From: Marinobacter sp. es.048 | Lineage (GTDB): Bacteria; Pseudomonadota; Gammaproteobacteria; Pseudomonadales; Oleiphilaceae | Length of the DNA stretch: 64,000 nt | NCBI RefSeq assembly: GCF_900188435.1 | Contig: NZ_FYFA01000001.1 | Coordinates: 1,302,001 to 1,366,000, forward strand | Direction: 5' to 3' | Shown here: positions 1 to 64,000 of the stretch, piece after piece | Position numbering within the stretch: position 1 is the first letter of the stretch | Layout: each line of letters opens with the position of its first letter | Made by a program: the position numbers and the translations under genes | The notes under the pieces: model-generated | Database searches by the model: none | What the model was told of the DNA's origin: nothing | Seen by the model: the letters and a program-made list of their open reading frames with translations, nothing else

Positions 1-202
1 TTTCCAACAGGAAAAACAGCGTAATGCCGTTGTCCATCACGATAAGCGACTTCTCCACCAAGGGAGGCAGATCATAGGTTTTGGCGCCAATGGTCAGTGC
101 AGACAGAATGATGATGGTGATGACTGCGCCCTGGAAAACCTTGCTGGACTCAATGCGGCGGAGTTTCTCGAAACCGGAGGCGGTGTTCAGTTGGGAAGGC
201 AT
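1..202 (-). CDS. Ion transporter (voltage-gated channel family), N-terminal part
   Basis: Only the first 67 codons are inside the window; the gene runs off the left edge. The readable protein starts MPSQLNTASGFEKLRRIESS and continues into one hydrophobic segment (about residues 24-40: VFQGAVITIIILSALTIGA), a short loop and the start of a second hydrophobic stretch. The pattern 'ESSKVFQGAVITIIILSALTIG...' resembles the S1 region of bacterial single-domain voltage-gated sodium channels and ion_trans proteins. The family is inferred from this short stretch alone; pore and voltage-sensor segments lie outside the window. Confidence 0.55.
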   Translation of the reverse strand, partial: MPSQLNTASGFEKLRRIESSKVFQGAVITIIILSALTIGAKTYDLPPLVEKSLIVMDNGITLFFLLE

Positions 203-422
203 GGCAGACGACGGCTCCAGAAGATTCGGGGAAGGCCGAATTCTAAAGGGCCGGGACAGGATTGGATAGCCTCGACAACACACGATCGTTGTTGCAAGGC
301 GCGTGGCTGAGCGTAATTAGCAGGATTTATTCAGCTTGATCAGAAATATTCATTCGTGCCATCCGTAAACCCTTTCCATAATCAACTCGCAAACAATAAA
401 ACCGAAAAGCGAGTGACATTCC

Positions 423-1775
423 ATGGAAGATAGACCGGAGTTAGCCGGCTGGCGCTGGGGGCCGTTCACTTTCCGCGTGCCGTTTTACCATACGCGCCTG
501 TGCTGGTCCGAATTCCTGCAGGGGCTGTTTGTTTCGGCCGCCACAGGCCTGGCCCTGATCCCCGTGATGACGGCCTTTTTCGGCCTCAGTTTTGAAGAAG
601 CGGTCGCATTGTCGATGATCCACGCCTCGTTGATTGCCTCGGCCGTGATTGTTTTCGGCGAACCCTACGCGGGAGGCTGGATTACCCCGGCGTTGCCCCT
701 GATACTGGCGTTTGTGATAGGAGGCTACGAGGACCCGGTAAGCCGGTTTCAGGCGATGACCGCGCTGAGCCTGGTATTTGCCTCGCTAGTCCTGTTTCTC
801 GGGATAACCGGCCTGGGTCGTCGCTTTGTGATCTGGCTGCCCGACACGCTCAAGGCCGGCATTATTCTCGGGGCCTCGATAGCTGCGCTCAAGAGGGTGT
901 TCGTGGACGATGCCGAGCGTTTTCTGCTTGAGCAGCCCATTGCTACGGGGCTTGCCTGCGCCATCTGTCTCATATTCACCTTCTCCATACCGATGCAGAA
1001 GCTCAAGGAGCGCAGCCGGTTCTTCTTTATCCTGGGAGCCCTGGGCCTGCTGCCGGGCTTCCTGGCCGCGGCCATCGTCGGGCCGTTGGTTGGTGAAGTG
1101 AGTTTCGATATTCAATGGGGAATCCTGGTGCCACCACTGGGCGAGGCATTGGCGAAGGTTTCTCCGCTGGCCATAGGCTGGCCGTCCCAGGAGATGATTC
1201 TCCAGAGTATTCCGCTGGCACTGATTGCCTACATCATTCTGTTTGGCGATCTGGTCACCGGGAATGAAGTGCTGCGGGACGGCTTGAAGGTGCGCAAGGA
1301 CGAGCACGTGGATATCAACCTGAACCGCACCCATTTCTCCCTGTCGATCCGTAACGCCATCATGGGTATTGTTGCGCCCTTCTTCCCGACCCAGGGTGCG
1401 GTCTGGACCGGCGTTCACGTGATTGTGGTGCAGCGTTGGAAGCAGGGGCCGAAGGCGATGAACAGCCTGCATAGCGGCCTGGCCTCCTACTACCTGATGG
1501 GGTTGCCGTTCATCTTCTTTCTCCTGCCACTGCTGACCGGGCTGAAACCGCTGCTGGGCGTGGCGCTGTCGCTGACCCTTGTGCTGACCGGTTTTGCCTG
1601 TGCTTACATTGCCATGTCGATTCCAAGGGACAATGCCTCGAGGGGCACGGTGGTTCTGATCGGCGCTGCTCTGGCGTTCTTTGAGCCATGGATGGGGCTG
1701 TTGATCGGCGTGGTGGCAACCCTGGCTCTCGTGGGCTGGGATCGCAGCCCGGACCCGATTCCCCACGACGAGTGA
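423..1775 (+). CDS. Polytopic membrane permease-like protein
   Basis: A 450-residue protein with about 11-12 hydrophobic segments from residue 30 to 440, so an inner-membrane transporter. A segment near residues 135-155 (LPDTLKAGIILGASIAAL) and the overall length suggest the SLC23/SLC26 (UraA-like) fold, but I cannot name a substrate. The ATG at 423 lacks a strong ribosome-binding site, yet the N-terminus (WRWGPFTFRVPFYHTRLCW) precedes the first membrane segment in a natural way. It stands alone, convergent with the EVE-domain gene. No regulatory site is evident in the 220 bp upstream. Confidence 0.7.
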   Translation: MEDRPELAGWRWGPFTFRVPFYHTRLCWSEFLQGLFVSAATGLALIPVMTAFFGLSFEEAVALSMIHASLIASAVIVFGEPYAGGWITPALPLILAFVIGGYEDPVSRFQAMTALSLVFASLVLFLGITGLGRRFVIWLPDTLKAGIILGASIAALKRVFVDDAERFLLEQPIATGLACAICLIFTFSIPMQKLKERSRFFFILGALGLLPGFLAAAIVGPLVGEVSFDIQWGILVPPLGEALAKVSPLAIGWPSQEMILQSIPLALIAYIILFGDLVTGNEVLRDGLKVRKDEHVDINLNRTHFSLSIRNAIMGIVAPFFPTQGAVWTGVHVIVVQRWKQGPKAMNSLHSGLASYYLMGLPFIFFLLPLLTGLKPLLGVALSLTLVLTGFACAYIAMSIPRDNASRGTVVLIGAALAFFEPWMGLLIGVVATLALVGWDRSPDPIPHDE

Positions 1776-1799
1776 CGGGCTGATGGCAGATCCCTGGTG

Positions 1800-2258
1800 T
1801 CAGTCAGCCTGGCTCAGGATGATCTGCCATTCCTCCTCGCTCACGGGCATCACCGAGAGCCGGTTACCCTTCCGAACCAAAGGCAGGTCTTCGAGCCCGG
1901 CCATGGATTTCAACTCATCCAGCGGGATCAGTCTTGGCAGGGTGCGAACATACTTCATGTCTACGGCTTGCCAGCGAGGCTTCTCAGCCGTGCTCTTGGC
2001 ATCAAAATAGTGCGATTCAGGATCAAACTGGGTTGGATCGGGATAGGCGCTGCGAACGACCGTCACTATGCCGGCAATCCCGATGTGTTTGCAGCTGGAG
2101 TGATAAAGAAAAACCTCGTCGCCCTCTGCCATGCTGGCCAGAAAATTCCGGGCCTGGTAGTTGCGCACGCCATCCCAAGGGATCACACCGTTCGGGGCTT
2201 TGGCAAAGTCCTCGATGCCGCATTCTGCAGGTTCTGACTTAACCAGCCACTTGGCCAT
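1800..2258 (-). CDS. EVE domain-containing protein
   Basis: A 152-residue soluble protein that is almost entirely one EVE domain (PUA-like fold). Members of this family are thought to bind modified bases in nucleic acids. Typical family features are the start MAKWLVKSEP, 'WDGVRNYQARNFLASMAEGD' near residues 30-50, and 'VFLYHSSCKHIGIAGIVTVV'. The start at 2258 is chosen because MAKWLVKSEP is the conserved N-terminus and AGGGAGA precedes it; an upstream in-frame ATG at 2342 would add 28 atypical residues. It stands alone, between the permease and the narK terminator. Confidence 0.88.
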   Translation of the reverse strand: MAKWLVKSEPAECGIEDFAKAPNGVIPWDGVRNYQARNFLASMAEGDEVFLYHSSCKHIGIAGIVTVVRSAYPDPTQFDPESHYFDAKSTAEKPRWQAVDMKYVRTLPRLIPLDELKSMAGLEDLPLVRKGNRLSVMPVSEEEWQIILSQAD

Positions 2259-2309
2259 GATGTTTCTCCCTTTTACCCAATCAGCTTTGTTTCGATCCAC
2301 GATTATACG

Positions 2310-2331
2310 AAAAAGCCCCGCAATGCGGGGC
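2310..2331 (-). terminator. Rho-independent terminator of narK (2358-3719)
   Basis: Read on the minus strand, GCCCCGCATTGCGGGGC forms a 7-8 bp GC-rich stem followed by TTTTT, 27 bp downstream of the narK stop codon. Confidence 0.85.
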
Positions 2332-2357
2332 AGCGAGGCCAAATCAATCAGGTGGCT

Positions 2358-3719
2358 TCAGGAGTGGCCGGCTTTTGGCGGCGGCGCCAGCGGTCCTTTG
2401 GGCTTTTTGCGGTTCAGTGGGTAAAACAGCTGTGGCGAGGCCAATTCCGGCAAGTCAGTTCTTTCTTCGTTGGCGGCCCATTCCACCCGCTCGGCAGACC
2501 GGATCGCGTAGTGCATCCATACCAGGGCAGCGGCGACGATCACGAACATCAGCATGAAACAGCTTTGCCAGATCCCGGTGAGATCGTTGAGCACGCCGAA
2601 TGTCAGAGGCAGGATGAATCCGCCGAGACCGCCAATCATGCCTACCACACCGCCCACTGCGCCGACGTGCATGGGATAGTAAACCGGAATGTGTTTGTAC
2701 ACGGCTGCCTTGCCCAGGGACATGAAGAAACCAAGGATGAAGATCAGCGCCACGAACATGGGCAGGCTCATCCCCAGGGTAAAGCGGATATCGCCATCAA
2801 TGCCCTGGATTACGTAATCGGTCGGTGGATAGCTCAGCAGGAAAGTGCAGACAACGGAAGCGCCGAAAGTCCAATACATCACCCGGCGGGCACCGAAACG
2901 GTCGGACATCCAGCCTCCGAGTATCCGGAATAGGGACGCGGGAATGGTGTAGAGTGCAGCAATGATTCCGGCGGTCTTGATGTCCAGGCCGTAAACGCCG
3001 ATCAGGAAGTGCGGCAGCCAGAGTGCCAGGGCGACAAAGGCGCCGAACACGAAAAAGTAGTACAGGGCAAACCGCCAGACCCTCAGCTCCCGCAGGGGCT
3101 CCATCTGCTCCATGAACGATTTGGCTTTGTCGCCGGCCCGTTCGGCCGCCATTGGGTCTTCCTTGGCAAGGAGGATGAAGACCACACCCATGATTGCCAA
3201 CACTGTGGCATAGACCTGCGCAGTGCTCTCCCAGCCGAATGCAACCAGCAGGAATGGGGCTCCGAAGTTAGTGACAGCAGCGCCCACGTTACCCGCGCCA
3301 AAAATCCCCAGCGCCGTGCCCTGACGTTCCGGCTCGAACCAGGCCGCCGTGTAGGCCACCCCGACAATAAAGGCACCGCCCGCCAGGCCCACGCCGAGGG
3401 CGCCCACCAGCAGCATGATGTAAGTGGTTGCGAAGGTAAGCAGGTAAACGCAAGCAGCGGTAGTGAGCATCAGGATGCCGAACACCCAGCGGCCGCCGTA
3501 CCGGTCTGTCCAGATACCCAGGAACAGTCGGCTGATGGAGCCGGTAAGAATGGGCGTGGCCATCAGCAGGCCAAGCTGGGTATCTGAAAGCCCGAGATCT
3601 TCGCTGATGCGGATCCCGATGATCGAAAAAATGGTCCACACCGCAAAGCACAGGGTGAAGGCGAAAGTGGACAGACCCAGGGCGCGATATTGCTCGGGTT
3701 TTGACGGGCTAATGGCCAT
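2358..3719 (-). CDS. narK: NarK-family nitrate/nitrite transporter (MFS)
   Basis: A 453-residue major facilitator with 12 predicted membrane segments. The family signature GAGNVGAAVTNFGAPFLL (about residues 139-157) and 'WTDRYGGRWV' after TM2 mark it as a NarK-type nitrate/nitrite carrier of the short, type I-like class, often assigned to nitrate:proton symport. The start at 3719 is set by GAAAGGAGGGG immediately before ATG; the upstream in-frame ATG at 3764 has none. It ends in a clear terminator. The 310-bp region to the divergent usp-narK unit holds an FNR-type box and NarL-like heptamers that could serve both directions. It is one of four NarK paralogues in the window. Confidence 0.88.
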   Translation of the reverse strand: MAISPSKPEQYRALGLSTFAFTLCFAVWTIFSIIGIRISEDLGLSDTQLGLLMATPILTGSISRLFLGIWTDRYGGRWVFGILMLTTAACVYLLTFATTYIMLLVGALGVGLAGGAFIVGVAYTAAWFEPERQGTALGIFGAGNVGAAVTNFGAPFLLVAFGWESTAQVYATVLAIMGVVFILLAKEDPMAAERAGDKAKSFMEQMEPLRELRVWRFALYYFFVFGAFVALALWLPHFLIGVYGLDIKTAGIIAALYTIPASLFRILGGWMSDRFGARRVMYWTFGASVVCTFLLSYPPTDYVIQGIDGDIRFTLGMSLPMFVALIFILGFFMSLGKAAVYKHIPVYYPMHVGAVGGVVGMIGGLGGFILPLTFGVLNDLTGIWQSCFMLMFVIVAAALVWMHYAIRSAERVEWAANEERTDLPELASPQLFYPLNRKKPKGPLAPPPKAGHS

Positions 3720-3808
3720 GTTTCCCCTCCTTTCAGATGTCCATCGAGTGCTGTCTGAAAGCACCTCTTAAACCATACCAAAAACAGGGTTTTTCCATGC
3801 AGGGCATT

Positions 3809-3840
3809 GGAGGTACCTCCTGCTGGGTGCAGTGGTGGTA
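3809..3840. promoter_or_regulatory. NarL-like heptamer cluster
   Basis: GGAGGTACCTCC (3809-3820) places two TACCTCC heptamers back to back. TACCTCC (3814-3820) also pairs with CTGGGTG (3823-3829) in a 7-2-7 layout with one mismatch, and GGTGGTA follows at 3834-3840. These match the heptamer type seen upstream of narG, narK, dnr and moaA in this window. Assignment to NarL is inferred. Confidence 0.5.
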
Positions 3841-3910
3841 GGTAATCCGGGGCTTTTAGGGTGCAGGGGATAGAGTCTGGATTTCTCTCGTGGGGTACGC
3901 GTTGGCAGGG

Positions 3911-3924
3911 TTGATTTACGTCAA
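3911..3924 (+). promoter_or_regulatory. FNR/Anr/Dnr box upstream of usp-narK
   Basis: TTGATTTACGTCAA matches TTGAT-N4-ATCAA with a single difference (G for A) and matches TTGA-N6-TCAA exactly. If centred at -41.5, transcription would start near 3959, leaving a 70-nt leader before the usp ATG at 4030. Confidence 0.75.
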
Positions 3925-4029
3925 TTATGGGAGGCGCAGGAGTGTGGGCTAATGCTGACCGATATCAATGGATGCCCTTTGAATGCCCTGAAAAAGGGGC
4001 GCCGAAAACGCCCTCTGGAGACCCTAAAA

Positions 4030-4491
4030 ATGAAAATCATGATTGCCTATGACGGCTCGCGAAATGCCAGGTTGGCACTGGCCCAGACCATCACCATGTT
4101 CCGCGACCTCAAGCCCGTGATCACCCTCGTGGCCGTTGCCGAAAACCCCCGCGACATCACCTCCGGAAACGAGGACATGTTTCAGGAAGAGGTGGCCGAT
4201 CTGAAAAAGCACATCGCCGAGGCCATGGAGGTCTGCGAGCAGGAACAGGTTTCCGCCGAAAACATGCTTCTGGAGGGCGATGCCCGAAAGATGTTGCTGT
4301 TTGCAGCGGAGAAGAAGGTTCATCCGGACATGCTGGTTATCGCACGCCACAGTCATGAGCCAGACGGCGGCTTTATTGCCCGCTCACTGACCTATTTCGT
4401 GGACGAACTGGATTACATGACCTTCGGCAGCGTGAGCTCCTTTCTCGCCCGCCGCATCCAGTGCCCACTTCTGATTCTGCCCAGCCGTTGA
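4030..4491 (+). CDS. Universal stress protein (UspA family)
   Basis: A 153-residue cytoplasmic UspA-fold protein: it opens with MKIMIAYDGSRNARLALAQ and closes with SVSSFLARRIQCPLLILPSR, the strands that frame the nucleotide site in this family. ATG 4030 has GGAG 11 bp upstream; the in-frame ATG at 3952 would add a Lys/Arg-rich tail that is not typical. The gene lies 47 bp ahead of a narK gene and downstream of an FNR-type box, so it is probably induced when oxygen is low and co-transcribed with that transporter. Usp genes under Anr/Dnr control are known in pseudomonads; the link here is inferred from the box. Confidence 0.85.
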   Translation: MKIMIAYDGSRNARLALAQTITMFRDLKPVITLVAVAENPRDITSGNEDMFQEEVADLKKHIAEAMEVCEQEQVSAENMLLEGDARKMLLFAAEKKVHPDMLVIARHSHEPDGGFIARSLTYFVDELDYMTFGSVSSFLARRIQCPLLILPSR

Positions 4492-4538
4492 GTCTGGCGA
4501 TTAACCGCTTCTGTATCTGATAGCCCTGGGAGGCTGAC

Positions 4539-6041
4539 ATGAAAGTCGCAGACGTTTTCCACGTCAAGAGTCCGGAGATCAGGGCCCTGCACCTGACCTG
4601 GATTGCATTCTTTATCACGTTCTACGTGTGGTTCAACATGGCGCCGCTGGCATCCAGCATGCTCAAGAGCGTCAATTGGCTGACCACCGATGATCTCCGT
4701 CTGTTTGCGATCTGCAACGTGGCGCTGACCATACCTGCCCGGATTATCGTGGGCATGGCTCTGGACCGTTTCGGTCCGCGGCGTGTGTTCTCGGTACTGA
4801 TGGTGCTGATGTCCATTCCGGCCCTGGTGTTTGCCTTCGGTAATACCATGACGCAACTGCTGGTCAGCCGTCTGGTGCTCAGCTCCATTGGTGCCAGCTT
4901 TGTGGTCGGCATCCATATGACTGCCATGTGGTTCAAGCCCAGAGACATCGGCTTTGCTGAGGGTTTCTATGCCGGTTGGGGCAACTTCGGTTCCGCTGCT
5001 GCGGCGATTACTCTCCCGACCATTGCCTTGCAAATGTACGGTGGTGAAGATGGCTGGCGCTGGGCCATTGCCCAAAGCGCTATCGTGATGGCGGCTTACG
5101 GGGTTTACTACTGGTTTGCGATTACCGACGGCCCTGTCGGGACGGTCCATCGCAAACCGCGCAAAGCGGTGGCACTGGAAGTCAGCAGCTGGGGCGACAT
5201 GATCAAACTGATCCTCTGGACCATTCCCCTGGTCGGAGTTCTGGGCATTCTGGTATGGCGTATTGAGAACATGGGGTACCTGAGTGTTACCGGAGCGGCT
5301 ATCTGTTACGCCGTGATTGTGGCCATTGTGTGCTACCAGGTTATCCAGATTCTCCGGGTTAACGTTCCCTTACTGAAAAAGGGCGTACCCGAAGACGACA
5401 AATACCCGTTCAACAGTGTTGCCGCGCTGAACAGCACCTACTTCGCCAACTTTGGAGCCGAGCTGGCAGTGGTGTCCATGCTGCCGATGTTCTTTGAGGA
5501 AACCTGGAGCCTGAGTGCCACCGCAGCCGGCCTTATCGCTGCTTCTTTTGCCTTTGTGAACCTGGTAGCGCGCCCGATGGGCGGCCTGGTATCCGACCGT
5601 ATGGGCAACCGCCGGTTCGTGATGCTCAGCTACATGTTCGGTATCTCGGTTGGCTTCGCGCTCATGGGACTGATGAACTCCAACTGGCCGCTGATTATTG
5701 CCGTGGGCATTACTGTATTCACCTCCTTCTTCGTGCAGGGTGCAGAGGGTGCAACCTTTGGCATCATTCCTTCCATCAAGCGGCGCCTCACCGGTCAGAT
5801 CTCCGGAATGGCCGGAGCTTATGGCAACGTGGGCGCGGTGGTGTACCTGACCATCTTCACTTTTGTAACCCCGACCCAGTTTTTCTACATCATTGCCGGT
5901 GGTGCGTTCGTCAGTTGGTTGCTGTGCATCATGTGGCTGAAAGAGCCGGAATCAGGGTTTGCTGACGAATACCAGGTATCCTCTGTCGATCTCCAGATCG
6001 AAGAGGAAGAGCGTCGCCGGCAGGCTGCTGCGACCAGCTAA
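4539..6041 (+). CDS. narK: NarK-family nitrate/nitrite transporter (MFS), 500 aa
   Basis: A 12-segment MFS carrier with the variant family signature EGFYAGWGNFGSAAAA (about residues 144-159) and 'MALDRFGPRRVFSVL' after TM2. The central loop between TM6 and TM7 is longer than in the 453-residue paralogue and contains an extra hydrophobic pair (residues 220-270). Ribosome-binding sequence GGGAGG lies just before ATG. It follows usp by 47 bp and ends in a strong terminator, so usp-narK looks like a two-gene FNR/Dnr-controlled unit. The sequence class differs from both neighbouring narK genes. Whether it imports nitrate or exports nitrite cannot be read from the sequence. Confidence 0.85.
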   Translation: MKVADVFHVKSPEIRALHLTWIAFFITFYVWFNMAPLASSMLKSVNWLTTDDLRLFAICNVALTIPARIIVGMALDRFGPRRVFSVLMVLMSIPALVFAFGNTMTQLLVSRLVLSSIGASFVVGIHMTAMWFKPRDIGFAEGFYAGWGNFGSAAAAITLPTIALQMYGGEDGWRWAIAQSAIVMAAYGVYYWFAITDGPVGTVHRKPRKAVALEVSSWGDMIKLILWTIPLVGVLGILVWRIENMGYLSVTGAAICYAVIVAIVCYQVIQILRVNVPLLKKGVPEDDKYPFNSVAALNSTYFANFGAELAVVSMLPMFFEETWSLSATAAGLIAASFAFVNLVARPMGGLVSDRMGNRRFVMLSYMFGISVGFALMGLMNSNWPLIIAVGITVFTSFFVQGAEGATFGIIPSIKRRLTGQISGMAGAYGNVGAVVYLTIFTFVTPTQFFYIIAGGAFVSWLLCIMWLKEPESGFADEYQVSSVDLQIEEEERRRQAAATS

Positions 6042-6059
6042 TCTCCCCGCTCTGCAACA

Positions 6060-6091
6060 GGCCGCCGAGGCATTGCCCGGCGGCCTTTTTT
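6060..6091 (+). terminator. Rho-independent terminator of usp-narK
   Basis: GGCCGCCG (6060-6067) pairs with CGGCGGCC (6078-6085), followed by TTTTTT. Confidence 0.9.
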
Positions 6092-6202
6092 CGTCTCAAG
6101 GAAACTCATTTCCGGGATCACCGTTGGGCTTCACATGGCCCGGGTGTCGGTCTTGCTGAATCTGAGCCCTGACAAGCAGCCAGGACCAATGCTTGCCGAG
6201 GA

Positions 6203-6619
6203 TCAGAAGTGATCGTATCCGAACTTCATATATGTGATCCCAGGGCTCAGAACCAACCGCCATGCCAGTTCGATATCGTCGCTGCACTCCCAGTCATAGG
6301 TCCTTACGGTGTCCGTCAGGCAGTCGAGCCAGAGATCGTAGAGGTGGGGTTTAATGTTGAGGTTGCGGGCGCTGTGCAGGCAGGCAATTCGATGGAGGAC
6401 ATCGTCAACGTTGCCGCTGGCGTAAAACGCCACGAGGCTGAAAAAGGATTTCTTCAGCATGCTTCGCTGAACCGCCATATTCGTGTTGCGAAAAAGTACC
6501 CGGACCTCAGGTGAAGACATAAGGAACCGGCGATAGAAGGCTTCAAAGAAGTCGGGGAGTTCGGGTGGGGTCTGGAGGACGCGCTCGTAGCTTGCGTCGA
6601 AGAGCTCTTCGAAGGACAT
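6203..6619 (-). CDS. Globin-like heme protein
   Basis: A 138-residue single-domain globin candidate. Globin-like features are the helix A/B start 'FDASYERVLQTPPELPDFFEAFYRRFLMSSPEV', the segment RVLFRNTNMAVQRSMLKKSFFSLVAFYASG, and a probable proximal histidine region HSARNLNIKPHLYDLWLDCL. Such proteins bind O2 or NO and are often found beside nitrate/NO genes, where they may detoxify NO or sense gas. GGGAG precedes the ATG. It is transcribed in the same direction as the narK gene that follows on the minus strand, but a terminator at 6733-6761 separates them. The ligand and role are not shown by the sequence. Confidence 0.78.
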   Translation of the reverse strand: MSFEELFDASYERVLQTPPELPDFFEAFYRRFLMSSPEVRVLFRNTNMAVQRSMLKKSFFSLVAFYASGNVDDVLHRIACLHSARNLNIKPHLYDLWLDCLTDTVRTYDWECSDDIELAWRLVLSPGITYMKFGYDHF

Positions 6620-6732
6620 GGCAGGCTCCCTGTTTCTGGCGGGAATAAATCCAATATCCTGAATCTAGCATTTGTCGGCGGGCGCGTCATTTGGTGCGGA
6701 CAAGGAGGTGGCCTTCGGTAGAACGCAGGCAT

Positions 6733-6761
6733 AAAAAACCGGCGCCCTTAAGGGACGCCGG
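6733..6761 (-). terminator. Rho-independent terminator of narK (6781-8373)
   Basis: On the minus strand CCGGCG-TCCCTTAAGGG-CGCCGG forms a long stem and is followed by TTTTTT. Confidence 0.85.
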
Positions 6762-6780
6762 CTGTTGCATGAACCCGGTC

Positions 6781-8373
6781 TCAGGGATTTTTTATGTACG
6801 CATTCTTGCGCAGGTAGAACCACCAGTTAACCACCAGGCAGAGTGCGTAGAACACCGCAAACCCGTACATGGCCACTTCCGGAGTACCGGCCTGGATCTC
6901 CTGGCCCATCACCCGTGGCGCAATGAAAGCACCGTAGGCGGCAACCGCAGAGGTCCAGCCCAGAACCGGGCCTTTCTGCTGCTGGTTGAAGATGAAGCCG
7001 ATGCTGCGGAAGGTGGAGCCGTTACCGATACCACTGGCCGCAAACATGATGATGAACAGGATCAGGAAGGGCGCAAAGTAAGTGTTCGGATCGGTGGAAT
7101 TGTACGCCAGCATCATCACATAGCCGGTGGCCACGGAGGCGGCAACCATCACCACCGAGATGATCTGGGTAACGATAGAGCCACCAACCTTGTCGGAAAT
7201 CCAGCCGCCCACGGGGCGAATCAGTGCGCCCACAAACGGTCCCATCCAGGCCCAGGTCAGCGCGCTTGGTGCATCAGGGTTTACCACACGGGTTACGGTG
7301 CCGTCGGCAGCCACCTCCATCATGTTGCCGAAGATGACGCTGATGGACAGCGGTAGGGCGGCGGAGAAACCGATGAATGAGCCAAAGGTCAGGATGTAAA
7401 GTACCGTCATGGACCAGGTGTGCTTGTTGCTGAAAATGGCAAACTGGTTCTGAATGTTCGGCTTGATGTCGCCAGGGATCAATCGCAGGAGAATCAGCGT
7501 AAGCACAATGGTCAGGGGTAGGGCCAGCCACATGTTCAGGACGCTGAGAGCCCAGACGCCTGCGATAGAGGCAAGGAGGCCTACACCATAGAGTCCGAGG
7601 ATCTTGCCAAAGGCTGAGAGTGGGTTGCCGGGATTCGGGGTAACCACTTTCAGGTTGTTCATACCAAACCAGCCGGTAAACGCCAGCGGAATCAGGAATA
7701 CCAGCCAGATAAAGCCGGCGTTCTGGATCCAGGTATCGGTGCCTGCATCAATACGACCAATCAGCGTGCCGCTCGGGCTCTGCAGCTGCATCGGGTCACC
7801 GGCGAGGGCGCCGAAGATGCCCACGGTCATTACCAGTGGAATGACCACCTGCATGGTAGTGACGCCGAAGTTGCCAAGGCCGGCGTTCATGCCGAGACCG
7901 TAGCCCTGTTTGCTTTTCGGGTAGAAGGTGCTGATGTTGCTCATGGAGCAGGCAAAGTTACCGCCACCGATACCGGAGAGCAGTGCCAAGGCCTGGAACA
8001 CGATAAACGGTGTGTCCGGATTCATCAGTGCGATGCCGGTGCCGGCAGCCGGAATCATCAGCAGTGCGGTGGTCAGGAACACCGTGTTTCGCCCGCCGGC
8101 AATCTTGATCATGAAGGAGGCCGGGATCCTGAGAGTGGCCCCGGACAGGCCGGCAATCGCAGACAGAGTAAACAGCTGGTCAATGGTGAATGGGAACCCC
8201 AGGTTTTTCATCTGGGTGGTAATCATTCCCCACATCAGCCAGACGGCGAAGCCTATCAGCAGGCTGGGGATGGATATCCACAGGTTGCGGGAGGCGATGC
8301 GCTTACCTTCCCGCTCCCAGAATTCTTCGTTTTCGACATCCCAGTGTTCGATGTCGGCATTGGTTTTGGCCAT
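6781..8373 (-). CDS. narK: NarK2-type nitrate/nitrite antiporter (MFS), 530 aa
   Basis: This 530-residue transporter has the type II NarK features: a charged N-terminus (WDVENEEFWEREGKRIASRNLW), the signature GLGMNAGLGNFGVTTMQVVIP, a long periplasmic/central insert after TM5 and 'PFVGALIRPVGGWISDKVGG' after TM8. This class is best known as nitrate/nitrite antiporters of denitrifiers. The start at 8373 has GGGAG upstream and gives the conserved MAKTNADIEHWD start; an upstream in-frame ATG at 8424 is less likely. A perfect TTGA-N6-TCAA box lies about 100 bp upstream, pointing to Anr/Dnr control. Confidence 0.9.
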   Translation of the reverse strand: MAKTNADIEHWDVENEEFWEREGKRIASRNLWISIPSLLIGFAVWLMWGMITTQMKNLGFPFTIDQLFTLSAIAGLSGATLRIPASFMIKIAGGRNTVFLTTALLMIPAAGTGIALMNPDTPFIVFQALALLSGIGGGNFACSMSNISTFYPKSKQGYGLGMNAGLGNFGVTTMQVVIPLVMTVGIFGALAGDPMQLQSPSGTLIGRIDAGTDTWIQNAGFIWLVFLIPLAFTGWFGMNNLKVVTPNPGNPLSAFGKILGLYGVGLLASIAGVWALSVLNMWLALPLTIVLTLILLRLIPGDIKPNIQNQFAIFSNKHTWSMTVLYILTFGSFIGFSAALPLSISVIFGNMMEVAADGTVTRVVNPDAPSALTWAWMGPFVGALIRPVGGWISDKVGGSIVTQIISVVMVAASVATGYVMMLAYNSTDPNTYFAPFLILFIIMFAASGIGNGSTFRSIGFIFNQQQKGPVLGWTSAVAAYGAFIAPRVMGQEIQAGTPEVAMYGFAVFYALCLVVNWWFYLRKNAYIKNP

Positions 8374-8692
8374 GATTTTGACTCCCTCGTTTAACATGCC
8401 CTGGGCCCCCATTTCTGATGGCATTCAGGCTTCTCGACGCCATTGTGCTTAGTGAGGCGGGGAGGAATTCTTGATATTTCTCAAGGACAGAATGAGGTGT
8501 CAGCTGGTCCGTTTTCCGGCGAATATTCTGGCCCGTTTTCCCGCCGTAAAAGCCAATATATTCAACAAGATGCGATGGTGATATCTCGAAGTGGGTAGGT
8601 GTTCAGGAGGTTGGCGCAGTGGAGGTAGCCACTCATTTCCGGTGGTTTAGATCCGTTCCGAGCTTGATTTGAGTCCGCTTGCCGGGCCTTCT
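8374..8692. promoter_or_regulatory. Intergenic region narK-trhA
   Basis: 319 bp with no supported gene. It holds the FNR/Dnr box for narK (8471-8484) and two isolated NarL-like heptamers (GTGGGTA 8591-8597, GGAGGTA 8621-8627). I see no clear terminator for trhA, which ends at 8693. Confidence 0.5.
8471..8484 (-). promoter_or_regulatory. FNR/Anr/Dnr box upstream of narK
   Basis: TTGATATTTCTCAA is a perfect TTGA-N6-TCAA dyad. A centre at -41.5 on the minus strand predicts a start near 8436, giving a 63-nt leader to the narK ATG at 8373. Confidence 0.8.
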
Positions 8693-9382
8693 TCAGGCGA
8701 CGTGAGGCAGAACACCATAGTAGATGGCACTGAAATGGCAGGCGCTGCCGCCGATCACGAACAAGTGCCAGATTGCATGCATATACGGTATGCGGTCGGC
8801 CAGATAGAAGGCAACACCGGCGGTGTACACAATGCCGCCGGCAATGGTCAGATTCAGGGCTGTCTCACTCAGGTTGGCCACCAGATCGGATGAGGCGAAC
8901 GTGATTAGCCAGCCCATTGCCACATAGATGCCAACCCTCGCAAGCTTGAACCGGTTCTTGAAAATAACCTTGAGCACCACGCCGGTGATCGCCAGTGACC
9001 AGATCACCGCGAACAGTGTCCAGCCCACGGTGCCGCGCATGTTCACAAGCAGAAACGGCGTATAGGTACCGGCAATCAGTAGAAAAATGGCGCAATGATC
9101 AAGGGTTTTGAAGGCCCTTTTCAGTTCTGGACGCCGGGCACCGTGATACAGGGCCGAAGCCAGGTAGAGCAGAATCAGTGACGCGCCGAAAATACTGAAA
9201 CTGACAATCTTCCAGGCATCCCCGGATTGGCTGGCGCCCACGATCAACGCTGCCGTGCCGATAACGCTCAATATTGCGCCGAGCCCGTGGGTGGCGCTGT
9301 TCAGCCACTCCTCAATGCGGTGATGGATATTTGGTGCGGGGTATGGAGTTGCTGTCACTGAATGGTCTTCCTGATATGTCAT
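8693..9382 (-). CDS. trhA: PAQR-family membrane protein TrhA (hemolysin III-like)
   Basis: A 229-residue seven-segment membrane protein of the hemolysin III/YqfA group of the PAQR family. The conserved metal-site motifs are present: SALYH (near residue 80), 'LDHCAIFLLIAGTYTPF' and the C-terminal 'AIWHLFVIGGSACHF'. PAQR proteins help control membrane fluidity. The ATG at 9382 has no clear ribosome-binding site; a GTG at codon 9 (9358) preceded by AGGAAG is a possible alternative. A FabR/DesT-type palindrome lies 18 bp upstream, fitting the known placement of YijC/FabR sites ahead of yqfA in enterobacteria. Confidence 0.88.
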   Translation of the reverse strand: MTYQEDHSVTATPYPAPNIHHRIEEWLNSATHGLGAILSVIGTAALIVGASQSGDAWKIVSFSIFGASLILLYLASALYHGARRPELKRAFKTLDHCAIFLLIAGTYTPFLLVNMRGTVGWTLFAVIWSLAITGVVLKVIFKNRFKLARVGIYVAMGWLITFASSDLVANLSETALNLTIAGGIVYTAGVAFYLADRIPYMHAIWHLFVIGGSACHFSAIYYGVLPHVA

Positions 9383-9399
9383 GGTAATAAAATACTTGA

Positions 9400-9415
9400 G
9401 CGTACATGTGTACGC
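9400..9415. promoter_or_regulatory. FabR/DesT-type operator upstream of trhA
   Basis: GCGTACATGTGTACGC is a 7-2-7 inverted repeat (GCGTACA/TGTACGC). It has the same design as the GTGTACA-N2-TGTnCAC sites beside desT at 61195-61230. It also resembles the FabR operator form AGCGTACA-N2-TGTACGCT (family knowledge). It lies in the trhA-wrbA divergent region, next to the trhA start. Confidence 0.6.
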
Positions 9416-9548
9416 AATGGCCGATAGTGACCATCCTGTGCGCCTGTTCAGAAAAACTGAATAACCTGTCGGAAAACTTCCGATTTCTCTCGAGTCTGCT
9501 GCTGGCTAGCATGCGTATATCCGATCAAAGACAGAGGAGGTTCTCCCG

Positions 9549-10148
9549 ATGGCAAAAGTACTCGTTCTTTATTATTCGATGTACGGCCATATTGAAACGA
9601 TGGCGAATACGATTGCAGAAGGCGCCAAGGATATCGACGGGGCTGAGGTCACGATCAAGCGGGTGCCGGAAACCATGGCAGATCAGGCATTCCTGAGTGC
9701 TGGTGGCAAAGCGGAGCAGGAGGCTCCTGTTGCTGACCCGTCAGAGCTGGCCGATTACGATGCAATTATCTTCGGCACACCGACCCGGTTCGGGAACATG
9801 GCTGGCCAGATGCGTAACTTTCTTGATCAAACAGGGAAACTTTGGTTTGAAGGCAAACTTCACGGCAAGGTTGCGAGCGTGTTCACCTCCACCGGCACTG
9901 GTGGCGGTCAGGAACATACCATCAGTTCATTCTGGACCACCCTGGCCCACCACGGCATGGTGATTGTGCCCTTGGGCTATGGCATTCCTGAGTTTTTCGA
10001 TATTTCTGAAATGAACGGTGGGACACCATACGGTGCCTCGACAATCGCCGGTGGTGATGGTTCACGCCAGCCCAGCGAGAAGGAAATGGCCATTGCCCGC
10101 TTCCAGGGCAAGCACGTTGCTGAACTGGCAGTCAAACTGCACGGATGA
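9549..10148 (+). CDS. wrbA: NAD(P)H:quinone oxidoreductase WrbA
   Basis: A 199-residue flavodoxin-fold protein of usual WrbA length. It carries the FMN phosphate loop [12 protein letters not shown] (residues 7-18), the isoalloxazine loop [19 protein letters not shown] (near 79-97), and '[11 protein letters not shown]' near 115. WrbA tetramers reduce quinones by two electrons, limiting redox cycling. GGAGG lies 9 bp upstream of ATG. The upstream region has a short dyad TCGGAA-AAC-TTCCGA at 9469-9483 of unknown meaning. A strong terminator follows at 10184-10215. Confidence 0.94.
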
Positions 10149-10183
10149 AACTGAGGTTTTTAGCAAAGCGTTGAGCGTTTTTT

Positions 10184-10215
10184 GGGCAGCAGGCGAGAGT
10201 TTGCTGCCCTTTTTT
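10184..10215 (+). terminator. Rho-independent terminator of wrbA
   Basis: GGGCAGCA (10184-10191) pairs with TGCTGCCC (10202-10209), followed by TTTTTT. Confidence 0.88.
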
Positions 10216-10241
10216 ATGCTTTGTCCCGGTTGCTCCCTGTC

Positions 10242-10949
10242 TCAGGGCCGGCTCTTCGCAGTCGCGGTTTTCAGACGGGAGAAGGTCGCTGGCACAACAC
10301 CGAGCCATGATGCCAGTTGGTTATCCGGCACCCGTTTTACCAGCTCCGGGTATTCTTCAAGCAATAAGATGTAACGTTCTCGTGCCGGCATAGTGTGCTT
10401 GCGGAATTCTCTCATGCTGGTCAGCTCAGCAATTTCTTCCGTCAGGGCAAGTGCAAACTGCGGCCAGAGCCCTTCACCGTGAGACTGGATCGCGGACCGG
10501 AACGCAGCGAAGTCAGCAACCCAGGCGGTTACCGGCGTTACTGAGGTCAGGCAAAGGGTGTTTCGTACGGTCCGGCTACGGCCAAAAACTGGCCAGACCA
10601 TATCGCCCTCGGAAAAGAAGTGGTGCACGGCCACCTTGCCGCTGGGTGCTTCCCGGAACAGTCGAAGTATGCCGTACTGAACCAGATAAACGTTTGCCCA
10701 GGGTCTGTCGTGTTTTTCCAGCGCGGTTTCGGAGTCAACCCGACAAAGATGAAAAAGGCGGGCGAGGTCTGCCAGAAACCGTGCGTCCGGATCATTTTCA
10801 TGCCCTGCCAGACGAATACCGAAAACCCGGCTGAGACCATTCAGCAGGGCCGCCGACTCCGGCGCCGCATCCTGCTGGATAATCTCCGGGTTGTTTTCTC
10901 CCAACATGCACGGGGCGGAGGAAACGTCTGGCCTGAAGATGCTGTTCAT
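10242..10949 (-). CDS. Crp/Fnr-family transcriptional regulator
   Basis: A 235-residue regulator with an N-terminal cyclic-nucleotide-binding-type beta domain (about residues 60-150: 'VYLVQYGILRLFREAPSGKVAVHHFFSEGDMV') and a C-terminal helix-turn-helix VPDNQLASWLGVVPATFSRL (about 208-227). It lacks the N-terminal cysteine set of FNR/Anr, so it is not an Fe-S oxygen sensor of that kind. The first 50 residues are an extension of uncertain order. It is convergent with wrbA and divergent from the AEC carrier. Its ligand and targets are unknown. Confidence 0.82.
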   Translation of the reverse strand: MNSIFRPDVSSAPCMLGENNPEIIQQDAAPESAALLNGLSRVFGIRLAGHENDPDARFLADLARLFHLCRVDSETALEKHDRPWANVYLVQYGILRLFREAPSGKVAVHHFFSEGDMVWPVFGRSRTVRNTLCLTSVTPVTAWVADFAAFRSAIQSHGEGLWPQFALALTEEIAELTSMREFRKHTMPARERYILLLEEYPELVKRVPDNQLASWLGVVPATFSRLKTATAKSRP

Positions 10950-11122
10950 GACGTTGACCCTGTAATGAGTGTCAGGTCAATTATGGTATCAGAGAAGTAT
11001 CTTTTGAAATGACTTAAATCATTAAGGCTTCTTCACTGAGCCGATATCGAGAACTGACAAAAGTTCAGTGGTAGACTCCGGCACCTGTTGCTGGAAGTTT
11101 ACCCTTGCCTCACGGAGTCCGG

Positions 11123-12040
11123 ATGGCTGCAGCCCTTGCCCTTTTCTCCAAGCTTATTCCGCTCTATGTGACGGTCGCCCTGGGCTGGGTCGCTGGTCGC
11201 TATCTTGAGGCCAGTGGGCGTCATATCGCCGGCATCATGCTCTATATCGTTACACCGTCGGTGGTGTTTTCGGGGGTTATGGCAGCGCCGTTGTCGCCGG
11301 AAGTCATCCTGTTGCCGTTTATTGTTTTTGGAATCTCATCTGTTCTGGGGATCGTGCAGCTAAAACTGGCAAAGAAAATTCTCACCGATGGTAGCGCCAA
11401 CATCATTCCCCTCTGTGTAGGCTCCGGGAATACCGGTTACTTCGGCGTTCCGGTGGCACTCTTGCTGTTCGGGGAAGAGGGGCTGGGCCTTTACATCGTG
11501 TGCATGCTGGGCACCACGCTGTTTGAAAATTCCGTGGGTTTTTATCTTGCCGCGAGGGGGCGTTACAGTATCAAGAATGCACTCTGGCGGGTACTTAAGC
11601 TTCCCTCCGTGTACGCCTTTCTGGCGGCAGTGGGCCTGAATCTGGTGGGGGTCGGAATTCCGGATATATTCGTGCCGCTGTTTGATAACCTGCGGGGGGC
11701 TTACAGCATTCTGGGAATGATGATCATCGGTATGAGCATCACCAGCTTTCGCGGGTTGGCAGGCAACGTTCGTTTTACGGCGTTGGCGTTTTTCGGGAAG
11801 TTCGTGATCTGGCCTCTGGTGGCTATTGTGTTCTGGTGGGTCGATTCAACGCTTCTCGGTATTTATGAGCCGGTAGTGCACAAAGCCATGTTCCTGATTT
11901 CAATCACGCCGATTGCCGCCAATACCGTGGTCATCGCCACCTTGCTGGATACCTCGCCAAGGCAGGCGGCGGGTACGGTGCTGCTCACCACCCTGTTTGC
12001 TCTGGCGTTTATCCCGGTGATGATTTCCCTGGCGTTTTAA
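11123..12040 (+). CDS. AEC-family transporter (auxin efflux carrier-like)
   Basis: A 305-residue inner-membrane carrier with about 10 segments in two halves. Family signs are 'GWVAGRYLEASGRHIAGIMLYIVTPSVVFSGVMAAPL' at the start and 'LCVGSGNTGYFGVPVALLLFGEEGLG' near residue 100. Bacterial members move organic acids such as malate or malonate, but the substrate cannot be told here. ATG 11123 follows GGAG by 6 bp; an in-frame TTG at 11105 lies inside the ribosome-binding region and is unlikely. The gene ends by overlapping the last codon of the convergent cation-efflux gene by 4 bp. Confidence 0.85.
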   Translation: MAAALALFSKLIPLYVTVALGWVAGRYLEASGRHIAGIMLYIVTPSVVFSGVMAAPLSPEVILLPFIVFGISSVLGIVQLKLAKKILTDGSANIIPLCVGSGNTGYFGVPVALLLFGEEGLGLYIVCMLGTTLFENSVGFYLAARGRYSIKNALWRVLKLPSVYAFLAAVGLNLVGVGIPDIFVPLFDNLRGAYSILGMMIIGMSITSFRGLAGNVRFTALAFFGKFVIWPLVAIVFWWVDSTLLGIYEPVVHKAMFLISITPIAANTVVIATLLDTSPRQAAGTVLLTTLFALAFIPVMISLAF

Positions 12041-12690
12041 CGATTCTGTGAGGTTGCCGGCGCCGGTTCGACGTCGCAGGCTCTGGCTTCTGCAATGTCA
12101 CTGCGGGCGTGGCGCACCACGCTGATACCGGCTGTTATCGCCAGCGTGCCCATGATCGCGGCAACGATCAGGTCGGGCCAGGCAGTTCCGGTACCGAACA
12201 CACCGAGTGCGGCTACCATAACAGCGATGTTGCTGATGGCATCGTTCCGGCTGCATAGCCAGACCGAGCGCATGTCGGAATCCCCTTCACGGAATTTGAA
12301 CAGTATTGCAGCGACGCTCACGTTGGCGACAAGAGCCAGCAGACCGACGGCCCCCATGGTCAGCGGCTCCGGCGTAATGCCCGCTTGCACCACCCAGACT
12401 GCCCTGGCCCAGACCACCAGGCCGAACACTGTCATGGTGATACCTTTCACCATGGCCGCGCGTCCGCGCCAGAGCATGCCCATGGAGAGGACTGTGAGAG
12501 ACAGAATGTAGTTGGCGCTGTCGCCAAAGAAATCGATGGCATCTGCCATCAGCGAGACGGAGCCGGATGAGAGACTGGCCAGCCCTTCTACCACAAACAT
12601 GGCCAGGTTCACCCATAGGGCGATCCATAAAGCCTTGCGAAAGCCCGGGGCAGGGGATTTGGGTTCGGGGGCGGAACAACTGCACGCCAT
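12037..12690 (-). CDS. Cation diffusion facilitator (CDF) efflux protein
   Basis: A 217-residue membrane protein with six segments and the CDF metal-site motifs 'SLMADAIDFFGDSANY' (TM2) and 'CSRNDAISNIAVM' (TM5). The N-terminus MACSCSAPEP is Cys-rich, and the usual long C-terminal cytoplasmic domain is missing, so this is a short CDF. The neighbouring MerR gene and the MerR-type promoter directly upstream indicate metal-induced export, probably of Zn, Cd, Co or Pb. The DxxxD-type site (FFGDSAN) in place of HxxxD is compatible with several metals. The metal is inferred only from context. Confidence 0.85.
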   Translation of the reverse strand: MACSCSAPEPKSPAPGFRKALWIALWVNLAMFVVEGLASLSSGSVSLMADAIDFFGDSANYILSLTVLSMGMLWRGRAAMVKGITMTVFGLVVWARAVWVVQAGITPEPLTMGAVGLLALVANVSVAAILFKFREGDSDMRSVWLCSRNDAISNIAVMVAALGVFGTGTAWPDLIVAAIMGTLAITAGISVVRHARSDIAEARACDVEPAPATSQNR

Positions 12691-12724
12691 AGAGACCTCC
12701 TTGGTTCGGATAGTCTTATTAAAA

Positions 12725-12745
12725 ACCCTGTAGTAACTACAGGGT
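12725..12745 (-). promoter_or_regulatory. MerR-family operator/promoter of the CDF gene
   Basis: ACCCTGTAGT-A-ACTACAGGGT is a perfect 10-1-10 dyad of the CadR/PbrR/ZntR type. On the minus strand it lies between TTGACC (-35) and TTTAAT (-10) separated by 19 bp, the stretched spacing that MerR activators correct. It sits 35 bp upstream of the CDF start and just after the 3' end of the MerR gene. Confidence 0.88.
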
Positions 12746-12776
12746 CAACGGTCATTGCCGAAATTTTTCAGGCCGG

Positions 12777-13235
12777 TCAGTTCTGCCCGGGGCCATGGGT
12801 GCCGGGTACATGGTTGTGAGAGGGCTCGTCTTCCAGTGCCCCGAGCTCTGCACTGAGCCCGCCTAAAATACCGCATTCACGGACAGTGCCACCGTCAGCA
12901 CAGGCTTTCTGGAGGCTGACCAGAGTTTGTTCCAGGCTGGCCAGTTCCCGCAGTCTCTCGCGAACATGCAAGAGATGCTGGGCCAGCAGTGCGTCCACTT
13001 CGCTGCAATCCGCTTCCGGTTGCTCGGCCAGCCGGATCAGCTCACGGATCTCGTCCTGGGCCATGTCCAGGTTGCGGCAACGTTTGATAAAAAGAAGGCG
13101 GTCCAGATGGGCATTGCGGTACGAGCGGTAGCCACTGCTGTCCCTGTCTGGTTCCGGCAGCAAGCCGATTTTCTCGTAGTAGCGGATGGTTTCAACGGGA
13201 ATGGCCGTTTTTTTTGCGAGTTCGCCGATTTTCAC
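12777..13235 (-). CDS. MerR-family heavy-metal regulator (CadR/PbrR-like)
   Basis: A 152-residue MerR protein: helix-turn-helix start MKIGELAKKTAIPVETIRYY, the coupling helix region 'YRNAHLDRLLFIKRCRNLDMAQDEI', and metal-site cysteines at 'EADCSEVDALL' (about residue 79) plus CADGGTVRECGIL near 112-123. That cysteine spacing is typical of Cd/Pb-responsive members. The His-containing tail SHNHVPGTHGPGQN is family-like. The matching operator precedes the CDF gene, so it most likely activates that gene. Its 5' end overlaps the 3' end of the sensor kinase gene by 44 bp in another frame, implying co-transcription from the regulator-kinase operon. Confidence 0.9.
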   Translation of the reverse strand: MKIGELAKKTAIPVETIRYYEKIGLLPEPDRDSSGYRSYRNAHLDRLLFIKRCRNLDMAQDEIRELIRLAEQPEADCSEVDALLAQHLLHVRERLRELASLEQTLVSLQKACADGGTVRECGILGGLSAELGALEDEPSHNHVPGTHGPGQN

Positions 13236-14586
13236 TGTTTTTACCCCCGCTGGTTCCCGGAAAACAAACCGTTGCTTTAAGCCCTCCGATCGAGCCCGTG
13301 CTGAAGTTCAGGGTACCACCATAGCGTTCGGTGATCTCCCGCGCGATGGCCAGCCCCAGTCCATGCCCCGGGGTTTGTTCGTCCAGACGCAGGCCGCGGG
13401 TGCCGAGGGTCGGCAGTGCGTCGGGAGGAGCACCCGGACCATCGTCCTCAACGGAAATGGTGAGTCCGTTCACGTCCTCTTTCAGACTGAGCTCAACGAA
13501 TCGGGCGGACCATTTGCCGGCATTGTCCAGAAGATTGCCCAAAACCTCATTCAGGTCGTGTTCCTCAATGGGCCAGCGCCTTTCCTCGGTCAGCTCGGTG
13601 GACATTTCAAAGGACTTCGCCGGATATAGCCGGCCGAGCATCCACAGAAGGTCCCTGGCCTGCTTCAGGGGATAGGCGCTTTTGCCAATCTGCGGCCCGG
13701 CGAAACGGCTCCGACGCATTTCTGCCTCAAGTTGCCTGTCGATATCATCAAGCCTCGAGGCCATCTGTTGTCGCAGGTCGCTTGTCAGCGGACGGTCCTC
13801 ATCCTCAAGGATTTGCCGGACGGCAGCGATAGGCGTCTTGACGCTGTGGGAGAGGTTGGCCAGGGCATCCCGGGAACGTTCCAGCCGTTGGTCCAGGGAG
13901 TCAAGCAACTGGTTGAGTTGCAGAACGAGAGGGTGAAACTCTTCAGGGGCTTTGACTTCAATGCGCGCAATCTCGCCATCCTGAAGCCGTTTTAAGGCCG
14001 CCTTGAGGTTGACGACGGGGCGCATCGAAAGCGTAATGCCCAGCCAAAGCACTGCAACCAGAAGCAGGATAAGTAACAGGGAAACAATCGCCGTCCATGC
14101 ATGCAGCTCTGCCTGACTGCGCTTCAATGCGCCAAGGTCTTCAGAAACGATCACCACGATGGAGCTGTCGCCCACACGAAAGGACTTGCGGTAGGCAAGA
14201 ATATCAGACGGTGCTTCGGCGATATCCGCGCCGCTGACGCGCAGGGCGCCATCTTCATCGGATTCCAGAAGGGGCACGAGCAGGGGGGCCCAGCTTTCCG
14301 GGGAGATCAGGGTCCGGGCTGAGGAATGGATGGCGAACGCGTGGTGAAAGACTTCCTGGAAATAATCACCGGTCTGCAGTGTGTCGAGCTGGCCATTGGA
14401 ATCGCGGATCTGGTGTTCCAGAAAGGCGACTTCGTCCTTCAGCCGGGTTTCGACAAATTCCCATGACATCCGGTCCAGCAGCAGGCCATGCACCAGCCAT
14501 GCGAGTCCCATCAGGACGATGCCCGCCGGTAGTAGCAATGCCAGAAGTGTTCCTCTGACGGATACCGGCTTTTTAAACCAGGTCAT
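13192..14586 (-). CDS. Sensor histidine kinase, probably copper/envelope responsive
   Basis: A 464-residue inner-membrane kinase: TM1 about residues 11-31, a periplasmic sensor of about 130 residues, TM2 about 165-190, HAMP-like linker, H-box NLSHSVKTPIAAVRQIL, N-box LNEVLGNLLDNAGKWS, and G-boxes VEDDGPGAP and HGLGLAIAREITERYGG. The layout resembles PhoQ/QseC-type kinases. The start at 14586 (MTWFKKP) is favoured; it overlaps the regulator gene by 14 bp, as in coupled operons. The adjacent divergent copper genes suggest copper as the signal; this is inferred from context only. Confidence 0.88.
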   Translation of the reverse strand: MTWFKKPVSVRGTLLALLLPAGIVLMGLAWLVHGLLLDRMSWEFVETRLKDEVAFLEHQIRDSNGQLDTLQTGDYFQEVFHHAFAIHSSARTLISPESWAPLLVPLLESDEDGALRVSGADIAEAPSDILAYRKSFRVGDSSIVVIVSEDLGALKRSQAELHAWTAIVSLLLILLLVAVLWLGITLSMRPVVNLKAALKRLQDGEIARIEVKAPEEFHPLVLQLNQLLDSLDQRLERSRDALANLSHSVKTPIAAVRQILEDEDRPLTSDLRQQMASRLDDIDRQLEAEMRRSRFAGPQIGKSAYPLKQARDLLWMLGRLYPAKSFEMSTELTEERRWPIEEHDLNEVLGNLLDNAGKWSARFVELSLKEDVNGLTISVEDDGPGAPPDALPTLGTRGLRLDEQTPGHGLGLAIAREITERYGGTLNFSTGSIGGLKATVCFPGTSGGKNSENRRTRKKNGHSR

Positions 14587-15238
14587 TGAACAAATATCCC
14601 TGGCCACGTCGCGTCGCAATGGTGTCTGCGCCTACCAGTTTTCGGAGTCTCCGGATGTAGGCCTCAATAACGTTTTCGCTGGGGTTGTCATTCAGATTAT
14701 ACAGCTGCTCCATGAGCTGCTCTTTGGAGAAAACATGCCCTGGCCGACTCATCAGGCAGCGCAATAGCCGGAACTCAGTCCCGGTGAGGCTGTGCTCTGT
14801 GCCATCGGCAAGTTTCAGGCTCTGGCGATTCTCGTCCAGTTCGAAATTTCCAGCCTTTACCAGAGAATGAACCCGGCCCTCGCTTCGGCGAATGATGGCG
14901 TTGAGGCGTGCGATCAGCTCTTCGGTCTGGAATGGTTTGGCCAGGTAATCGTCCGCCCCGGCTTTCAGGCCATTTACCTTGTCCTGCCAGTCTCCCCTGG
15001 CGGTCAGGATCAACACCGGAAAGCTGGCCCGGTTCATACGCCAGTTGCGGAGAACATCCAGGCCATTGCCATCAGGTAGCCCCAAATCCAGGACCACTGC
15101 GCGGTAATCCTCCTGCTCGGCCAGAATTAACGCCTCTTTGACGGTAAACGTTGAATCCACGCTGAAGCCCGCTTTTTCCAGCTGACCGGTTAAACCGTCT
15201 GCCAATAATCGGTCATCTTCGACGAGCAGTAAACGCAT
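14573..15238 (-). CDS. OmpR-family response regulator
   Basis: A 221-residue regulator: receiver domain residues 1-115 with acidic pocket E7/D8/D9, phospho-acceptor in VVLDLGLPDGNG (D51) and K in 'YLAKPFQTEEL'; winged-helix domain 125-220 with 'TGTEFRLLRCLMSRPGHVFSKEQLMEQLYN' and 'NVIEAYIRRLRKLVG'. It is of the PmrA/QseB/PhoP type, which often binds pairs of hexamers spaced 11 bp apart. Such pairs (CTGAA-N6-CTGAA) occur twice, one per strand, in the divergent region with the cupredoxin gene. It heads the regulator-kinase-MerR operon. Confidence 0.9.
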   Translation of the reverse strand: MRLLLVEDDRLLADGLTGQLEKAGFSVDSTFTVKEALILAEQEDYRAVVLDLGLPDGNGLDVLRNWRMNRASFPVLILTARGDWQDKVNGLKAGADDYLAKPFQTEELIARLNAIIRRSEGRVHSLVKAGNFELDENRQSLKLADGTEHSLTGTEFRLLRCLMSRPGHVFSKEQLMEQLYNLNDNPSENVIEAYIRRLRKLVGADTIATRRGQGYLFNDLV

Positions 15239-15290
15239 GGGCCTGTCCTTCCAGAGTGTAATTTGCGACGCGCCAGTATCCCTGTTTTTA

Positions 15291-15306
15291 CTGAATTCTG
15301 CCTGAA
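15291..15306 (+). promoter_or_regulatory. Direct-repeat site for the OmpR-family regulator (plus strand)
   Basis: CTGAATTCTGCCTGAA is CTGAA-N6-CTGAA, two half-sites exactly 11 bp apart, the spacing expected for a response regulator dimer on one DNA face. Binding is inferred. Confidence 0.5.
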
Positions 15307-15325
15307 CACTAAATAATTGGTCATT

Positions 15326-15341
15326 TTCAGAAAGGATTCAG
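15326..15341 (-). promoter_or_regulatory. Direct-repeat site for the OmpR-family regulator (minus strand)
   Basis: Read on the minus strand, CTGAATCCTTTCTGAA repeats the CTGAA-N6-CTGAA pattern. With the site at 15291 it forms one copy for each direction of the divergent copper region. Confidence 0.5.
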
Positions 15342-15439
15342 GTTGGTGGGCGATGGTATTCCCTGTTTCTGGATATTGCTCAACTTTAAAAGCAAGCCAT
15401 TTGTACACTGATTCACATTATTCCACAGGAGTATACAAG

Positions 15440-15967
15440 ATGAACGCATCCGCATTTCTGGTCGCCGCCGCAGCCATGTCCATGTCAGCAACGGCTTTTG
15501 CGGCCGGAGCACACAGCGGTGGTCATGGTGGTGGCAGTGGCGAACCCGGCAAAGCCTCTGAAGTTAGCCGAACCATTAACGTCGAAATGCATGACAACTA
15601 CTACGAACCAGAGTCCATTGAGGTGAACCCGGGCGAAACGGTTCGTTTTGTTGTTGAAAACAAAGGCAACCTTGTTCACGAGTTCAACATCGGAACCCCC
15701 GACATGCATGAGGCTCATCAGGAAGAGATGAAGATGATGGTTGAGCATGGCGTGATTCAGGGCGGCACGCTTAATCACGACATGATGAATATGGATATGG
15801 GCGACGGCCACTCCATGAAACACGATGATCCCAACAGTGTTCTTCTGGAACCAGGCAAGAAGTCAGAGATCGTCTGGAAGCTCTCGGAGCAGGGCAATAT
15901 CGAATTTGCCTGCAATGTGCCGGGGCATTACCAGGCCGGTATGTACGGGGACGTGGATTTCAACTGA
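15440..15967 (+). CDS. Periplasmic cupredoxin-domain protein (copper tolerance, CopI-like)
   Basis: A 175-residue exported protein: signal peptide MNASAFLVAAAAMSMSATAFA, a His/Gly stretch (HSGGHGGGSG), then a cupredoxin domain. Likely copper ligands are H in NLVHEFN and the C-terminal C-x5-H-x4-M loop FACNVPGHYQAGM. An inserted Met/His segment (about residues 92-128: MHEAHQEEMKMMVEHG ... MNMDMGDGHSMKH) probably binds Cu(I). This build resembles CopI-type cupredoxins. ATG 15440 follows AGGAG; longer in-frame starts would destroy the signal peptide. It leads the copper gene set, 95 bp before copA. Confidence 0.85.
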   Translation: MNASAFLVAAAAMSMSATAFAAGAHSGGHGGGSGEPGKASEVSRTINVEMHDNYYEPESIEVNPGETVRFVVENKGNLVHEFNIGTPDMHEAHQEEMKMMVEHGVIQGGTLNHDMMNMDMGDGHSMKHDDPNSVLLEPGKKSEIVWKLSEQGNIEFACNVPGHYQAGMYGDVDFN

Positions 15968-16062
15968 TACCTTCCAGATTGATCAGGCGGTCAGGGTGCG
16001 GGATCGAGTTCCGCGCCGTCGCCGTCTGCCCAGACAACGACGTTGTTTAAGAGTAGTCAACC

Positions 16063-17772
16063 ATGAAGAAAACCTTTCTGGCAGGCCTTGCGGCCCTGCT
16101 GATGCCGGCCCTCGGCTTGGCTGGTGAATACAACCTGACAGTGGATCGGGTTCAGATTGATACCGGCGAATTTATCAAAGAGGGCATTGGCTATAACGGG
16201 GAATCCCCGGGGCCCGTTCTGCGTTTCAAACAGGGCGAAGATGTGACCATCAATGTCACCAACAACCTCGACGAAATGACCTCTATCCATTGGCACGGAC
16301 TTATCCTGCCCTATCAGCAGGATGGCGTGCCCGGAATCAGTTTCCCGGGAATCCAGCCTGGTGAAACCTTTACCTATCGTTTTCCCATTCAACAGGCCGG
16401 CACTTACTGGTTTCATAGCCATTCCGGCTTCCAGGAGCCGGACGGCGCCTATGGTGCGATTGTTATCGAACCCGAGGGGCGTGAGCCGTTCCGCTATGAC
16501 CGTGAGTACGTGGTTCAGCTGACAGATAAACATCCTCACTCCGGTGACCGCATCATGCGCAACCTGAAAATGATGCCCGATTACTACAACCGTCAACAGC
16601 AGACCGTGGGCGAGTTCTTCTCGGATGCTTCCGAGCACGGTTTCATGAATACCCTGAAGGATCGTATGGACTGGGGCAGCATGCGCATGATGAAGGCGGA
16701 TGTTGAGGATTTGCAGGGATTTACGGCACTGATCAACGGCAAAGGCCCGGAGCAGAACTGGACCGGGATTTTCGAGCCCGGAGAAAGAATTCGGCTGCGT
16801 TTCATCAACTCCTCGGCGATGACCTACTTTGATATCCGTATTCCCGGCTTGAATATGACCGTGGTTCAGGCCGACGGCAACAATGTTCAGCCCGTCAATG
16901 TGGACGAATTCCGCATCGGCGTTGCGGAAACCTATGATGTCATCGTCCGTCCCCGGGATGAGCAGGCGTACACCATCTTTGCAGAGTCTATGGGCCGTTC
17001 CGGATTTGCCAGGGCAACTCTGGCTCCGGAAGAGGGTATGGAAGGCGTAGTGCCCGAATTGCGAGAGCCGGCGCGCCTGACCATGGCCGATATGGCTGGC
17101 ATGCACGGAATGGATCACGGAAGCATGGACATGGGCGGATCCGGTGATATGGCGGATATGGATCACTCTGCCATGGGAAGTATGGATCATTCAAACATGG
17201 CAGGTATGGATCACAGCGCCATGATGATGACTGAAGGTGGGGCCAGTGATCCGTTCTACGCCAAGGGTAGTGGTATTGTGCCTGTGGCCGCCAACGGTGG
17301 TAAGTTCCTCTCTTACGCAGACCTCAGGGCGCAGAATCCACTGTATGAAGACCGCGAGCCGACCCGCGAGATCGAACTCAAGCTTACCGGCAACATGGAG
17401 CGTTACACCTGGAGCATTAACGGCGTTAAATACGAAGATGCGGATCCCATCCGCCTCCAATATGGAGAGCGCGTACGCTTCAAATTCGTGAACGAAACCA
17501 TGATGACCCACCCCATGCATCTGCACGGCATGTGGTCCATCCTGGATGTGGGCGCCGATCAGTGGAACCCCATCAAGCACACCATCAGCGTCCAGCCCGG
17601 TACCACGGTGTATATGGAAACCGAAGTGGACGAGCCTGGACAGTGGGCCTTCCATTGCCACCTTTCCTATCACGCAGCTGCAGGCATGTTCCGGAAAGTG
17701 ATTGTCGAGGGCGGACCCGACACGACGCAGGCCAAAACCGACTCTGATGCTGGCAAGGGAGGTGAGGCATGA
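16063..17772 (+). CDS. copA: Multicopper oxidase CopA (copper resistance)
   Basis: A 569-residue periplasmic multicopper oxidase. Copper-site motifs are in place: HWHGL (site 1), WFHSHSGFQEPDG, then HPMHLHGMW and WAFHCHLSYHAAAGMFRKV at the C-terminus. A Met/His-rich stretch at about residues 343-385, with repeated MDH(G/S) units, is the CopA copper-loading region. The leader MKKTFLAGLAALLMPALGLA is Sec-like and lacks the twin arginines usual for CopA/CueO. The ribosome-binding site is weak (AAGAG). It overlaps copB by ATGA, so the two are translationally coupled. Confidence 0.93.
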   Translation: MKKTFLAGLAALLMPALGLAGEYNLTVDRVQIDTGEFIKEGIGYNGESPGPVLRFKQGEDVTINVTNNLDEMTSIHWHGLILPYQQDGVPGISFPGIQPGETFTYRFPIQQAGTYWFHSHSGFQEPDGAYGAIVIEPEGREPFRYDREYVVQLTDKHPHSGDRIMRNLKMMPDYYNRQQQTVGEFFSDASEHGFMNTLKDRMDWGSMRMMKADVEDLQGFTALINGKGPEQNWTGIFEPGERIRLRFINSSAMTYFDIRIPGLNMTVVQADGNNVQPVNVDEFRIGVAETYDVIVRPRDEQAYTIFAESMGRSGFARATLAPEEGMEGVVPELREPARLTMADMAGMHGMDHGSMDMGGSGDMADMDHSAMGSMDHSNMAGMDHSAMMMTEGGASDPFYAKGSGIVPVAANGGKFLSYADLRAQNPLYEDREPTREIELKLTGNMERYTWSINGVKYEDADPIRLQYGERVRFKFVNETMMTHPMHLHGMWSILDVGADQWNPIKHTISVQPGTTVYMETEVDEPGQWAFHCHLSYHAAAGMFRKVIVEGGPDTTQAKTDSDAGKGGEA

Positions 17773-18515
17773 GCTGTGTCCGAGTCATGACTCTGGGGCT
17801 CTTGAGTTCACTGCTGTTGCCGACCACGGCAGCAGCTCAGGAAATGATGGAGGACACCACCGCCCGGAAGCAGGCCCTGACAACCTGGGGCGTCCAGTTC
17901 GAGGAGTTCGAGTATCGTTACAGCGACGCCAATGAAGAGCTTGGTGTCTGGAACGCCGATATTTTCTACGGCACCGACAAATTGAGATTTCGGTGGCTGA
18001 CTAAGGGTGAGTACGAAATCGAGGAGCAGGCATATGAGAGTCTGGAAAACCAGCTGGTGGCACAGACTCCCATCTCCAAGTTCTTCGATGCCAAGGCAGG
18101 CATCCGATTCGATACCCCCGAGGGCCCGGATCGTACCTATGCTGTTCTTGGTCTTACCGGTCTGGCACCGCAGTGGTTTGAAGTGGATGCAAGCCTGTAC
18201 GTCAGTGACGAGGGCGACACCTCTGCCGAGTTCGATGCCGAGTACGAGCTGCTGTTGACCAATCACCTGATTCTCTCGGCGGCCCTCGATGCCACCGTGG
18301 CATTCAGTGAGGATCGGGAAATTGGCCTGGGCAAGGGACTGAGCTCCACCGAAACCGGCCTCAGGTTGAGTTACGACCTGATTGACCGGGCCTTCTCGCC
18401 ATACGTGGGTGTGGTGCATGAACGAAAATACGGCGATACCGCAGATCTGGCGGAAGCCGAGGGTGGAAGCACAGAAGACTGGTTTGCCGTGATTGGCGCG
18501 CGAATGGCCTTTTGA
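17769..18515 (+). CDS. copB: Outer-membrane copper resistance protein CopB
   Basis: A 248-residue protein with signal peptide (to about residue 23, AAAQ) and alternating beta-strand pattern ending in ...VIGARMAF, with the C-terminal Phe typical of outer-membrane barrels. The strands 'LRFRWLTKGEYEIEE' and 'PQWFEVDASLYVSDEGDTSAEFDAEYELLLTNHLIL' match CopB. It is shorter than classical CopB because the N-terminal Met/His-rich region is nearly absent. It overlaps copA by 4 bp. It probably works with CopA in keeping copper out of the cytoplasm. Confidence 0.9.
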   Translation: MSCVRVMTLGLLSSLLLPTTAAAQEMMEDTTARKQALTTWGVQFEEFEYRYSDANEELGVWNADIFYGTDKLRFRWLTKGEYEIEEQAYESLENQLVAQTPISKFFDAKAGIRFDTPEGPDRTYAVLGLTGLAPQWFEVDASLYVSDEGDTSAEFDAEYELLLTNHLILSAALDATVAFSEDREIGLGKGLSSTETGLRLSYDLIDRAFSPYVGVVHERKYGDTADLAEAEGGSTEDWFAVIGARMAF

Positions 18516-18590
18516 TCTTTCCTACTGTGGGTCCGGCTATGGCTCTGGACTCGCTTTCAGACTTTTGAAAAATGGATGGAGACGAGGACC

Positions 18591-18818
18591 ATGATGGGGA
18601 ACGACATGTTTGGCAATACCATGTGGGCAGGGCACTGGCTGTGGATGTTGGTCATAGCCATCGTAGTGGTGATCCCGGCATGGCGCATATGCCAGCGCGC
18701 GGGTTATCCGGGCTGGATGGGGATTCTCATACTTGTGCCGCTGGCAAATCTGTTTCTACTCTATTTTCTGGCGTTCGCGGCTTGGCCTGCGGACAAATCG
18801 AATGAACACAGGGAGTAG
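18591..18818 (+). CDS. Small inner-membrane protein of the copper cluster
   Basis: A 75-residue protein (80 if ATG 18576 is used; GAGG upstream favours 18591). It starts MMGNDMFGNTMWAGHWLWML and has two hydrophobic segments separated by RICQRAGYPGWMG. The second half resembles small DUF-type membrane proteins with a 'AGxPGWxxxIPxxN' pattern. The Met/His/Trp-rich start and position 75 bp after copB suggest a role with copper, but no function is known to me. Confidence 0.6.
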   Translation: MMGNDMFGNTMWAGHWLWMLVIAIVVVIPAWRICQRAGYPGWMGILILVPLANLFLLYFLAFAAWPADKSNEHRE

Positions 18819-18979
18819 GTTGTAAGGCAGGCGAAAGGAAAACGTCTTGGGCCTGTAGATGACACAGATCAACATGAGACTGCTTAAGGGCAAGTGATTG
18901 GCTATTTTTCAGCTTCGATTCAGTTTCATGGTCTTTACTCATGGTGATGCACATTGTTGCAGCCAATAAGGAGGATCTC

Positions 18980-19471
18980 ATGAACAGATTAAGTCGTTTC
19001 GTTGCCTGTTCCGTTTTTGTCGCTTTGCCTGCTATTGCCCTCGCTCAGGGCAATGCCGGGAAAATGCCCGGCGGTGGCATGATGAACCAGGAACAAATGC
19101 AGCAGATGAATGAAAATATGGCCCGCATGCAGGCAATGATGCAGGAAATGCGGAACGCTGATTCCAATGCTGAACGTCAGCGGCTGCGCCAACAGCACAT
19201 GGAGTACATGCAGGAGCATATGCAGATGATGCGTGGCGGCATGATGGGGCCAGGAATGATGGGCAACAATCAGAGCATGATGAATAATCAGGGAATGATG
19301 AATAACCAGGGGCAGGGCAAGAGGCAGCCTGGCAATGCTCAGGGGAATCGGTCCGGTGGTCCCGGGATGGATAGCGAGCAGCGCCTGGAAATGATGGAGA
19401 ACCGCATGAACCAGATGCAGCTCATGATGGAACAGATGCTCCAGCATCAGCGGCAACTGAACCAGAATTGA
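18980..19471 (+). CDS. Periplasmic Met/Gln-rich protein, probable metal-binding
   Basis: A 163-residue exported protein: signal peptide MNRLSRFVACSVFVALPAIA with cleavage near LAQG, then a low-complexity body very rich in Met, Gln and Asn (MMNQEQMQQMNENMARMQAMM; GGMMGPGMMGNNQSMMNNQG). The helical Met-rich pattern recalls periplasmic copper/silver binders, but no named family is clear. AAGGAGG directly precedes ATG 18980, which settles the start. It lies 161 bp after the small membrane protein and so may have its own promoter. Copper binding is an inference from composition and neighbours. Confidence 0.75.
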   Translation: MNRLSRFVACSVFVALPAIALAQGNAGKMPGGGMMNQEQMQQMNENMARMQAMMQEMRNADSNAERQRLRQQHMEYMQEHMQMMRGGMMGPGMMGNNQSMMNNQGMMNNQGQGKRQPGNAQGNRSGGPGMDSEQRLEMMENRMNQMQLMMEQMLQHQRQLNQN

Positions 19472-19549
19472 TCTCCGTCCCGCAACGGTAGCTTTGGTGT
19501 GGTAGCGTAAGGCCGCTTGTGGATTCTTTATGAATAAGCGGAGGCTTAC

Positions 19550-21169
19550 GTGCTGGAGCGGCTGCAACGCCGATTGGGACTGCAGACCATACCGGGGGTG
19601 TTTTTCACTTCGGCCGGGATAGCGACCTTTTTTGTCGCTTTGGCCGTCCCGTTTGATCAGGTCGTCGCAAACAGTTTCGAACTGCTCACTGGCTGGGTAG
19701 CCCGAAACCTTGGCTGGTTTTATATTCTCGCCGTCAGCGCCCTGCTGATATTTCTGCTTGGGCTAGCGGTCAGTCGTTATGGCAATATCCGTCTCGGCGC
19801 GGATGACAGCCGTCCTGATTATTCCAACCTGACCTGGTTCACCATGCTGTTCGCCGCGGGTATCGGCACTATACTCATGTTCTGGGGTGTGGCAGAGCCG
19901 GTGTCCCATTTTGCCAACCCGCCTTTTGAGGGCGTGAAGTCGGGGTCGGAGCGGGCGGCCAGTGATGCCATGACCATCGCGCTCTACCACTTTGGCCTGC
20001 ATACCTGGACCATCTTTGCCATGCCGGGGCTGGCGATAGGTTACTTCGCCTACCGTCACAACTTGCCCATGCGGATCAGCAGTCTGTTTTATCCTATCCT
20101 CGGAAAGCGCGCGTTTGGTCCCTGGGGTTGGGCCGTCGATGTCATAGCTGTCCTAGGCACTCTATTTGGTGTGGCAACCTCTCTGGGGCTCGGGACTCTG
20201 CAATTGAACAGTGGACTGAACTATCTGTTTGGGACGCCCTCCACCGGCGTGATTCAGGTCCTGCTTATCGCGGTCATCACCAGCATCGCGGCCACCTCGG
20301 TGGCCTTGGGTCTGGATAAGGGCGTTCGCCGGCTATCCCAGCTCAACATTTTACTGGCCATGGCCCTGCTTGCGTTTGTGCTTGCTGTCGGGCCCACGGT
20401 ATTTATTGCCGAGGGTATGGTTCAGGGCGTCGGGAACTATTTTGACGCGCTGCCGTGGCTGGCATTCTGGACCGAGACCTTTCGGGAGACTGACTGGCAA
20501 CGGCAGTGGACGCTGTTCTACTGGGCCTGGACTATCTCCTGGGCGCCCTATGTAGGCATTTTCATTGCCCGGATTTCCCGGGGTCGGACCATCCGCGAGT
20601 TTGTTGCGGGTGTGCTGTTTGCCCCCACGGCCTTTACGCTGGTGTGGTTCGGGATCTTCGGTTTATCGGCCATCCAGGTGGAAATGACGGGTCAGATTGC
20701 GCTGGCAGAGCAGGTGCAGCAGGATCCTTCCGTGGCAATTTTTGCCTTCCTTGAGGCTTTTCCGTTTGCCGACGTGGCATCTGCGCTAAGTGTTGTCATC
20801 ATCGTCATTTTCTTTACGACGTCGTCCGATTCTGCCTCCCTGGTAATCGATATGCTGACTCGCCGGGATGACCAACCGTCGCTGGTGCGCCAACGCATAT
20901 TTTGGGCGGCAGCGCAGGGGGTTATTGCTGCTACCCTTTTGCTGGCTGGCGGGCTGGACGCCTTGCAGAACGTGATTACCTCGCTGGGTTTGCCTTTCTG
21001 CATTTTGCTGATTTTCATGGCGGTGGCCCTTTTCAAGGCGCTTCGGGCAGATTATCGAGGCTACAGCATGAGCGAACTGGTTCGGGGACGGGCCTTCCCG
21101 GAGGTGGAAGCCATCCCCGAAACCACACAGGAGAAAGACTATGTATCGGAAACTGTTGATCGCAATTGA
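19550..21169 (+). CDS. BCCT-family transporter (betaine/choline/carnitine type)
   Basis: A 539-residue carrier with 12 membrane segments. It has the BCCT core 'WFTMLFAAGIGTILMFWGVAEPVSHF' (residues 95-120) and the Trp-rich substrate segment 'LFYWAWTISWAPYVGIFIARISRGRTIREF' (near 322-351). These carriers take up compatible solutes, which fits a marine host. The start is GTG 19550 with GGAGG 8 bp upstream. It overlaps the following Usp gene by 29 bp. The C-terminal tail is short, so it may not be a typical osmosensing BetP. Substrate is not determined. Confidence 0.9.
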   Translation: MLERLQRRLGLQTIPGVFFTSAGIATFFVALAVPFDQVVANSFELLTGWVARNLGWFYILAVSALLIFLLGLAVSRYGNIRLGADDSRPDYSNLTWFTMLFAAGIGTILMFWGVAEPVSHFANPPFEGVKSGSERAASDAMTIALYHFGLHTWTIFAMPGLAIGYFAYRHNLPMRISSLFYPILGKRAFGPWGWAVDVIAVLGTLFGVATSLGLGTLQLNSGLNYLFGTPSTGVIQVLLIAVITSIAATSVALGLDKGVRRLSQLNILLAMALLAFVLAVGPTVFIAEGMVQGVGNYFDALPWLAFWTETFRETDWQRQWTLFYWAWTISWAPYVGIFIARISRGRTIREFVAGVLFAPTAFTLVWFGIFGLSAIQVEMTGQIALAEQVQQDPSVAIFAFLEAFPFADVASALSVVIIVIFFTTSSDSASLVIDMLTRRDDQPSLVRQRIFWAAAQGVIAATLLLAGGLDALQNVITSLGLPFCILLIFMAVALFKALRADYRGYSMSELVRGRAFPEVEAIPETTQEKDYVSETVDRN

Positions 21170-21605
21170 TCCTGAGGACGACGGCGAGGGCAAGCGGGCC
21201 CTGGAGGCCGCCATGGATTTGCTGGCCGAAGATGGTGAACTCCACTTGGCCAGTGTCTACAGCCCCGGCGGCGCGGGGTTCTTCCCACATGTAACGGAGG
21301 AGTCTCCGGAGCAGAAAGAGGCCGAGGTCCGGGAAGTGCTGGATCTTCTCGTTCGAAAATATCTACCCCTGAACCGCAATGCGAGCCTTCATGTTGTTGC
21401 AGGAAACACGGGCGAAAAACTGGTGGGTCTGGCCGGTCAACTATGTGCCGACTTGCTGTTGCTTATATCCCGTGGCAGCAGCGGGCACTGGCCACTGCGC
21501 CGGGCCACTGTTGAGTACGTCTCGGTGAATGCCCCTTGTTCGGTACTGGTACTGCCGTCGCTGGAAAAGGCCGAGCCGGAGGCACGGGAAGAGCACAGCG
21601 ACTGA
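21141..21605 (+). CDS. Universal stress protein (UspA family)
   Basis: A 154-residue UspA-fold protein beginning MYRKLLIAIDPEDDGEGKRALE and containing the nucleotide-site end segment LLISRGSSGHWPLRRATVEYVSVNAPCSVLVLP. The start lies inside the BCCT gene (29-bp overlap) with AGGAGA upstream, so the two are translationally linked. Paired transporter-Usp genes are common; the Usp may modulate the carrier. It ends directly against the convergent photolyase gene. Confidence 0.88.
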   Translation: MYRKLLIAIDPEDDGEGKRALEAAMDLLAEDGELHLASVYSPGGAGFFPHVTEESPEQKEAEVREVLDLLVRKYLPLNRNASLHVVAGNTGEKLVGLAGQLCADLLLLISRGSSGHWPLRRATVEYVSVNAPCSVLVLPSLEKAEPEAREEHSD

Positions 21606-23123
21606 CTAGTCGAAGAGCGACAACTGATCAGAATGGGTTTCAGATTGCACTTTGGGTCGCTTCTGAACGAGACCTTTGCGGCTGCCATGGCGATTCAGAA
21701 CCCGCCGGGTTTCTTCCTGGCTGACCTGCTGCTTGCGAAAGTCGCCAACCGCCTTGCGAGCGACCCGGGCGGCCTGCTCGTGATCACACACCGGCGAGAT
21801 GTAGGTGTTGCCGCCGTAACGCTCTTTCTGGACCGGTGTCATCAACCAGGGTGTGTGGATCATTTCTCTGGGCACGCCGGCCAGTTCCGGTAGCCACTGC
21901 CGGATAAACTCACCGTCCGGGTCCAGTTTCTGGCTCTGCAACACCGGGTTGTAGATTCTCAAGGCGTTGATGCCGGTCAGGCCGGACTGCATCTGGGTCT
22001 GGGAGTAGTGAATGCCCGGCTCGAAATCGGTAAACAGCTGGGCAAGATGAAGGGCCGGATCGCGCCAGTGTAGCCACAGCTGATAGCTGGCGATTGCCAT
22101 CAGCATGGCCCTCATCCGGAAGTTGATCCAGCCGCTATGGCTGAGAGCGCGCATGCTGGCGTCCACCAGAGGCCAGCCGGTCTGGCCTTCCCGCCAGCGC
22201 TGCAGCCGTTCGGTATCATTGGGCCCCGCTTTCAGTGCCTCCATTTCACGGTGCATCGCCCGGAATTCCAGGTCCGGTTCGTCCTCCAGTTTCTGGATGA
22301 AGTGGCAGTGCCAGTGCAGCCGGGACCGGAAACTGGTCAGGCTTTTCTTTTTCCGGGGCAGGGTATTGCGGTGATTGCCGGTAGCCTTTGCCTGCTGGTA
22401 GATTTCCCTCAGGCTGACGGTGCCATAGGCGATATGGGGGCTCAGGCGCGAGCAGGCCCAGACCGCAGTATTCGGGCTGGAAATGTTGAACTGGTAGCCG
22501 ACGCAGCGGCGATCCAGGAAAGAGGCGAGAAGCTTTTCGCCTCTCGCACTGCCGCCAATCTGGCGGTCCGGACACTCATCAGGCACTGCGAAGCCCTGGC
22601 CAGTGTTGCCAGTGGAAACGGCCTGAAGGGTGGCCGATTTCGGGATTGCAGCCGGAGCCTCGAGCACTGGTTGCCGCATCAGCTCGGTCCAGGCCCTGTC
22701 CCAGACATCCCGGTCACTCAGGCGTCGAACCACACCGAACTGGTTCCACTCCCGGAATTCCACCTGGTTCTCCGAGCACCAGCCAATGACCGCCTTGTCA
22801 CGCTCGAAGGTCCATTGTCCGCCGGTTTCCTGATGGCAGAATATCCGGTTGATGCCGTGATGGGTCCGAAGCTGCTTCAGCGCATCGATTACTGACCCTC
22901 GCATCACCAGCAGCTGGCTACCGGCCTTTCGCAGCTGTCGATCCAGATCGTCCAGAGAGTCCCTGATAAACGCCCACTGTCGACCGCTGGTGTCCGGCAG
23001 TTGCCAGTACTCGTCCTCGATGACATACAGCGGTATCACCGATTCGTCCAGACTGGCTGCTGCCACAAGGGGTGCATGATCCCGGGTACGCAGATCGCGT
23101 TTGAACCAGACCAAGGTCGTCAT
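21606..23123 (-). CDS. Cryptochrome/deoxyribodipyrimidine photolyase family protein
   Basis: A 505-residue flavoprotein: N-terminal antenna domain (residues 1-130, opening [19 protein letters not shown]) and C-terminal FAD domain with '[34 protein letters not shown]' and '[13 protein letters not shown]'. It also has a tail ending QLSLFD. The spacing resembles a cryptochrome-like photolyase group more than classical PhrA. It may repair UV photoproducts or serve as a light sensor. It shares an ATGA overlap with the upstream DUF2256 gene, a pairing often seen for this group. Confidence 0.88.
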
Positions 23124-23266
23124 GGCTGTGGATTCCTGTCTCGTCGGCAGCGTTCACTGCAATAGCGGACGTTGTCCCAGTCTTTCGCCCATTTTTTGCG
23201 CCAGGCAAAGGGGCGCTGGCAAACCGGGCAGATTTTCTCCGGGAGATTGAGTTTTTTGTGGGGCAC
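23120..23266 (-). CDS. DUF2256 zinc-ribbon-like small protein
   Basis: A 48-residue basic protein starting at GTG 23266 (GGAAG upstream; a stop lies in frame just before it, and no ATG is available). It has two cysteine pairs: C-x2-C in [16 protein letters not shown] and C-x3-C in [14 protein letters not shown], typical of DUF2256. The TGA stop overlaps the photolyase start codon, so translation is coupled. DUF2256 genes are frequent partners of cryptochrome/photolyase genes; the role is unknown. Confidence 0.85.
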
Positions 23267-23351
23267 CAGGCTCTTCCGTTCGGGATGTATGGCTTTCTAC
23301 GTCTGCCCCGCAGGGCGGGATCAACGCCCAGGGCGGCGCGAGGTACGGGAC

Positions 23352-23948
23352 TCAGGAGTTTGATTCCCGGGCAAGTTGGGCCAGATCTTCACTGATCTGC
23401 TCGGGCGACAGGCCGGGGCGTAGCAGCAGCCGGGCGTTGCCACTGCGATCGAACACATAAACGGCGCTGCTGTGGGAGACGTTGTAGTTGCCACTGGCGT
23501 CGGGCTTGTCGTAACCGAAGGTTGTTCGATAGCGTTTGGTGAGCTCTCGAAGCGCGGGCTCTTCCGCTGTCATGCCAACAACCCGATCACCGAAAAAATC
23601 CACGTAGCTGCCGAGGCGTTCCGGGGTATCCCTGCGCGGGTCAACGCTGACGAACAGGGTTGTTACATCGTCCCGGTACTCTTCGGGCAGTTGCCGAACG
23701 GACCGGCGAAGATCGGTCAGCGTGGTCGGACAAACATCCGGGCAGGAGGTGAAGCCGAAGTAGAGCAGCCGAATGGTGCCTCGTGAGTCAGCCGGGGTCA
23801 CGGTATTCCCATCGGTGCCCTCGAGCTTGAACTCAAGCTCGGGCATCAGGCCTGAGATGTCCTTGCCATGCCAGCCTTTTTCATTTCCGGCGCAGCCGGT
23901 GAACATCAGTGCCACGAAAATCAGCCAGAGTAGCCGTATTCTGCTCAT
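23352..23948 (-). CDS. SCO1/SenC-family copper chaperone lipoprotein
   Basis: A 198-residue lipoprotein (lipobox MFTGC, Cys19) with a thioredoxin-like domain. The Cu-binding motif TSCPDVCP and the distant histidine in NVSHSSAVYVF are both present. 'VDPRRDTPERL' is typical of SCO proteins. It delivers copper to cytochrome oxidase CuA or acts as a thiol reductase in the same path. It overlaps ctaG-like gene by 4 bp (ATGA), so the pair forms an oxidase-assembly operon. No oxidase structural genes lie in the window. Confidence 0.92.
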   Translation of the reverse strand: MSRIRLLWLIFVALMFTGCAGNEKGWHGKDISGLMPELEFKLEGTDGNTVTPADSRGTIRLLYFGFTSCPDVCPTTLTDLRRSVRQLPEEYRDDVTTLFVSVDPRRDTPERLGSYVDFFGDRVVGMTAEEPALRELTKRYRTTFGYDKPDASGNYNVSHSSAVYVFDRSGNARLLLRPGLSPEQISEDLAQLARESNS

Positions 23949-24784
23949 GCGTTACCTCCCGCCAGAGAGCGTCTTTTCGGGAATTTGCCATCTTCATGCA
24001 TGGCCCGGCGAAGCACAATCAGGATGCCTACGATGCTCATCATGGCCGGGGGAATCCAGGTCAGCAGGCCGCCCAGCAACTGGTCCGTTTCCGGAGGCAT
24101 GGGCCATGCCCGGCCGCAGACTTCGTAGACGTCATACACCATGCCCCTGGAAAACACGATCCAGGCGCCAAGAATCATCTGGGGTATCGCCACCAACGCC
24201 AGCAGCAGGATACGTTTTCCGTAGCCAAGCGCATTTGTGACTGCAGGACTGCGGGGATCGAAGATCAGCCACCAGAACAGCAGGCCATCCAGTAGCATGC
24301 TCCAGTTCATGATCCAGTAGAGCTGCCGGCTGAGCATGGCGTCAAAATGGATGGGCGGCCAGAGCCAGAAATAGATCAGCCCCACGAACAGAACCGAGGC
24401 GATGAGGGGTTGCTGCAGGATCCGGTAAATCCAGCCCAGCGGCTGCAGCCAGTAACGCACCGGCGGTGACATCTTCTGATACCAGAATCGCATCACGGGC
24501 AGCGGATTGGACAGCGCAATCAGAATGGGCCCCAGGTGGTGAAGAATCAGATGCTGCCCCCGATGGACGAAAAACATGTACTGGGAGTAGTAGTCAAAGC
24601 GGGTCTGCATCACTGCATAGCAGAGCATGACCCCGAGCGTAAAAGTGACGATCCGGCCCGATCCCGGCCGGTCTTGCTCTGGCATTCTCAGCAGCGCAAC
24701 ACCATAGAACCCGAGCACCAGCATGTAACTGAGCAGGGTCAGAGGCGAAAAATCGTAGGGCAGCAGGTAGCTCGATACTGGCAT
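23945..24784 (-). CDS. ctaG: Cytochrome c oxidase assembly factor CtaG (caa3 type)
   Basis: A 279-residue membrane protein with seven segments. It carries the caa3_CtaG marks 'VHRGQHLILHHLGPILIALSNP', 'YWIMNWSMLLDGLLFWWLI' and 'YGKRILLLALVAIPQMILGAWIVFS'. This Bacillus-type CtaG family helps assemble the copper centre of heme-copper oxidases. It is followed by the overlapping SCO gene. The two genes face away from the HAD gene, with a 126-bp gap holding no obvious site. Confidence 0.9.
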   Translation of the reverse strand: MPVSSYLLPYDFSPLTLLSYMLVLGFYGVALLRMPEQDRPGSGRIVTFTLGVMLCYAVMQTRFDYYSQYMFFVHRGQHLILHHLGPILIALSNPLPVMRFWYQKMSPPVRYWLQPLGWIYRILQQPLIASVLFVGLIYFWLWPPIHFDAMLSRQLYWIMNWSMLLDGLLFWWLIFDPRSPAVTNALGYGKRILLLALVAIPQMILGAWIVFSRGMVYDVYEVCGRAWPMPPETDQLLGGLLTWIPPAMMSIVGILIVLRRAMHEDGKFPKRRSLAGGNA

Positions 24785-24910
24785 GGATCAGACTCGATGC
24801 GTGCACGCAGTGGAAACCGGGTTTATCTTTCTTGTCAGTACCGTCGAGTTTTGCCGGCCCGGCGGCGGATTTCAAGGCCGGCTTCAGGAAACTTCTGATG
24901 GAGGCGGGGC

Positions 24911-26599
24911 ATGGCCCGATTCTGCGATTCCATTTCAGCGCCGTCGGTGCTGATCTTTGACTGGCACGGCACGCTGGTAGACACCCACGATGCCATGTTC
25001 AGTGCCATGGAGGACATGTTGCCGCAGCTCGAGGACCTGGGTCTGGTGGAACGGCTGCTGCCGGAGGATAAATGCCGCACGGCAGACGACGCGCGCCTGG
25101 TGCGTTACATCCGTATTTTCCGGCGCCTGCATCCGCGTATTCTGGCGGAACGCCGAGTATCGCGGACAGACATTTTTAATGCCATCTTCGGCGATGACAA
25201 AGAAGCCAAACTGATCGCCCACAAGGCCTATAACGAGGCCTATCGGCGATACTTCGGTCAGGTAAAGCCGTTCCAGCCTGGTGCCTACGAATACCTTTCA
25301 TCCCTGAAAGCCATGGGTATCCGGCTGGCGGTATCCACCAATCGGAACCGGGAGTTTCTGGACCGGGAGCTTCAAACGGTGGATGAGGGCCGGTGGCGGA
25401 AACTGTTTGATGCCACAGTGTGTGCCGATGACGTAACCGAGTACAAACCTGACCCCGAGGTGATTCTCAAAGCGCTCGAGAAGCTCGACTTGCCAGCGGA
25501 TGAAAGAGCCTGGTATGTCGGTGACAGTTATGTCGACATGCTCACCGCCAACAAGGCCGGCGTGTCCGGCGTGTTCTACAATGGTGCCTGTTGGGAATCC
25601 GGCCGAATCGACAGTTGGTTTTCTCATAGAGACGCGCCTGCGGCCATTCTGGACAGTTTTGAGGACCTGCTGGATCTGCTGGCCCTGCTCGAGCGGAACC
25701 AGCCGGAAGCCTTTGAGCAGGCGCCGGCAGAAGTTCGGCCGCGGCCTTTCCCGCCACCCCCGCGCCCGGAGCCAAGGATCGAGCCGGACTGGCACCCGGC
25801 AGTCGTCAAGCTCATTCGCCCTGCGGTCATCCTGTTCGACTGGCACGCCACACTGGTGGATACTCTGGACGCCATGTACCACGCGGTGGATGACATGCTG
25901 CCGGATTTTCACAAGCTGAACTTGATGGACCGTATGGTGGCGCCGGAAGACAGCAAAACCCCGGAAGATGTGAAGCTGGTTGCGTATGTCCGGGAGTTTG
26001 CGAAGTTGCATCCAAAAGTGAAAGCGGACCGGAAAATTTCCCGAACCGATATCTTCGAGGTGCTGTTCGGAGACGATCAGGAAGCCAAACAGATCGCCCA
26101 CCAGGCGTTTAATCACCACTATCGAAAACACTACGGAACCGTAAAAGCCTATGAACCGAAGGTGCGCGAAGTTCTGGACGGATTGAGGCGCATGGGCATC
26201 CAGGTGGGTGTCATTACCAACCGGGATCGCGAGTTTTTCGAGCATGAACTGGCGGCCGTGGAAGACACCGGCTGGACCCATCTTTTTGATGTCGACGTCT
26301 GCGGCGACGACACGCCCCTGCGCAAACCCCATCCGGATCAGCTTCTGCTGGCGGTTCAGAAACTGGATTATCCTCCGGACCCGAGCGTCTGGTACGTGGG
26401 CGACAGCACCACCGATGTGATCGCTGCAAAACGAGCGGGCCTGACCTCGGTGTTTTTCAACGGGGCCCAGTGGGATTTACCCTGGCTGAACAAGATTTTC
26501 CCCGGCACCCACAAACACCCGGACAAGCCGGATGTGGTGGTTAATGATTTCTCGGAGTTCTGGGCTCTCGTGTTGGCCTGCGAAGTGGGGCCGCCATAA
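24911..26599 (+). CDS. Tandem-duplicated HAD-family protein with DWH catalytic motif
   Basis: A 562-residue soluble protein made of two similar HAD domains (about residues 10-245 and 303-550) joined by a Pro/Arg-rich linker (RPRPFPPPPRPEPR). Each opens with FDWH(G/A)TLVDT: the nucleophile Asp (D17, D310) is kept, but the second Asp of the usual DxD is His (H19, H312). Motif 2 is STN/ITN, motif 3 YKPDP/RKPHP, motif 4 WYVGDSxxD in both. Insert segments RTDIFNAIFGDDKEAK and RTDIFEVLFGDDQEAK are also duplicated. GGAGG precedes the ATG. It may be a phosphatase or another HAD phosphotransferase; the substrate is unknown. Confidence 0.85.
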   Translation: MARFCDSISAPSVLIFDWHGTLVDTHDAMFSAMEDMLPQLEDLGLVERLLPEDKCRTADDARLVRYIRIFRRLHPRILAERRVSRTDIFNAIFGDDKEAKLIAHKAYNEAYRRYFGQVKPFQPGAYEYLSSLKAMGIRLAVSTNRNREFLDRELQTVDEGRWRKLFDATVCADDVTEYKPDPEVILKALEKLDLPADERAWYVGDSYVDMLTANKAGVSGVFYNGACWESGRIDSWFSHRDAPAAILDSFEDLLDLLALLERNQPEAFEQAPAEVRPRPFPPPPRPEPRIEPDWHPAVVKLIRPAVILFDWHATLVDTLDAMYHAVDDMLPDFHKLNLMDRMVAPEDSKTPEDVKLVAYVREFAKLHPKVKADRKISRTDIFEVLFGDDQEAKQIAHQAFNHHYRKHYGTVKAYEPKVREVLDGLRRMGIQVGVITNRDREFFEHELAAVEDTGWTHLFDVDVCGDDTPLRKPHPDQLLLAVQKLDYPPDPSVWYVGDSTTDVIAAKRAGLTSVFFNGAQWDLPWLNKIFPGTHKHPDKPDVVVNDFSEFWALVLACEVGPP

Positions 26600-26601
26600 G
26601 G

Positions 26602-27846
26602 TCAGGGGCGTTCGAGGGCACGTAATGCGTCTTCGGCATCCAGCCCCAACATGAGGACGCCGAGAGGAACGCCATCGGAAATCGGGCTGACCGGAGCGCT
26701 TACGGTGACCTGAAATCGGGACGTGGAGGCGTCGTAGCGGATTGGTGAAATATACAGCGCCTCCATTCCCTTGAGACCTTGGCGGGTGGCGTCCAGCACT
26801 TTCTGAAACTTGGCTTCATCTCCTTGCCAGTAATCGGTGGTAAGTTGGCTCATCGCCGCCAGAGTTCCCATGCTATTCATGATCATGGCCTCCGTAACGA
26901 GGCCGCCTTGCGCCACTTTCCAGCCATGCAAGGTTCGCGAGCCCGCCAGAGCAAGAATCCGGTCGGCCAGTTGCGTGGAGGCAAACGGTGCCATAGCCTG
27001 CCACATGCTGTCCTGAGTCATCACGTCTGTGAAGCTTTCCTGTCTCGGGCCCGAAGCGATAATCTGTGGGATATCCAGAGCGCTGCTGACCTCGCTGATC
27101 AGGTTTTCCGAGAGGGTCCGGATACGACGTTCTTCCTCGTCCGACAGGGCGAGGTGACCGGCCATGCAACTGTTCAGCGTGCGATTGAAGGTGCCAAGAA
27201 ACTCCGGATAGCTGGAAGCAAAGGATTCGCTGAGATAAAGGTAAAGCGGCGCGTAGCGAACGAAATGTCGCTCCAGAACCATGCCAGGCCCTCCGTTTTC
27301 CAGGAGCAGGCCGTTCATGACACGTTCATCCATCAGAGCCGCATCAATACGCTCACGCTTCAGAAGGGCGAGAAGTTGCGAAGCCGAGGTAACGCTGAGA
27401 AAAACCGAATAGTCATTGGCTTCCAGCCAGGCTTCTTCATTGCTGCCATCAACAACCCCGATCCTCAGATTATCGCTGACGAGTTGGTCGCCTCTGGTAA
27501 AGAAGTACCACTTCTCCAGAGCCACCGGATCGCTGCGTTTTGCTATGTTGTCCAGCTCTGCAGAGGGATCAATGGCAAAATAGCCATCGATCATGTTGCG
27601 TTCCAGCGAGTGCATGGCGCGATTCTGGGGCGTAATCCGGATGCGTGTCGCCCAGCCAGCGCGATTAGCGGCACAAACCACCGTGTCTGCGGTTTCACCG
27701 GAAATTCGATTGGCTCCATCCTTCCCCTGGCTTGCCACCTGATAGGGTGGGCTTTCGAAGGTGTATAGGTTCAGTGTCGGAGGCTGGGCCTGACACACGG
27801 GTGAAGCCAGTATCAGTGTCAGACTCAGAGCGAGTCGAAGGTTCAT
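26602..27846 (-). CDS. Periplasmic solute-binding-like protein with extra C-terminal domain
   Basis: A 414-residue exported protein: signal peptide MNLRLALSLTLILASPVCQA, then an SBP family 3-like domain (about 25-250) with 'LNLYTFESPPYQVA', 'GYFAIDPSAELDNIAKRSDPV' and 'LRIGVVDGSNEEAWLE'. The C-terminal 130 residues (MNSMGTLAAMSQLTTDYWQG ... PISDGVPLGVLMLGLDAEDAL) look like a PAS/Cache-type sensing fold rather than part of an ABC binding protein. No ABC permease or ATPase genes are nearby, so it may signal rather than transport. It is convergent with the HAD gene (2-bp gap). Confidence 0.6.
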   Translation of the reverse strand: MNLRLALSLTLILASPVCQAQPPTLNLYTFESPPYQVASQGKDGANRISGETADTVVCAANRAGWATRIRITPQNRAMHSLERNMIDGYFAIDPSAELDNIAKRSDPVALEKWYFFTRGDQLVSDNLRIGVVDGSNEEAWLEANDYSVFLSVTSASQLLALLKRERIDAALMDERVMNGLLLENGGPGMVLERHFVRYAPLYLYLSESFASSYPEFLGTFNRTLNSCMAGHLALSDEEERRIRTLSENLISEVSSALDIPQIIASGPRQESFTDVMTQDSMWQAMAPFASTQLADRILALAGSRTLHGWKVAQGGLVTEAMIMNSMGTLAAMSQLTTDYWQGDEAKFQKVLDATRQGLKGMEALYISPIRYDASTSRFQVTVSAPVSPISDGVPLGVLMLGLDAEDALRALERP

Positions 27847-27974
27847 GGTAAGGGCCGCGTCCGTGGTGTTTACAATCCTTATGTCAGGCTAGCACCAATG
27901 CGGGGCTTTTGCTGCACAACGTTAGTTCACATGTCGTTAACGAATCTTTCCAGAACTCTTCTGTGGAGATTCGT

Positions 27975-29507
27975 CTAGAGCTGCTCCAGATTCGCCAGTA
28001 AATCCCCGGCGCGCCGGAGCAGCGCCTCCCGCTTTTCCGGTTTCTGCTTTTCCCAGTTCCGGTACATCATGCCCATCCGCGGGTTTTTGGCGAAGTCGTC
28101 CCGATGGCGATCGATGAAATGCCAGTACAGGGCGTTGAACGGGCAGGCGTCATCTTCGGTGGCCTTGTTCACTTTGTAGTGGCAGTTGGCGCAGTGGTCG
28201 GACATGCGCTGGATATACTTGCCGCTGGCGGCGTAGGGCTTTGAGCCCAGATAGCCGCCATCGGCATGCATCACCATGCCCAGAACGTTGGGCAGTTCCA
28301 CCCAGTCGTAGGCATCGGCGTACACCGCCAGGTACCAGTCGCAGATTTCCTCCGGCTTGATGCCCGCCAGCAACGCGAAGTTGCCGGTAACCATTAATCG
28401 TTGGATGTGGTGGGCGTAGGCGTTGCGGCGGGTGGCATCGATGGCCTTGTGCATGCAGCGCATTTTTGTGTCACCGGTCCAGTAGAACCAGGGCAGGGCA
28501 CGGGTGTTGCCCAGGCGGTTCTCTTTCGCATACCCCGGCATGTTCATCCAGTAGATACCCCGCACGAATTCGCGCCAGCCCAGAATCTGCCGGATAAACC
28601 CTTCCACGGCATTGATCGGAGCCCGGCCCGAATACCACGCCTGGGCCGCAGCCTCGCAAACCGTCACCGGATCCTGCAGCCCGGAATTAATGTAGGGCGA
28701 CAGAATGGAATGGAACAGCCAGTCTTCGGTGTCTGAAATCGCGTCCTGATAGTCGCCGAAGCAGGGCAGGGCAAAGTCGATGAAGTGCTCGAGCGCCGCC
28801 TGCGCGTCCTCGGCCGTCACGGCAAAGTGGAAGTCGTCTGTAGTGCCGAAGTGATCTCTGAAATGCTCGTCCACCAGGCTGATCACATCCTGAGTCATGC
28901 CATCTGGCTCTATCCGGAATGGCGCGGGTGCCGGCGGCTTCCCGGTCCATTTCTTCCGGTTATCTGCGTCAAAGTTCCACTGCCCGCCCTCCGGTTCGCC
29001 CTCGGCGGTCATCAGCAAACCGGTCTTGCGACGCATCTCCCGGTAGAAAAACTCCATACGCAATTGCTTGCGGCCTTCCGCCCAGTCGGCAAATTCCCGT
29101 TTGGTGGCAATAAACCGTGCATCCGGCCGGATCTCCACCGGCACCCCAAGGCGTTCATGCCATCCACTGATCTGTTCATGCAACCGCCATTCGCCACACT
29201 CAGTGGTGATCACTTTCTCTGCACCGATCCGCTTTACCTGTTCGCCAACCACTGCTTCAAGGCTCTGGTGTTCGTTGTCCGGGTGATAGGCCTGGTAATG
29301 AACGTGCCAGCCATCGCTCTCCAGTTGCTGTGCGAAGTGGCGCATGGCGCTGAACAGCAGCACGATTTTCTTCTTGTGGTGGTTGGTGTAGCTCGCCTCG
29401 TCATGAACCTCCGCCATCACCACCAGATCCCGGTCTCGGTCGGCGTCATCGAGGGCGCTGATGTCTCTCGTTAATTGGTCGCCGAGGATCAGGATCAGGT
29501 TTGCCAT
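27975..29507 (-). CDS. Iron-sulfur bacterial cryptochrome/photolyase (PhrB/CryPro type)
   Basis: A 510-residue protein of the deoxyribodipyrimidine photolyase-related class. It opens MANLILILGDQLTRDISALDD and contains 'GWREFVRGIYWMNMPGYAKEN' and 'HIQRLMVTGNFALLAGIKP'. Near the C-terminus HCANCHYKVN and 'DACPFNALYWHF' supply the cysteines that hold a [4Fe-4S] cluster; members repair (6-4) photoproducts. The ATG at 29507 is chosen because LILILGDQL is the usual N-terminus; the upstream ATG at 29558 adds 17 unusual residues. It is the second photolyase-type gene in the window and is unrelated to the first in class. Confidence 0.92.
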   Translation of the reverse strand: MANLILILGDQLTRDISALDDADRDRDLVVMAEVHDEASYTNHHKKKIVLLFSAMRHFAQQLESDGWHVHYQAYHPDNEHQSLEAVVGEQVKRIGAEKVITTECGEWRLHEQISGWHERLGVPVEIRPDARFIATKREFADWAEGRKQLRMEFFYREMRRKTGLLMTAEGEPEGGQWNFDADNRKKWTGKPPAPAPFRIEPDGMTQDVISLVDEHFRDHFGTTDDFHFAVTAEDAQAALEHFIDFALPCFGDYQDAISDTEDWLFHSILSPYINSGLQDPVTVCEAAAQAWYSGRAPINAVEGFIRQILGWREFVRGIYWMNMPGYAKENRLGNTRALPWFYWTGDTKMRCMHKAIDATRRNAYAHHIQRLMVTGNFALLAGIKPEEICDWYLAVYADAYDWVELPNVLGMVMHADGGYLGSKPYAASGKYIQRMSDHCANCHYKVNKATEDDACPFNALYWHFIDRHRDDFAKNPRMGMMYRNWEKQKPEKREALLRRAGDLLANLEQL

Positions 29508-29641
29508 AGTGAAGATTTCTCCAGTCTTAAAAGTTGCGGGTGCAATGACATCAGCCAATGCCTACAAAGGGGTAATCCAAGTACGCCAAGAGCCCAAGGG
29601 TGGTTCATAAACAGCGCTGGTAAACTGAAACCAACGTTCAG

Positions 29642-29655
29642 CTGACACGCATCAA
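29642..29655 (+). promoter_or_regulatory. FNR/Anr-type box upstream of hemN
   Basis: CTGACACGCATCAA fits TTGA-N6-TCAA with one mismatch. hemN is a common Anr target. A start near 29690 is expected, which would place the repeat at 29704-29748 in the leader. Confidence 0.5.
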
Positions 29656-29703
29656 AAAGAGACGTCAGGGATTGTCCTAAAATGCGTCAGCTTCCCTGAA
29701 CAT

Positions 29704-29748
29704 GGGGTCAGATGAAACGTTCATCTGACCCCGATTTCATCTGACCCC
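29704..29748. repeat. REP-like palindrome, GGGGTCAGATGAA family
   Basis: GGGGTCAGATGAA (29704-29716) and TTCATCTGACCCC (29720-29732) form a perfect 13-bp hairpin with a 3-nt loop. A third half copy TTCATCTGACCCC follows at 29736-29748. The same half-sites recur at 56833-56862, and a variant at 31194-31221. Confidence 0.85.
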
Positions 29749-29757
29749 GAGTTTGCC

Positions 29758-31176
29758 ATGACCTCCATCCCCGCACTCAGAACGCAAGACTCAACACTGC
29801 CAGAATTCATCTGGGATGACGCCTTGATCCGCCGCTATGATCTCAGTGGTCCAAGGTACACTTCCTACCCCACGGCTGTTGAGTTCAACCAGAACTACCC
29901 TGTTGAAGATATGGTCAAAGCCGCAGCTCGCAGCAAGGTCAGTGGTCGGCCGCTGTCGCTCTACACCCACCTGCCGTTTTGCGCGCACCTTTGCTACTAC
30001 TGTGCCTGCAATAAGGTCATCACCAAAAAGCGCGACAAGGCCATGCCCTACGTGGAGCGGGTGCTGAAAGAGGCGGCCATTCAGTCAAAACTGTTCGGGG
30101 CTGACCGACCGGTGACCCAGCTGCATTGGGGCGGTGGTACGCCGACATTTTTGCCAAAAGATGTGATGGAACACCTGATGGCGGGATACGGGGAGCTGTT
30201 TAACCTGCAAACCGGTGATGAGCGGGATTACAGTGTGGAGATCGACCCACGGGAAGTGGACCAGGACACCCTGCCAACCCTCTGGAAACTGGGTTTCAAC
30301 CGGATCAGTCTGGGCGTTCAGGATGTGAATCCCCAGGTCCAGAAAGCGGTGAATCGCATTCAGCCGAGAGAGATGACCGAAGCCGTGCTGAATGAAACGC
30401 GTCGAATCGGCTTCCGGTCCATTAACCTAGACCTGATCTACGGCCTGCCGCATCAGACCCCGGAAAGCTTTGCCGAAACCCTGGAAGCGGTGATTGAAAT
30501 GTCCCCGGACCGGCTCTCTGTGTTCAGCTACGCGCACCTGCCCGACCGGTTCTATCCGCAGACCCGGATTCAGGGTGATACCTTGCCCAGTCCGCAGCAG
30601 AAGCTGACCATCCTGCACAACACCATAAACCGCCTGCTGGACGCCGGGTACGAATACATTGGCATGGACCACTTCGCCAAGCCGGACGACAGCCTGGCCG
30701 TGGCGCAACGGGAAGGCCGTCTGCACCGGAACTTCCAGGGCTACACCACCCACTCCGAATGCGATCTTGTTTCCCTGGGTGTTTCCGCCATCGGCCAGAC
30801 CGACGACGCCTATTTCCAGAACAATCACGACCTGCCTTCCTGGGAAGCGGCCATCGATGCTGGCCAGCTGGCGATCACCAAAGGCGTGAACCTGACCCGG
30901 GACGACCGGATCCGCCGCTGGGTAATCGGCCAGCTGATCTGCCAGTTCCGTCTGGATCGCCAGCTGTTCGCAGACGTCTGGAACGAAGATCTGAACCGTT
31001 ATTTTGCCGATGAGCTCAGCCGTCTGAAGCCCATGGTTCAGGATGAATTGATTGCCGATGATGGCAGTGCACTGCAGGTTCAGCCCGCGGGCCGGTTGCT
31101 GATCCGGGCCATCTGCCAGATCTTCGACCTGTACCGCAAAGAGGGCGCCAGCCAGCGGTTTTCCCGGATTATCTGA
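29758..31176 (+). CDS. hemN: Oxygen-independent coproporphyrinogen III oxidase HemN
   Basis: A 472-residue radical-SAM enzyme that makes protoporphyrinogen IX from coproporphyrinogen III without oxygen. Key parts are 'YDLSGPRYTSYPTAVEFN' at the N-terminus, the cluster motif CAHLCYYCAC (CX3CX2C, about residues 77-86), 'LHWGGGTPTFLP' for SAM binding and 'YIGMDHFAKPDDSL'. Length is as in E. coli HemN. No good ribosome-binding site precedes ATG 29758, because the REP-like repeat runs to within 10 bp of it. An FNR-type box lies about 100 bp upstream. It supplies heme for the nar and nos electron chain when oxygen is absent. Confidence 0.95.
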   Translation: MTSIPALRTQDSTLPEFIWDDALIRRYDLSGPRYTSYPTAVEFNQNYPVEDMVKAAARSKVSGRPLSLYTHLPFCAHLCYYCACNKVITKKRDKAMPYVERVLKEAAIQSKLFGADRPVTQLHWGGGTPTFLPKDVMEHLMAGYGELFNLQTGDERDYSVEIDPREVDQDTLPTLWKLGFNRISLGVQDVNPQVQKAVNRIQPREMTEAVLNETRRIGFRSINLDLIYGLPHQTPESFAETLEAVIEMSPDRLSVFSYAHLPDRFYPQTRIQGDTLPSPQQKLTILHNTINRLLDAGYEYIGMDHFAKPDDSLAVAQREGRLHRNFQGYTTHSECDLVSLGVSAIGQTDDAYFQNNHDLPSWEAAIDAGQLAITKGVNLTRDDRIRRWVIGQLICQFRLDRQLFADVWNEDLNRYFADELSRLKPMVQDELIADDGSALQVQPAGRLLIRAICQIFDLYRKEGASQRFSRII

Positions 31177-31193
31177 CAGCAGCGGCGAAGTCG

Positions 31194-31221
31194 GGGCCAG
31201 AAGAACGCGTTCTTCTGACCC
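31194..31221. repeat. Variant REP-like palindrome after hemN
   Basis: GGGCCAGAAGAA and TTCTTCTGACCC flank ACGCG-type centre; the arms pair with one mismatch. It resembles the GGGGTCAGATGAA family with A in place of T, and sits 18 bp after the hemN stop. Confidence 0.6.
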
Positions 31222-31226
31222 AATGT

Positions 31227-31547
31227 TCATTTCCAGAGCGAAAAAAGGGGGCTGTCCGTTTCCGGATAGCCCCTTTTGCGTCTTGCTGGCATCAGCTGTA
31301 GGCCGGCATCAGTTCCCGGACTGCTGGCGAGAAACACAGCGGATCGGCCATGTTCCCCATGCAGGGCATCAGTCAGGGGATCGCCGGCTTCAGCCAGTTC
31401 GACCTTTGAGAGCAGTTGTCGCATGTTGCTTGGCTCACCGTAGTTCAGCGCTAGGCTTTCAACCGCGAAAAAGACAATAACCAACAGGGCCGGTACCACC
31501 AGAGTGATCGGTTTGCCCCGCATGGAGAGGTTGTTTATGAGTTTCGT
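31227..31547 (-). pseudogene. Truncated NIT-domain chemoreceptor (methyl-accepting protein) remnant
   Basis: The minus-strand frame reads KLINNLSMRGKPITLVVPAL (membrane segment) then 'LSKVELAEAGDPLTDALHGEHGRSAVFLASS', the start of a NIT nitrate/nitrite-sensing domain of chemoreceptors. It stops after about 90 residues, reading straight through the terminator at 31241-31277, so HAMP and signalling domains are missing. The codon where the protein would normally begin (31545-31547) is ACG after AAGGCAAGG; the first ATG (31523) has no ribosome-binding site. An FNR box and a NarL pair lie upstream on this strand. It looks like a deletion remnant. Confidence 0.65.
31241..31277. terminator. Bidirectional Rho-independent terminator
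   Basis: GGGGCTGTCCG (31248-31258) pairs with CGGATAGCCCC (31263-31273), with AAAAAA before and TTTT after. It serves hemN on the plus strand and the chemoreceptor remnant on the minus strand. Confidence 0.85.
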
Positions 31548-31677
31548 AACCTTGCCTTGTTTGATTGTATGCTGCGGCAAACATCCCGGGGTCTCCCGGG
31601 CGGGTGCCATAATCGTGACGGGGTAGCCGGCGAGGTAGTTTCAGGCGTGTAAGTTGCTGTGATCGTTTGTTAATAGA

Positions 31678-31691
31678 CTGATAAACATCAA
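31678..31691. promoter_or_regulatory. FNR/Anr/Dnr box
   Basis: CTGATAAACATCAA matches TTGAT-N4-ATCAA with one mismatch. Plus-strand transcription would start near 31726 (towards ubiU), minus-strand near 31643 (towards the chemoreceptor). Confidence 0.65.
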
Positions 31692-31723
31692 GAAATAACG
31701 CAGGTAAGTAGTAGTGCGCAGAG

Positions 31724-31739
31724 TACCTCCTCTGGGGTA
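31724..31739. promoter_or_regulatory. NarL 7-2-7 site
   Basis: TACCTCC-TC-TGGGGTA is an inverted heptamer pair with 2-bp spacing. It would overlap the predicted plus-strand start, or lie at about -88 for the minus strand, the usual position for NarL activation above an FNR site. Confidence 0.65.
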
Positions 31740-31856
31740 GTCTCACCTTCGATGTGCCGGCGAACAGAAAGGAGCATTCTGAGGCGCTGACAAAGGTCAA
31801 GGCAGTTACTGCCTAAGTGACGGTAAGATAGGGGCAGTCTTGCAGTGGAGAGTGCT

Positions 31857-32190
31857 ATGGAACTTGTCTGCCCGGTCGGTAGCCTGCCGGCCTGAACTTC
31901 AACGATAAGCGCGCCGCCAGCCAGTCGCCCAAACCTGGCGCCATGCTCTGGACAATCTCGAAGCTCGTGCCCAAGGGTTCACTGTTGAACCCCAATGGCG
32001 GAAGACGCTTGCGGCGAATCTGTGATCAGAACGAGTTAGCGGTGGAAGCGAATGATCAAAGTGCCCTTCAGGTTGCGATCCGTAGCAGCATCCCCTTTAT
32101 TACCGGCCCTTCAGTGAATGTCTACAACGTGGCTACGCTCAAAGTACTGGCAAAACAGGGGCTGAAAAGTGAAGGTCTGGCTTTGCCGTT
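31857..32190 (+). pseudogene. Fused, deleted remnant of ubiU and ubiV
   Basis: Pieces of two U32-peptidase-like proteins remain in three reading frames. ATG 31857 (GGAGAG upstream) gives MELVCPVGSLPA then a stop: the UbiU N-terminus. From 31889, one frame back, GLNFNDKRAA matches the next UbiU segment. At 31918-32025 AQTWRHALDNLEARAQGF continues to WRKTLAANL, a UbiU C-terminal piece. From about 32006 LRRICDQNELAVEANDQSAL leads on to ITGPSVNVYNVATLKVLAKQ, the middle of UbiV. No catalytic or Fe-S cysteine set survives. UbiU-UbiV hydroxylate ubiquinone precursors without oxygen; this copy cannot work. Confidence 0.75.
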
Positions 32191-32315
32191 CATGACTCCA
32201 CAGTGTTGGCTCAGCCAAGATCCTCAATGTTGGTTTTCCCGAAACTGATTTGTGTCATTGCCAAACAGTCGCAATTAGTAAACGGTATAACATTGTCCCC
32301 TTAAGGAGCCGCGTT

Positions 32316-32519
32316 ATGACTATCAATGAAGGCCTTCGCCTGATGGCAGGTGTATTCACCCTGATATCCATTCTTCTCGCTCACTATGTAAGCTCTTACT
32401 GGCTTTTCTTTACCGGGTTTATTGCCCTTAACCTAATCCAGTCTTCGTTCACCAAATGGTGCCCGGCCATGATGATCCTCAAAAAGATGGGCCTGAAAGA
32501 GGAAAGGCCGGTCAGCTGA
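32316..32519 (+). CDS. DUF2892 (YgaP-type) small membrane protein
   Basis: A 67-residue protein with two membrane segments: MTINEGLRLMAGVFTLISIL and 'YWLFFTGFIALNLIQSSFTKWCPAMMILKKMGLKEE'. The C-terminal FTKWCPAMMILKKMG is the DUF2892 signature, seen also as the tail of rhodanese YgaP. AAGGAG lies before ATG 32316. A weak FNR-like sequence (CTGATTTGTGTCAT, 32245-32258) is upstream. Function is unknown; it is frequent in sulfur and low-oxygen gene sets. Confidence 0.85.
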   Translation: MTINEGLRLMAGVFTLISILLAHYVSSYWLFFTGFIALNLIQSSFTKWCPAMMILKKMGLKEERPVS

Positions 32520-32581
32520 GGTGTTTCGCGGTAAAAGCCTGGGCTTTCAGGTTCTGCGTCTTTTGATCTCTCAGCGAAACC

Positions 32582-32908
32582 TTATTCCTGGCTGAGCGCT
32601 TCTTGAGCCCACTGCCAGGCGGCGACAGTCGCTGGAAAGCCTATTGAATTCATGCCCAGCACCAGCGCGTGCTCTATATCCTCGCGTGTGAGGCCCAGTT
32701 CCAGACTGCGACGAATGTGGGATTTCAACGCGGATTCGCGACCCGCACCAACGCAAACGCCAAGCTTTACCAGAGCGCGCTTTTTCTCATCCAGAGGACC
32801 GGCATCGGCAAGGGCTTTACCGAGCTGTTTGTGCGCTCGTTGCAGCTCTGGGAATCGTTCGCTGAAGGCAACGAAGGTTTTGGGGAGTTCGCTGTCATTT
32901 TTATCCAT
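32582..32908 (-). CDS. Carboxymuconolactone decarboxylase (CMD)/AhpD-like protein
   Basis: A 108-residue all-helical CMD-fold protein. The active-site helix reads VKLGVCVGAGRESALKSHIR followed by 'SLELGLTREDIEHALVLGMNSIGFPATVAAWQWA'. Only one Cys is present (CVGAGRES..H) rather than the AhpD C-x2-C, so a peroxidase role is less likely. It is convergent with the DUF2892 gene. A stress- or redox-related role is possible; the substrate is unknown. Confidence 0.82.
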   Translation of the reverse strand: MDKNDSELPKTFVAFSERFPELQRAHKQLGKALADAGPLDEKKRALVKLGVCVGAGRESALKSHIRRSLELGLTREDIEHALVLGMNSIGFPATVAAWQWAQEALSQE

Positions 32909-33099
32909 TAGATTGCCTCGTTTGTGGGTTCCGCCACGTGTTCGTGGTCGGTTTCAAACCGGTGGACAGATTTTGACATGGAGCCAAAACCTTATCTGAC
33001 ATTGCGGTATTATAGAACCGGTGAGTGCATGCAAATAATGCAGCCCCTGCCATAGATCTGATGCGACGATTCAGAGAAATTACCGCGATTCAGGGAACT

Positions 33100-34698
33100 T
33101 CAGGCGGCGGCTTCTACTCGGTCCCGCCCATTGGCTTTGGCTTTGAACAAAGCTACATCCGCTCGCATTAACGCCTGGTGAGGAAGCTCATCGGGGGAAA
33201 CTTCTGCAACCCCCAGGCTAATCGTCTGGTGGCCGATCAGAGGAAACGACACTTCCTTAATCTTTTTTCGCAAGGCATCTGCCAACAGCAGTGCGCCCTC
33301 CAGTGAGGTTTGGGGGAGTAGCACCACAAACTCTTCCCCGCCCCACCTTGCCATTCGGTCCGCCTGTCTCAGGCGCTGGCGTACTTCTTCAGTCAGGAGC
33401 CGTAATGTCACATCTCCCGCGTCGTGGCCAAACTCATCATTGACCTTTTTGAAGTAGTCGATATCAATCATGGCGACGGAATAGGGTTGGCTGTACCGGA
33501 TCGCTTCTTCATGGGTTTCGAGGAGCGACTGCTCGAAGCGGCGCCGGTTCCATAATCCGGTTAGCGGGTCATGGAAGGCTTCGTGCTCAAGCTTGGCCAT
33601 GGTGTTTTTCTGGTTGGTTATATCCCAATATTGCCAGAGGTGTCCGAGGTAAGTCTGTTCGTTAAAGACGGGCACATAAGTCCGCTCGAGGATTCGGCCA
33701 TCCGAGAGATACAGCTCGTCTGTAGCGGTTCTGCGTGTAGTGAGGGCGCCATTAATGCCTGCGAGAAAAGCGTCGGGGTCGCGAAACAGAGCTTTGCTTT
33801 GCTCTGCAGCTGAGGCGCAATCCATCCCCTTCAGGGCTTCCGGCGGCGCGGGGATCTTGAACAGATCACAGAAGCTCTGGTTTGCAAGAAGCATTTTGCG
33901 GTTTTCGTCTTCAACCACTATGCCTCCCCGGAGGTTTTTTAATAGCGCAGCGAACCGCTCATGGGCATTTTTCAGAGCGGTTTCGCTCTCTACTCGGGAC
34001 GTTATGTCAGTTTCACTGACCAGTATCACCTGTTTCCCAGTCGCCGGATCTATCGTGCGACGCAGATCCAGGCGGTGCCAACACTCTCCGAAGGTTGTGT
34101 GTACAGGCGCCTCCAGTGAGAGGCTTTCTTTTCCACTTTCTGACCAACAGCGTACTTGGTTCTGATCCACTTCACGACTAAAGCAGTCCGTCAAACGATT
34201 ACCGTCAGGGAGTTTCGCCAGCGCTGATGGATTCCTGGTAAGAAGGTTGCCTTGTGTGTCGAAGACGGACAAAAGAGTGGGCACATGGCGGAGTGCCTCC
34301 TGGGCGCGAAGCGCCTGAAGATCCGGCTCTGTGACAGGCTGAGCTTCAACCAGCATTCCAACACCATCTTGCAGTTCATAGCCGGAGCATAAACAACGCA
34401 AGGTCAAGGGCTCGCCATTAGGGTACAGGGTCCAGGTTTCGACCACGGTTTCGCCTCGTCGAAACCTCGCCAAATAGTCATGAAGACGCGTTCGTACCGA
34501 CACCGATACTTCGGCACTGAAATCCCTGGCGCACAGCTCATCCAGATCCTTGGCGCCCCAGAGGTTAACGCCCGCGGCATTGGCCCAGATCATCGTGAGA
34601 TGCTCTATATCAAAAACCCAGAGAGGAGTTTGTAAAAGATCAGCCACCATAGTCGGGTGTTGTGCTGAATCATGGGGCGTTTTGGATAGACGGCTCAT
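33100..34698 (-). CDS. Diguanylate cyclase with PAS sensor domains
   Basis: A 532-residue cytoplasmic protein without membrane segments: PAS-like domains at about residues 18-115, 125-235 and 240-360 ('NAHERFAALLKNLRGGIVVEDENRKMLLANQSFCDLFKIP'), then a GGDEF domain from about 365 to 530. The active site reads ARWGGEEFVVLLPQ with the substrate-region DPLTGLWNRRRFEQSL, so it should make cyclic di-GMP. An RxxD inhibitory site five residues ahead appears as RQADRMARWGGEEF. No partner gene is adjacent. The signal sensed is not known. Confidence 0.92.
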   Translation of the reverse strand: MSRLSKTPHDSAQHPTMVADLLQTPLWVFDIEHLTMIWANAAGVNLWGAKDLDELCARDFSAEVSVSVRTRLHDYLARFRRGETVVETWTLYPNGEPLTLRCLCSGYELQDGVGMLVEAQPVTEPDLQALRAQEALRHVPTLLSVFDTQGNLLTRNPSALAKLPDGNRLTDCFSREVDQNQVRCWSESGKESLSLEAPVHTTFGECWHRLDLRRTIDPATGKQVILVSETDITSRVESETALKNAHERFAALLKNLRGGIVVEDENRKMLLANQSFCDLFKIPAPPEALKGMDCASAAEQSKALFRDPDAFLAGINGALTTRRTATDELYLSDGRILERTYVPVFNEQTYLGHLWQYWDITNQKNTMAKLEHEAFHDPLTGLWNRRRFEQSLLETHEEAIRYSQPYSVAMIDIDYFKKVNDEFGHDAGDVTLRLLTEEVRQRLRQADRMARWGGEEFVVLLPQTSLEGALLLADALRKKIKEVSFPLIGHQTISLGVAEVSPDELPHQALMRADVALFKAKANGRDRVEAAA

Positions 34699-35018
34699 CG
34701 GCTCAACGGGATCAGTTTTCAGAGTTAACCGGTTAATTGTCGCCCACTATTAAAGTCGTTGCGATACCTATATCAGGGCTACCTAATCATGAGTAAACGC
34801 AAACCTAACGCAAATAATCGCGTTGAGCAATTTGGCAGGTTATTGGCTGTGCAATGGTCTATTTTGCCAGTATCGTCGTTTCGACAGAGGATATTCCATT
34901 TGGTAAAAGCACACTTCGACGAACCAACGACTTTCGAGATCCTCCCCTTAGACAAAGATTTCGAAACCAGCCCTCGGAAATTCGGAAATGGTGAATAATC
35001 ACCGCTAATATTGGAAAA
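34699..35018. other. AT-richer stretch with one doubtful ORF
   Basis: No convincing gene. A plus-strand ORF from ATG 34789 (69 codons, starting MSKRKPNANNRVEQFGRLLA) has no ribosome-binding site and no recognisable similarity. The base composition is more AT-rich than the neighbours, and the stretch follows the frameshifted ubiT, so it may be degraded DNA. Confidence 0.4.
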
Positions 35019-35487
35019 CTACGAGTGCAACAGATATTGCAGACTGACATTCCATTCCAGGCTATCCAACAGATTTTTTTGGAGCCAGTCCCAGTTCAGT
35101 ATCGCTTTCGATTATCAGGTGACGTTGAAAAAACAGCTGATCGGGATCCTGTCTTCGCTCTGCCAGGGTTTTGAATGCAGCCAGTGAGCCACGGATCGTT
35201 GCCTCCCAGGTGCCGTCGATCACGCGAAGACGACCGGCCCAGAAGCCAATGGTGATACCGGGTTGCCCGCCATTTACTTCTTGCCGAATGCGGCGGCCCT
35301 CGAAGTCATCGAATTCTCCGTCACTGATGGCTTGAGCAAACAGGCGATTCAGGGGTGCCTCGGCAGCCAGTTGCTTTAGAGGCATCGGGATTCTGCGATC
35401 AATGGAGCCAAGCATCGGCACGGGGGGGCAGGTATTACCGAAGAACCGAGAGTGTTTGCCCAAGCAGGGGGGAGCATATAGATGCAA
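35019..35487 (-). pseudogene. ubiT: ubiT (SCP2-domain) with C-terminal frameshift
   Basis: The minus strand encodes a UbiT-like SCP2 protein: RRIPMPLKQLAAEAPLNRLF, AISDGEFDDFEGRRI, 'WEATIRGSLAAFKTLAERRQDPDQLFFQRHLIIESDTELGLAPK'. At a run of seven A (35073-35079 as T on the plus strand) the frame breaks to KSVG-stop. With six A it would continue NLLDSLEWNVSLQYLLHS to a stop at 35019, as expected for UbiT. UbiT carries ubiquinone intermediates in the oxygen-independent pathway. The N-terminal start is unclear (no ribosome-binding site at 35487 or 35415). It lies just downstream of narL on the same strand. Confidence 0.7.
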
Positions 35488-35576
35488 CGGTGGGTAGCGA
35501 AAAGGGCATGCTTTACTCCTGGCGGTCAGAAACCTGAACAGAGTGAAGCAAGCCGTTCGGAATGATTCGAGATAGC

Positions 35577-36236
35577 TCAGCCTTTGTGAAGGCCTTCCTC
35601 TACAGCCCAGACGGCAACCTCCACTCGTGAGCGCAGGTTCAATTTCTTCAGCAGGTGCTTTACGTGGACCTTTACGGTGCCGTCGCTGATATCGAGTTTG
35701 CGACCAATCATCTTGTTGGACAGGCCCTCGGCGATCAGGCGCAGAATATCCTTTTCCCGCGGCGTCAGGCTGTCGAAATCCGGGCGTGAAGCCTGCTGAG
35801 GTTTGTTGGAGCGCAGCGCCTGTGCAAGCAGCGTGGTGAGTCGCTCGCTGATCACCATTTTGCCGACCGCCGCCTGATGAAGCTGGGTGATCATGTCTTC
35901 CGGCTCCATGTCCTTCAGCAGGTAGCCGTCTGCGCCGGCCCGAAGCGCCGCCACCACGTCGTCTTCCTGGTCAGAGACCGTGAACATTACGATGCGGGAG
36001 CTGATGTTTTGTTCCCGCAACTTCTTGAGGGCTTCGATGCCGTCCATCTCCGGCATGTTCAGGTCCATCAGGATCAGATCGGGCTCCAGCTCGGTTGCCA
36101 GCCGTATGCCGTCGGCAGCGTTACTGGCCTCACCGGCCACGACCATATCGTCTTCCATCTCGATCAGCTGTTTGATGCCCTGGCGAAGAAGCGGATGATC
36201 ATCAATCAGCAGGATGTTTGCGGGTGACTCAGACAT
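35577..36236 (-). CDS. narL: Nitrate/nitrite response regulator NarL
   Basis: A 219-residue response regulator: receiver domain with phospho-acceptor D58 in [13 protein letters not shown] and conserved K in '[12 protein letters not shown]'; C-terminal LuxR-type helix-turn-helix '[43 protein letters not shown]', almost the exact NarL form. It follows narX by 17 bp on the same strand. Phosphorylated NarL binds inverted heptamers (TACCNCT-like), which occur at several promoters here: narX/narK, narG, the dnr-like gene, moaA and the 31.7-kb region. Confidence 0.95.
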
Positions 36237-36253
36237 CGGTTTCTCTCTTGTTA

Positions 36254-38113
36254 TCAGGCGTTTGACGCTGTTGTGGGAATCAGATTGCGGCTTTTTGGAA
36301 CAAAAGACAGAGTGACTTCCACGCCCCCTTGTTCGTGGTTCTGTACTTCCACCTTACCGCCCAGAGTTCGGGCACGGTCCTGCATGATGATCAGGCCGTA
36401 ATGGTTAATCGGCTGGTCAGTGCCAGGCAGCCCCTTGCCATTGTCTCGAATCCGAACCCTCACCTGCGGCGATTCGAACAGAACATCCACGCTTATGTCT
36501 GTGGCATCCGCATGTTTAACCGCGTTGGCCAGACCTTCCCTCACGATCTGCAGGGTATGGATCTCTTCATTCGGCGACAAGGTCTGAAGCGGCAGATTGT
36601 ACTGCAATCCGACGGGCTTACCCAGTCGCTCGGAAAACTCTTCAATGGTCTTTTCCAAGGCGGTCGCAAGATCGGGTGTGTCCAGTTTCAATCGGAAGGT
36701 GGCCAGCAATTCCCGAAGCTGGCGGTAGGCGCTGTTCAGGCCTGTACTCAGCTCATCCAGAATGCCCTCGTGAATGCCTCTCTGCTCGCCTTGGATGTTA
36801 AGGCGGCGCAACCGGGCCACCTGCATTTTCAGGTAGGACAACGACTGGGCCAGCGAATCATGAAGTTCGCGGGCGATCACGGTACGCTCTTCGGCAAGTG
36901 TCCGCTGCTGCTCCTCGGTAATTTGCCGCTCGAGGAAAATGGCAGTGGCCAGCTGGTCGCTGAGAGTTTCCAGCAGCCGTCGAGAGGTTTTTGACAGGCC
37001 TTCTTCGGCTGGGTACCAGACCTCCAGCGTGCCCAGCAGCTGCCCGGGTGTCCGGATCGGCAAAAGCAGGCGACGGCCGTCGTTGTTTTCTACTGGAAGC
37101 TCATCGTAAACCTCCGGCGTTACCAGACAAGCATTGCAGTGGTGGTCTCGGCAATAGAAGGGGCGTTCCCGGTTGGCCGTTGCAATCGCCTCCACTGGCT
37201 CGGTGAACTCCTTATCATGGAGGTAAAGGCGGATAGGCCCTATGCCCAGTAACTCTTCAAGCTCCTGAAGCATGGGGATAGCCCCATGGCACAAGTCGTG
37301 ATTCGCAAACAGGTCGCGACTTGCAGAGTGCAGTAGTTGAAGCGCGGTGTGGCTCTTTTCCAACTCTTCTGTTTTCAGGCGAGCCCTTTCTTCCAGCTCA
37401 TAGTAGGTAAGCGCGAGCTCGCTGGTCATCTGATCAAAGGCCTGCCCCAGCTGTGCCAGCTCGTCGGAGCCACCCAGGTTGGCCTTACGGGAAAAGTCCT
37501 GATCGCCAACAGCAATGGCGATACCGACCAGCTTGCGTAGTGGCTGCAAGATACGGTTCTTCAGGTCAATGAACAGCGCCACAATGATCAGGATAGAGAA
37601 GGCCAGGCTGATGATCTGAATCAGGTGCAGGAGGTCAATGCGGGCTTCGGTTCGCTGTTCCAGCATCTTCACTAGCTGGTCCACGTCATTCACGTAATTC
37701 TGGGTTGAGGCCAGCATGGCTGCGGAAACAGGTGTGCCCTGGTCGTGTTCCTGCAGGGCAGGCCGGAGCATAGTCGCCCAGGATTCCAGAATGGTTTGGT
37801 ACTGGGTGGCGAGCGGATGGCCACGGCTCTCCGGGATGGCGTTGGAGATGCTGGCGTCACCCAGCTTGGTTTCGTAACGGTCCAGCATGTGTCCGATTGA
37901 GTCCTGATCGGACCCTGAGACGACAGGACCTGCGCTCCGGGCAAGCAGCTGGAAAGCCCCCATGCGGAGGGCACCCGCCAGATTGATCGCGGTGGCGTTG
38001 CCTTCGATGCTTTTGGACACCGCAAGCGTGGTCGCCATGCTGACAAGGGCTGTCAGTACCACGGCGCCAACGACGATGGCGATTCGGGTTACAAGCGGGC
38101 TTCTTGGTGTCAT
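36254..38113 (-). CDS. narX: Nitrate/nitrite sensor histidine kinase NarX
   Basis: A 619-residue sensor: TM1 about 10-30; periplasmic nitrate-binding helix with P-box [22 protein letters not shown]2 about 165-185; HAMP; a GAF-like central module with a Cys cluster ([11 protein letters not shown]); HisKA_3 domain [20 protein letters not shown]; HATPase region '[32 protein letters not shown]'. It phosphorylates NarL when nitrate is present. It is divergent from narK (38295), with two NarL-type sites between them, so autoregulation is likely. Confidence 0.95.
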
Positions 38114-38181
38114 TTAATCTTTTGCGCATCGATGTGTTTGGCTGGTCAGAATGAATTATGCCCGGCCAGAACATTCCCTGA

Positions 38182-38220
38182 TACCTCCTTGAGGATAGTC
38201 AATTACCCCAATGGTTGGTA
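38182..38220. promoter_or_regulatory. NarL sites between narX and narK
   Basis: TACCTCC-TT-GAGGATA (38182-38197, 7-2-7) and TACCCCA-ATG-GTTGGTA (38204-38220, 7-3-7) stand one after the other. Two FNR half-sites (TTGAC, ATCAA) lie at 38235-38253 but with wrong spacing for a full box. Confidence 0.7.
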
Positions 38221-38294
38221 ACCCATCATAATCTTTGACCCTTTTATGATCAAAAGATGAAACTGAAAAGCAGGTTTCCAGAAGAGCGACAGTA

Positions 38295-39563
38295 ATGAAG
38301 TCCGAAACGGATCGTGCAGATGACCGGCTGGCGTCATTGGCAGTGGTGCTGCCGTTGGCGGTGGCGGGCTTTGTTGTCGCGGCCGGGTGCTGGACTCTGT
38401 TTGCGGTGGCCGGGGTGCATCTACGCTCGGAACTCGATCTCAGCAATTTTCAGTTTGGATTCCTGCTGGCAATGCCGATGGCGGTGGGAGCGGCGCTGGC
38501 GGTCCCGGCTGGTCTGGCGGCGCAGAAATTCGGTGCCCGCCGAATCATGCTGGGCTGTCTGGCCGGGCTGGCCGGCTGCATGGTGATACTTCTGACCACT
38601 GATACCTTCCCCGGCTACCTCATTGCCGCCGGCGGCCTCGGGCTCGCTGGCGGATTCTACAGTGCCGGGCTGCAATTTGTGACGGGACACTGTGAATCCC
38701 CACACCTGGGCCTTGTGCTGGGGGTGTTTGGCGCTGGCGTGACCGGCGCGGGATTCAATTACTATCTGGTGCCCCTGTTTCATGAGGCCTTTTCCTGGCA
38801 CGGGGTACCACTGGCCTATCTCATCGTGCTGGTGCTGGTAATTGCCTTGTTGATCATGCTGACCGATCCGGAAGACGCGGCGGCGGACCCGACCGCTGAA
38901 ACATCGGTCCGGGTATTGCTGCGTCGTATGCAGACCAGGCGGGCCGTTCAGCTTTGTGGCTATTTTGGCGTCGTCGCCGGCAGCTTCTTTGCGCTGGCTT
39001 TGTGGCTGCCGGATTATCTGTCTTCACAATTTGACCTGCCAGTGGACTCTGGCGCGCGGCTGGCGCAATGGTTTGTTATTCCGGGTGCCCTGGCGCAAAT
39101 CGTGGGGGGAGGGTTTTCCGATCGCTTCGGCAGCGCAAGGGTTGTCAGTCGCGCACTGATGGTCTGTCTGATTGCACTGTTTGTCTTGTCCTACCCACCC
39201 ATGACGCTGTTTATTCAGGGCGTTGACGCCACGATACGCGTTGAATTCGCTTTGCCCATGCGGGTGGAGGGTGTGTTTGTCGTTACCCTTGGGCTTGCCA
39301 TGGGCTGCACCATGGGCAGTCTCCAGCGGCTGGTGATTATTGAAAACCGTCCGGTGGCGGCTTTTGTCGCCGGGCTGCTTCTGGTTAGCGCTTGTTCGGT
39401 TGCCTTTGTGCTGCCGGTGATTTTCAGCAGCGTTAATCACTGGCTGGGCGTCCGTAGTGCAGTCTTCATGATTCTCTTCCTGCTGCTTGTAGGCTGTCTG
39501 TTCCTGTTCGCCCGGGAAAGTCGACGGCACGAGCGTGAACACCTTCTCCATCCGGGGATATAA
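38295..39563 (+). CDS. narK: NarK-family nitrate/nitrite transporter of the nar operon
   Basis: A 422-residue MFS carrier with 12 segments. The family signature is present in an altered form, GVFGAGVTGAGFNYYLVPLF, and 'AAQKFGARRIMLGCLAGLAGCM' follows TM2. It is shorter than the other three NarK proteins, with compact loops. It stands directly ahead of narG (120-bp gap with its own NarL site) and divergent from narXL, the layout of Pseudomonas narXL-narK1K2GHJI, but with one narK only. It probably imports nitrate or exchanges it for nitrite. Confidence 0.87.
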   Translation: MKSETDRADDRLASLAVVLPLAVAGFVVAAGCWTLFAVAGVHLRSELDLSNFQFGFLLAMPMAVGAALAVPAGLAAQKFGARRIMLGCLAGLAGCMVILLTTDTFPGYLIAAGGLGLAGGFYSAGLQFVTGHCESPHLGLVLGVFGAGVTGAGFNYYLVPLFHEAFSWHGVPLAYLIVLVLVIALLIMLTDPEDAAADPTAETSVRVLLRRMQTRRAVQLCGYFGVVAGSFFALALWLPDYLSSQFDLPVDSGARLAQWFVIPGALAQIVGGGFSDRFGSARVVSRALMVCLIALFVLSYPPMTLFIQGVDATIRVEFALPMRVEGVFVVTLGLAMGCTMGSLQRLVIIENRPVAAFVAGLLLVSACSVAFVLPVIFSSVNHWLGVRSAVFMILFLLLVGCLFLFARESRRHEREHLLHPGI

Positions 39564-39569
39564 GCCACC

Positions 39570-39585
39570 TACCCCCAGGGTGGTA
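39570..39585 (+). promoter_or_regulatory. NarL 7-2-7 site upstream of narG
   Basis: TACCCCC-AG-GGTGGTA lies about 100 bp ahead of the narG ATG, with another heptamer-like GAGGTAGTAACC near 39599. Confidence 0.7.
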
Positions 39586-39683
39586 GAAACGGGTTATGAG
39601 GTAGTAACCACGCAGATTTCGCGGTTTTTCTCACACACAATGGTCTCAAATCGGAGAAACGATCCGGCAGACGGAGAGAGACC

Positions 39684-42600
39684 ATGAGTCATTTGATAGA
39701 TAAACTGAATTACTTCAGGAAGAAGCGCGAGCCGTTCTCCAACGGCCATGGCGAAACCCACGAAGTCAGCCGCGAGTGGGAAGACAGCTACCGCCAGCGC
39801 TGGCAGCATGACAAGATCGTGCGCTCCACCCACGGCGTAAACTGCACCGGCTCCTGCAGCTGGAAAATTTACGTCAAGAACGGCCTGGTTACCTGGGAAA
39901 CCCAGCAAACCGACTATCCCCGTACCCGCCCGGATCTGCCCAACCACGAGCCTCGCGGCTGCCCACGTGGTGCCAGCTATTCCTGGTACATGTACAGTGC
40001 CAACCGCCTGAAGTACCCGCTGATGCGCAAGCATCTGATGAAGCTCTGGCGTGCCGCGCGCATGCAGTTCAATGACCCGGTGGAAGCCTGGGCTTCTATC
40101 GTCGAAGACCCCAAGAAAACCGCTGAGTACAAGCCCCGCCGTGGTATGGGTGGATTTGTGCGCTCCAGCTGGAACGAAGTCAACGAGCTGATTGGCGCCT
40201 CCAACGTCTACACCGCCAAGAAGCACGGTCCGGACCGCATCATCGGCTTTTCGCCGATTCCCGCCATGTCCATGGTGTCCTACGCCGCGGGCAGCCGCTA
40301 TCTGTCCATGATCGGTGGCGTGTGCATGAGCTTCTACGACTGGTACTGCGACCTGCCACCGGCCTCGCCGCAAACCTGGGGTGAGCAGACCGACGTGCCG
40401 GAATCCGCCGACTGGTACAACTCCGGCTACATCATTGCCTGGGGCTCCAACGTGCCCCAGACCCGTACCCCGGATGCCCACTTCTTCACCGAAGTGCGCT
40501 ACAAGGGCACCAAGACCGTCGCCATTACGCCGGACTACGCCGAAGTCTCCAAGCTGTCCGACGAGTGGATGAACCCCAAGCAGGGTACCGATGCCGCTCT
40601 GGGTATGGCCATGGGGCATGTGATCCTGAAAGAGTTCCACGTCGACAAGCCCAGTGAGTACTTCACCGACTATGTACGTCGCTACACAGACATGCCCTAC
40701 CTGGTCATGCTGGAAGAAAAGGACGATGGCAGCTTCGTGCCGGGCCGTTTCCTCCGCGCCAGTGATCTGGTCGACGGATTGGGTGAAGAGAACAACCCCG
40801 AGTGGAAAACCATCGCCATTGATGAAGCCTCCGGTGAACTGACGGCTCCCAATGGCTCCATCGGCTACCGCTGGGGTGAGAAGGGCAAGTGGAACCTGAA
40901 GCAGACTGCCAAGGGCTCCGACGTCAACCTGCAGTTGTCCATGGTCGAAAAGCACGATGACGTTGTGGACGTTGCCTTCCCGTACTTCGGTGGTATCGAG
41001 CACGACCACTTCAAGCACGTCGAAATCAAGGACATCCTCAAGCACAAGCTGGGTAGCCGAAAGGTGCAGCTGGTGGATGGCTCCGAAGGTCGCGTGGTCA
41101 CCGTCTATGACCTGATGGTCGCCAACTACGGCATCAGCCGTGGTCTGGGCGAGGATGATGGCGCCACCTCCTACGACGAAGTGAAGCCCTATACCCCGGC
41201 CTGGCAGGAAAAGATCACCGGCGTGCCCGCCGAGAAGGTGATCCGCATTGCCCGTGAGTTTGCCGACAACGCCGACAAGACCAAGGGTCGCTCCATGGTC
41301 ATCGTGGGTGCTGGTATGAACCACTGGTACCACATGGATATGAACTACCGCGGCCTGATCAACATGCTGATCATGTGTGGCTGTATCGGCCAGAGCGGTG
41401 GCGGCTGGGCCCACTACGTTGGCCAGGAAAAACTGCGTCCGCAGACCGGCTGGCAGCCCCTGGCGTTCGGTCTGGACTGGCAGCGTCCACCCCGCCATAT
41501 GAACTCTACCTCCTTCTTCTACGCCCACTCCGGTCAGTGGCGCTATGAGAAGCTGGGCGTCGACGAGATCCTGTCACCGCTGGCGGACAAGTCCAAATTC
41601 GGTGGCAGCCTGATCGACTACAACGTACGTGCCGAGCGCATGGGTTGGTTGCCGTCTGCTCCACAGTTGAATCGCAATCCGTTGGGTATTGCCGCCGAAG
41701 CCGAGAAGGCAGGCATGGATGTGGCGGATTACGTAGCCCAGTCCATGAAGGACGGTTCCCTGGCGTTTGCCAGTGAGGATCCGGAAGCGCCCCAGAACCA
41801 TCCGCGCAACCTGTTTATCTGGCGCTCCAACCTGCTGGGTTCCTCAGGCAAGGGCCACGAGTACATGCTCAAGTATCTGCTGGGCACCAAGAGTGGCCTG
41901 CAGGGCAAGGACCTGGGGCACGAAGGTGGCGCCAAGCCGAAAGAGGTCAAATGGCATGACGAGGCGCCGGAAGGCAAGCTCGACCTGTTGGTGACTCTGG
42001 ACTTCCGTATGTCCACCACCTGTCTGTATTCAGACATCGTTCTGCCGACGGCCACCTGGTATGAGAAGAACGACCTGAACACATCGGACATGCACCCGTT
42101 CATCCACCCGCTGACCGCAGCCACCGATCCGGCCTGGGAAGCGCGTAGTGACTGGGAAATCTATAAGGGCATTGCCAAAGCATTCTCAAAGGCGACCGAA
42201 GGCCACCTGGGTGTCGAGAAAGACGTGGTTACCCTGCCGTTGCTGCACGACGCACCGGCGGAGCTTGGTCAGCCGTTCGATGTGAAGGACTGGAAGCGCG
42301 GTGAGTGCGACCTGATCCCGGGCAAGACCGCGCCCAACTTCATCACCGTTGAGCGGGACTACCCGAACACCTACGCACGTTTCACCTCGCTCGGGCCGCT
42401 GCTCGACAAGCTGGGTAACGGTGGCAAGGGCATCAACTGGAATACCGAGAAAGAAGTGAAGTTCCTGGGTGAGCTGAACTACAAGCACATCGACGGCGCT
42501 AACGCGGGCCGTCCGAAAATTGAAAGTGCCATTGACGCAGCGGAAGTGATCCTGACCCTGGCGCCGGAAACCAATGGCCAGGTTGCTGTAAAGGCCTGGG

Positions 42601-43427
42601 CGGCCCTGTCCGAGTTTACCGGACTGGATCACACCCACCTGGCGAAGAACAAGGAAGAGGAAAAAATCCGCTTCCGGGACGTTGTGGCTCAGCCGCGCAA
42701 GATCATCTCCAGCCCGACCTGGTCCGGCCTGGAAGACGAGCATGTGTCCTACAACGCCGGCTATACCAACGTCCACGAACTGATCCCCTGGCGCACACTG
42801 ACCGGTCGTCAGCAGTTCTACCAGGACCACGAGTGGATGCGCGCCTTTGGTGAAAGCCTGCTGGTCTACCGCCCGCCGATCAACACCAAGACGGTCAGCA
42901 GCATGCTGAACCAGCGCAGCAACGGCAATGCCGAGAAAGCGCTGAACTGGATAACGCCGCACCAGAAGTGGGGTATCCACAGCACCTACAGCGACAACCT
43001 GTTGATGCTGACCCTGTCCCGCGGTGGTCCGATTGTTTGGCTGAGCGAAGACGATGCGAAAGAACTGAATATCGAGGACAACGACTGGATCGAACTGTTC
43101 AACGCCAACGGCGCCATCGCCGCCCGCGCGGTGGTAAGCCAACGCGTGATGCCGGGCATGGTGATGATGTACCACGCCCAGGAGCGGATCGTGAACATTC
43201 CGGGCTCGGAAATCACCGGTACCCGTGGCGGTATCCACAACTCGGTCACCCGGGTGTGCCCGAAGCCGACCCACATGATCGGCGGCTACGCCCAGTATTC
43301 CTACGGTTTCAATTACTACGGCACCGTAGGTTCCAACCGCGACGAATTCGTGGTGGTTCGCAAGATGCACAACGTCGACTGGCTCGACGGCGAAGGCAAT
43401 GACACTGTTCAGGAGGCTGTAAAATGA
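39684..43427 (+). CDS. narG: Respiratory nitrate reductase, alpha subunit NarG
   Basis: The 1247-residue catalytic subunit reduces nitrate to nitrite at a bis-MGD molybdenum centre on the cytoplasmic face. The N-terminal FS0 cluster motif THGVNCTGSCSWKIYVKNG (His plus cysteines), 'CPRGASYSWYMYSANRLKYP' and the Mo-binding region 'WGEQTDVPESADWYNSGYI' are all present. The N-terminus MSHLIDKLNYFRKKREPFSN carries the vestigial twin-arginine-like segment usual in NarG. Length is normal. It overlaps narH by ATGA, and is ahead of narHJI in one operon. Codon use is highly biased, as for a strongly expressed gene, which causes long antisense ORFs. Confidence 0.98.
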   Translation: MSHLIDKLNYFRKKREPFSNGHGETHEVSREWEDSYRQRWQHDKIVRSTHGVNCTGSCSWKIYVKNGLVTWETQQTDYPRTRPDLPNHEPRGCPRGASYSWYMYSANRLKYPLMRKHLMKLWRAARMQFNDPVEAWASIVEDPKKTAEYKPRRGMGGFVRSSWNEVNELIGASNVYTAKKHGPDRIIGFSPIPAMSMVSYAAGSRYLSMIGGVCMSFYDWYCDLPPASPQTWGEQTDVPESADWYNSGYIIAWGSNVPQTRTPDAHFFTEVRYKGTKTVAITPDYAEVSKLSDEWMNPKQGTDAALGMAMGHVILKEFHVDKPSEYFTDYVRRYTDMPYLVMLEEKDDGSFVPGRFLRASDLVDGLGEENNPEWKTIAIDEASGELTAPNGSIGYRWGEKGKWNLKQTAKGSDVNLQLSMVEKHDDVVDVAFPYFGGIEHDHFKHVEIKDILKHKLGSRKVQLVDGSEGRVVTVYDLMVANYGISRGLGEDDGATSYDEVKPYTPAWQEKITGVPAEKVIRIAREFADNADKTKGRSMVIVGAGMNHWYHMDMNYRGLINMLIMCGCIGQSGGGWAHYVGQEKLRPQTGWQPLAFGLDWQRPPRHMNSTSFFYAHSGQWRYEKLGVDEILSPLADKSKFGGSLIDYNVRAERMGWLPSAPQLNRNPLGIAAEAEKAGMDVADYVAQSMKDGSLAFASEDPEAPQNHPRNLFIWRSNLLGSSGKGHEYMLKYLLGTKSGLQGKDLGHEGGAKPKEVKWHDEAPEGKLDLLVTLDFRMSTTCLYSDIVLPTATWYEKNDLNTSDMHPFIHPLTAATDPAWEARSDWEIYKGIAKAFSKATEGHLGVEKDVVTLPLLHDAPAELGQPFDVKDWKRGECDLIPGKTAPNFITVERDYPNTYARFTSLGPLLDKLGNGGKGINWNTEKEVKFLGELNYKHIDGANAGRPKIESAIDAAEVILTLAPETNGQVAVKAWAALSEFTGLDHTHLAKNKEEEKIRFRDVVAQPRKIISSPTWSGLEDEHVSYNAGYTNVHELIPWRTLTGRQQFYQDHEWMRAFGESLLVYRPPINTKTVSSMLNQRSNGNAEKALNWITPHQKWGIHSTYSDNLLMLTLSRGGPIVWLSEDDAKELNIEDNDWIELFNANGAIAARAVVSQRVMPGMVMMYHAQERIVNIPGSEITGTRGGIHNSVTRVCPKPTHMIGGYAQYSYGFNYYGTVGSNRDEFVVVRKMHNVDWLDGEGNDTVQEAVK

Positions 43428-44998
43428 AAATCCGTTCCCAAGTCGGCATGGTGCTGAACCTGGACAAGTGCATCGGTTGCCACACCTGTTCAGTAACCTG
43501 CAAAAACGTATGGACCAGCCGTGAAGGCATGGAATACGCCTGGTTCAACAACGTCGAGACCAAGCCTGGTATCGGCTACCCGAAAGAGTGGGAGAACCAG
43601 GACAAGTGGAAGGGCGGCTGGATGCGTGACAGCTCTGGCAAGATCCGTCCGAAGATCGGTGGCCGTTTCCGGGTACTGGCGAACATCTTCGCCAACCCCG
43701 ATCTGCCCCAGATCGACGACTACTATGAGCCGTTTGATTTCGATTACCAGCACCTCCACACCGCCGGCGATACCAAGCACCAGCCGGTTGCACGGCCGCG
43801 CTCGCTGATCTCCGGCCAGCGCATGCAGAAAATCGAATGGGGCCCGAACTGGGAAGAGATTCTCGGTACCGAGTTCGCCAAGCGCCGCAAGGACAAGAAC
43901 TTTGACCAGGTGCAGGCGGATATCTATGGGCAGTTCGAAAACACCTTCATGATGTATCTGCCGCGCCTGTGCGAGCACTGTCTGAATCCCACCTGTGTGG
44001 CCAGCTGCCCGAGCGGCGCCATCTACAAGCGTGAGGAAGACGGCATCGTCCTGATCGACCAGGACAAGTGTCGTGGCTGGCGGATGTGTGTCTCCGGCTG
44101 CCCATACAAGAAGATCTACTTCAACTGGAAGACCGGCAAATCCGAGAAGTGCATTTTCTGCTACCCGCGGATCGAAGCCGGTATGCCCACTGTTTGCTCC
44201 GAGACCTGTGTCGGCCGGATTCGCTACCTCGGCGTGCTGCTGTATGACGCAGACCGCATCGAAGAAGTGGCCAGCGCACCGGGAGAGCATGAGCTGTACG
44301 AAAAGCAGCTGGAAATCTTCCTGGACCCGTTCGATCCGAAAGTGATCGAACAGGCCAAGAAAGACGGCATTCCGATGAACGTGATCGAAGCCGCCCAGCA
44401 GAGCCCGGTCTACAAAATGGCAGTGGACTGGAAGCTGGCCCTGCCGCTGCATCCGGAATACCGCACCCTGCCCATGGTCTGGTACGTGCCACCGCTGAGC
44501 CCAATCCAGTCTGCGGCGGAAGCCGGCAAGGTCGAGTTTGACGGCATACTGCCCAAGATCGAGAGCCTGAGGATCCCTGTGAAATACCTGGCCAACCTGC
44601 TCACCGCCGGTGACGAGAAGCCGATTGTCCGGGCCCTAAAGCGGATCATGGCCATGCGCCTTTACAAGCGTGCCGAAACCGTGGAAGGCAAAGAAGACCT
44701 GCGCGCCCTTGAGGAAGCCGGTCTGACGAAGGCCCAGGCGGATGAAATGTATCGTTACCTGGCCATTGCCAACTATGAGGACCGCTTCGTGATTCCCACC
44801 AGCCACCGCGAGCTGGCGAAGGAAGCCTTCCCCGATGCTACCGCCCATGGTGAGCGCAACGGCTGCGGCTTCAGCTTCGGTGAAGGCTGCAACGGCGACA
44901 GCAAATTCAACATGTTCGGTGGCCGCAAACAGACCACCAGCATGGTCCAGAAGTTGTCGACCGTGAAGCAGGTTGACCCGAAACAGCTGCAGGAATAA
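43424..44998 (+). CDS. narH: Respiratory nitrate reductase, beta subunit NarH
   Basis: A 524-residue iron-sulfur protein that passes electrons from NarI heme b to NarG. Cysteine groups for four clusters are visible: CIGCHTCSVTC near the start, CEHCLNPTCVASCPSG, CRGWRMCVSGCPY (with Trp in place of Cys for the [3Fe-4S] cluster) and CIFCYPRIEAGMPTVCSETC. Start overlaps narG. It is followed after 10 bp by narJ. Length and order are standard. Confidence 0.98.
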   Translation: MKIRSQVGMVLNLDKCIGCHTCSVTCKNVWTSREGMEYAWFNNVETKPGIGYPKEWENQDKWKGGWMRDSSGKIRPKIGGRFRVLANIFANPDLPQIDDYYEPFDFDYQHLHTAGDTKHQPVARPRSLISGQRMQKIEWGPNWEEILGTEFAKRRKDKNFDQVQADIYGQFENTFMMYLPRLCEHCLNPTCVASCPSGAIYKREEDGIVLIDQDKCRGWRMCVSGCPYKKIYFNWKTGKSEKCIFCYPRIEAGMPTVCSETCVGRIRYLGVLLYDADRIEEVASAPGEHELYEKQLEIFLDPFDPKVIEQAKKDGIPMNVIEAAQQSPVYKMAVDWKLALPLHPEYRTLPMVWYVPPLSPIQSAAEAGKVEFDGILPKIESLRIPVKYLANLLTAGDEKPIVRALKRIMAMRLYKRAETVEGKEDLRALEEAGLTKAQADEMYRYLAIANYEDRFVIPTSHRELAKEAFPDATAHGERNGCGFSFGEGCNGDSKFNMFGGRKQTTSMVQKLSTVKQVDPKQLQE

Positions 44999-45008
44999 GG
45001 AGGCCGAC

Positions 45009-45749
45009 ATGCAACTCTTAAAAGTACTGGCACGGGTGCTTGAGTACCCGACCGAAGAACTTCAGGCCTCCAAAGACGCCCTCATTGCCGCTGTCCTCGA
45101 GGACAGCCGGCTGCCCCGGCAGAACAAGGAGCAACTGCTGCGCTGTCTGGAAATGCTGTGCGATGGCGATCTGCTGGACATGCAGGAGAACTACGTCGGC
45201 CTGTTCGACAAGGGCCGGGCCACGTCCCTGCTGCTGTTCGAACACGTGCACGGGGAATCCCGCGACCGTGGTCAGGCCATGGTGGACCTGATGGAGGAAT
45301 ACCGCACTAACGGTCTGGAAATCGACGCCAGGGAATTGCCGGATTATCTGCCGCTGTTCCTGGAATACCTCTCCACCCGCCCCCGGGACGAGATCCAGAA
45401 CTGGCTGGAGGATATCCACCATATCCTGGGCTTGCTGGGTGAGCGCCTGTACCAGAGGGAAAGTTTCTATCACGTGGTGATGGATTCGCTGCTGACCCTC
45501 TCCGGGCGCGCGGCAAACCGCCAGGAGCTGGCCCAGATCGTCGCTTCGGAAGAGCGCGACGACACCCCGGAGGCACTGGACAAAGTCTGGGAAGAGGAAA
45601 TGGTGAAGTTTGTTGATGATCAGGGCAGTTCCTGCAGTACCGGCAGCGTTGTAGGCCAGCGCCGTCGCGAACTGGAGCAGACCCAGACCATTCACCTGAG
45701 TGATCAGCTGATGACGGATGCCACACCCCGTCAGGCAGGGCGCGCCTGA
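45009..45749 (+). CDS. narJ: Nitrate reductase assembly chaperone NarJ
   Basis: A 246-residue TorD-family chaperone that holds apo-NarGH until the molybdenum cofactor is inserted. Family signs: MQLLKVLARVLEYPTEELQ, 'YVGLFDKGRATSLLLFEHVHGESRDRGQAMVDLM', and 'LPDYLPLFLEYLSTRP'. AAGGAGG lies right before ATG 45009, deciding the start. It ends 20 bp before narI. Confidence 0.95.
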   Translation: MQLLKVLARVLEYPTEELQASKDALIAAVLEDSRLPRQNKEQLLRCLEMLCDGDLLDMQENYVGLFDKGRATSLLLFEHVHGESRDRGQAMVDLMEEYRTNGLEIDARELPDYLPLFLEYLSTRPRDEIQNWLEDIHHILGLLGERLYQRESFYHVVMDSLLTLSGRAANRQELAQIVASEERDDTPEALDKVWEEEMVKFVDDQGSSCSTGSVVGQRRRELEQTQTIHLSDQLMTDATPRQAGRA

Positions 45750-45769
45750 GGGCGCAGGAGGAAACAGAA

Positions 45770-46450
45770 ATGATGTCCTATCTGAATACACTATTGTTCG
45801 GGGTTTATCCCTACATTGCTATCGCGATCCTGGTGCTTGGTACCTGGGCCCGGTATGACCAGGGGCAGTTCACATGGAAAGCCCATTCCAGCCAGATTCT
45901 GCGCAAGAAAAACATGGTGATGGCCAGTGTACTGTTCCATGTGGGCGTACTGGTGATCTTCTTCGGCCACCTGGTGGGCCTGCTGACGCCTCATGCGTTC
46001 TATGAACCGTTCATGACTCCCGGCACCAAGCAGGTGATGGCGATCGTGGTTGGTGGAATTGCCGGCGTGATGGCGATCATTGGCGGTGCCATGCTTGCCT
46101 GGCGCCGGCTCACTGACCCGCGCGTGAAGGCCAGCAGCACCTTTGCTGACAATATGATCATTATCATCCTGGTGGTCCAGCTGGTCCTGGGTATGCTCAC
46201 CATCCTGCCCACCATGGGCCATCTGGATGGCAGCACCATGCTCAAGTTCTCCGCCTGGGCGCAGGGTGTCGTCACCCTACAGGGCGGCGTGGCCGGCTAC
46301 GTTGCCGACGTGCACTGGATCTACAAGACCCACATCTTCCTGGGCCTGACCATCTTCGTACTCTTCCCGTTCACCCGCCTGGTGCACATGCTCAGCGTGC
46401 CGGTGGAGTATTTCGGACGGAAGTACCAGGTGGTGCGCAAGCGGGCGTAA
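45770..46450 (+). CDS. narI: Respiratory nitrate reductase, gamma subunit NarI
   Basis: A 226-residue membrane cytochrome b with five segments. It binds two hemes b by histidines in 'VLFHVGVLVIFFGHLVGL' and 'VDVHWIYKTHIFLGLTIFVLFPFTRLVHML' style segments, and oxidises quinol on the periplasmic side. It starts MMSYLNTLLFGVYPYIA with AGGAGG upstream. It is the last structural gene of narGHJI; a palindromic repeat follows. Confidence 0.97.
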   Translation: MMSYLNTLLFGVYPYIAIAILVLGTWARYDQGQFTWKAHSSQILRKKNMVMASVLFHVGVLVIFFGHLVGLLTPHAFYEPFMTPGTKQVMAIVVGGIAGVMAIIGGAMLAWRRLTDPRVKASSTFADNMIIIILVVQLVLGMLTILPTMGHLDGSTMLKFSAWAQGVVTLQGGVAGYVADVHWIYKTHIFLGLTIFVLFPFTRLVHMLSVPVEYFGRKYQVVRKRA

Positions 46451-46465
46451 TTGGGTTTCAAGAGT

Positions 46466-46558
46466 GTCGGATTACGCTTGGCGGAGCCACGCTAATCCGA
46501 CCTACTCGAGCCCGAGAGCAGAAAACGTAGGTCGGATTAGGCGAAGCCGTAATCCGAC
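46466..46558. repeat. Paired palindromic intergenic repeat (GTCGGATTA type)
   Basis: Two head-to-head units: 46466-46505 (GTCGGATTACG ... CTAATCCGACCTAC) and 46527-46558 (GTAGGTCGGATTAG ... GTAATCCGAC). Each folds as a hairpin and the two can pair with each other. It lies between narI and the PpiC gene, in the middle of the operon. Repeats of this sort are scattered in many gammaproteobacteria. Confidence 0.85.
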
Positions 46559-46581
46559 AACAGAATCAAAAGGTGATCACA

Positions 46582-47388
46582 ATGCAACTCATCCCCGTCG
46601 GCGAAGCCGAAAAACCCAGAAACCAGTTCCCGCCGGTCTACGTGGGTGAAACACTCATCGCCGAAGATGATATCGCCCGGGAAATGCAGCACCACCCGGC
46701 CGAAGAAGTCGCCGAAGCCTGGCATGAAGCCGCCACAAGTCTTGTCATCCGGGAATTGCTCCTGCAGCAGGCCAGTCGCCTGAAACTCGATGACATCGCC
46801 GACGAAGAAGACCGCATTGCCCGGGTACTGGAACTCGAACTCAATGTTCCGGACCCCACCGAACAGGACTGCGAACGCTTCTATAACGCTAACCCGGCCC
46901 GCTTCCGCAGCCCGACACTGATGGCCGTCAGCCACATCCTGCTTGCCGCCGCCCCGGACGACGTCCAGGAACGCATCCGCCAGGAAGAAGCTGGCGATCA
47001 ATTGCTGTCGTCCCTTATTGACGGCCGCTCCCAATTCGCCGAACTTGCCAAACAATACTCCGCCTGCGAATCCCGCCACCAGGGCGGCAGTCTTGGCCAG
47101 ATCAGCAAAGGCCAGACAGTAGATGAATTTGAGCGTCCGGTTCTTGCCCTCCAGGAAGGCCTGAATCCGGAACTGATCGAAACCCGCTACGGCTGGCACA
47201 TCGTTCGGGTCGACCAGCGCATCGACGGCCATCAGCTCCCGTATGAGCATGTAAAACCGCAAATCCGACAATACCTGAGTGAGAGCGTAACCCGCCGGGC
47301 ATTTCGTCAGTATCTGCAGGTTATGGCGGCGGAAACCGGAGTGGAGGGGGTAGATCTCGAACTCCCGGATTCGCCTCTGATGCAATGA
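46582..47388 (+). CDS. PpiC-type peptidyl-prolyl cis-trans isomerase (NifM-like)
   Basis: A 268-residue protein without a signal peptide: an N-terminal helical region (residues 1-105) and a parvulin domain with 'LMAVSHILLAAAPDDVQERI', 'FAELAKQYSACESRHQGGSLGQISKGQTVDEFERPVL' and 'ETRYGWHIVRVD'. ATG 46582 follows AAAAGG; a GTG at 46573 is possible. Pseudomonas nar operons also carry a PpiC-type gene right after narI, so it probably helps fold the nitrate reductase. The repeat pair in front may dampen its expression. Confidence 0.87.
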   Translation: MQLIPVGEAEKPRNQFPPVYVGETLIAEDDIAREMQHHPAEEVAEAWHEAATSLVIRELLLQQASRLKLDDIADEEDRIARVLELELNVPDPTEQDCERFYNANPARFRSPTLMAVSHILLAAAPDDVQERIRQEEAGDQLLSSLIDGRSQFAELAKQYSACESRHQGGSLGQISKGQTVDEFERPVLALQEGLNPELIETRYGWHIVRVDQRIDGHQLPYEHVKPQIRQYLSESVTRRAFRQYLQVMAAETGVEGVDLELPDSPLMQ

Positions 47389-47426
47389 GGGGCGTGACGC
47401 CAATTACTCCCGAATAGCCCCCCAAC

Positions 47427-47442
47427 TACCCCCATGGGGGGA
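47427..47442 (+). promoter_or_regulatory. NarL-type site upstream of the dnr-like gene
   Basis: TACCCCC-AT-GGGGGGA is a 7-2-7 pair with one mismatch in the right heptamer, 76 bp before the ATG at 47518. Confidence 0.6.
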
Positions 47443-47517
47443 GCGATTTTCACCCAGTATCCTTCTACTATTTAAAATATGATTTCGAATGCATGAATGT
47501 GCAAAGAGGATACTCCC

Positions 47518-48267
47518 ATGGCACTGACCCAAACGGCCGAAACTTGCTACACCAAACCAGTTCTCGTCGCCATCAACAAACCATTTGATGACGAGGACGG
47601 TCTCCAGGCACTGCGCAGCCATCCATTGTTCTTGGAACTCAGTAGCAAAGATCTTGAGCACCTGATCCAGCAATCCCGGAGAATTCGGCTTGGCCATCAC
47701 CAGTTGCTTTACCGCCAGGATATGCCGGCGCACCATTTCTTCTTCGTGATCTCCGGCCGCCTGCGTCTTTACCGCCTGGACTCCTCCGGCATCGACCGAA
47801 CCCTCGATAGCATTGCCCCCGGCGACTGCTTCGCCGAGGTCATGATCTACGCCGATCCGCCCAGGTACGCCTGTTACGCCGAGGCTCTGAAATCCAGCGA
47901 AGTTCTGATGATCCCGGTCAAAGCCTACCAGGACATGCTGGAAAGCAAGCCAAGATACGCCCAGGCCGCACTGCGGCATTACGCCAAACGTGCGGTTTCG
48001 CGATTTCATGACTTGGAAATCATGACCGTCCAGAACGCCCGTGACCGTCTGATCCGCTACCTGATTGATCTGTTGCCCAACGGCGCAGAAGAGGGTGGGG
48101 AAGTGGAGTTGCCGCTACCCAAGTGCCTGGTGGCCTCCAGGCTGGCCATGCAGCCGGAAACCTTTTCCCGGATTCTGGCGGATCTGAAGGCCAACGGTCT
48201 GGTGCGTGTCAACCGCAGCCGGCTGTTTATCTCGGATCCACAGCGCCTGATCGAAATCAGCCAGTAA
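47518..48267 (+). CDS. dnr: Dnr-type Crp/Fnr regulator of denitrification
   Basis: A 249-residue Crp/Fnr protein: sensor beta-roll (about 40-150: 'LLYRQDMPAHHFFFVISGRLRLYRLDSSGIDRTLDSIAPGDCFAEVMIYAD'), long dimer helix and helix-turn-helix LVASRLAMQPETFSRILADL. It lacks FNR's Fe-S cysteines, as expected for Dnr/DnrS, which sense NO through heme. AGAGGA precedes ATG 47518; the in-frame ATG at 47497 has no ribosome-binding site. Its place between nar and nos and its upstream NarL site match Pseudomonas dnr control. It may act at the TTGA-N6-TCAA boxes in this window. Confidence 0.85.
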   Translation: MALTQTAETCYTKPVLVAINKPFDDEDGLQALRSHPLFLELSSKDLEHLIQQSRRIRLGHHQLLYRQDMPAHHFFFVISGRLRLYRLDSSGIDRTLDSIAPGDCFAEVMIYADPPRYACYAEALKSSEVLMIPVKAYQDMLESKPRYAQAALRHYAKRAVSRFHDLEIMTVQNARDRLIRYLIDLLPNGAEEGGEVELPLPKCLVASRLAMQPETFSRILADLKANGLVRVNRSRLFISDPQRLIEISQ

Positions 48268-48403
48268 CATCCCACACTCAAGCCTCTCGGTTCTCGAAGT
48301 GGCAGGATTGTGCGACGGAGTTCGAAGGCTAACCTCGTCCGCCCGGCTCATTGCCCGCCAGGCGTAAATCGCAGCGGCCCGGCACCAGTAAGGATTTATC
48401 AAG

Positions 48404-48805
48404 ATGATCAGCAGTTACAGTGACCTGATTCAGGCCTCCTACAACCAGCAGGAACCACAGCGCCTGCTATTCGTTTTCTGCCGGGCCGAGTTGCCGGACG
48501 AGGCTTCCCCTGAAGAAAGGGTTGCCTTTGAACGCGGCGAGGGTGGCGCCCTGACGCCGGTGGTTTGTGTCGACAAGACTCCCGATGAAGCACCGGATTT
48601 CGGGGTCCTGCATAAAGAATCACAGGCCACGGGCCAACCATGGGATGTGGTGTTTGTTGCCGCCATGTCCGGCCGCGGCGGTACGCCTCCATCCACTGAT
48701 GAAGCGCAGCAGCCGTTGACCATGATGGTGGAGTCAATTCGCCTCGGCCATATCAACAATTATCTACCCCTCGATTCCCAGGGCAACGCTGTCAGCCTGG
48801 GCTGA
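48404..48805 (+). CDS. Small conserved protein between dnr and nosR
   Basis: A 133-residue soluble protein starting MISSYSDLIQASYNQQEPQRLLFVFCRAEL, with 'FERGEGGALTPVVCVDKTPDEAPDF' and 'PWDVVFVAAMSGRGGTPPSTDEAQQPLTMMVESIRLG'. Proteins of this shape are widespread in Pseudomonas relatives and are sometimes labelled as ribonucleotide reductase alpha-like; I see none of the catalytic features of that enzyme. AAGGAT precedes ATG. It may be transcribed with dnr or alone; the role is unknown. Confidence 0.75.
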   Translation: MISSYSDLIQASYNQQEPQRLLFVFCRAELPDEASPEERVAFERGEGGALTPVVCVDKTPDEAPDFGVLHKESQATGQPWDVVFVAAMSGRGGTPPSTDEAQQPLTMMVESIRLGHINNYLPLDSQGNAVSLG

Positions 48806-48855
48806 CAGCGAGAATCCGTTCACTTCATCGGCCAGGCGTATTCAATAAGAGGTAT

Positions 48856-48869
48856 TTGAGTTTCCTCTA
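48856..48869 (+). promoter_or_regulatory. Dnr/FNR-type box upstream of nosR with adjacent NarL heptamer
   Basis: TTGAGTTTCCTCTA fits TTGA-N6-TCAA with one mismatch and would set a start near 48904. A single heptamer AGAGGTA (TACCTCT on the other strand) touches it at 48848-48854. Confidence 0.5.
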
Positions 48870-48916
48870 ATTTGCCTAGGCTGAAGCAATAAGACGCTTT
48901 TTCCAGGGAGTCTTCA

Positions 48917-51061
48917 GTGTCCGTTTTTTTCCGCTTCGCTTTCCTGTTTTCCACGTTGGTCCTGGCTATGGCCCTGAATGCCGCGCCTCTAGGTAAGTAT
49001 GAGCCTGTTGCCGGTCGTCAGGTCATCAAGCAGACGTTTCCGGATGTCACCAGGGTTATTCCCAGGGAAGGCAATCGAGCCATCCAGGAGCTCTATGTTC
49101 GCAAGGAATTGGTGGGCTACGCCTATCAGTCCCTGGATTTTGTACAGACTCCCGCCTACTCGGGCAAACCGGTCAATGCCATGGTATTGCTGGATACCGA
49201 AGGCACCATCAAGGCCGCCAAGGTAATCCACCACGATGAGCCCATTCTTCTGGTGGGTATTCCCGAAAGCAAAATGCACGCCTTTACCGATCAGTACACG
49301 GGCCTGAAAGCCGACCAGCGGGTAACCGTGGGTGGAACTTCCTCCGAACGCAAGGTTGCCGTTGATGGTTTGTCCGGTGCCACGGTCACCGTGATGGTGA
49401 TCAATGAAGTGATTATGCGCACCGCCCACCGGGTGGCCGTGGAGCTGGGCATGGTTGAAGGCGAGGATGGAACCCGTCCGCCGATGGCCACCGTGGACAA
49501 ACAGGCTTACGAACAGAAAACCTGGCAGGAACTGACTGGTGACGGCTCTGTGCGCCGGTTGCTGCTCACCAAGGGCCAGGTGGATGATTCGTTCAAAGGC
49601 ACGGAAGCCGAGGGTGTTGATACCGCAGGCCCGGAAGAAAGAAACGAGCCGCTGATTGAACTCTATACTGCCTACCTGGATGTGCCCACCATTGGCCGGA
49701 ACATGCTGGGAGAAAGCCAGTATCAGTGGCTGACATCCGAGCTGCAGGAAGGCGAGCATGCAATTGCCGTGATGGCCGACGGTGAGTATTCCTTCAAGGG
49801 GTCGGGCTATGTGCGTGGCGGCATCTTTGATCGCATCCAGATTCGTCAGTTCGGTGACACCTTCAATTTCCGTGACCTGGATTTCTACCGGCTAAGCGAC
49901 GTTTATGCCGAGGGCATGCCGAAATTCACCGAGATGGCGATTTTCATCATTCGCCAGCAATACAACTTCGATCCTGGCACTCCATGGACACTTGAACTCA
50001 CGGTGAAGCGCCAGACTGGACCGCTGGACAGCGAATTCCAGGTCTTCCCCCTCGAGTATCAACTGCCGGAGCAGTTTTATACCCGTCCGGAGCCGGTCGT
50101 CTCCGAGGAAGAATGGCTGGAAAGCCAGCCCATGTGGGTGCAGGTATGGTACCAGCGTGAATTCCAGATTGTGGTGCTCGGTATCGGAATCGGTGTGCTG
50201 ATGTTCATCCTGTTTTTCCAGGACTGGCTGGTGAAAAAGCCGAAGATGATGCGCTGGATCCGCCACGCCTTCCTGACCTACACGCTGTTCTTCATCGGCT
50301 GGTATGCCATGGGTCAGCTTTCCATCGTCAACGTGCTCACGTTTGCCAACAGCCTGATCAGTGGCTTCAGTTGGAGCACGTTCCTGATCGATCCGATGCT
50401 GTTCATCCTCTGGGCCGTGGTGGCCGCCATCATCCTGCTCTGGGGCAGGGCGGTGTACTGCGGCTGGTTATGCCCATTTGGCGCCCTCCAGGAATTGCTG
50501 AACGAGATAGCCCGCAAACTCAAGGTGCCCCAATACACCGTGCCGTTCGCCGTGCACGAGCGGCTTTGGGCCATCAAGTACATCATTCTGCTGGTGCTTT
50601 TCGGAGTGTCGCTGGATTCCATGGCAACCGCCGAACGGCTTGCCGAGGTGGAGCCGTTCAAAACCGCCATCACGCTGAAATTTGACCGCAGCTGGCCTTT
50701 TGTCACCTACGCCGGTGTGTTGCTGGTGGTGAATCTATTCACCCGCAAAGTGTTCTGCCGCTACATGTGTCCCCTGGGCGCAGCCTTGGCACTGCCGACC
50801 AAACTTCGGGTGTTCGACTGGCTCAAACGCCGGAAGGAGTGTGGCAATCCCTGCCGGTTGTGTGACCACGAGTGTGAAGTTCAGGCAATCCATCCGGACG
50901 GCCACATCAACTATATGGAATGCCATTACTGCCTGGACTGCCAGATGACCTATTTCGATGATCACAAGTGCCCGCCGCTGATCGTCAAGCGACGCGGCAA
51001 GCGCCGTGGTCATAACGCACCGGGCCACCCGGAGGAAATACCCGTGGTTCAGGTGACTTGA
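48917..51061 (+). CDS. nosR: NosR, electron donor/regulatory flavoprotein for N2O reduction
   Basis: A 714-residue membrane protein needed for nos expression and NosZ activity. It starts with a GTG (GGGAG upstream) and a signal peptide (to about residue 22). The periplasmic FMN domain follows, with the flavinylation motif 'DGLSGATVTVMVINE' near residues 154-168. Then come several membrane segments (about 415-620) with CGWLCPFGALQE and CRYMCPLGAALAL, and a C-terminal polyferredoxin 'CGNPCRLCDHECEVQAI' with 'MECHYCLDCQMTYFDDHKCPP'. It heads nosRZDFYL. Confidence 0.97.
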   Translation: MSVFFRFAFLFSTLVLAMALNAAPLGKYEPVAGRQVIKQTFPDVTRVIPREGNRAIQELYVRKELVGYAYQSLDFVQTPAYSGKPVNAMVLLDTEGTIKAAKVIHHDEPILLVGIPESKMHAFTDQYTGLKADQRVTVGGTSSERKVAVDGLSGATVTVMVINEVIMRTAHRVAVELGMVEGEDGTRPPMATVDKQAYEQKTWQELTGDGSVRRLLLTKGQVDDSFKGTEAEGVDTAGPEERNEPLIELYTAYLDVPTIGRNMLGESQYQWLTSELQEGEHAIAVMADGEYSFKGSGYVRGGIFDRIQIRQFGDTFNFRDLDFYRLSDVYAEGMPKFTEMAIFIIRQQYNFDPGTPWTLELTVKRQTGPLDSEFQVFPLEYQLPEQFYTRPEPVVSEEEWLESQPMWVQVWYQREFQIVVLGIGIGVLMFILFFQDWLVKKPKMMRWIRHAFLTYTLFFIGWYAMGQLSIVNVLTFANSLISGFSWSTFLIDPMLFILWAVVAAIILLWGRAVYCGWLCPFGALQELLNEIARKLKVPQYTVPFAVHERLWAIKYIILLVLFGVSLDSMATAERLAEVEPFKTAITLKFDRSWPFVTYAGVLLVVNLFTRKVFCRYMCPLGAALALPTKLRVFDWLKRRKECGNPCRLCDHECEVQAIHPDGHINYMECHYCLDCQMTYFDDHKCPPLIVKRRGKRRGHNAPGHPEEIPVVQVT

Positions 51062-51125
51062 GTAGTCCCATAAAAAGAAAGCATGAGAAGCAAAACCGCC
51101 ATTACCAATAACGGAGTTGGATGTT

Positions 51126-53021
51126 ATGAAAAAAAGAGATGATCTGACCAAGGACATGCCGGAGCTTCCGGAAAGCGGCCAGAGCCGCCGCCGGTTTATG
51201 GGCGCTGCTGCCCTTGCGGGCGTTGCCGGTGCAACCGGGCTTGGCACCGCAGTAATGTCGCGCGAGGCATTCGCGGCCGCCGCCGAGGAGGCCCGCAACA
51301 AATACGTGATACATCCGGGGGAGCTGGACGAGTACTACGGTTTCTGGAGTGGTGGTCACTCTGGTGAAGTAAGGGTTTTGGGTGTGCCCTCCATGCGCGA
51401 GCTTATGCGCATTCCGGTGTTCAATGTGGACTCTGCGACCGGATGGGGCATCAGCAACGAGAGTAAGGACGTGCTGGGCCATGACAATACCCACCTGAAT
51501 GGCGATTCCCACCACCCCCATATTTCCATGACGGATGGCCGTTACGATGGCAAGTACCTGTTCATCAATGACAAGGCCAATACCCGTGTGGCCCGGATCC
51601 GCCTGGACATCATGAAGTGTGACAAGATCACCACCATCCCCAATGTGCAGGCCATTCATGGTCTGCGACTGCAGAAGGTGCCAAAAACCAAGTACGTCTT
51701 CTGCAACGCGGAATACGTGATTCCGCATCCCAATGATGGCAGCGATACCAGCCTTGAAAGCAGCTTCACCATGTTCAATGCGGTTGATGCGGAGACCATG
51801 GAGGTAGCCTTCCAGGTAATTGTTGACGGCAACCTGGACAACACCGACGCCGACTACACCGGCAAGTACGCCTGCTCCACCTGCTACAACTCGGAGAAGG
51901 CGCTGGATCTGGCCGGTACCATGCGCAATGATCGCGACTGGGCGGTGGTGTTCAATATCGAACGCATCGAGCAGGCGGTGAAGAACGGCAACTACAAGAC
52001 TCTGGGTGACTCCAAGGTTCCGGTGGTAGACGGTCGTGCAGGCTCGGAACTGACCCGTTACATCCCTGTTCCCAAGAACCCCCATGGCCTGAATACCTCG
52101 CCGGACGGCAAATACTTTATTGCCAACGGCAAGCTGTCACCGACCGTGTCCATCATTGCCATCGACAAGCTGGACGATCTGTTCGACGGCAAGATCGCGC
52201 CGCGCGATACCGTGGTGGGCGAGCCCGAGCTGGGTCTTGGGCCTCTGCATACAACCTTCGATGGCCGTGGCAATGCCTATACCACACTGTTTATCGACAG
52301 CCAGGTGGCGAAGTGGAACATCGCGGATGCCATCAAGCACTACAACGGCGAGGATGTGAACTACATCCGTCAGAAGCTGGACGTGCATTATCAGCCGGGC
52401 CACAACCATGCGTCCCTGACCGAATCCCGAGATGCCGATGGCAAGTGGCTGGTTGTGCTGTCGAAGTTCTCCAAGGACCGGTTCCTGCCGGTTGGACCTC
52501 TGCATGCAGAGAACGACCAGTTGATCGATATCTCCGGTGAGGAGATGAAGCTGGTTCACGATGGCCCGACTTTCGCCGAGCCTCACGACTGTATTCTGGT
52601 GCGTCGTGATCAGATCAAGACCAAGAAGATCTACGATCGCGACGATCCGTTCTTTGCCTCTGCCGTTGAGCAGGCCAGGAAGGATGGCGTGACTCTGGAA
52701 GCCGACAACAAAGTTATCCGCGATGGCAACAAGGTTCGTGTATACATGACCTCGATTGCGCCGCAGTACGGGATGACCGAGTTCAAGGTGAAACAGGGTG
52801 ATGAAGTGACGGTGTATGTGACCAACCTGGACACTATTGAAGATGTGACCCACGGTTTCTGTATGGTGAACCATGGTGTGAGCATGGAGGTCAGTCCGCA
52901 GCAGACAGCTTCGGTGACCTTCAAGGCGGATCGTCCAGGGGTGCACTGGTACTACTGCAACTGGTTCTGTCATGCGCTGCATATGGAGATGCGGGGTCGC
53001 ATGATTGTAGAGAAGGCCTGA
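51126..53021 (+). CDS. nosZ: Nitrous oxide reductase NosZ
   Basis: A 631-residue periplasmic enzyme that reduces N2O to N2. It has a Tat signal ([20 protein letters not shown] near residues 15-34), a seven-bladed propeller holding the CuZ cluster with His motifs ('[15 protein letters not shown]', '[13 protein letters not shown]', 'AEPHDC'), and a C-terminal cupredoxin with the CuA site [14 protein letters not shown]. This is clade I NosZ (Tat type). ATG 51126 is used; a TTG at 51117 is closer to GGAG but less likely. Confidence 0.98.
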
Positions 53022-53082
53022 TCCATTGAGGTTCCTGTCAGGGCTCCTGTGTGGGTCCTGGCAGGCCTGCTGGTCGGGTATG

Positions 53083-53198
53083 GCAAACCGATGGTAAAGG
53101 GCTTTCCGAAACACGCCCGCGAGTACTTCCCTGTAGGGCTCGAATCGGGCCATCCGTGGCCCTCAACGGTTTCGGAAAGCCCTTTACCATCGATTTGC
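53083..53198. repeat. Long inverted repeat between nosZ and nosD
   Basis: Arms 53083-53112 (GCAAACCGATGGTAAAGGGC...) and 53169-53198 are inverse copies over 30 bp with one mismatch; the 56-bp centre has shorter self-pairing parts (CCCTGTAGGGCTCG; GGGCCATCCGTGGCCC). It contains no gene and ends 28 bp before the nosD start. Confidence 0.88.
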
Positions 53199-53225
53199 AC
53201 AGAGCAAGGTGCAGTCCTCCAACAT

Positions 53226-54512
53226 ATGAACTCTCGAGATAAATTGATGTATCGAACCTTGCGTTATGGAGTGGCCCTGACCGTCGCTCTGTTATCGCTG
53301 ACCGCGCAAGCGGACCTGCAAGAACAGCTTGATGCCCTGAAGCCGGGCGCGAGCTTTGAGCTTCCCCCTGAGCAGATTTCGTCTCTGACTATCCGGGTGC
53401 CCGGGGTGTCTGTGTCATGCCATGAAGAGACGGTGATTGACCCGGGCGGGCAGGGGAATGCGGTGGATATTGTTGCCGAAGCAGTGACGTTTTCCGGGTG
53501 TGACGTGCGCAACTGGGGCCGAGATCTGAACGAGCTGGATGCGGGGATTTTCGTGGCTCGCGAAGCCAGAGGTGCGGTGGTTGAGAACAACCGATTGCAG
53601 GGCCCTGCGTTCGGGGTCTGGCTGGATGCGACGCCGGATGTGACGGTCCGAAATAATACGATTCGCGGTGATGACAGTCTGCGTCCGAATGACCGGGGCA
53701 ATGGGATTCATCTGTTCAATACCACCGGCGCGCTGATTGAGGGCAATGACATTCGTCAGACCCGGGATGCGATCTATATCGAGACGGCGGATAACAACAC
53801 GATCCGTGGCAATGAGATGGCGGATCTGCGTTATGGCATCCATTACATGTACTCGATGAATAATCTGCTGGAGAGCAATGTCACCCGAAACACGCGAACC
53901 GGTTATGCACTGATGCAGAGCAAGCGGTTGAAGGTGATTAACAACCAGTCGGTCAACGATGAGAACTACGGGATTCTGATGAATTTCATTACCCAGTCGG
54001 AGTTGCGGGGTAATGTGGTGACCGGGGTGTCCCAGGGGCGGACCGGAGGGGTGACGATTGAGGGAGCCGAAGGCAAGGCGGTTTTTATCTATAACTCCCT
54101 TTACAACACGTTCGAAGGCAATCTGTTTGCGGATAGCAACATCGGCATTCACCTGACCGCCGGTTCTGAAGACAACGAGGTGTTCGGCAACGCGTTCGTG
54201 AACAATCAACGCCAGGTAAAGTATGTGGCCACCCGCACCCAGGAGTGGTCGAAGGGAAACAGCGGCAATTTCTGGAGTGATTACCTGGGCTGGGATCGGA
54301 ACCAGGATGGCGTTGGCGATGTGCCCTATGAACCCAACGACAACGTGGACCGGCTGCTGTGGAAGTATCCGGAAGCCAAGGTCCTGATGTTCAGCCCGGC
54401 GGTGGATACCCTGCGCTGGGTGCAGGATGCGTTTCCGGTGGTCAAGTCCGCCGGTGTGACCGATTCCCATCCCCTGATGCGGATGCCCGCAGAGCTTCAA
54501 CCGGAGAACTGA
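53226..54512 (+). CDS. nosD: NosD, periplasmic protein for CuZ assembly
   Basis: A 428-residue exported protein (signal peptide around YRTLRYGVALTVALLSLTA) forming a right-handed beta-helix of carbohydrate-binding/sugar-hydrolase (CASH) repeats: 'NNRLQGPAFGVWLDATPDVTVRNNTIRG', 'GNDIRQTRDAIYIETADNNTIRGNEM'. With NosF and NosY it forms an ABC-type complex for NosZ maturation. The start may be ATG 53226 or 53247; neither has a strong ribosome-binding site. The stop overlaps the nosF start. Confidence 0.95.
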   Translation: MNSRDKLMYRTLRYGVALTVALLSLTAQADLQEQLDALKPGASFELPPEQISSLTIRVPGVSVSCHEETVIDPGGQGNAVDIVAEAVTFSGCDVRNWGRDLNELDAGIFVAREARGAVVENNRLQGPAFGVWLDATPDVTVRNNTIRGDDSLRPNDRGNGIHLFNTTGALIEGNDIRQTRDAIYIETADNNTIRGNEMADLRYGIHYMYSMNNLLESNVTRNTRTGYALMQSKRLKVINNQSVNDENYGILMNFITQSELRGNVVTGVSQGRTGGVTIEGAEGKAVFIYNSLYNTFEGNLFADSNIGIHLTAGSEDNEVFGNAFVNNQRQVKYVATRTQEWSKGNSGNFWSDYLGWDRNQDGVGDVPYEPNDNVDRLLWKYPEAKVLMFSPAVDTLRWVQDAFPVVKSAGVTDSHPLMRMPAELQPEN

Positions 54513-55444
54513 TGAGCTGTTTTCGTCTTGAGAATGTGAGTTACCGGTACGACAAGAGCCCGGTCCTTACGGGGATCGATCTGACTCTGGAGCCGGGTGA
54601 GATCCTGGGTTTGTTTGGCCATAACGGTGCCGGTAAGACAACTTGTATCAAGCTGATCCTGGGGCTTATGACTCCCAATCAGGGATCGGTTTCCGTGCTT
54701 GGCGGCCAGGCTGGTGATCCGCAGGTGACCCAGCACATCGGTTACCTGCCGGAAAATGTGATGTTCTACCCGCAGCTGACCGGGCGGGAGATTCTGAACC
54801 ATTTCGCCCGGCTGAAAGGCGCGTCCCTGCAACAGGTGCCTCAACTGCTCGAACAGGTTGGCCTTGGCGATGCCATGGATGCCCGCACCAAGACCTACTC
54901 AAAAGGCATGCGCCAGCGTCTTGGTCTGGCCCAGGCGCTGTTGGGCAAGCCGAAGCTGCTGATGCTGGACGAGCCTACCGTGGGTCTGGATCCGGTCGCC
55001 ACGGCAGATCTGTACCGGTTGCTCCGGGAGCTGCGTGATGGAGGGACGGGCATTGTGCTGTGTTCGCATGTGCTGCCCGGTGTCGAGCCCTACATTGATC
55101 GTGCAGCCATTCTCACCGGTGGGGCCCTGAGGGCTGCCGGGGATCTGGCCGCATTAAGGCGGCAGGCCAACATGCCGGTGACCCTGTCTCTGGATCCAGC
55201 CAACAGTATCTCGGCGCTGGAACATGTGATCGACAGGGCATCGAGCAACAGTGGTTTGATCATCAAGACCGATAGCGGGCGCTTGCGGGTGGATGTGCAG
55301 CCGAGGGAGAAAATGGCCTTGCTGAATGCAGTGATGGCATCGGGTGAAGTGGCAGATATCAGCATTCATCAGCCCAGCCTGGAAGACATCTACGTGCACT
55401 TTATTGGTTCTGGTGGCCTGGCCCACCGGGGAGGCAGTAAATGA
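54512..55444 (+). CDS. nosF: NosF, ABC ATPase for NosZ maturation
   Basis: A 310-residue ATPase: Walker A GHNGAGKTT (residues 37-45), Q-loop 'GYLPENVMFYPQLTGREIL', signature YSKGMRQRLGLAQALLGKPK, Walker B LLMLDEPTVGLDP and the H-loop CSHVLPG. It powers the NosDFY complex. The start ATG at 54512 overlaps the nosD stop codon (TGATG); it overlaps nosY by ATGA at the other end, so nosDFY are translated together. Confidence 0.96.
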   Translation: MSCFRLENVSYRYDKSPVLTGIDLTLEPGEILGLFGHNGAGKTTCIKLILGLMTPNQGSVSVLGGQAGDPQVTQHIGYLPENVMFYPQLTGREILNHFARLKGASLQQVPQLLEQVGLGDAMDARTKTYSKGMRQRLGLAQALLGKPKLLMLDEPTVGLDPVATADLYRLLRELRDGGTGIVLCSHVLPGVEPYIDRAAILTGGALRAAGDLAALRRQANMPVTLSLDPANSISALEHVIDRASSNSGLIIKTDSGRLRVDVQPREKMALLNAVMASGEVADISIHQPSLEDIYVHFIGSGGLAHRGGSK

Positions 55445-56271
55445 ACAGTATCTGGACCATTGCCCGTAAGGAATTCAGTGATAGTCTGCGCAATCGTTGG
55501 CTGATGGCCATTTCTCTGGTTTTCGCCACCCTGGCTTTGGGCATCGCCTGGTTTGGCGCCGCAGCCTCCGGGCAGGTGGGGTATGCCTCCACGCCTGCCA
55601 CCATTGCCAGCCTTGCGAGCCTTGGAATCTTCCTGATCCCATTGATTGCATTGCTGCTTGCCTACGATGCCATCGTTGGTGAGGAAGAGGGTGGAACCCT
55701 GCTGTTACTGCTGACCTACCCGCTCAGCCGCAGCCAGTTGCTGCTCGGCAAGTTCCTGGGCCATGGCCTGACCCTGGCTCTCGCTACCGTGATTGGTTTC
55801 GGCGTCGCCGGTGTGGCCATTGCAGTGCTGGTGGAAGAAGTTGCCATTGCCAGTCTCGCGGCAGCCATGCTGCGGTTCATTGTTTCCACCGTGCTTTTGG
55901 GGTGGGGCTTTATTGCCCTTGCCTACGTGATCAGTGTTCGGGTCAGCGAAAAGCCCATTGCCGCCGGACTGGCCCTGGCGATCTGGTTCTTCTTCGTGCT
56001 GATATTCGACCTGATGCTGCTGGGCACTCTCGTGGCCAGCGAAGGCCAGTTCAGCGCTGAACTGTTGCCCTGGCTGTTGATGCTCAATCCAACGGACATC
56101 TACCGTCTGCTCAATATCGTTGCCTTCGGCGACAGCGCCCAGCTCAGTGGCGTCCTCAGTCTCGGTGCCGACCTCCCCATTGGTGCCACCGGCCTGTGGT
56201 TTGGCCTGGTGCTGTGGTTTGCCATCCCGCTGGCAGGCGCCTTGTTACTTTTCCGAAACCGCCGTATCTGA
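55441..56271 (+). CDS. nosY: NosY, ABC permease for NosZ maturation
   Basis: A 276-residue inner-membrane protein with six segments, starting MNSIWTIARKEFSDSLRNRW (amphipathic elbow helix) and including 'IVGEEEGGTLLLLLTYPLSRSQLLLGKFLGHGL', the typical coupling region of ABC-2 permeases. It pairs with NosF and NosD in copper-sulfur centre assembly of NosZ. It ends 14 bp before nosL. Confidence 0.96.
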   Translation: MNSIWTIARKEFSDSLRNRWLMAISLVFATLALGIAWFGAAASGQVGYASTPATIASLASLGIFLIPLIALLLAYDAIVGEEEGGTLLLLLTYPLSRSQLLLGKFLGHGLTLALATVIGFGVAGVAIAVLVEEVAIASLAAAMLRFIVSTVLLGWGFIALAYVISVRVSEKPIAAGLALAIWFFFVLIFDLMLLGTLVASEGQFSAELLPWLLMLNPTDIYRLLNIVAFGDSAQLSGVLSLGADLPIGATGLWFGLVLWFAIPLAGALLLFRNRRI

Positions 56272-56285
56272 ACGGAGTTGTCCCG

Positions 56286-56822
56286 ATGAACACAAGCAAA
56301 CTCAACTGGCTCCTGGCCGCCCTGGCAGTTCTCACATTGACAGCCTGCTCAGGTAGCGAAGAACAAACCACTGCCAAAGCCGCTCCGGTCAATTTTGTAA
56401 CTGGCGATGAGTGCCACGTCTGCGGCATGGTCATCACCAGCTTCCCGGGGCCGAAAGGCGAAGCCATCACCGAAAAAGAACAGCACGTGCGCAAATTCTG
56501 CTCCACTAGAGACATGTTCGCGTGGGCCTTGCAGCCAGAGAATGTAAATCGGGATCACACCCTTTACGTCCACGATATGGCGCAGACCGAATGGCAAAGC
56601 CCCAACGACACCGCTCTTATTGATGCCCGTGAAGCTTTCTATGTGATCGGTTCCAGCCGTAAGGGCGCGATGGGCCCAACCCTGGCATCCTTTTCTAGTC
56701 AGGCCGATGCAGACGATTTTGCCAGCGAACATGGTGGGAAGGTGGTGGCTTTTGCAGGAATCACCATGGACCACCTTAATAGCGGCATGGCGATGCATAG
56801 TATGGATGGAATGGACCACTAG
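56286..56822 (+). CDS. nosL: NosL, copper chaperone lipoprotein
   Basis: A 178-residue lipoprotein: lipobox LTLTAC at residues 14-19, then 'DECHVCGMVITSFPGPKGEA', the NosL Cu(I)-binding region (Cys and Met). It ends MDGMDH with a Met/His tail. It supplies copper to NosZ via NosDFY. GGAG lies ahead of ATG 56286; longer in-frame starts lie inside nosY. It is the last nos gene, followed by a palindromic terminator-like repeat. Confidence 0.95.
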   Translation: MNTSKLNWLLAALAVLTLTACSGSEEQTTAKAAPVNFVTGDECHVCGMVITSFPGPKGEAITEKEQHVRKFCSTRDMFAWALQPENVNRDHTLYVHDMAQTEWQSPNDTALIDAREAFYVIGSSRKGAMGPTLASFSSQADADDFASEHGGKVVAFAGITMDHLNSGMAMHSMDGMDH

Positions 56823-56830
56823 AAATGAAA

Positions 56831-56864
56831 AAGGGGTCAGATGAAAGCCTTCATCTGACCCCTT
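56831..56864. terminator. Terminator formed by REP-like palindrome between nosL and moaA
   Basis: AAGGGGTCAGATGAA (56831-56845) and TTCATCTGACCCCTT (56850-56864) form a perfect 15-bp hairpin with 4-nt loop; the half-sites are those of the repeat ahead of hemN. It sits between two convergent genes and could end both. Confidence 0.75.
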
Positions 56865-56879
56865 CGTTAAATTGGCCGC

Positions 56880-57872
56880 TTAGCCGCCGGTCATATTCAT
56901 GAATCGCAGAATCTGCACATCGCCATTTGTTGAAAAGTGATGTCGCTCCGGCTTCAGATCCATGGCGTTGATAATGGTCTCCCGCAGTTTGTCGTCGGTC
57001 ACCGGGTTGCCGCGCAGCACCCGGCGCAGATCCACTGAGTGCTCGTTGCCCAGGCAAAGAAGCAGCCGACCTTCAACAGTCACTCTCACCCGATTGCAGG
57101 TAGAACAGAAGTTGTGGGAATGGGGGGAAATGAAACCGACCCGGGTCTCGCTATCCTCCATACGGTAATAGCGGGCGGGGCCGCCGGAATCCTCGGTTGC
57201 CGGAACCAGCTCGTGGTGTTTCCGGATGATGTCCCGCACCTCCTCGCTGGTGCAGAGCGCCAGGCCCCGATCGTGTTCGGATATTTCACCCAGGGGCATC
57301 TCTTCGATAAAGCTGATATCCACCTGCTTCTTCCGGGCGAACTCGATCAGCTCGGGAATTTCCTCATCATTCCGCCCCTTCATCACCACCGTATTGATCT
57401 TGATACCCCGGAAGCCGGCCTCACGGGCAGCATCAATACCGTCCAGCACATGGCTCAGCTTGCCCGTGCGGGTAATGTTGCGGAATTTCTCCGGGTCCAG
57501 GGAATCCAGGCTGATGTTCAGACGATGCATGCCCGCCTTGCGCAGGGGCTCTGCCATGGTCGTGAGCTGGCTGCCGTTGGTGGTCATGGCGAAGTCCCGC
57601 AGCCCGTAGGTGCCAATCTCTTTTACCAGTTCCAGAATGTCCTTGCGTACCAGAGGCTCGCCACCGGTCAGGCGAATCTTTTCGGTGCCAAGGTCAACAA
57701 AGTTGCGGGCAACGCGGGCAATTTCCTCGAGAGTCAGAACCTGCTGGCGGGGCAGGAAGGTCATGTCCTCGGCCATACAGTACACGCAGCGGAAGTCGCA
57801 CCGGTCAGTGACGGACAGACGCACGTAGTTGACGGTGCGACCAAAACGGTCTGTCAGTTTGTTCTGGGGCAT
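56880..57872 (-). CDS. moaA: GTP 3',8-cyclase MoaA (molybdenum cofactor synthesis)
   Basis: A 330-residue radical-SAM enzyme for the first step of molybdopterin synthesis. N-terminal cluster motif CDFRCVYC (CX3CX2C), '[12 protein letters not shown]' for SAM binding, a second C-terminal cluster '[21 protein letters not shown]', and the conserved GG tail (NMTGG). AGGA precedes ATG 57872. A strong NarL site lies 77 bp upstream, so extra cofactor may be made when nitrate is used, as with moaA1 of Pseudomonas nar clusters. Confidence 0.96.
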
Positions 57873-57948
57873 CGGGTTGGTCCTGTTGCCGATTGTTTTT
57901 TTAACCTGAGTATAGACCAAGTATTGCAGATCGGATCAACAATTCCGA

Positions 57949-57964
57949 TACCCCTCGGGAGGTA
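57949..57964. promoter_or_regulatory. NarL 7-2-7 site upstream of moaA
   Basis: TACCCCT-CG-GGAGGTA has left and right heptamers that match as TACCCCT and TACCTCC, one of the best sites in the window. It may serve moaA (minus strand) or the DUF454 gene (plus strand). Confidence 0.7.
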
Positions 57965-58050
57965 GGCCGTCGGGAACTGTCTGGGTGGAGACCGCTGAGG
58001 TCTATCCTTGTAAACTAGATGCAATTATCAATCGTGGTGAGAGCGCCATT

Positions 58051-58419
58051 ATGGGCGATCGTTTTGGGAAAACCGGATTTCGAATTCTTGCGTATATTTC
58101 AATTACGTTGGCACTGGCCGGAGTTGTTCTGCCGCTTTTGCCGACAACAGTCTTTGTGTTGTTGGCAGCGTTTTTTGCCAGTAAGGGATCTCCGGCCTTT
58201 GCTCAATGGCTTGAAGAGCACCCCAGGTTTGGCCCGGCAATCGATCAGTGGCGTACACGTCGGGCGGTGCCGATGAGGGCCAAGGTGCTCGCCTGCAGCA
58301 TGATGGCGCTCAGTTGGGGGATGCTGTTCGTGCTTGGAGCATCTGGACTGGTATTGGGGATATCTGGCGTATTTTTGTGCGGCACCGCTTGTTATCTGGT
58401 GACTCGACCTTCTTATTAA
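58051..58419 (+). CDS. DUF454 (YbaN-type) inner-membrane protein
   Basis: A 122-residue membrane protein. It has 'LALAGVVLPLLPTTVFVLLAAFFASKGSPAFAQWLEEHPRFGPAIDQWR', the YbaN/DUF454 signature, and two further hydrophobic segments. Start at 58051 fits the family; in-frame upstream codons would add an unusual N-terminus. It lies 28 bp ahead of nsrR. YbaN relatives occur next to heme or NO-linked genes; the function is not known. Confidence 0.85.
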   Translation: MGDRFGKTGFRILAYISITLALAGVVLPLLPTTVFVLLAAFFASKGSPAFAQWLEEHPRFGPAIDQWRTRRAVPMRAKVLACSMMALSWGMLFVLGASGLVLGISGVFLCGTACYLVTRPSY

Positions 58420-58447
58420 CGGCTTGTATTAACAACTGGAGTTTTGA

Positions 58448-58885
58448 ATGCACATCACCCGTTACACGGATTATTCACTTCGCGTACTGATTTATCTGGC
58501 AGTACAGGGTGATCGTCTGGCGACCATACAGGAAATCGCCGACAGTTATGATATCTCCAAAAACCACCTTATGAAGGTGGTGCACCAGTTGAACAAAAAA
58601 GGCTATATCGAGACTATCCGTGGCAAAAAGGGTGGCATGCGTCTGCACCGTTCGCCTTCGGATATCAGCATCGGCATCCTGGTGCGGGAAACCGAACAGG
58701 ATCTGAGCATCGTGGAGTGCTTCTCCTCCAAGAATGCTTGCAAGATAACACCGGTGTGCGGTCTTAAATCAATGTTTGGGGAAGCGCTGAAAGCGTTTCT
58801 GGAGGTGCTCGACAAGTACACGCTTGCCGACGTTATCCAGGAACAGCACAGACCCCAGCTTTTGAGGTTGCTTCAGATAGCCTGA
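58448..58885 (+). CDS. nsrR: NsrR, NO-sensing Rrf2-family repressor
   Basis: A 145-residue Rrf2 regulator: helix-turn-helix 'LATIQEIADSYDISKNHLMKVVHQLNKKGYIETIRGKKGGMRL' and the three cysteines CFSSKNACKITPVC for an NO-sensitive Fe-S cluster. It opens MHITRYTDYSLRVLIYLAVQ, the NsrR-specific start. It should repress NO-protection genes (hmp, nor, dnr type) until NO breaks its cluster. It shares a short gap with the DUF454 gene and ends inside a hairpin shared with the convergent desB. Confidence 0.94.
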   Translation: MHITRYTDYSLRVLIYLAVQGDRLATIQEIADSYDISKNHLMKVVHQLNKKGYIETIRGKKGGMRLHRSPSDISIGILVRETEQDLSIVECFSSKNACKITPVCGLKSMFGEALKAFLEVLDKYTLADVIQEQHRPQLLRLLQIA

Positions 58886-58921
58886 ACCGGCCAGGTTGCC
58901 TTTAGCTTGCCTGGCCGGTTC
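58884..58921. terminator. Hairpin between nsrR and desB
   Basis: GAACCGGCCAGG (58884-58895) pairs perfectly with CCTGGCCGGTTC (58910-58921). No T-run follows, so it may be a weak or Rho-aided terminator for both convergent genes. Confidence 0.6.
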
Positions 58922-58928
58922 AACCCGG

Positions 58929-60002
58929 TCAGGCCGCTCTGGCAACCCCCGCCATCTTTCCGGGCAGGGAATGATTGAGTATCCTCTTGATGACTGTTCC
59001 GTACTGACTGGCAAAACTGCCGGTGTTGTAATGTATGCCGTGCTTTTGACATACCGCCTGCACCTTCCCGGCAATTTCCGGATATCGGTGGGCAGGCAGG
59101 TCGGGAAACACGTGATGCTCTACCTGGTAACTGAGGTGCCCGCTCAGGATGTGCAGCCAACGACCACCGGTGAAGTTTGAAGACCCGGTGAGTTGGCGCA
59201 GGTACCAGTGGCCTTTGCTCTCGCCCTCGCACTCCTCCTTGGTAAAGGTTTCCGCATCCTGTGTGAAATGGCCGCAGAAAATCACGGTGGATGACCAGAG
59301 GTTGCGGATCAGGTTGGCGCCAACATTTCCTGCCAGAACAATGGGCGCCACCGGCAAGGTGAGCAGTGGAAAGAACACGTAATCCTTGAAGGCCTGGCGG
59401 CCACCCTTGCGGGCGAATTCCTCCAGAAACGGCAGTTTTTCCCGCCAACTTATTTCCCGGCTCCGCAGCTTCTCGGTTTCAAGTTCGTGCAGGCCCACGC
59501 CCCACTGGAAGAACACGCTCAGCAGGATGTAATTGATGAACTGCAGTGTGTGCCAGGGTTTCCAGGGTTCGTCATCGGTCAGTCGTAACACGGCGTAGCC
59601 GTAGTCACGGTCCTTGCCGATAATGTTGGTGTAGGTGTGATGTTCATAGTTATGGGTGCGGCGCCAGGAATCACCTGTGCAGACCGTATCCCACTCGTAG
59701 GTCTGGGAATGCAGGCTCGGGTCGTTCATCCAGTCGTACTGGCCGTGCATGACATTATGGCCGATCTCCATATTTTCCAGGATCTTGGCAATGCCCAGGG
59801 TTGCGGTGGCGGCAACGAATACCGGCGGTATGAAACCGAGGGGCATCATGATCCGGCCCCCTGCCTCGAGGCTTCGGTGCAGGCGAACCATCCGCCGGAT
59901 GTATCGGGCGTCCCGTTCGCCGAGGTCCGCAAGGACCTCATCCCGGATCGCGTTCAGATCTGTTTCAAGTTCTCCGAGCTGTGCTTCGGTCATCTTTTTC
60001 AT
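58929..60002 (-). CDS. desB: Fatty acid (acyl-CoA) desaturase, DesB-like
   Basis: A 357-residue membrane diiron desaturase with the three His boxes: HNVMHGQYDW, HNYEHHTYTN and QVEHHVFPDLP, plus hydrophobic segments between. It should insert a double bond in acyl chains using electrons from the reductase encoded upstream (desC). The order desT-desC-desB matches the Pseudomonas aeruginosa acyl-CoA delta-9 desaturase locus. It is 54 bp downstream of desC on the minus strand and under the same operator set. Confidence 0.88.
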   Translation of the reverse strand: MKKMTEAQLGELETDLNAIRDEVLADLGERDARYIRRMVRLHRSLEAGGRIMMPLGFIPPVFVAATATLGIAKILENMEIGHNVMHGQYDWMNDPSLHSQTYEWDTVCTGDSWRRTHNYEHHTYTNIIGKDRDYGYAVLRLTDDEPWKPWHTLQFINYILLSVFFQWGVGLHELETEKLRSREISWREKLPFLEEFARKGGRQAFKDYVFFPLLTLPVAPIVLAGNVGANLIRNLWSSTVIFCGHFTQDAETFTKEECEGESKGHWYLRQLTGSSNFTGGRWLHILSGHLSYQVEHHVFPDLPAHRYPEIAGKVQAVCQKHGIHYNTGSFASQYGTVIKRILNHSLPGKMAGVARAA

Positions 60003-60056
60003 GGTGGTACTCCCTGCGGTGCACTGAGGCTCCGCGATGAAATAGGGTGAGGATTC

Positions 60057-61160
60057 TTAAAGGTCGAGTGAGACCGGGCCACGGGGTACGGAGATACAAA
60101 GCTGAATGCTCTCCTCGCCGGGACCAGAGGCCTGCCCGGTCAGACGGTTGACAACGGTCCCCGTGGTTTTCCGGCAGCTGCATTGGTGGCAAATGCCCAT
60201 ACGGCAACCGTGGCGCGGGGTCAGCCCGGCCGCCTCGGCGATTTCCAGCAAGGTGGCATCGCCCTTGGAACCGACCTCCAGCTGGCTGCCTTCAAACTGA
60301 ATCTCGCCACCGAGGGTTTCGTTTCCCAGATCTGCACTTGGCACGGAGAAAAAAGTGCTGTGGATATCTGCATCAGCAAAGCCTCGCTCGTAGAGGAGCT
60401 TCTGGGCCAGATCCATCAGGCCCTTTGGGCCGCAGAGATAGACCTGGCGGGCTTTGATGCCCGGAACTGCGTCCAGATCCTGGTCACTCAGATAGCGAGG
60501 TTCCTGTGACTCGTTGGTGGCAATGATATCAAGCGTCAGGGAGCTGTAACGTGCCTCCAGCGCCAGCAGTTTTTCCCGGGCGATCACATCATCAGTGGTT
60601 CGAACGAAATACAGCAATGTCACAGGCGCCCGGTAATCCCTGGCCGCCATGGTTTCAAGCTGGCTCAGTACTGGCGTGATCCCGCTGCCGCCGGCAATGA
60701 ACAGGACCGGCCGGGCTGGTTCAGGTATCTGAAAGTCGCCAAAGGCCTCACCTATACCGATAATTGCACCGGCTTGCAGGTTATCGTGGATCCAGTTGGT
60801 CACCAGCCCGCCCGGAAGACGTTTGATGGTCAGCGTGACCAGCCCCTGTTCCTGCCAGAGCAGCGGCGAGCTCGAGAGACTGAATGTGCGGTTCCGGCGA
60901 ATTCCATCAACTTCAACACAGATGTTCACATGTTGGCCCGCACCGAAACCGGACCAACGCCGGGCTGGTTTCAATACCAGGGTTTTGGTGTCCCGGGTTT
61001 CGGACAGGACCTGCTCCACCCTGGCGGGTGTGTACTCTTGTACCCACATGGGGTTGATGCGCTCGAGCAGAGGGTCGAAGAATGCCTCTGGATCGTTCCG
61101 GTTGAAAAGCTGCCTGCCAAGCCATTGAAGGGCTTTATGCTGGGTGTGTTTTGCTAACAT
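60057..61160 (-). CDS. desC: Ferredoxin-type oxidoreductase partner of the desaturase, DesC-like
   Basis: A 367-residue electron-transfer protein: FAD domain (about 42-140, RNRTFSLSS), NAD(P) domain (VLFIAGGSGITPVLSQLETM; 'VYLCGPKGLMDLAQ'), and a C-terminal [2Fe-2S] domain with CRMGICHQCSC and a later Cys in 'ESIQLCIS'. It feeds electrons to DesB. GGGAGG precedes ATG 61160; a much longer in-frame ORF would run through the operators and is rejected. Operators at 61195-61230 lie just upstream. Confidence 0.9.
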   Translation of the reverse strand: MLAKHTQHKALQWLGRQLFNRNDPEAFFDPLLERINPMWVQEYTPARVEQVLSETRDTKTLVLKPARRWSGFGAGQHVNICVEVDGIRRNRTFSLSSSPLLWQEQGLVTLTIKRLPGGLVTNWIHDNLQAGAIIGIGEAFGDFQIPEPARPVLFIAGGSGITPVLSQLETMAARDYRAPVTLLYFVRTTDDVIAREKLLALEARYSSLTLDIIATNESQEPRYLSDQDLDAVPGIKARQVYLCGPKGLMDLAQKLLYERGFADADIHSTFFSVPSADLGNETLGGEIQFEGSQLEVGSKGDATLLEIAEAAGLTPRHGCRMGICHQCSCRKTTGTVVNRLTGQASGPGEESIQLCISVPRGPVSLDL

Positions 61161-61194
61161 GCTGGGTGCCTCCCTGAGGCTTTCGGTTATCCGT

Positions 61195-61230
61195 GTGTAC
61201 AAGTGTTCACCAATGTGTACGACTGTACAC
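61195..61230. promoter_or_regulatory. Two DesT/FabR-type operators ahead of desC
   Basis: GTGTACAAGTGTTCAC (61195-61210) and GTGTACGACTGTACAC (61215-61230) are 7-2-7 inverted repeats spaced exactly 20 bp apart, so they face the same side of the helix. Confidence 0.75.
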
Positions 61231-61308
61231 ACGGCTATGGAGGGATACAACGGTCCGATGGGTAATGGCTCAAAATGACAAGCATTCTGTACTTTTATTT
61301 TTTCGAGT

Positions 61309-61324
61309 GTGTACACTTGTGAGC
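61309..61324 (+). promoter_or_regulatory. Third GTGTACA-type site near desT
   Basis: GTGTACA-CT-TGTGAGC keeps the left arm of the operator and part of the right. It lies 33 bp before the desT ATG and may mediate autoregulation. Confidence 0.45.
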
Positions 61325-61356
61325 CATTGGCTAGCGGCAGGCGGTGCGGACCCAAG

Positions 61357-61983
61357 ATGGCGGAAAAACAACGACGAAAGCCCGGTGAAACGCGAGAGAA
61401 GCTGATGAGCGCGGCGTTAACACTGGTTGGCAAGGGGCGGCATTTCGCCAGTCTTGGGATTCGGGAAGTGACACGTCAGGCGGGCGTGGTTCCGACCTCG
61501 TTTTACCGGCATTTCCGCAATATGGACGATCTGGGGTTGCAGCTTGTGGATGAGTTGGGGCTGGTGCTACGCAGAATGATGCGGGAGGCCCGGGCGAATG
61601 TGTTGCAGGCGGACAAACTGATTGAAGAGTCGGTTGCCATCTTTATCAGTCACGCGCAGGCCAACCGGAGTTTTTTTCTGTTCATGGCCCAGGGGCTGGC
61701 GGGTGAGAGCAGGGCCGTGCAGGAGGGTATCCGGAGCGAGATGCGTTTCTTTGCCAGTGAGCTCGCCAACGATCTGCGGAGGCTGAGGCTGGTGGATCAT
61801 CTGACCGACCAGGATCTGGATATGACCTGTGATCTGGTGGTGCGCAGTGTTGCCTTCAGCCTGACTGATCTGCTCGGCGTATCCGCCGACGACGACTACC
61901 AGATCGAACAGATCCGGAAGCGGACGACCCGCTTCCTGCAATTGATCTTCGTGGGCGCCGCCCACTGGCAAAGTGCGGGCTGA
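61357..61983 (+). CDS. desT: TetR-family lipid regulator, DesT/FabR type
   Basis: A 208-residue repressor: helix-turn-helix 'ASLGIREVTRQAGVVPTSFYRHFRNMDDLGLQLVDE' (residues 31-66), identical in layout to FabR/DesT, then a ligand-binding domain that in the family senses acyl-CoA. It is divergent from desCB, with operators between. ATG 61357 has only a weak ribosome-binding site. The same operator form ahead of trhA suggests a wider lipid regulon. Confidence 0.88.
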   Translation: MAEKQRRKPGETREKLMSAALTLVGKGRHFASLGIREVTRQAGVVPTSFYRHFRNMDDLGLQLVDELGLVLRRMMREARANVLQADKLIEESVAIFISHAQANRSFFLFMAQGLAGESRAVQEGIRSEMRFFASELANDLRRLRLVDHLTDQDLDMTCDLVVRSVAFSLTDLLGVSADDDYQIEQIRKRTTRFLQLIFVGAAHWQSAG

Positions 61984-61995
61984 TCGTCCGCTCTA

Positions 61996-63447
61996 TCAGT
62001 CCGCTTTACTCTTTCTCGTCGACTGCTTTCGTGGCGCCCTGGGCTTGGCTTTAGGCGGCAGAATAAGGCTTTCCAGTTCGTCCAGTGCTTCACCCGTGTA
62101 AACCGCAAGTCTCTGCATGCTTGGCAGGGTGTCCCTGCAGCCCGTGTAGCCGAAGTTCAGCGATCCGTCATAGCTCAGGCAGGTGATGTTCAAGGCGCCA
62201 CCGTGAGTAATCAGCGAGACAGGGTACATGGCTTCCAGTTTCGCGCCCTCGTAGTAAAGCGTTCTCTGGGGCCCCGGGACATTGGAAATCGTGACGTTAA
62301 ATACCGGACGCATCCGACCGCCAAGGCCGGACATCAGTTGCAGTATGTAGGGCGACATCAGGAGCATGGTGTACTGGGTGAGCGCGCTTTTGGGCAGCTT
62401 CTGCAAATGCTCTTTGGCTCTGCGGGTGGATGCCTTGATGTTTTGCAGGCGGGTCAGTGGATCCGCTTCGTCGGTCGCAAGCGAAGAGATCATGAAACTG
62501 ATCTGGGTGCCTGTCCCCTCGTCATCGGACGGCCGGATGTTGACCGGGATGCCCGCGGTGAGGGGAACGTCCGGCAGTTCATTCTGTTCCAGCAGGAAGC
62601 GTCTGAGGGCAGTTCCGCACAGGTACAGAACGATATCGTTTAGGGAGCCGCCGGAAACGTGGGCAAGCTCCTTGATCCGGTCCAGCTGGTAATGCTGGGT
62701 GGCAAATCGGCGCTGGCCGGTAACCCGGTGATTGATCTTGGATATGGGCCCGGTGAACGGTGCCGTGAGGCCATCCTCGGGGTGACGGACTGAATGCACC
62801 AGCCTGTTGCCTGCTTGCAACAAACGTGGCGCCATATCCGCCTGCAGTTTCAGGGCCTCCATGGCCTGTGAGACCGCGCCGGGCACGCTGGCCTCGGAAT
62901 CGGATTTGCTGCCGCGACGGCGCTCCGGCCGAACCGACCAGGGTGGTGGCATGTCCCGTTTGTCGGGGTCGGTTGTCAGCACCCGTTGCATCAGGCGCAC
63001 ACCGCTGATGCCATCAATCATGGAATGATGCATCTTGGTGTAAAGCGCAAACCGGTTGTTTTCCAGTCCTTCAATAACGTGGCATTCCCAGAGCGGGCGG
63101 GCAAAATCCAGAGGGTTGGAATGCAGGCGGGACACCAGTATGCCCAGTTCCCGTTCACCGCCGGGACGCGGCAGCGCCGAGTGACGCACGTGGTAATCCA
63201 GATCGATTTTCTTGTCGACTTTCCAGCCCGGCGCCAGTACCCGACCCAACAGTCCGGACCAGGCAAGCTTTAAACCCCAGGGGGGCGCTACGTCACCGGT
63301 TTCCTTCATGCGGGTCACCATGTCCCGAAGGAAGGTTTCAGGGGCGCCCTCCGGTAGCGAAAAGATCTGCAGGTTGCCCACGTGCATGGGAGTATCTTCA
63401 GATTCTACGGCCAGCCAAGAGGCATCCAGGGTTCCCAGGCGTTTCAT
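61996..63447 (-). CDS. Wax ester synthase/diacylglycerol acyltransferase (WS/DGAT)
   Basis: A 483-residue acyltransferase that makes wax esters or triacylglycerol. The catalytic motif HHSMIDG (in KMHHSMIDGISGVRLM, near residue 139) is intact. Other family marks are 'MKRLGTLDASWLAVESEDTPMHVGNLQIF', 'SLNDIVLYLCGTALRRFL' and 'FNVTISNVPGPQRTLYYEGAKLEAMYPVS'. The tail is basic (KPRAPRKQSTRKSK). AAGGA precedes ATG 63447. Marinobacter strains are known to carry several WS/DGATs. A perfect 20-bp palindrome lies 43 bp upstream. It is convergent with desT, 12 bp apart. Confidence 0.93.
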   Translation of the reverse strand: MKRLGTLDASWLAVESEDTPMHVGNLQIFSLPEGAPETFLRDMVTRMKETGDVAPPWGLKLAWSGLLGRVLAPGWKVDKKIDLDYHVRHSALPRPGGERELGILVSRLHSNPLDFARPLWECHVIEGLENNRFALYTKMHHSMIDGISGVRLMQRVLTTDPDKRDMPPPWSVRPERRRGSKSDSEASVPGAVSQAMEALKLQADMAPRLLQAGNRLVHSVRHPEDGLTAPFTGPISKINHRVTGQRRFATQHYQLDRIKELAHVSGGSLNDIVLYLCGTALRRFLLEQNELPDVPLTAGIPVNIRPSDDEGTGTQISFMISSLATDEADPLTRLQNIKASTRRAKEHLQKLPKSALTQYTMLLMSPYILQLMSGLGGRMRPVFNVTISNVPGPQRTLYYEGAKLEAMYPVSLITHGGALNITCLSYDGSLNFGYTGCRDTLPSMQRLAVYTGEALDELESLILPPKAKPRAPRKQSTRKSKAD

Positions 63448-63489
63448 TCCTTGTGTGTCTCCACCAGTGTTCACGTATTTTAGTTATCT

Positions 63490-63509
63490 GTTGCAAGTAT
63501 ACTTGCAAC
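63490..63509. promoter_or_regulatory. Perfect 20-bp palindrome upstream of WS/DGAT
   Basis: GTTGCAAGTATACTTGCAAC is fully self-complementary, as for a TetR-family operator. It is 43 bp upstream of the WS/DGAT start and 155 bp before the symporter gene. The factor that binds it is unknown. Confidence 0.6.
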
Positions 63510-63663
63510 TGCTTCGTGACACGATGTTTCAGGTCATAAAGTTCCCCGGTTTTGCAGTGCTTTATTGCCTCAAACGTTTGCCGTTTTAGTCTCCCGAAAG
63601 AGGCGAGTGTGTGCTACTTTTCATCGGTTGGTTGTAGTAAAAACAAAAACATCCGGAGGCGTT

Positions 63664-64000
63664 GTGGAATCCAGCCCGCTTATCTCGGCAGGACTGCCGA
63701 TTGCTCTGTTCATTATTATGATTGGTATCGGCATGACCCTGACGATACGAGACTTCCGCCAGGTTGCGGTGTATCCCAAAGGGATGATTGTGGGCACCAT
63801 TGCCCAGATCCTTGTCATGCCTCTCATCGCCTTCATGCTGGCCACGTTGCTGGCAGTGCCGCCGGCCATAGCCGTCGGACTTGTAATCATCGCCGCCTGT
63901 CCCGGGGGCACAACCTCGAACCTGTTTGTGCTGCTCTCGCGGGGTAACATTGCGCTATCCATCGTGCTGACCGTCAGCGCCAGCCTGATCACCATCCTTA
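63664..64000 (+). CDS. Bile acid:sodium symporter family (BASS) transporter, N-terminal part
   Basis: The gene starts at GTG 63664 (GGAGG upstream) and runs off the right edge after 112 codons. The protein begins VESSPLISAGLPIALFIIMI and includes 'MTLTIRDFRQVAVYPKGMIVGTIAQILVMPLIAF' and 'ACPGGTTSNLFVLLSRGNIALSIVLT', the sodium-site region of BASS carriers. Four membrane segments are visible. The substrate is not known; bacterial members often carry small organic anions. Confidence 0.85.
   Translation, partial: MESSPLISAGLPIALFIIMIGIGMTLTIRDFRQVAVYPKGMIVGTIAQILVMPLIAFMLATLLAVPPAIAVGLVIIAACPGGTTSNLFVLLSRGNIALSIVLTVSASLITIL

Follow-up and report, generated by a model that had tools for sequence, protein, structure and literature searches.

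The known oxygen-independent pathway of ubiquinone synthesis comprises three genes, ubiT, ubiU, and ubiV. In Escherichia coli, the U32 protein UbiU and the U32-family protein UbiV are each described as having four Fe-S cysteines, C169, C176, C193, and C232 in the former and C39, C180, C193, and C197 in the latter (PMC6747719). An E. coli mutant lacking DMK was reported to require UbiUV for nitrate respiration under anaerobic conditions, and E. coli ubiUV mutants showed no phenotype at 0.1% O2, where DMK/MK presumably carries the flow (PMC10470549). In Pseudomonas, the pathway has been called essential for denitrification (PMC7713065, citing Vo et al. 2020), and ubiUVT of P. aeruginosa is described as Anr controlled (PMC10247376). 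Across the Pseudomonadota, FNR sites were reported before ubiU or ubiT in 1362 of 1566 ubiTUV sets, and repeated lineage-level loss of ubiTUV, with the O2-dependent pathway kept, has been described (PMC11707229). Q9 is the ubiquinone listed for most tabulated Marinobacter species (PMC3660661).

The stretch of DNA analyzed here (the window; 64,000 nucleotides) belongs to a Marinobacter genome, G000, of 4.06 Mb in 2 contigs with a completeness rating of 99.98%. Its nearest named hemN loci were those of M. maroccanus and Marinobacter sp. EhC06, each at 97% protein identity. The gene order in the intact relatives first read was hemN, a NIT-domain methyl-accepting chemotaxis protein (MCP) gene on the minus strand, ubiU, and ubiV, sometimes with an extra gene between; in M. 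flavimaris (L083), UbiU and UbiV exceeded the NCBIfam equivalog cutoffs (NF047963 and NF047965, respectively), and the MCP had NIT and MCPsignal domains. The window held only pieces of ubiU and ubiV at this place (Table 1). Together with a broken ubiT, this multideletion ubiU-ubiV pseudogene very probably reflects the loss of the known oxygen-independent ubiquinone pathway in one species after its split from the nearest sequenced relatives.

Table 1. Features of the window, in window coordinates (position p of L178, the window's own locus, is window position 30699 + p).
Feature	Position	Strand	Remarks
hemN, O2-independent coproporphyrinogen dehydrogenase	29758..31176	+	Intact, 472 aa; genus-wide upstream neighbor of ubiUV
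NIT-domain MCP stub	31295..31547	-	N-terminal part of about 80 codons and a few final codons
FNR/Anr-like box	31678..31691		9/10 bases of consensus; counterparts in M. flavimaris and EhC06
NarL-type 7-2-7 dyad	31724..31739		Misses the strict pattern, fits a looser one
Anr/FNR-type box of ubiU	31787..31800	+	70 bp before the ATG; 7/10 bases of the textbook consensus
ubiU piece 1, residues 1-12	31857..31892	+	Then an in-frame stop; frame from the ubiU start is 12 codons
ubiU piece 2, residues 38-48	31886..31918	+	tblastn with the M. flavimaris protein
ubiU piece 3, residues 284-313	31924..32013	+	tblastn E value of 1e-9, M. flavimaris query
ubiV piece, residues 80 to about 138	32003..32179	+	tblastn E value of 4e-22, M. 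flavimaris query
DNA matching strain HL-58 (L087) just 3' of its ubiV stop	32178..32227	+	DNA comparison
Probable hemerythrin-GGDEF-EAL stub	34900..35003	+	Residues 1-23 (E value of 0.005) plus a further short DNA match, in order
ubiT pseudogene	35028..35509	-	Three lesions compared with 14 relatives that have intact ubiT (DNA alignment, 13 of them)
narL- and narX-like two-component genes	35577..38113	-	Intact; named from domains and position
narGHJI	39684..46450	+	Intact; narG, narH, narJ, and narI each over the family cutoff
nosR and nosZ	48917..53021	+	Intact, pass models; G000 nosZ passes the TAT-dependent NosZ model
nos-like ORFs after nosZ	up to 56822	+	Named from the ORF list alone

Of the 331 UbiU residues, the remnant kept about 53, and of the 297 UbiV residues, about 59; the pieces lie in three frames and are collinear with the intact genes. 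With M. flavimaris proteins as tblastn queries, UbiU residues 1 to 12 plus 38 to 48 matched with an E value of 0.002, and the last codons of the ubiV piece were found to come from about residue 151 onward, beyond a 63-bp deletion. Relative to intact relatives, ubiUV had deletions of about 82, 700, 318, and 63 bp and one more that took the rest of ubiV and ended in DNA located just past the ubiV stop in one relative (HL-58). The first-pass annotation of this DNA had claimed ordered UbiU and UbiV pieces in three frames at 31857 to 32190, with which the tblastn alignments to both proteins agreed, and at least three internal deletions; five were counted here. A search of the rest of the genome for intact ubiU or ubiV, which that annotation had proposed, found none; the sole U32 match at an E value of 0.001 was TrhP (706 bits; cutoff, 534). 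Neither protein was present at full length: the UbiU residues kept fall outside the cysteine stretch, if the E. coli numbering carries over, and only residues 80 to about 138 of UbiV were left. Collinear pieces with a destroyed frame, with no functional copy elsewhere in the genome, identify a pseudogene formed by deletion.

The decay extended beyond what had first been described and included the MCP stub, the broken ubiT, and probably a hemerythrin-GGDEF-EAL stub, as judged from alignments with relatives. About 1.76 kb had been lost from within the MCP gene. The probable hemerythrin-GGDEF-EAL stub sits between a GGDEF gene and ubiT; the corresponding gene in M. flavimaris encodes 662 aa, and window positions 34695 to 34899 matched the DNA upstream of it. 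The GGDEF gene itself was intact in the window (33100 to 34698) and had a big internal deletion in M. flavimaris (L083 positions 16884 to 17230), so that decay by deletion has gone in both directions within this cluster. In ubiT, the reading frame met a stop at codon 25, a short stretch was missing immediately ahead of the residues MLG, and the frame shifted in a run of A close to the 3' end. The middle of ubiT scored over the cutoff of the UbiT model NF047962 (89.5 bits; cutoff, 46.9), no open SCP2-domain frame ran from start to stop, and translation from an internal ATG (35415) may give a shorter UbiT product. Each of the three known genes for oxygen-independent ubiquinone synthesis was broken in G000; hemN, narGHJI, and nosRZ read intact.

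The deletion junctions were compared for direct repeats with at most one mismatch, and a repeat was counted only when it exceeded all slid controls, which overlap one another. At junction B (the 82-bp deletion), a repeat beyond all controls was found in comparisons with 6 of 10 relatives. The corresponding counts were 1 of 4 relatives at junction A (the MCP deletion), 0 of 8 at junction C (700 bp), 1 of 8 at junction D (318 bp), and 0 of 1 at junction E (63 bp); the signal was clear at one of these five junctions and weak or absent at the other four, which falls short of a repeat at every window junction. Among other losers of ubiUV (four species or strains compared with relatives), 6 of 10 junctions had a repeat beyond all slid controls, with the junction intervals taken from BLAST overlaps, which biases toward finding repeats. 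Slipped mispairing between short direct repeats likely made some of the deletions. A deletion of roughly 80 bp near the ubiU start was seen in three losers (78 bp in L127, 86 bp in L120, and 82 bp in the window), at differing exact places.

FNR and NarL sites were scored against the textbook consensus patterns. An Anr/FNR-type box 68 to 74 bp ahead of the ubiU start occurred at 59 of the 61 intact loci, with 0.0037 expected per slot, and a box of this type at a conserved distance before ubiU is what defines a predicted FNR/Anr-controlled ubiUV promoter, which the window retains. Sites of the quality of the second box (9/10) occurred four times in the 64 kb, and that box, at 31678 to 31691, may serve the MCP gene. 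The strict 7-2-7 NarL pattern was absent from the window's promoter and present in 3 of 61 relatives; a looser dyad pattern, defined after inspection of the alignment, matched in the window and in 18 of the 32 relatives whose MCP gene lies directly upstream, against an expectation of 0.013 per region. The earlier description of the promoter signals as good therefore holds for the ubiU box in that it is conserved, but this box matches only 7/10 bases of the consensus, and the NarL dyad misses the strict pattern.

The genus-wide state of the locus was read from 80 named hemN loci, the best 80 of 326, of which 75 were Marinobacter or grouped with it (including L149, titled Halomonas, which matches Marinobacter) and 5 from other genera were dropped. 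Among these 75 loci, 61 had a full-length UbiU, 10 had lost ubiU or had it in pieces, and 4 lay on contigs that were too short to be judged. A full-length UbiV followed 13 to 20 bp behind ubiU in 60 of the 61. In M. santoriniensis (L044/L105, G019), ubiU and ubiV departed from this near-universal adjacency: about 8 kb separated them, occupied by ORFs resembling a response regulator and a partner and by one ORF of 1750 aa.

A hemN tree covered 71 Marinobacter rows plus 2 outgroups. It took 10 changes to account for the 11 loss rows (the 10 losers and the window), at least 7 of them forced by well-supported branches; clustering of the loss label did not exceed that in shuffles, 204 of 500 of which gave a value as low. 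The window's five nearest rows all had intact ubiUV, which rules out a loss common to sister species and places the loss on this species' own branch. The ubiV piece was 70 to 83% identical to intact copies, which were 70 to 92% identical among themselves. Since the nearest rows were intact and the piece was no more diverged than intact copies, decay is recent on the species scale, as the first-pass annotation had suggested.

The ubiV piece (window positions 32006 to 32160) was nearer to M. guineae (83%) than to the sisters of the window's own species (70 to 74%), and the sisters' ubiV allele differed from that of other relatives; this closeness may reflect allele exchange by recombination. Counted as a sign of neutral drift, for which this piece is too short, the changes unique to the window numbered 1, 1, and 4 by codon position relative to the guineae-type set and 7, 2, and 16 relative to the sisters.

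For 9 of the 11 loss genomes, the absence of UbiUV extended to the whole genome as searched; for L127 and L134, the assignment came from the hemN locus only. In 20 post-hemN regions of UbiUV-less genomes, window included, pieces of UbiU or UbiV were present in 6 and absent from 14, the latter including those of narG-keeping G041 and G058 and two regions of only 5 to 6 kb. The remnants comprised UbiU residues 1 to 96 in M. vulgaris, 110 to 147 in M. changyiensis, and 31 to 70 and 186 to 211 in M. lipolyticus SM19; part of the UbiV C terminus, with stops, in M. lipolyticus AESS41; and UbiU with internal deletions plus UbiV from residue 54 in the MAG of M. excellens HL-55. As these losers keep different residues, the ubiUV losses were probably separate events.

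A total of 124 Marinobacter genomes were searched for U32 proteins, narG, and UbiT. UbiUV was absent from 38 of them (0 or 1 U32 match), including six with no U32 match that were assigned by elimination. Among the 110 good genomes (at least 90% complete and at most 5% contaminated), 70 had UbiUV and narG, 11 had UbiUV without narG, 6 had narG without UbiUV, and 23 had neither (Fisher P of 2e-10 for the association, with kinship ignored). The six with narG alone were G000, G006 (M. changyiensis), G041, G042, G058, and G133 (M. vulgaris). Only G000 among them had a UbiT match, and a NosZ model was matched over its length in G000 and G133, under that model's cutoff. The loss of ubiUV beside nar and nos had been called unexpected; beside nar, such loss is unusual but not unique, since 6 of 76 good narG-positive genomes lacked UbiUV. 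No match to the window's hemN at an E value of 1e-100 was found in 15 of 33 UbiUV-less genomes, which were the searched part of the 37 other than G000 and included 5 that were not good. TrhP looked patchy in this survey: 26 of the 124 genomes had no U32 match at all, and 5 had two matches, fitting UbiU and UbiV, and none fitting TrhP.

In line with the first-pass annotation, which had called the nar and nos operons complete, narGHJI, nosR, and nosZ all passed their models. No convincing NirS was found in G000, in which one 88-position match of 29 bits was formally above the Pfam cutoff of 25.5; a real NirS, in G023, scored 511 bits. NirK was not found over its cutoff in G000 either (36 bits; cutoff, 296). 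In view of these two results, G000 is probably not a full denitrifier. M. flavimaris (G009), in which UbiUV is present, was likewise without a convincing NirS. Three full-length O2-dependent Ubi hydroxylases were found in G000. Menaquinone was considered as a replacement and rejected; MenD, the sole menaquinone gene covered, was over its cutoff in none of eight genomes, G000 included.

With the known oxygen-independent pathway lost, Q9 would now be made only with the O2-dependent hydroxylases, and this oxygen-made pool would serve nitrate and N2O reduction under low oxygen or over a few generations once oxygen is exhausted. The absence of a phenotype in E. coli ubiUV mutants at 0.1% O2 lends the low-oxygen use no direct support, since electron flow there presumably runs through DMK/MK. 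A species making Q9 only with oxygen would not grow indefinitely in strict anoxia. M. lipolyticus, with two strains among the losers here, is tabulated as nitrate negative and strictly aerobic, and M. flavimaris is tabulated as nitrate positive with anaerobic growth possible (PMC3660661); both are in line with nitrate respiration on oxygen-made Q9. For M. excellens, nitrate respiration and anaerobic growth are tabulated, in a strain other than HL-55 (PMC3660661), and these traits, set against the loser MAG HL-55, either count against reliance on oxygen-made Q9 or reflect another strain.

The whole anaerobic lifestyle might be in the course of being dropped, with nar and nos next and still undecayed, a course of events that we regard as possible but rather unlikely. 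It would fit with the finding that 23 of the 29 good UbiUV-less genomes also lacked narG over the cutoff, with the missing hemN matches in 15 of 33, and with the lack of a convincing NirS or NirK in G000; M. flavimaris, however, has UbiUV and yet no convincing NirS, and narG of G000 had no nonsynonymous excess. The dN/dS of G000 narG relative to the nearest UbiUV-positive genome (among 15) was 0.015, indicating strong purifying selection, compared with a range of 0.015 to 0.062 for UbiUV-positive genomes and 0.044 to 0.088 for the other five UbiUV-less genomes. With G007 as the chosen outgroup, 2 to 9 nonsynonymous and 105 to 117 synonymous codon changes were assigned to narG of G000 itself, and 2 to 6 and 111 to 118, respectively, to its four sisters. 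In four further pairs, the nonsynonymous changes in the UbiUV-less genome and its paired genome were 27 and 8, 61 and 8, 20 and 9, and 21 and 23; the excess in three of the four may stem from mildly relaxed selection, from branches of unequal length, or from a poor choice of outgroup.

The unrelaxed narG of G000 also fits anaerobic growth by another route. An undescribed enzyme or route could replace UbiUV for oxygen-independent ubiquinone synthesis in several narG-keeping lineages without UbiTUV or MenD, and the purifying selection on narG without UbiUV, together with the five other good genomes that keep narG without a full UbiUV or a UbiT match, would agree with it. We nevertheless consider such a replacement improbable, given that a search covering U32 proteins and MenD yielded no candidate, that oxygen-made Q9 explains the same facts, and that the loser M. 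lipolyticus is among the species tabulated as nitrate negative and strictly aerobic. It is very doubtful that the remnant is retained for regulation, as a leader peptide or small RNA behind an Anr-type promoter: the ubiU box is preserved, but there was no Rfam match within the window, and the pieces kept differ among the other losers, some of which have none detectable, so that no common remnant is under selection. An assembly or sequencing error, with the genes really full and the joins artifactual, is scarcely credible; one ubiT lesion does lie in a homopolymer run, a common error site, but this explanation would need errors at five ubiUV deletions, at the MCP deletion, at the probable third stub, and at three separate ubiT lesions, in an assembly of 2 contigs whose nar and nos genes in the window read through; comparable remnants also occur at this place in other species.

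UbiTUV is held to be necessary for nitrate respiration under strict anoxia in ubiquinone-only bacteria, and narGHI in a genome is no proof of growth without oxygen. A genus with repeated loss, halfway stages, and six good narG-positive UbiUV-less genomes constitutes a natural experiment, which could separate the use of oxygen-made ubiquinone, at low oxygen only, from another route. The pathway is already known and the case of loss is fresh; among published titles and the starts of abstracts, a body of text mostly outside subscription journals, none described such ubiUV remnants in Marinobacter.

Compared with an intact Marinobacter ubiUV, that of M. flavimaris, the window is alike in order, in place after hemN and the MCP gene, and in the box 70 bp upstream, but it holds only scattered residues in three frames. 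Its ubiT resembles known UbiT (NF047962) in that the middle passes the model and differs by an early stop, a small deletion, and a frame change. M. vulgaris, M. changyiensis, M. lipolyticus SM19 and AESS41, and M. excellens HL-55 have remnants at the same post-hemN place but differ in the residues kept. Marinobacter shares with the lineage-level loss described for the Pseudomonadota (PMC11707229) that the oxygen-independent pathway has gone repeatedly and the O2-dependent one has been kept; in contrast to it, the case in the window is one in progress, within one genus, with remnants still present and nar kept.
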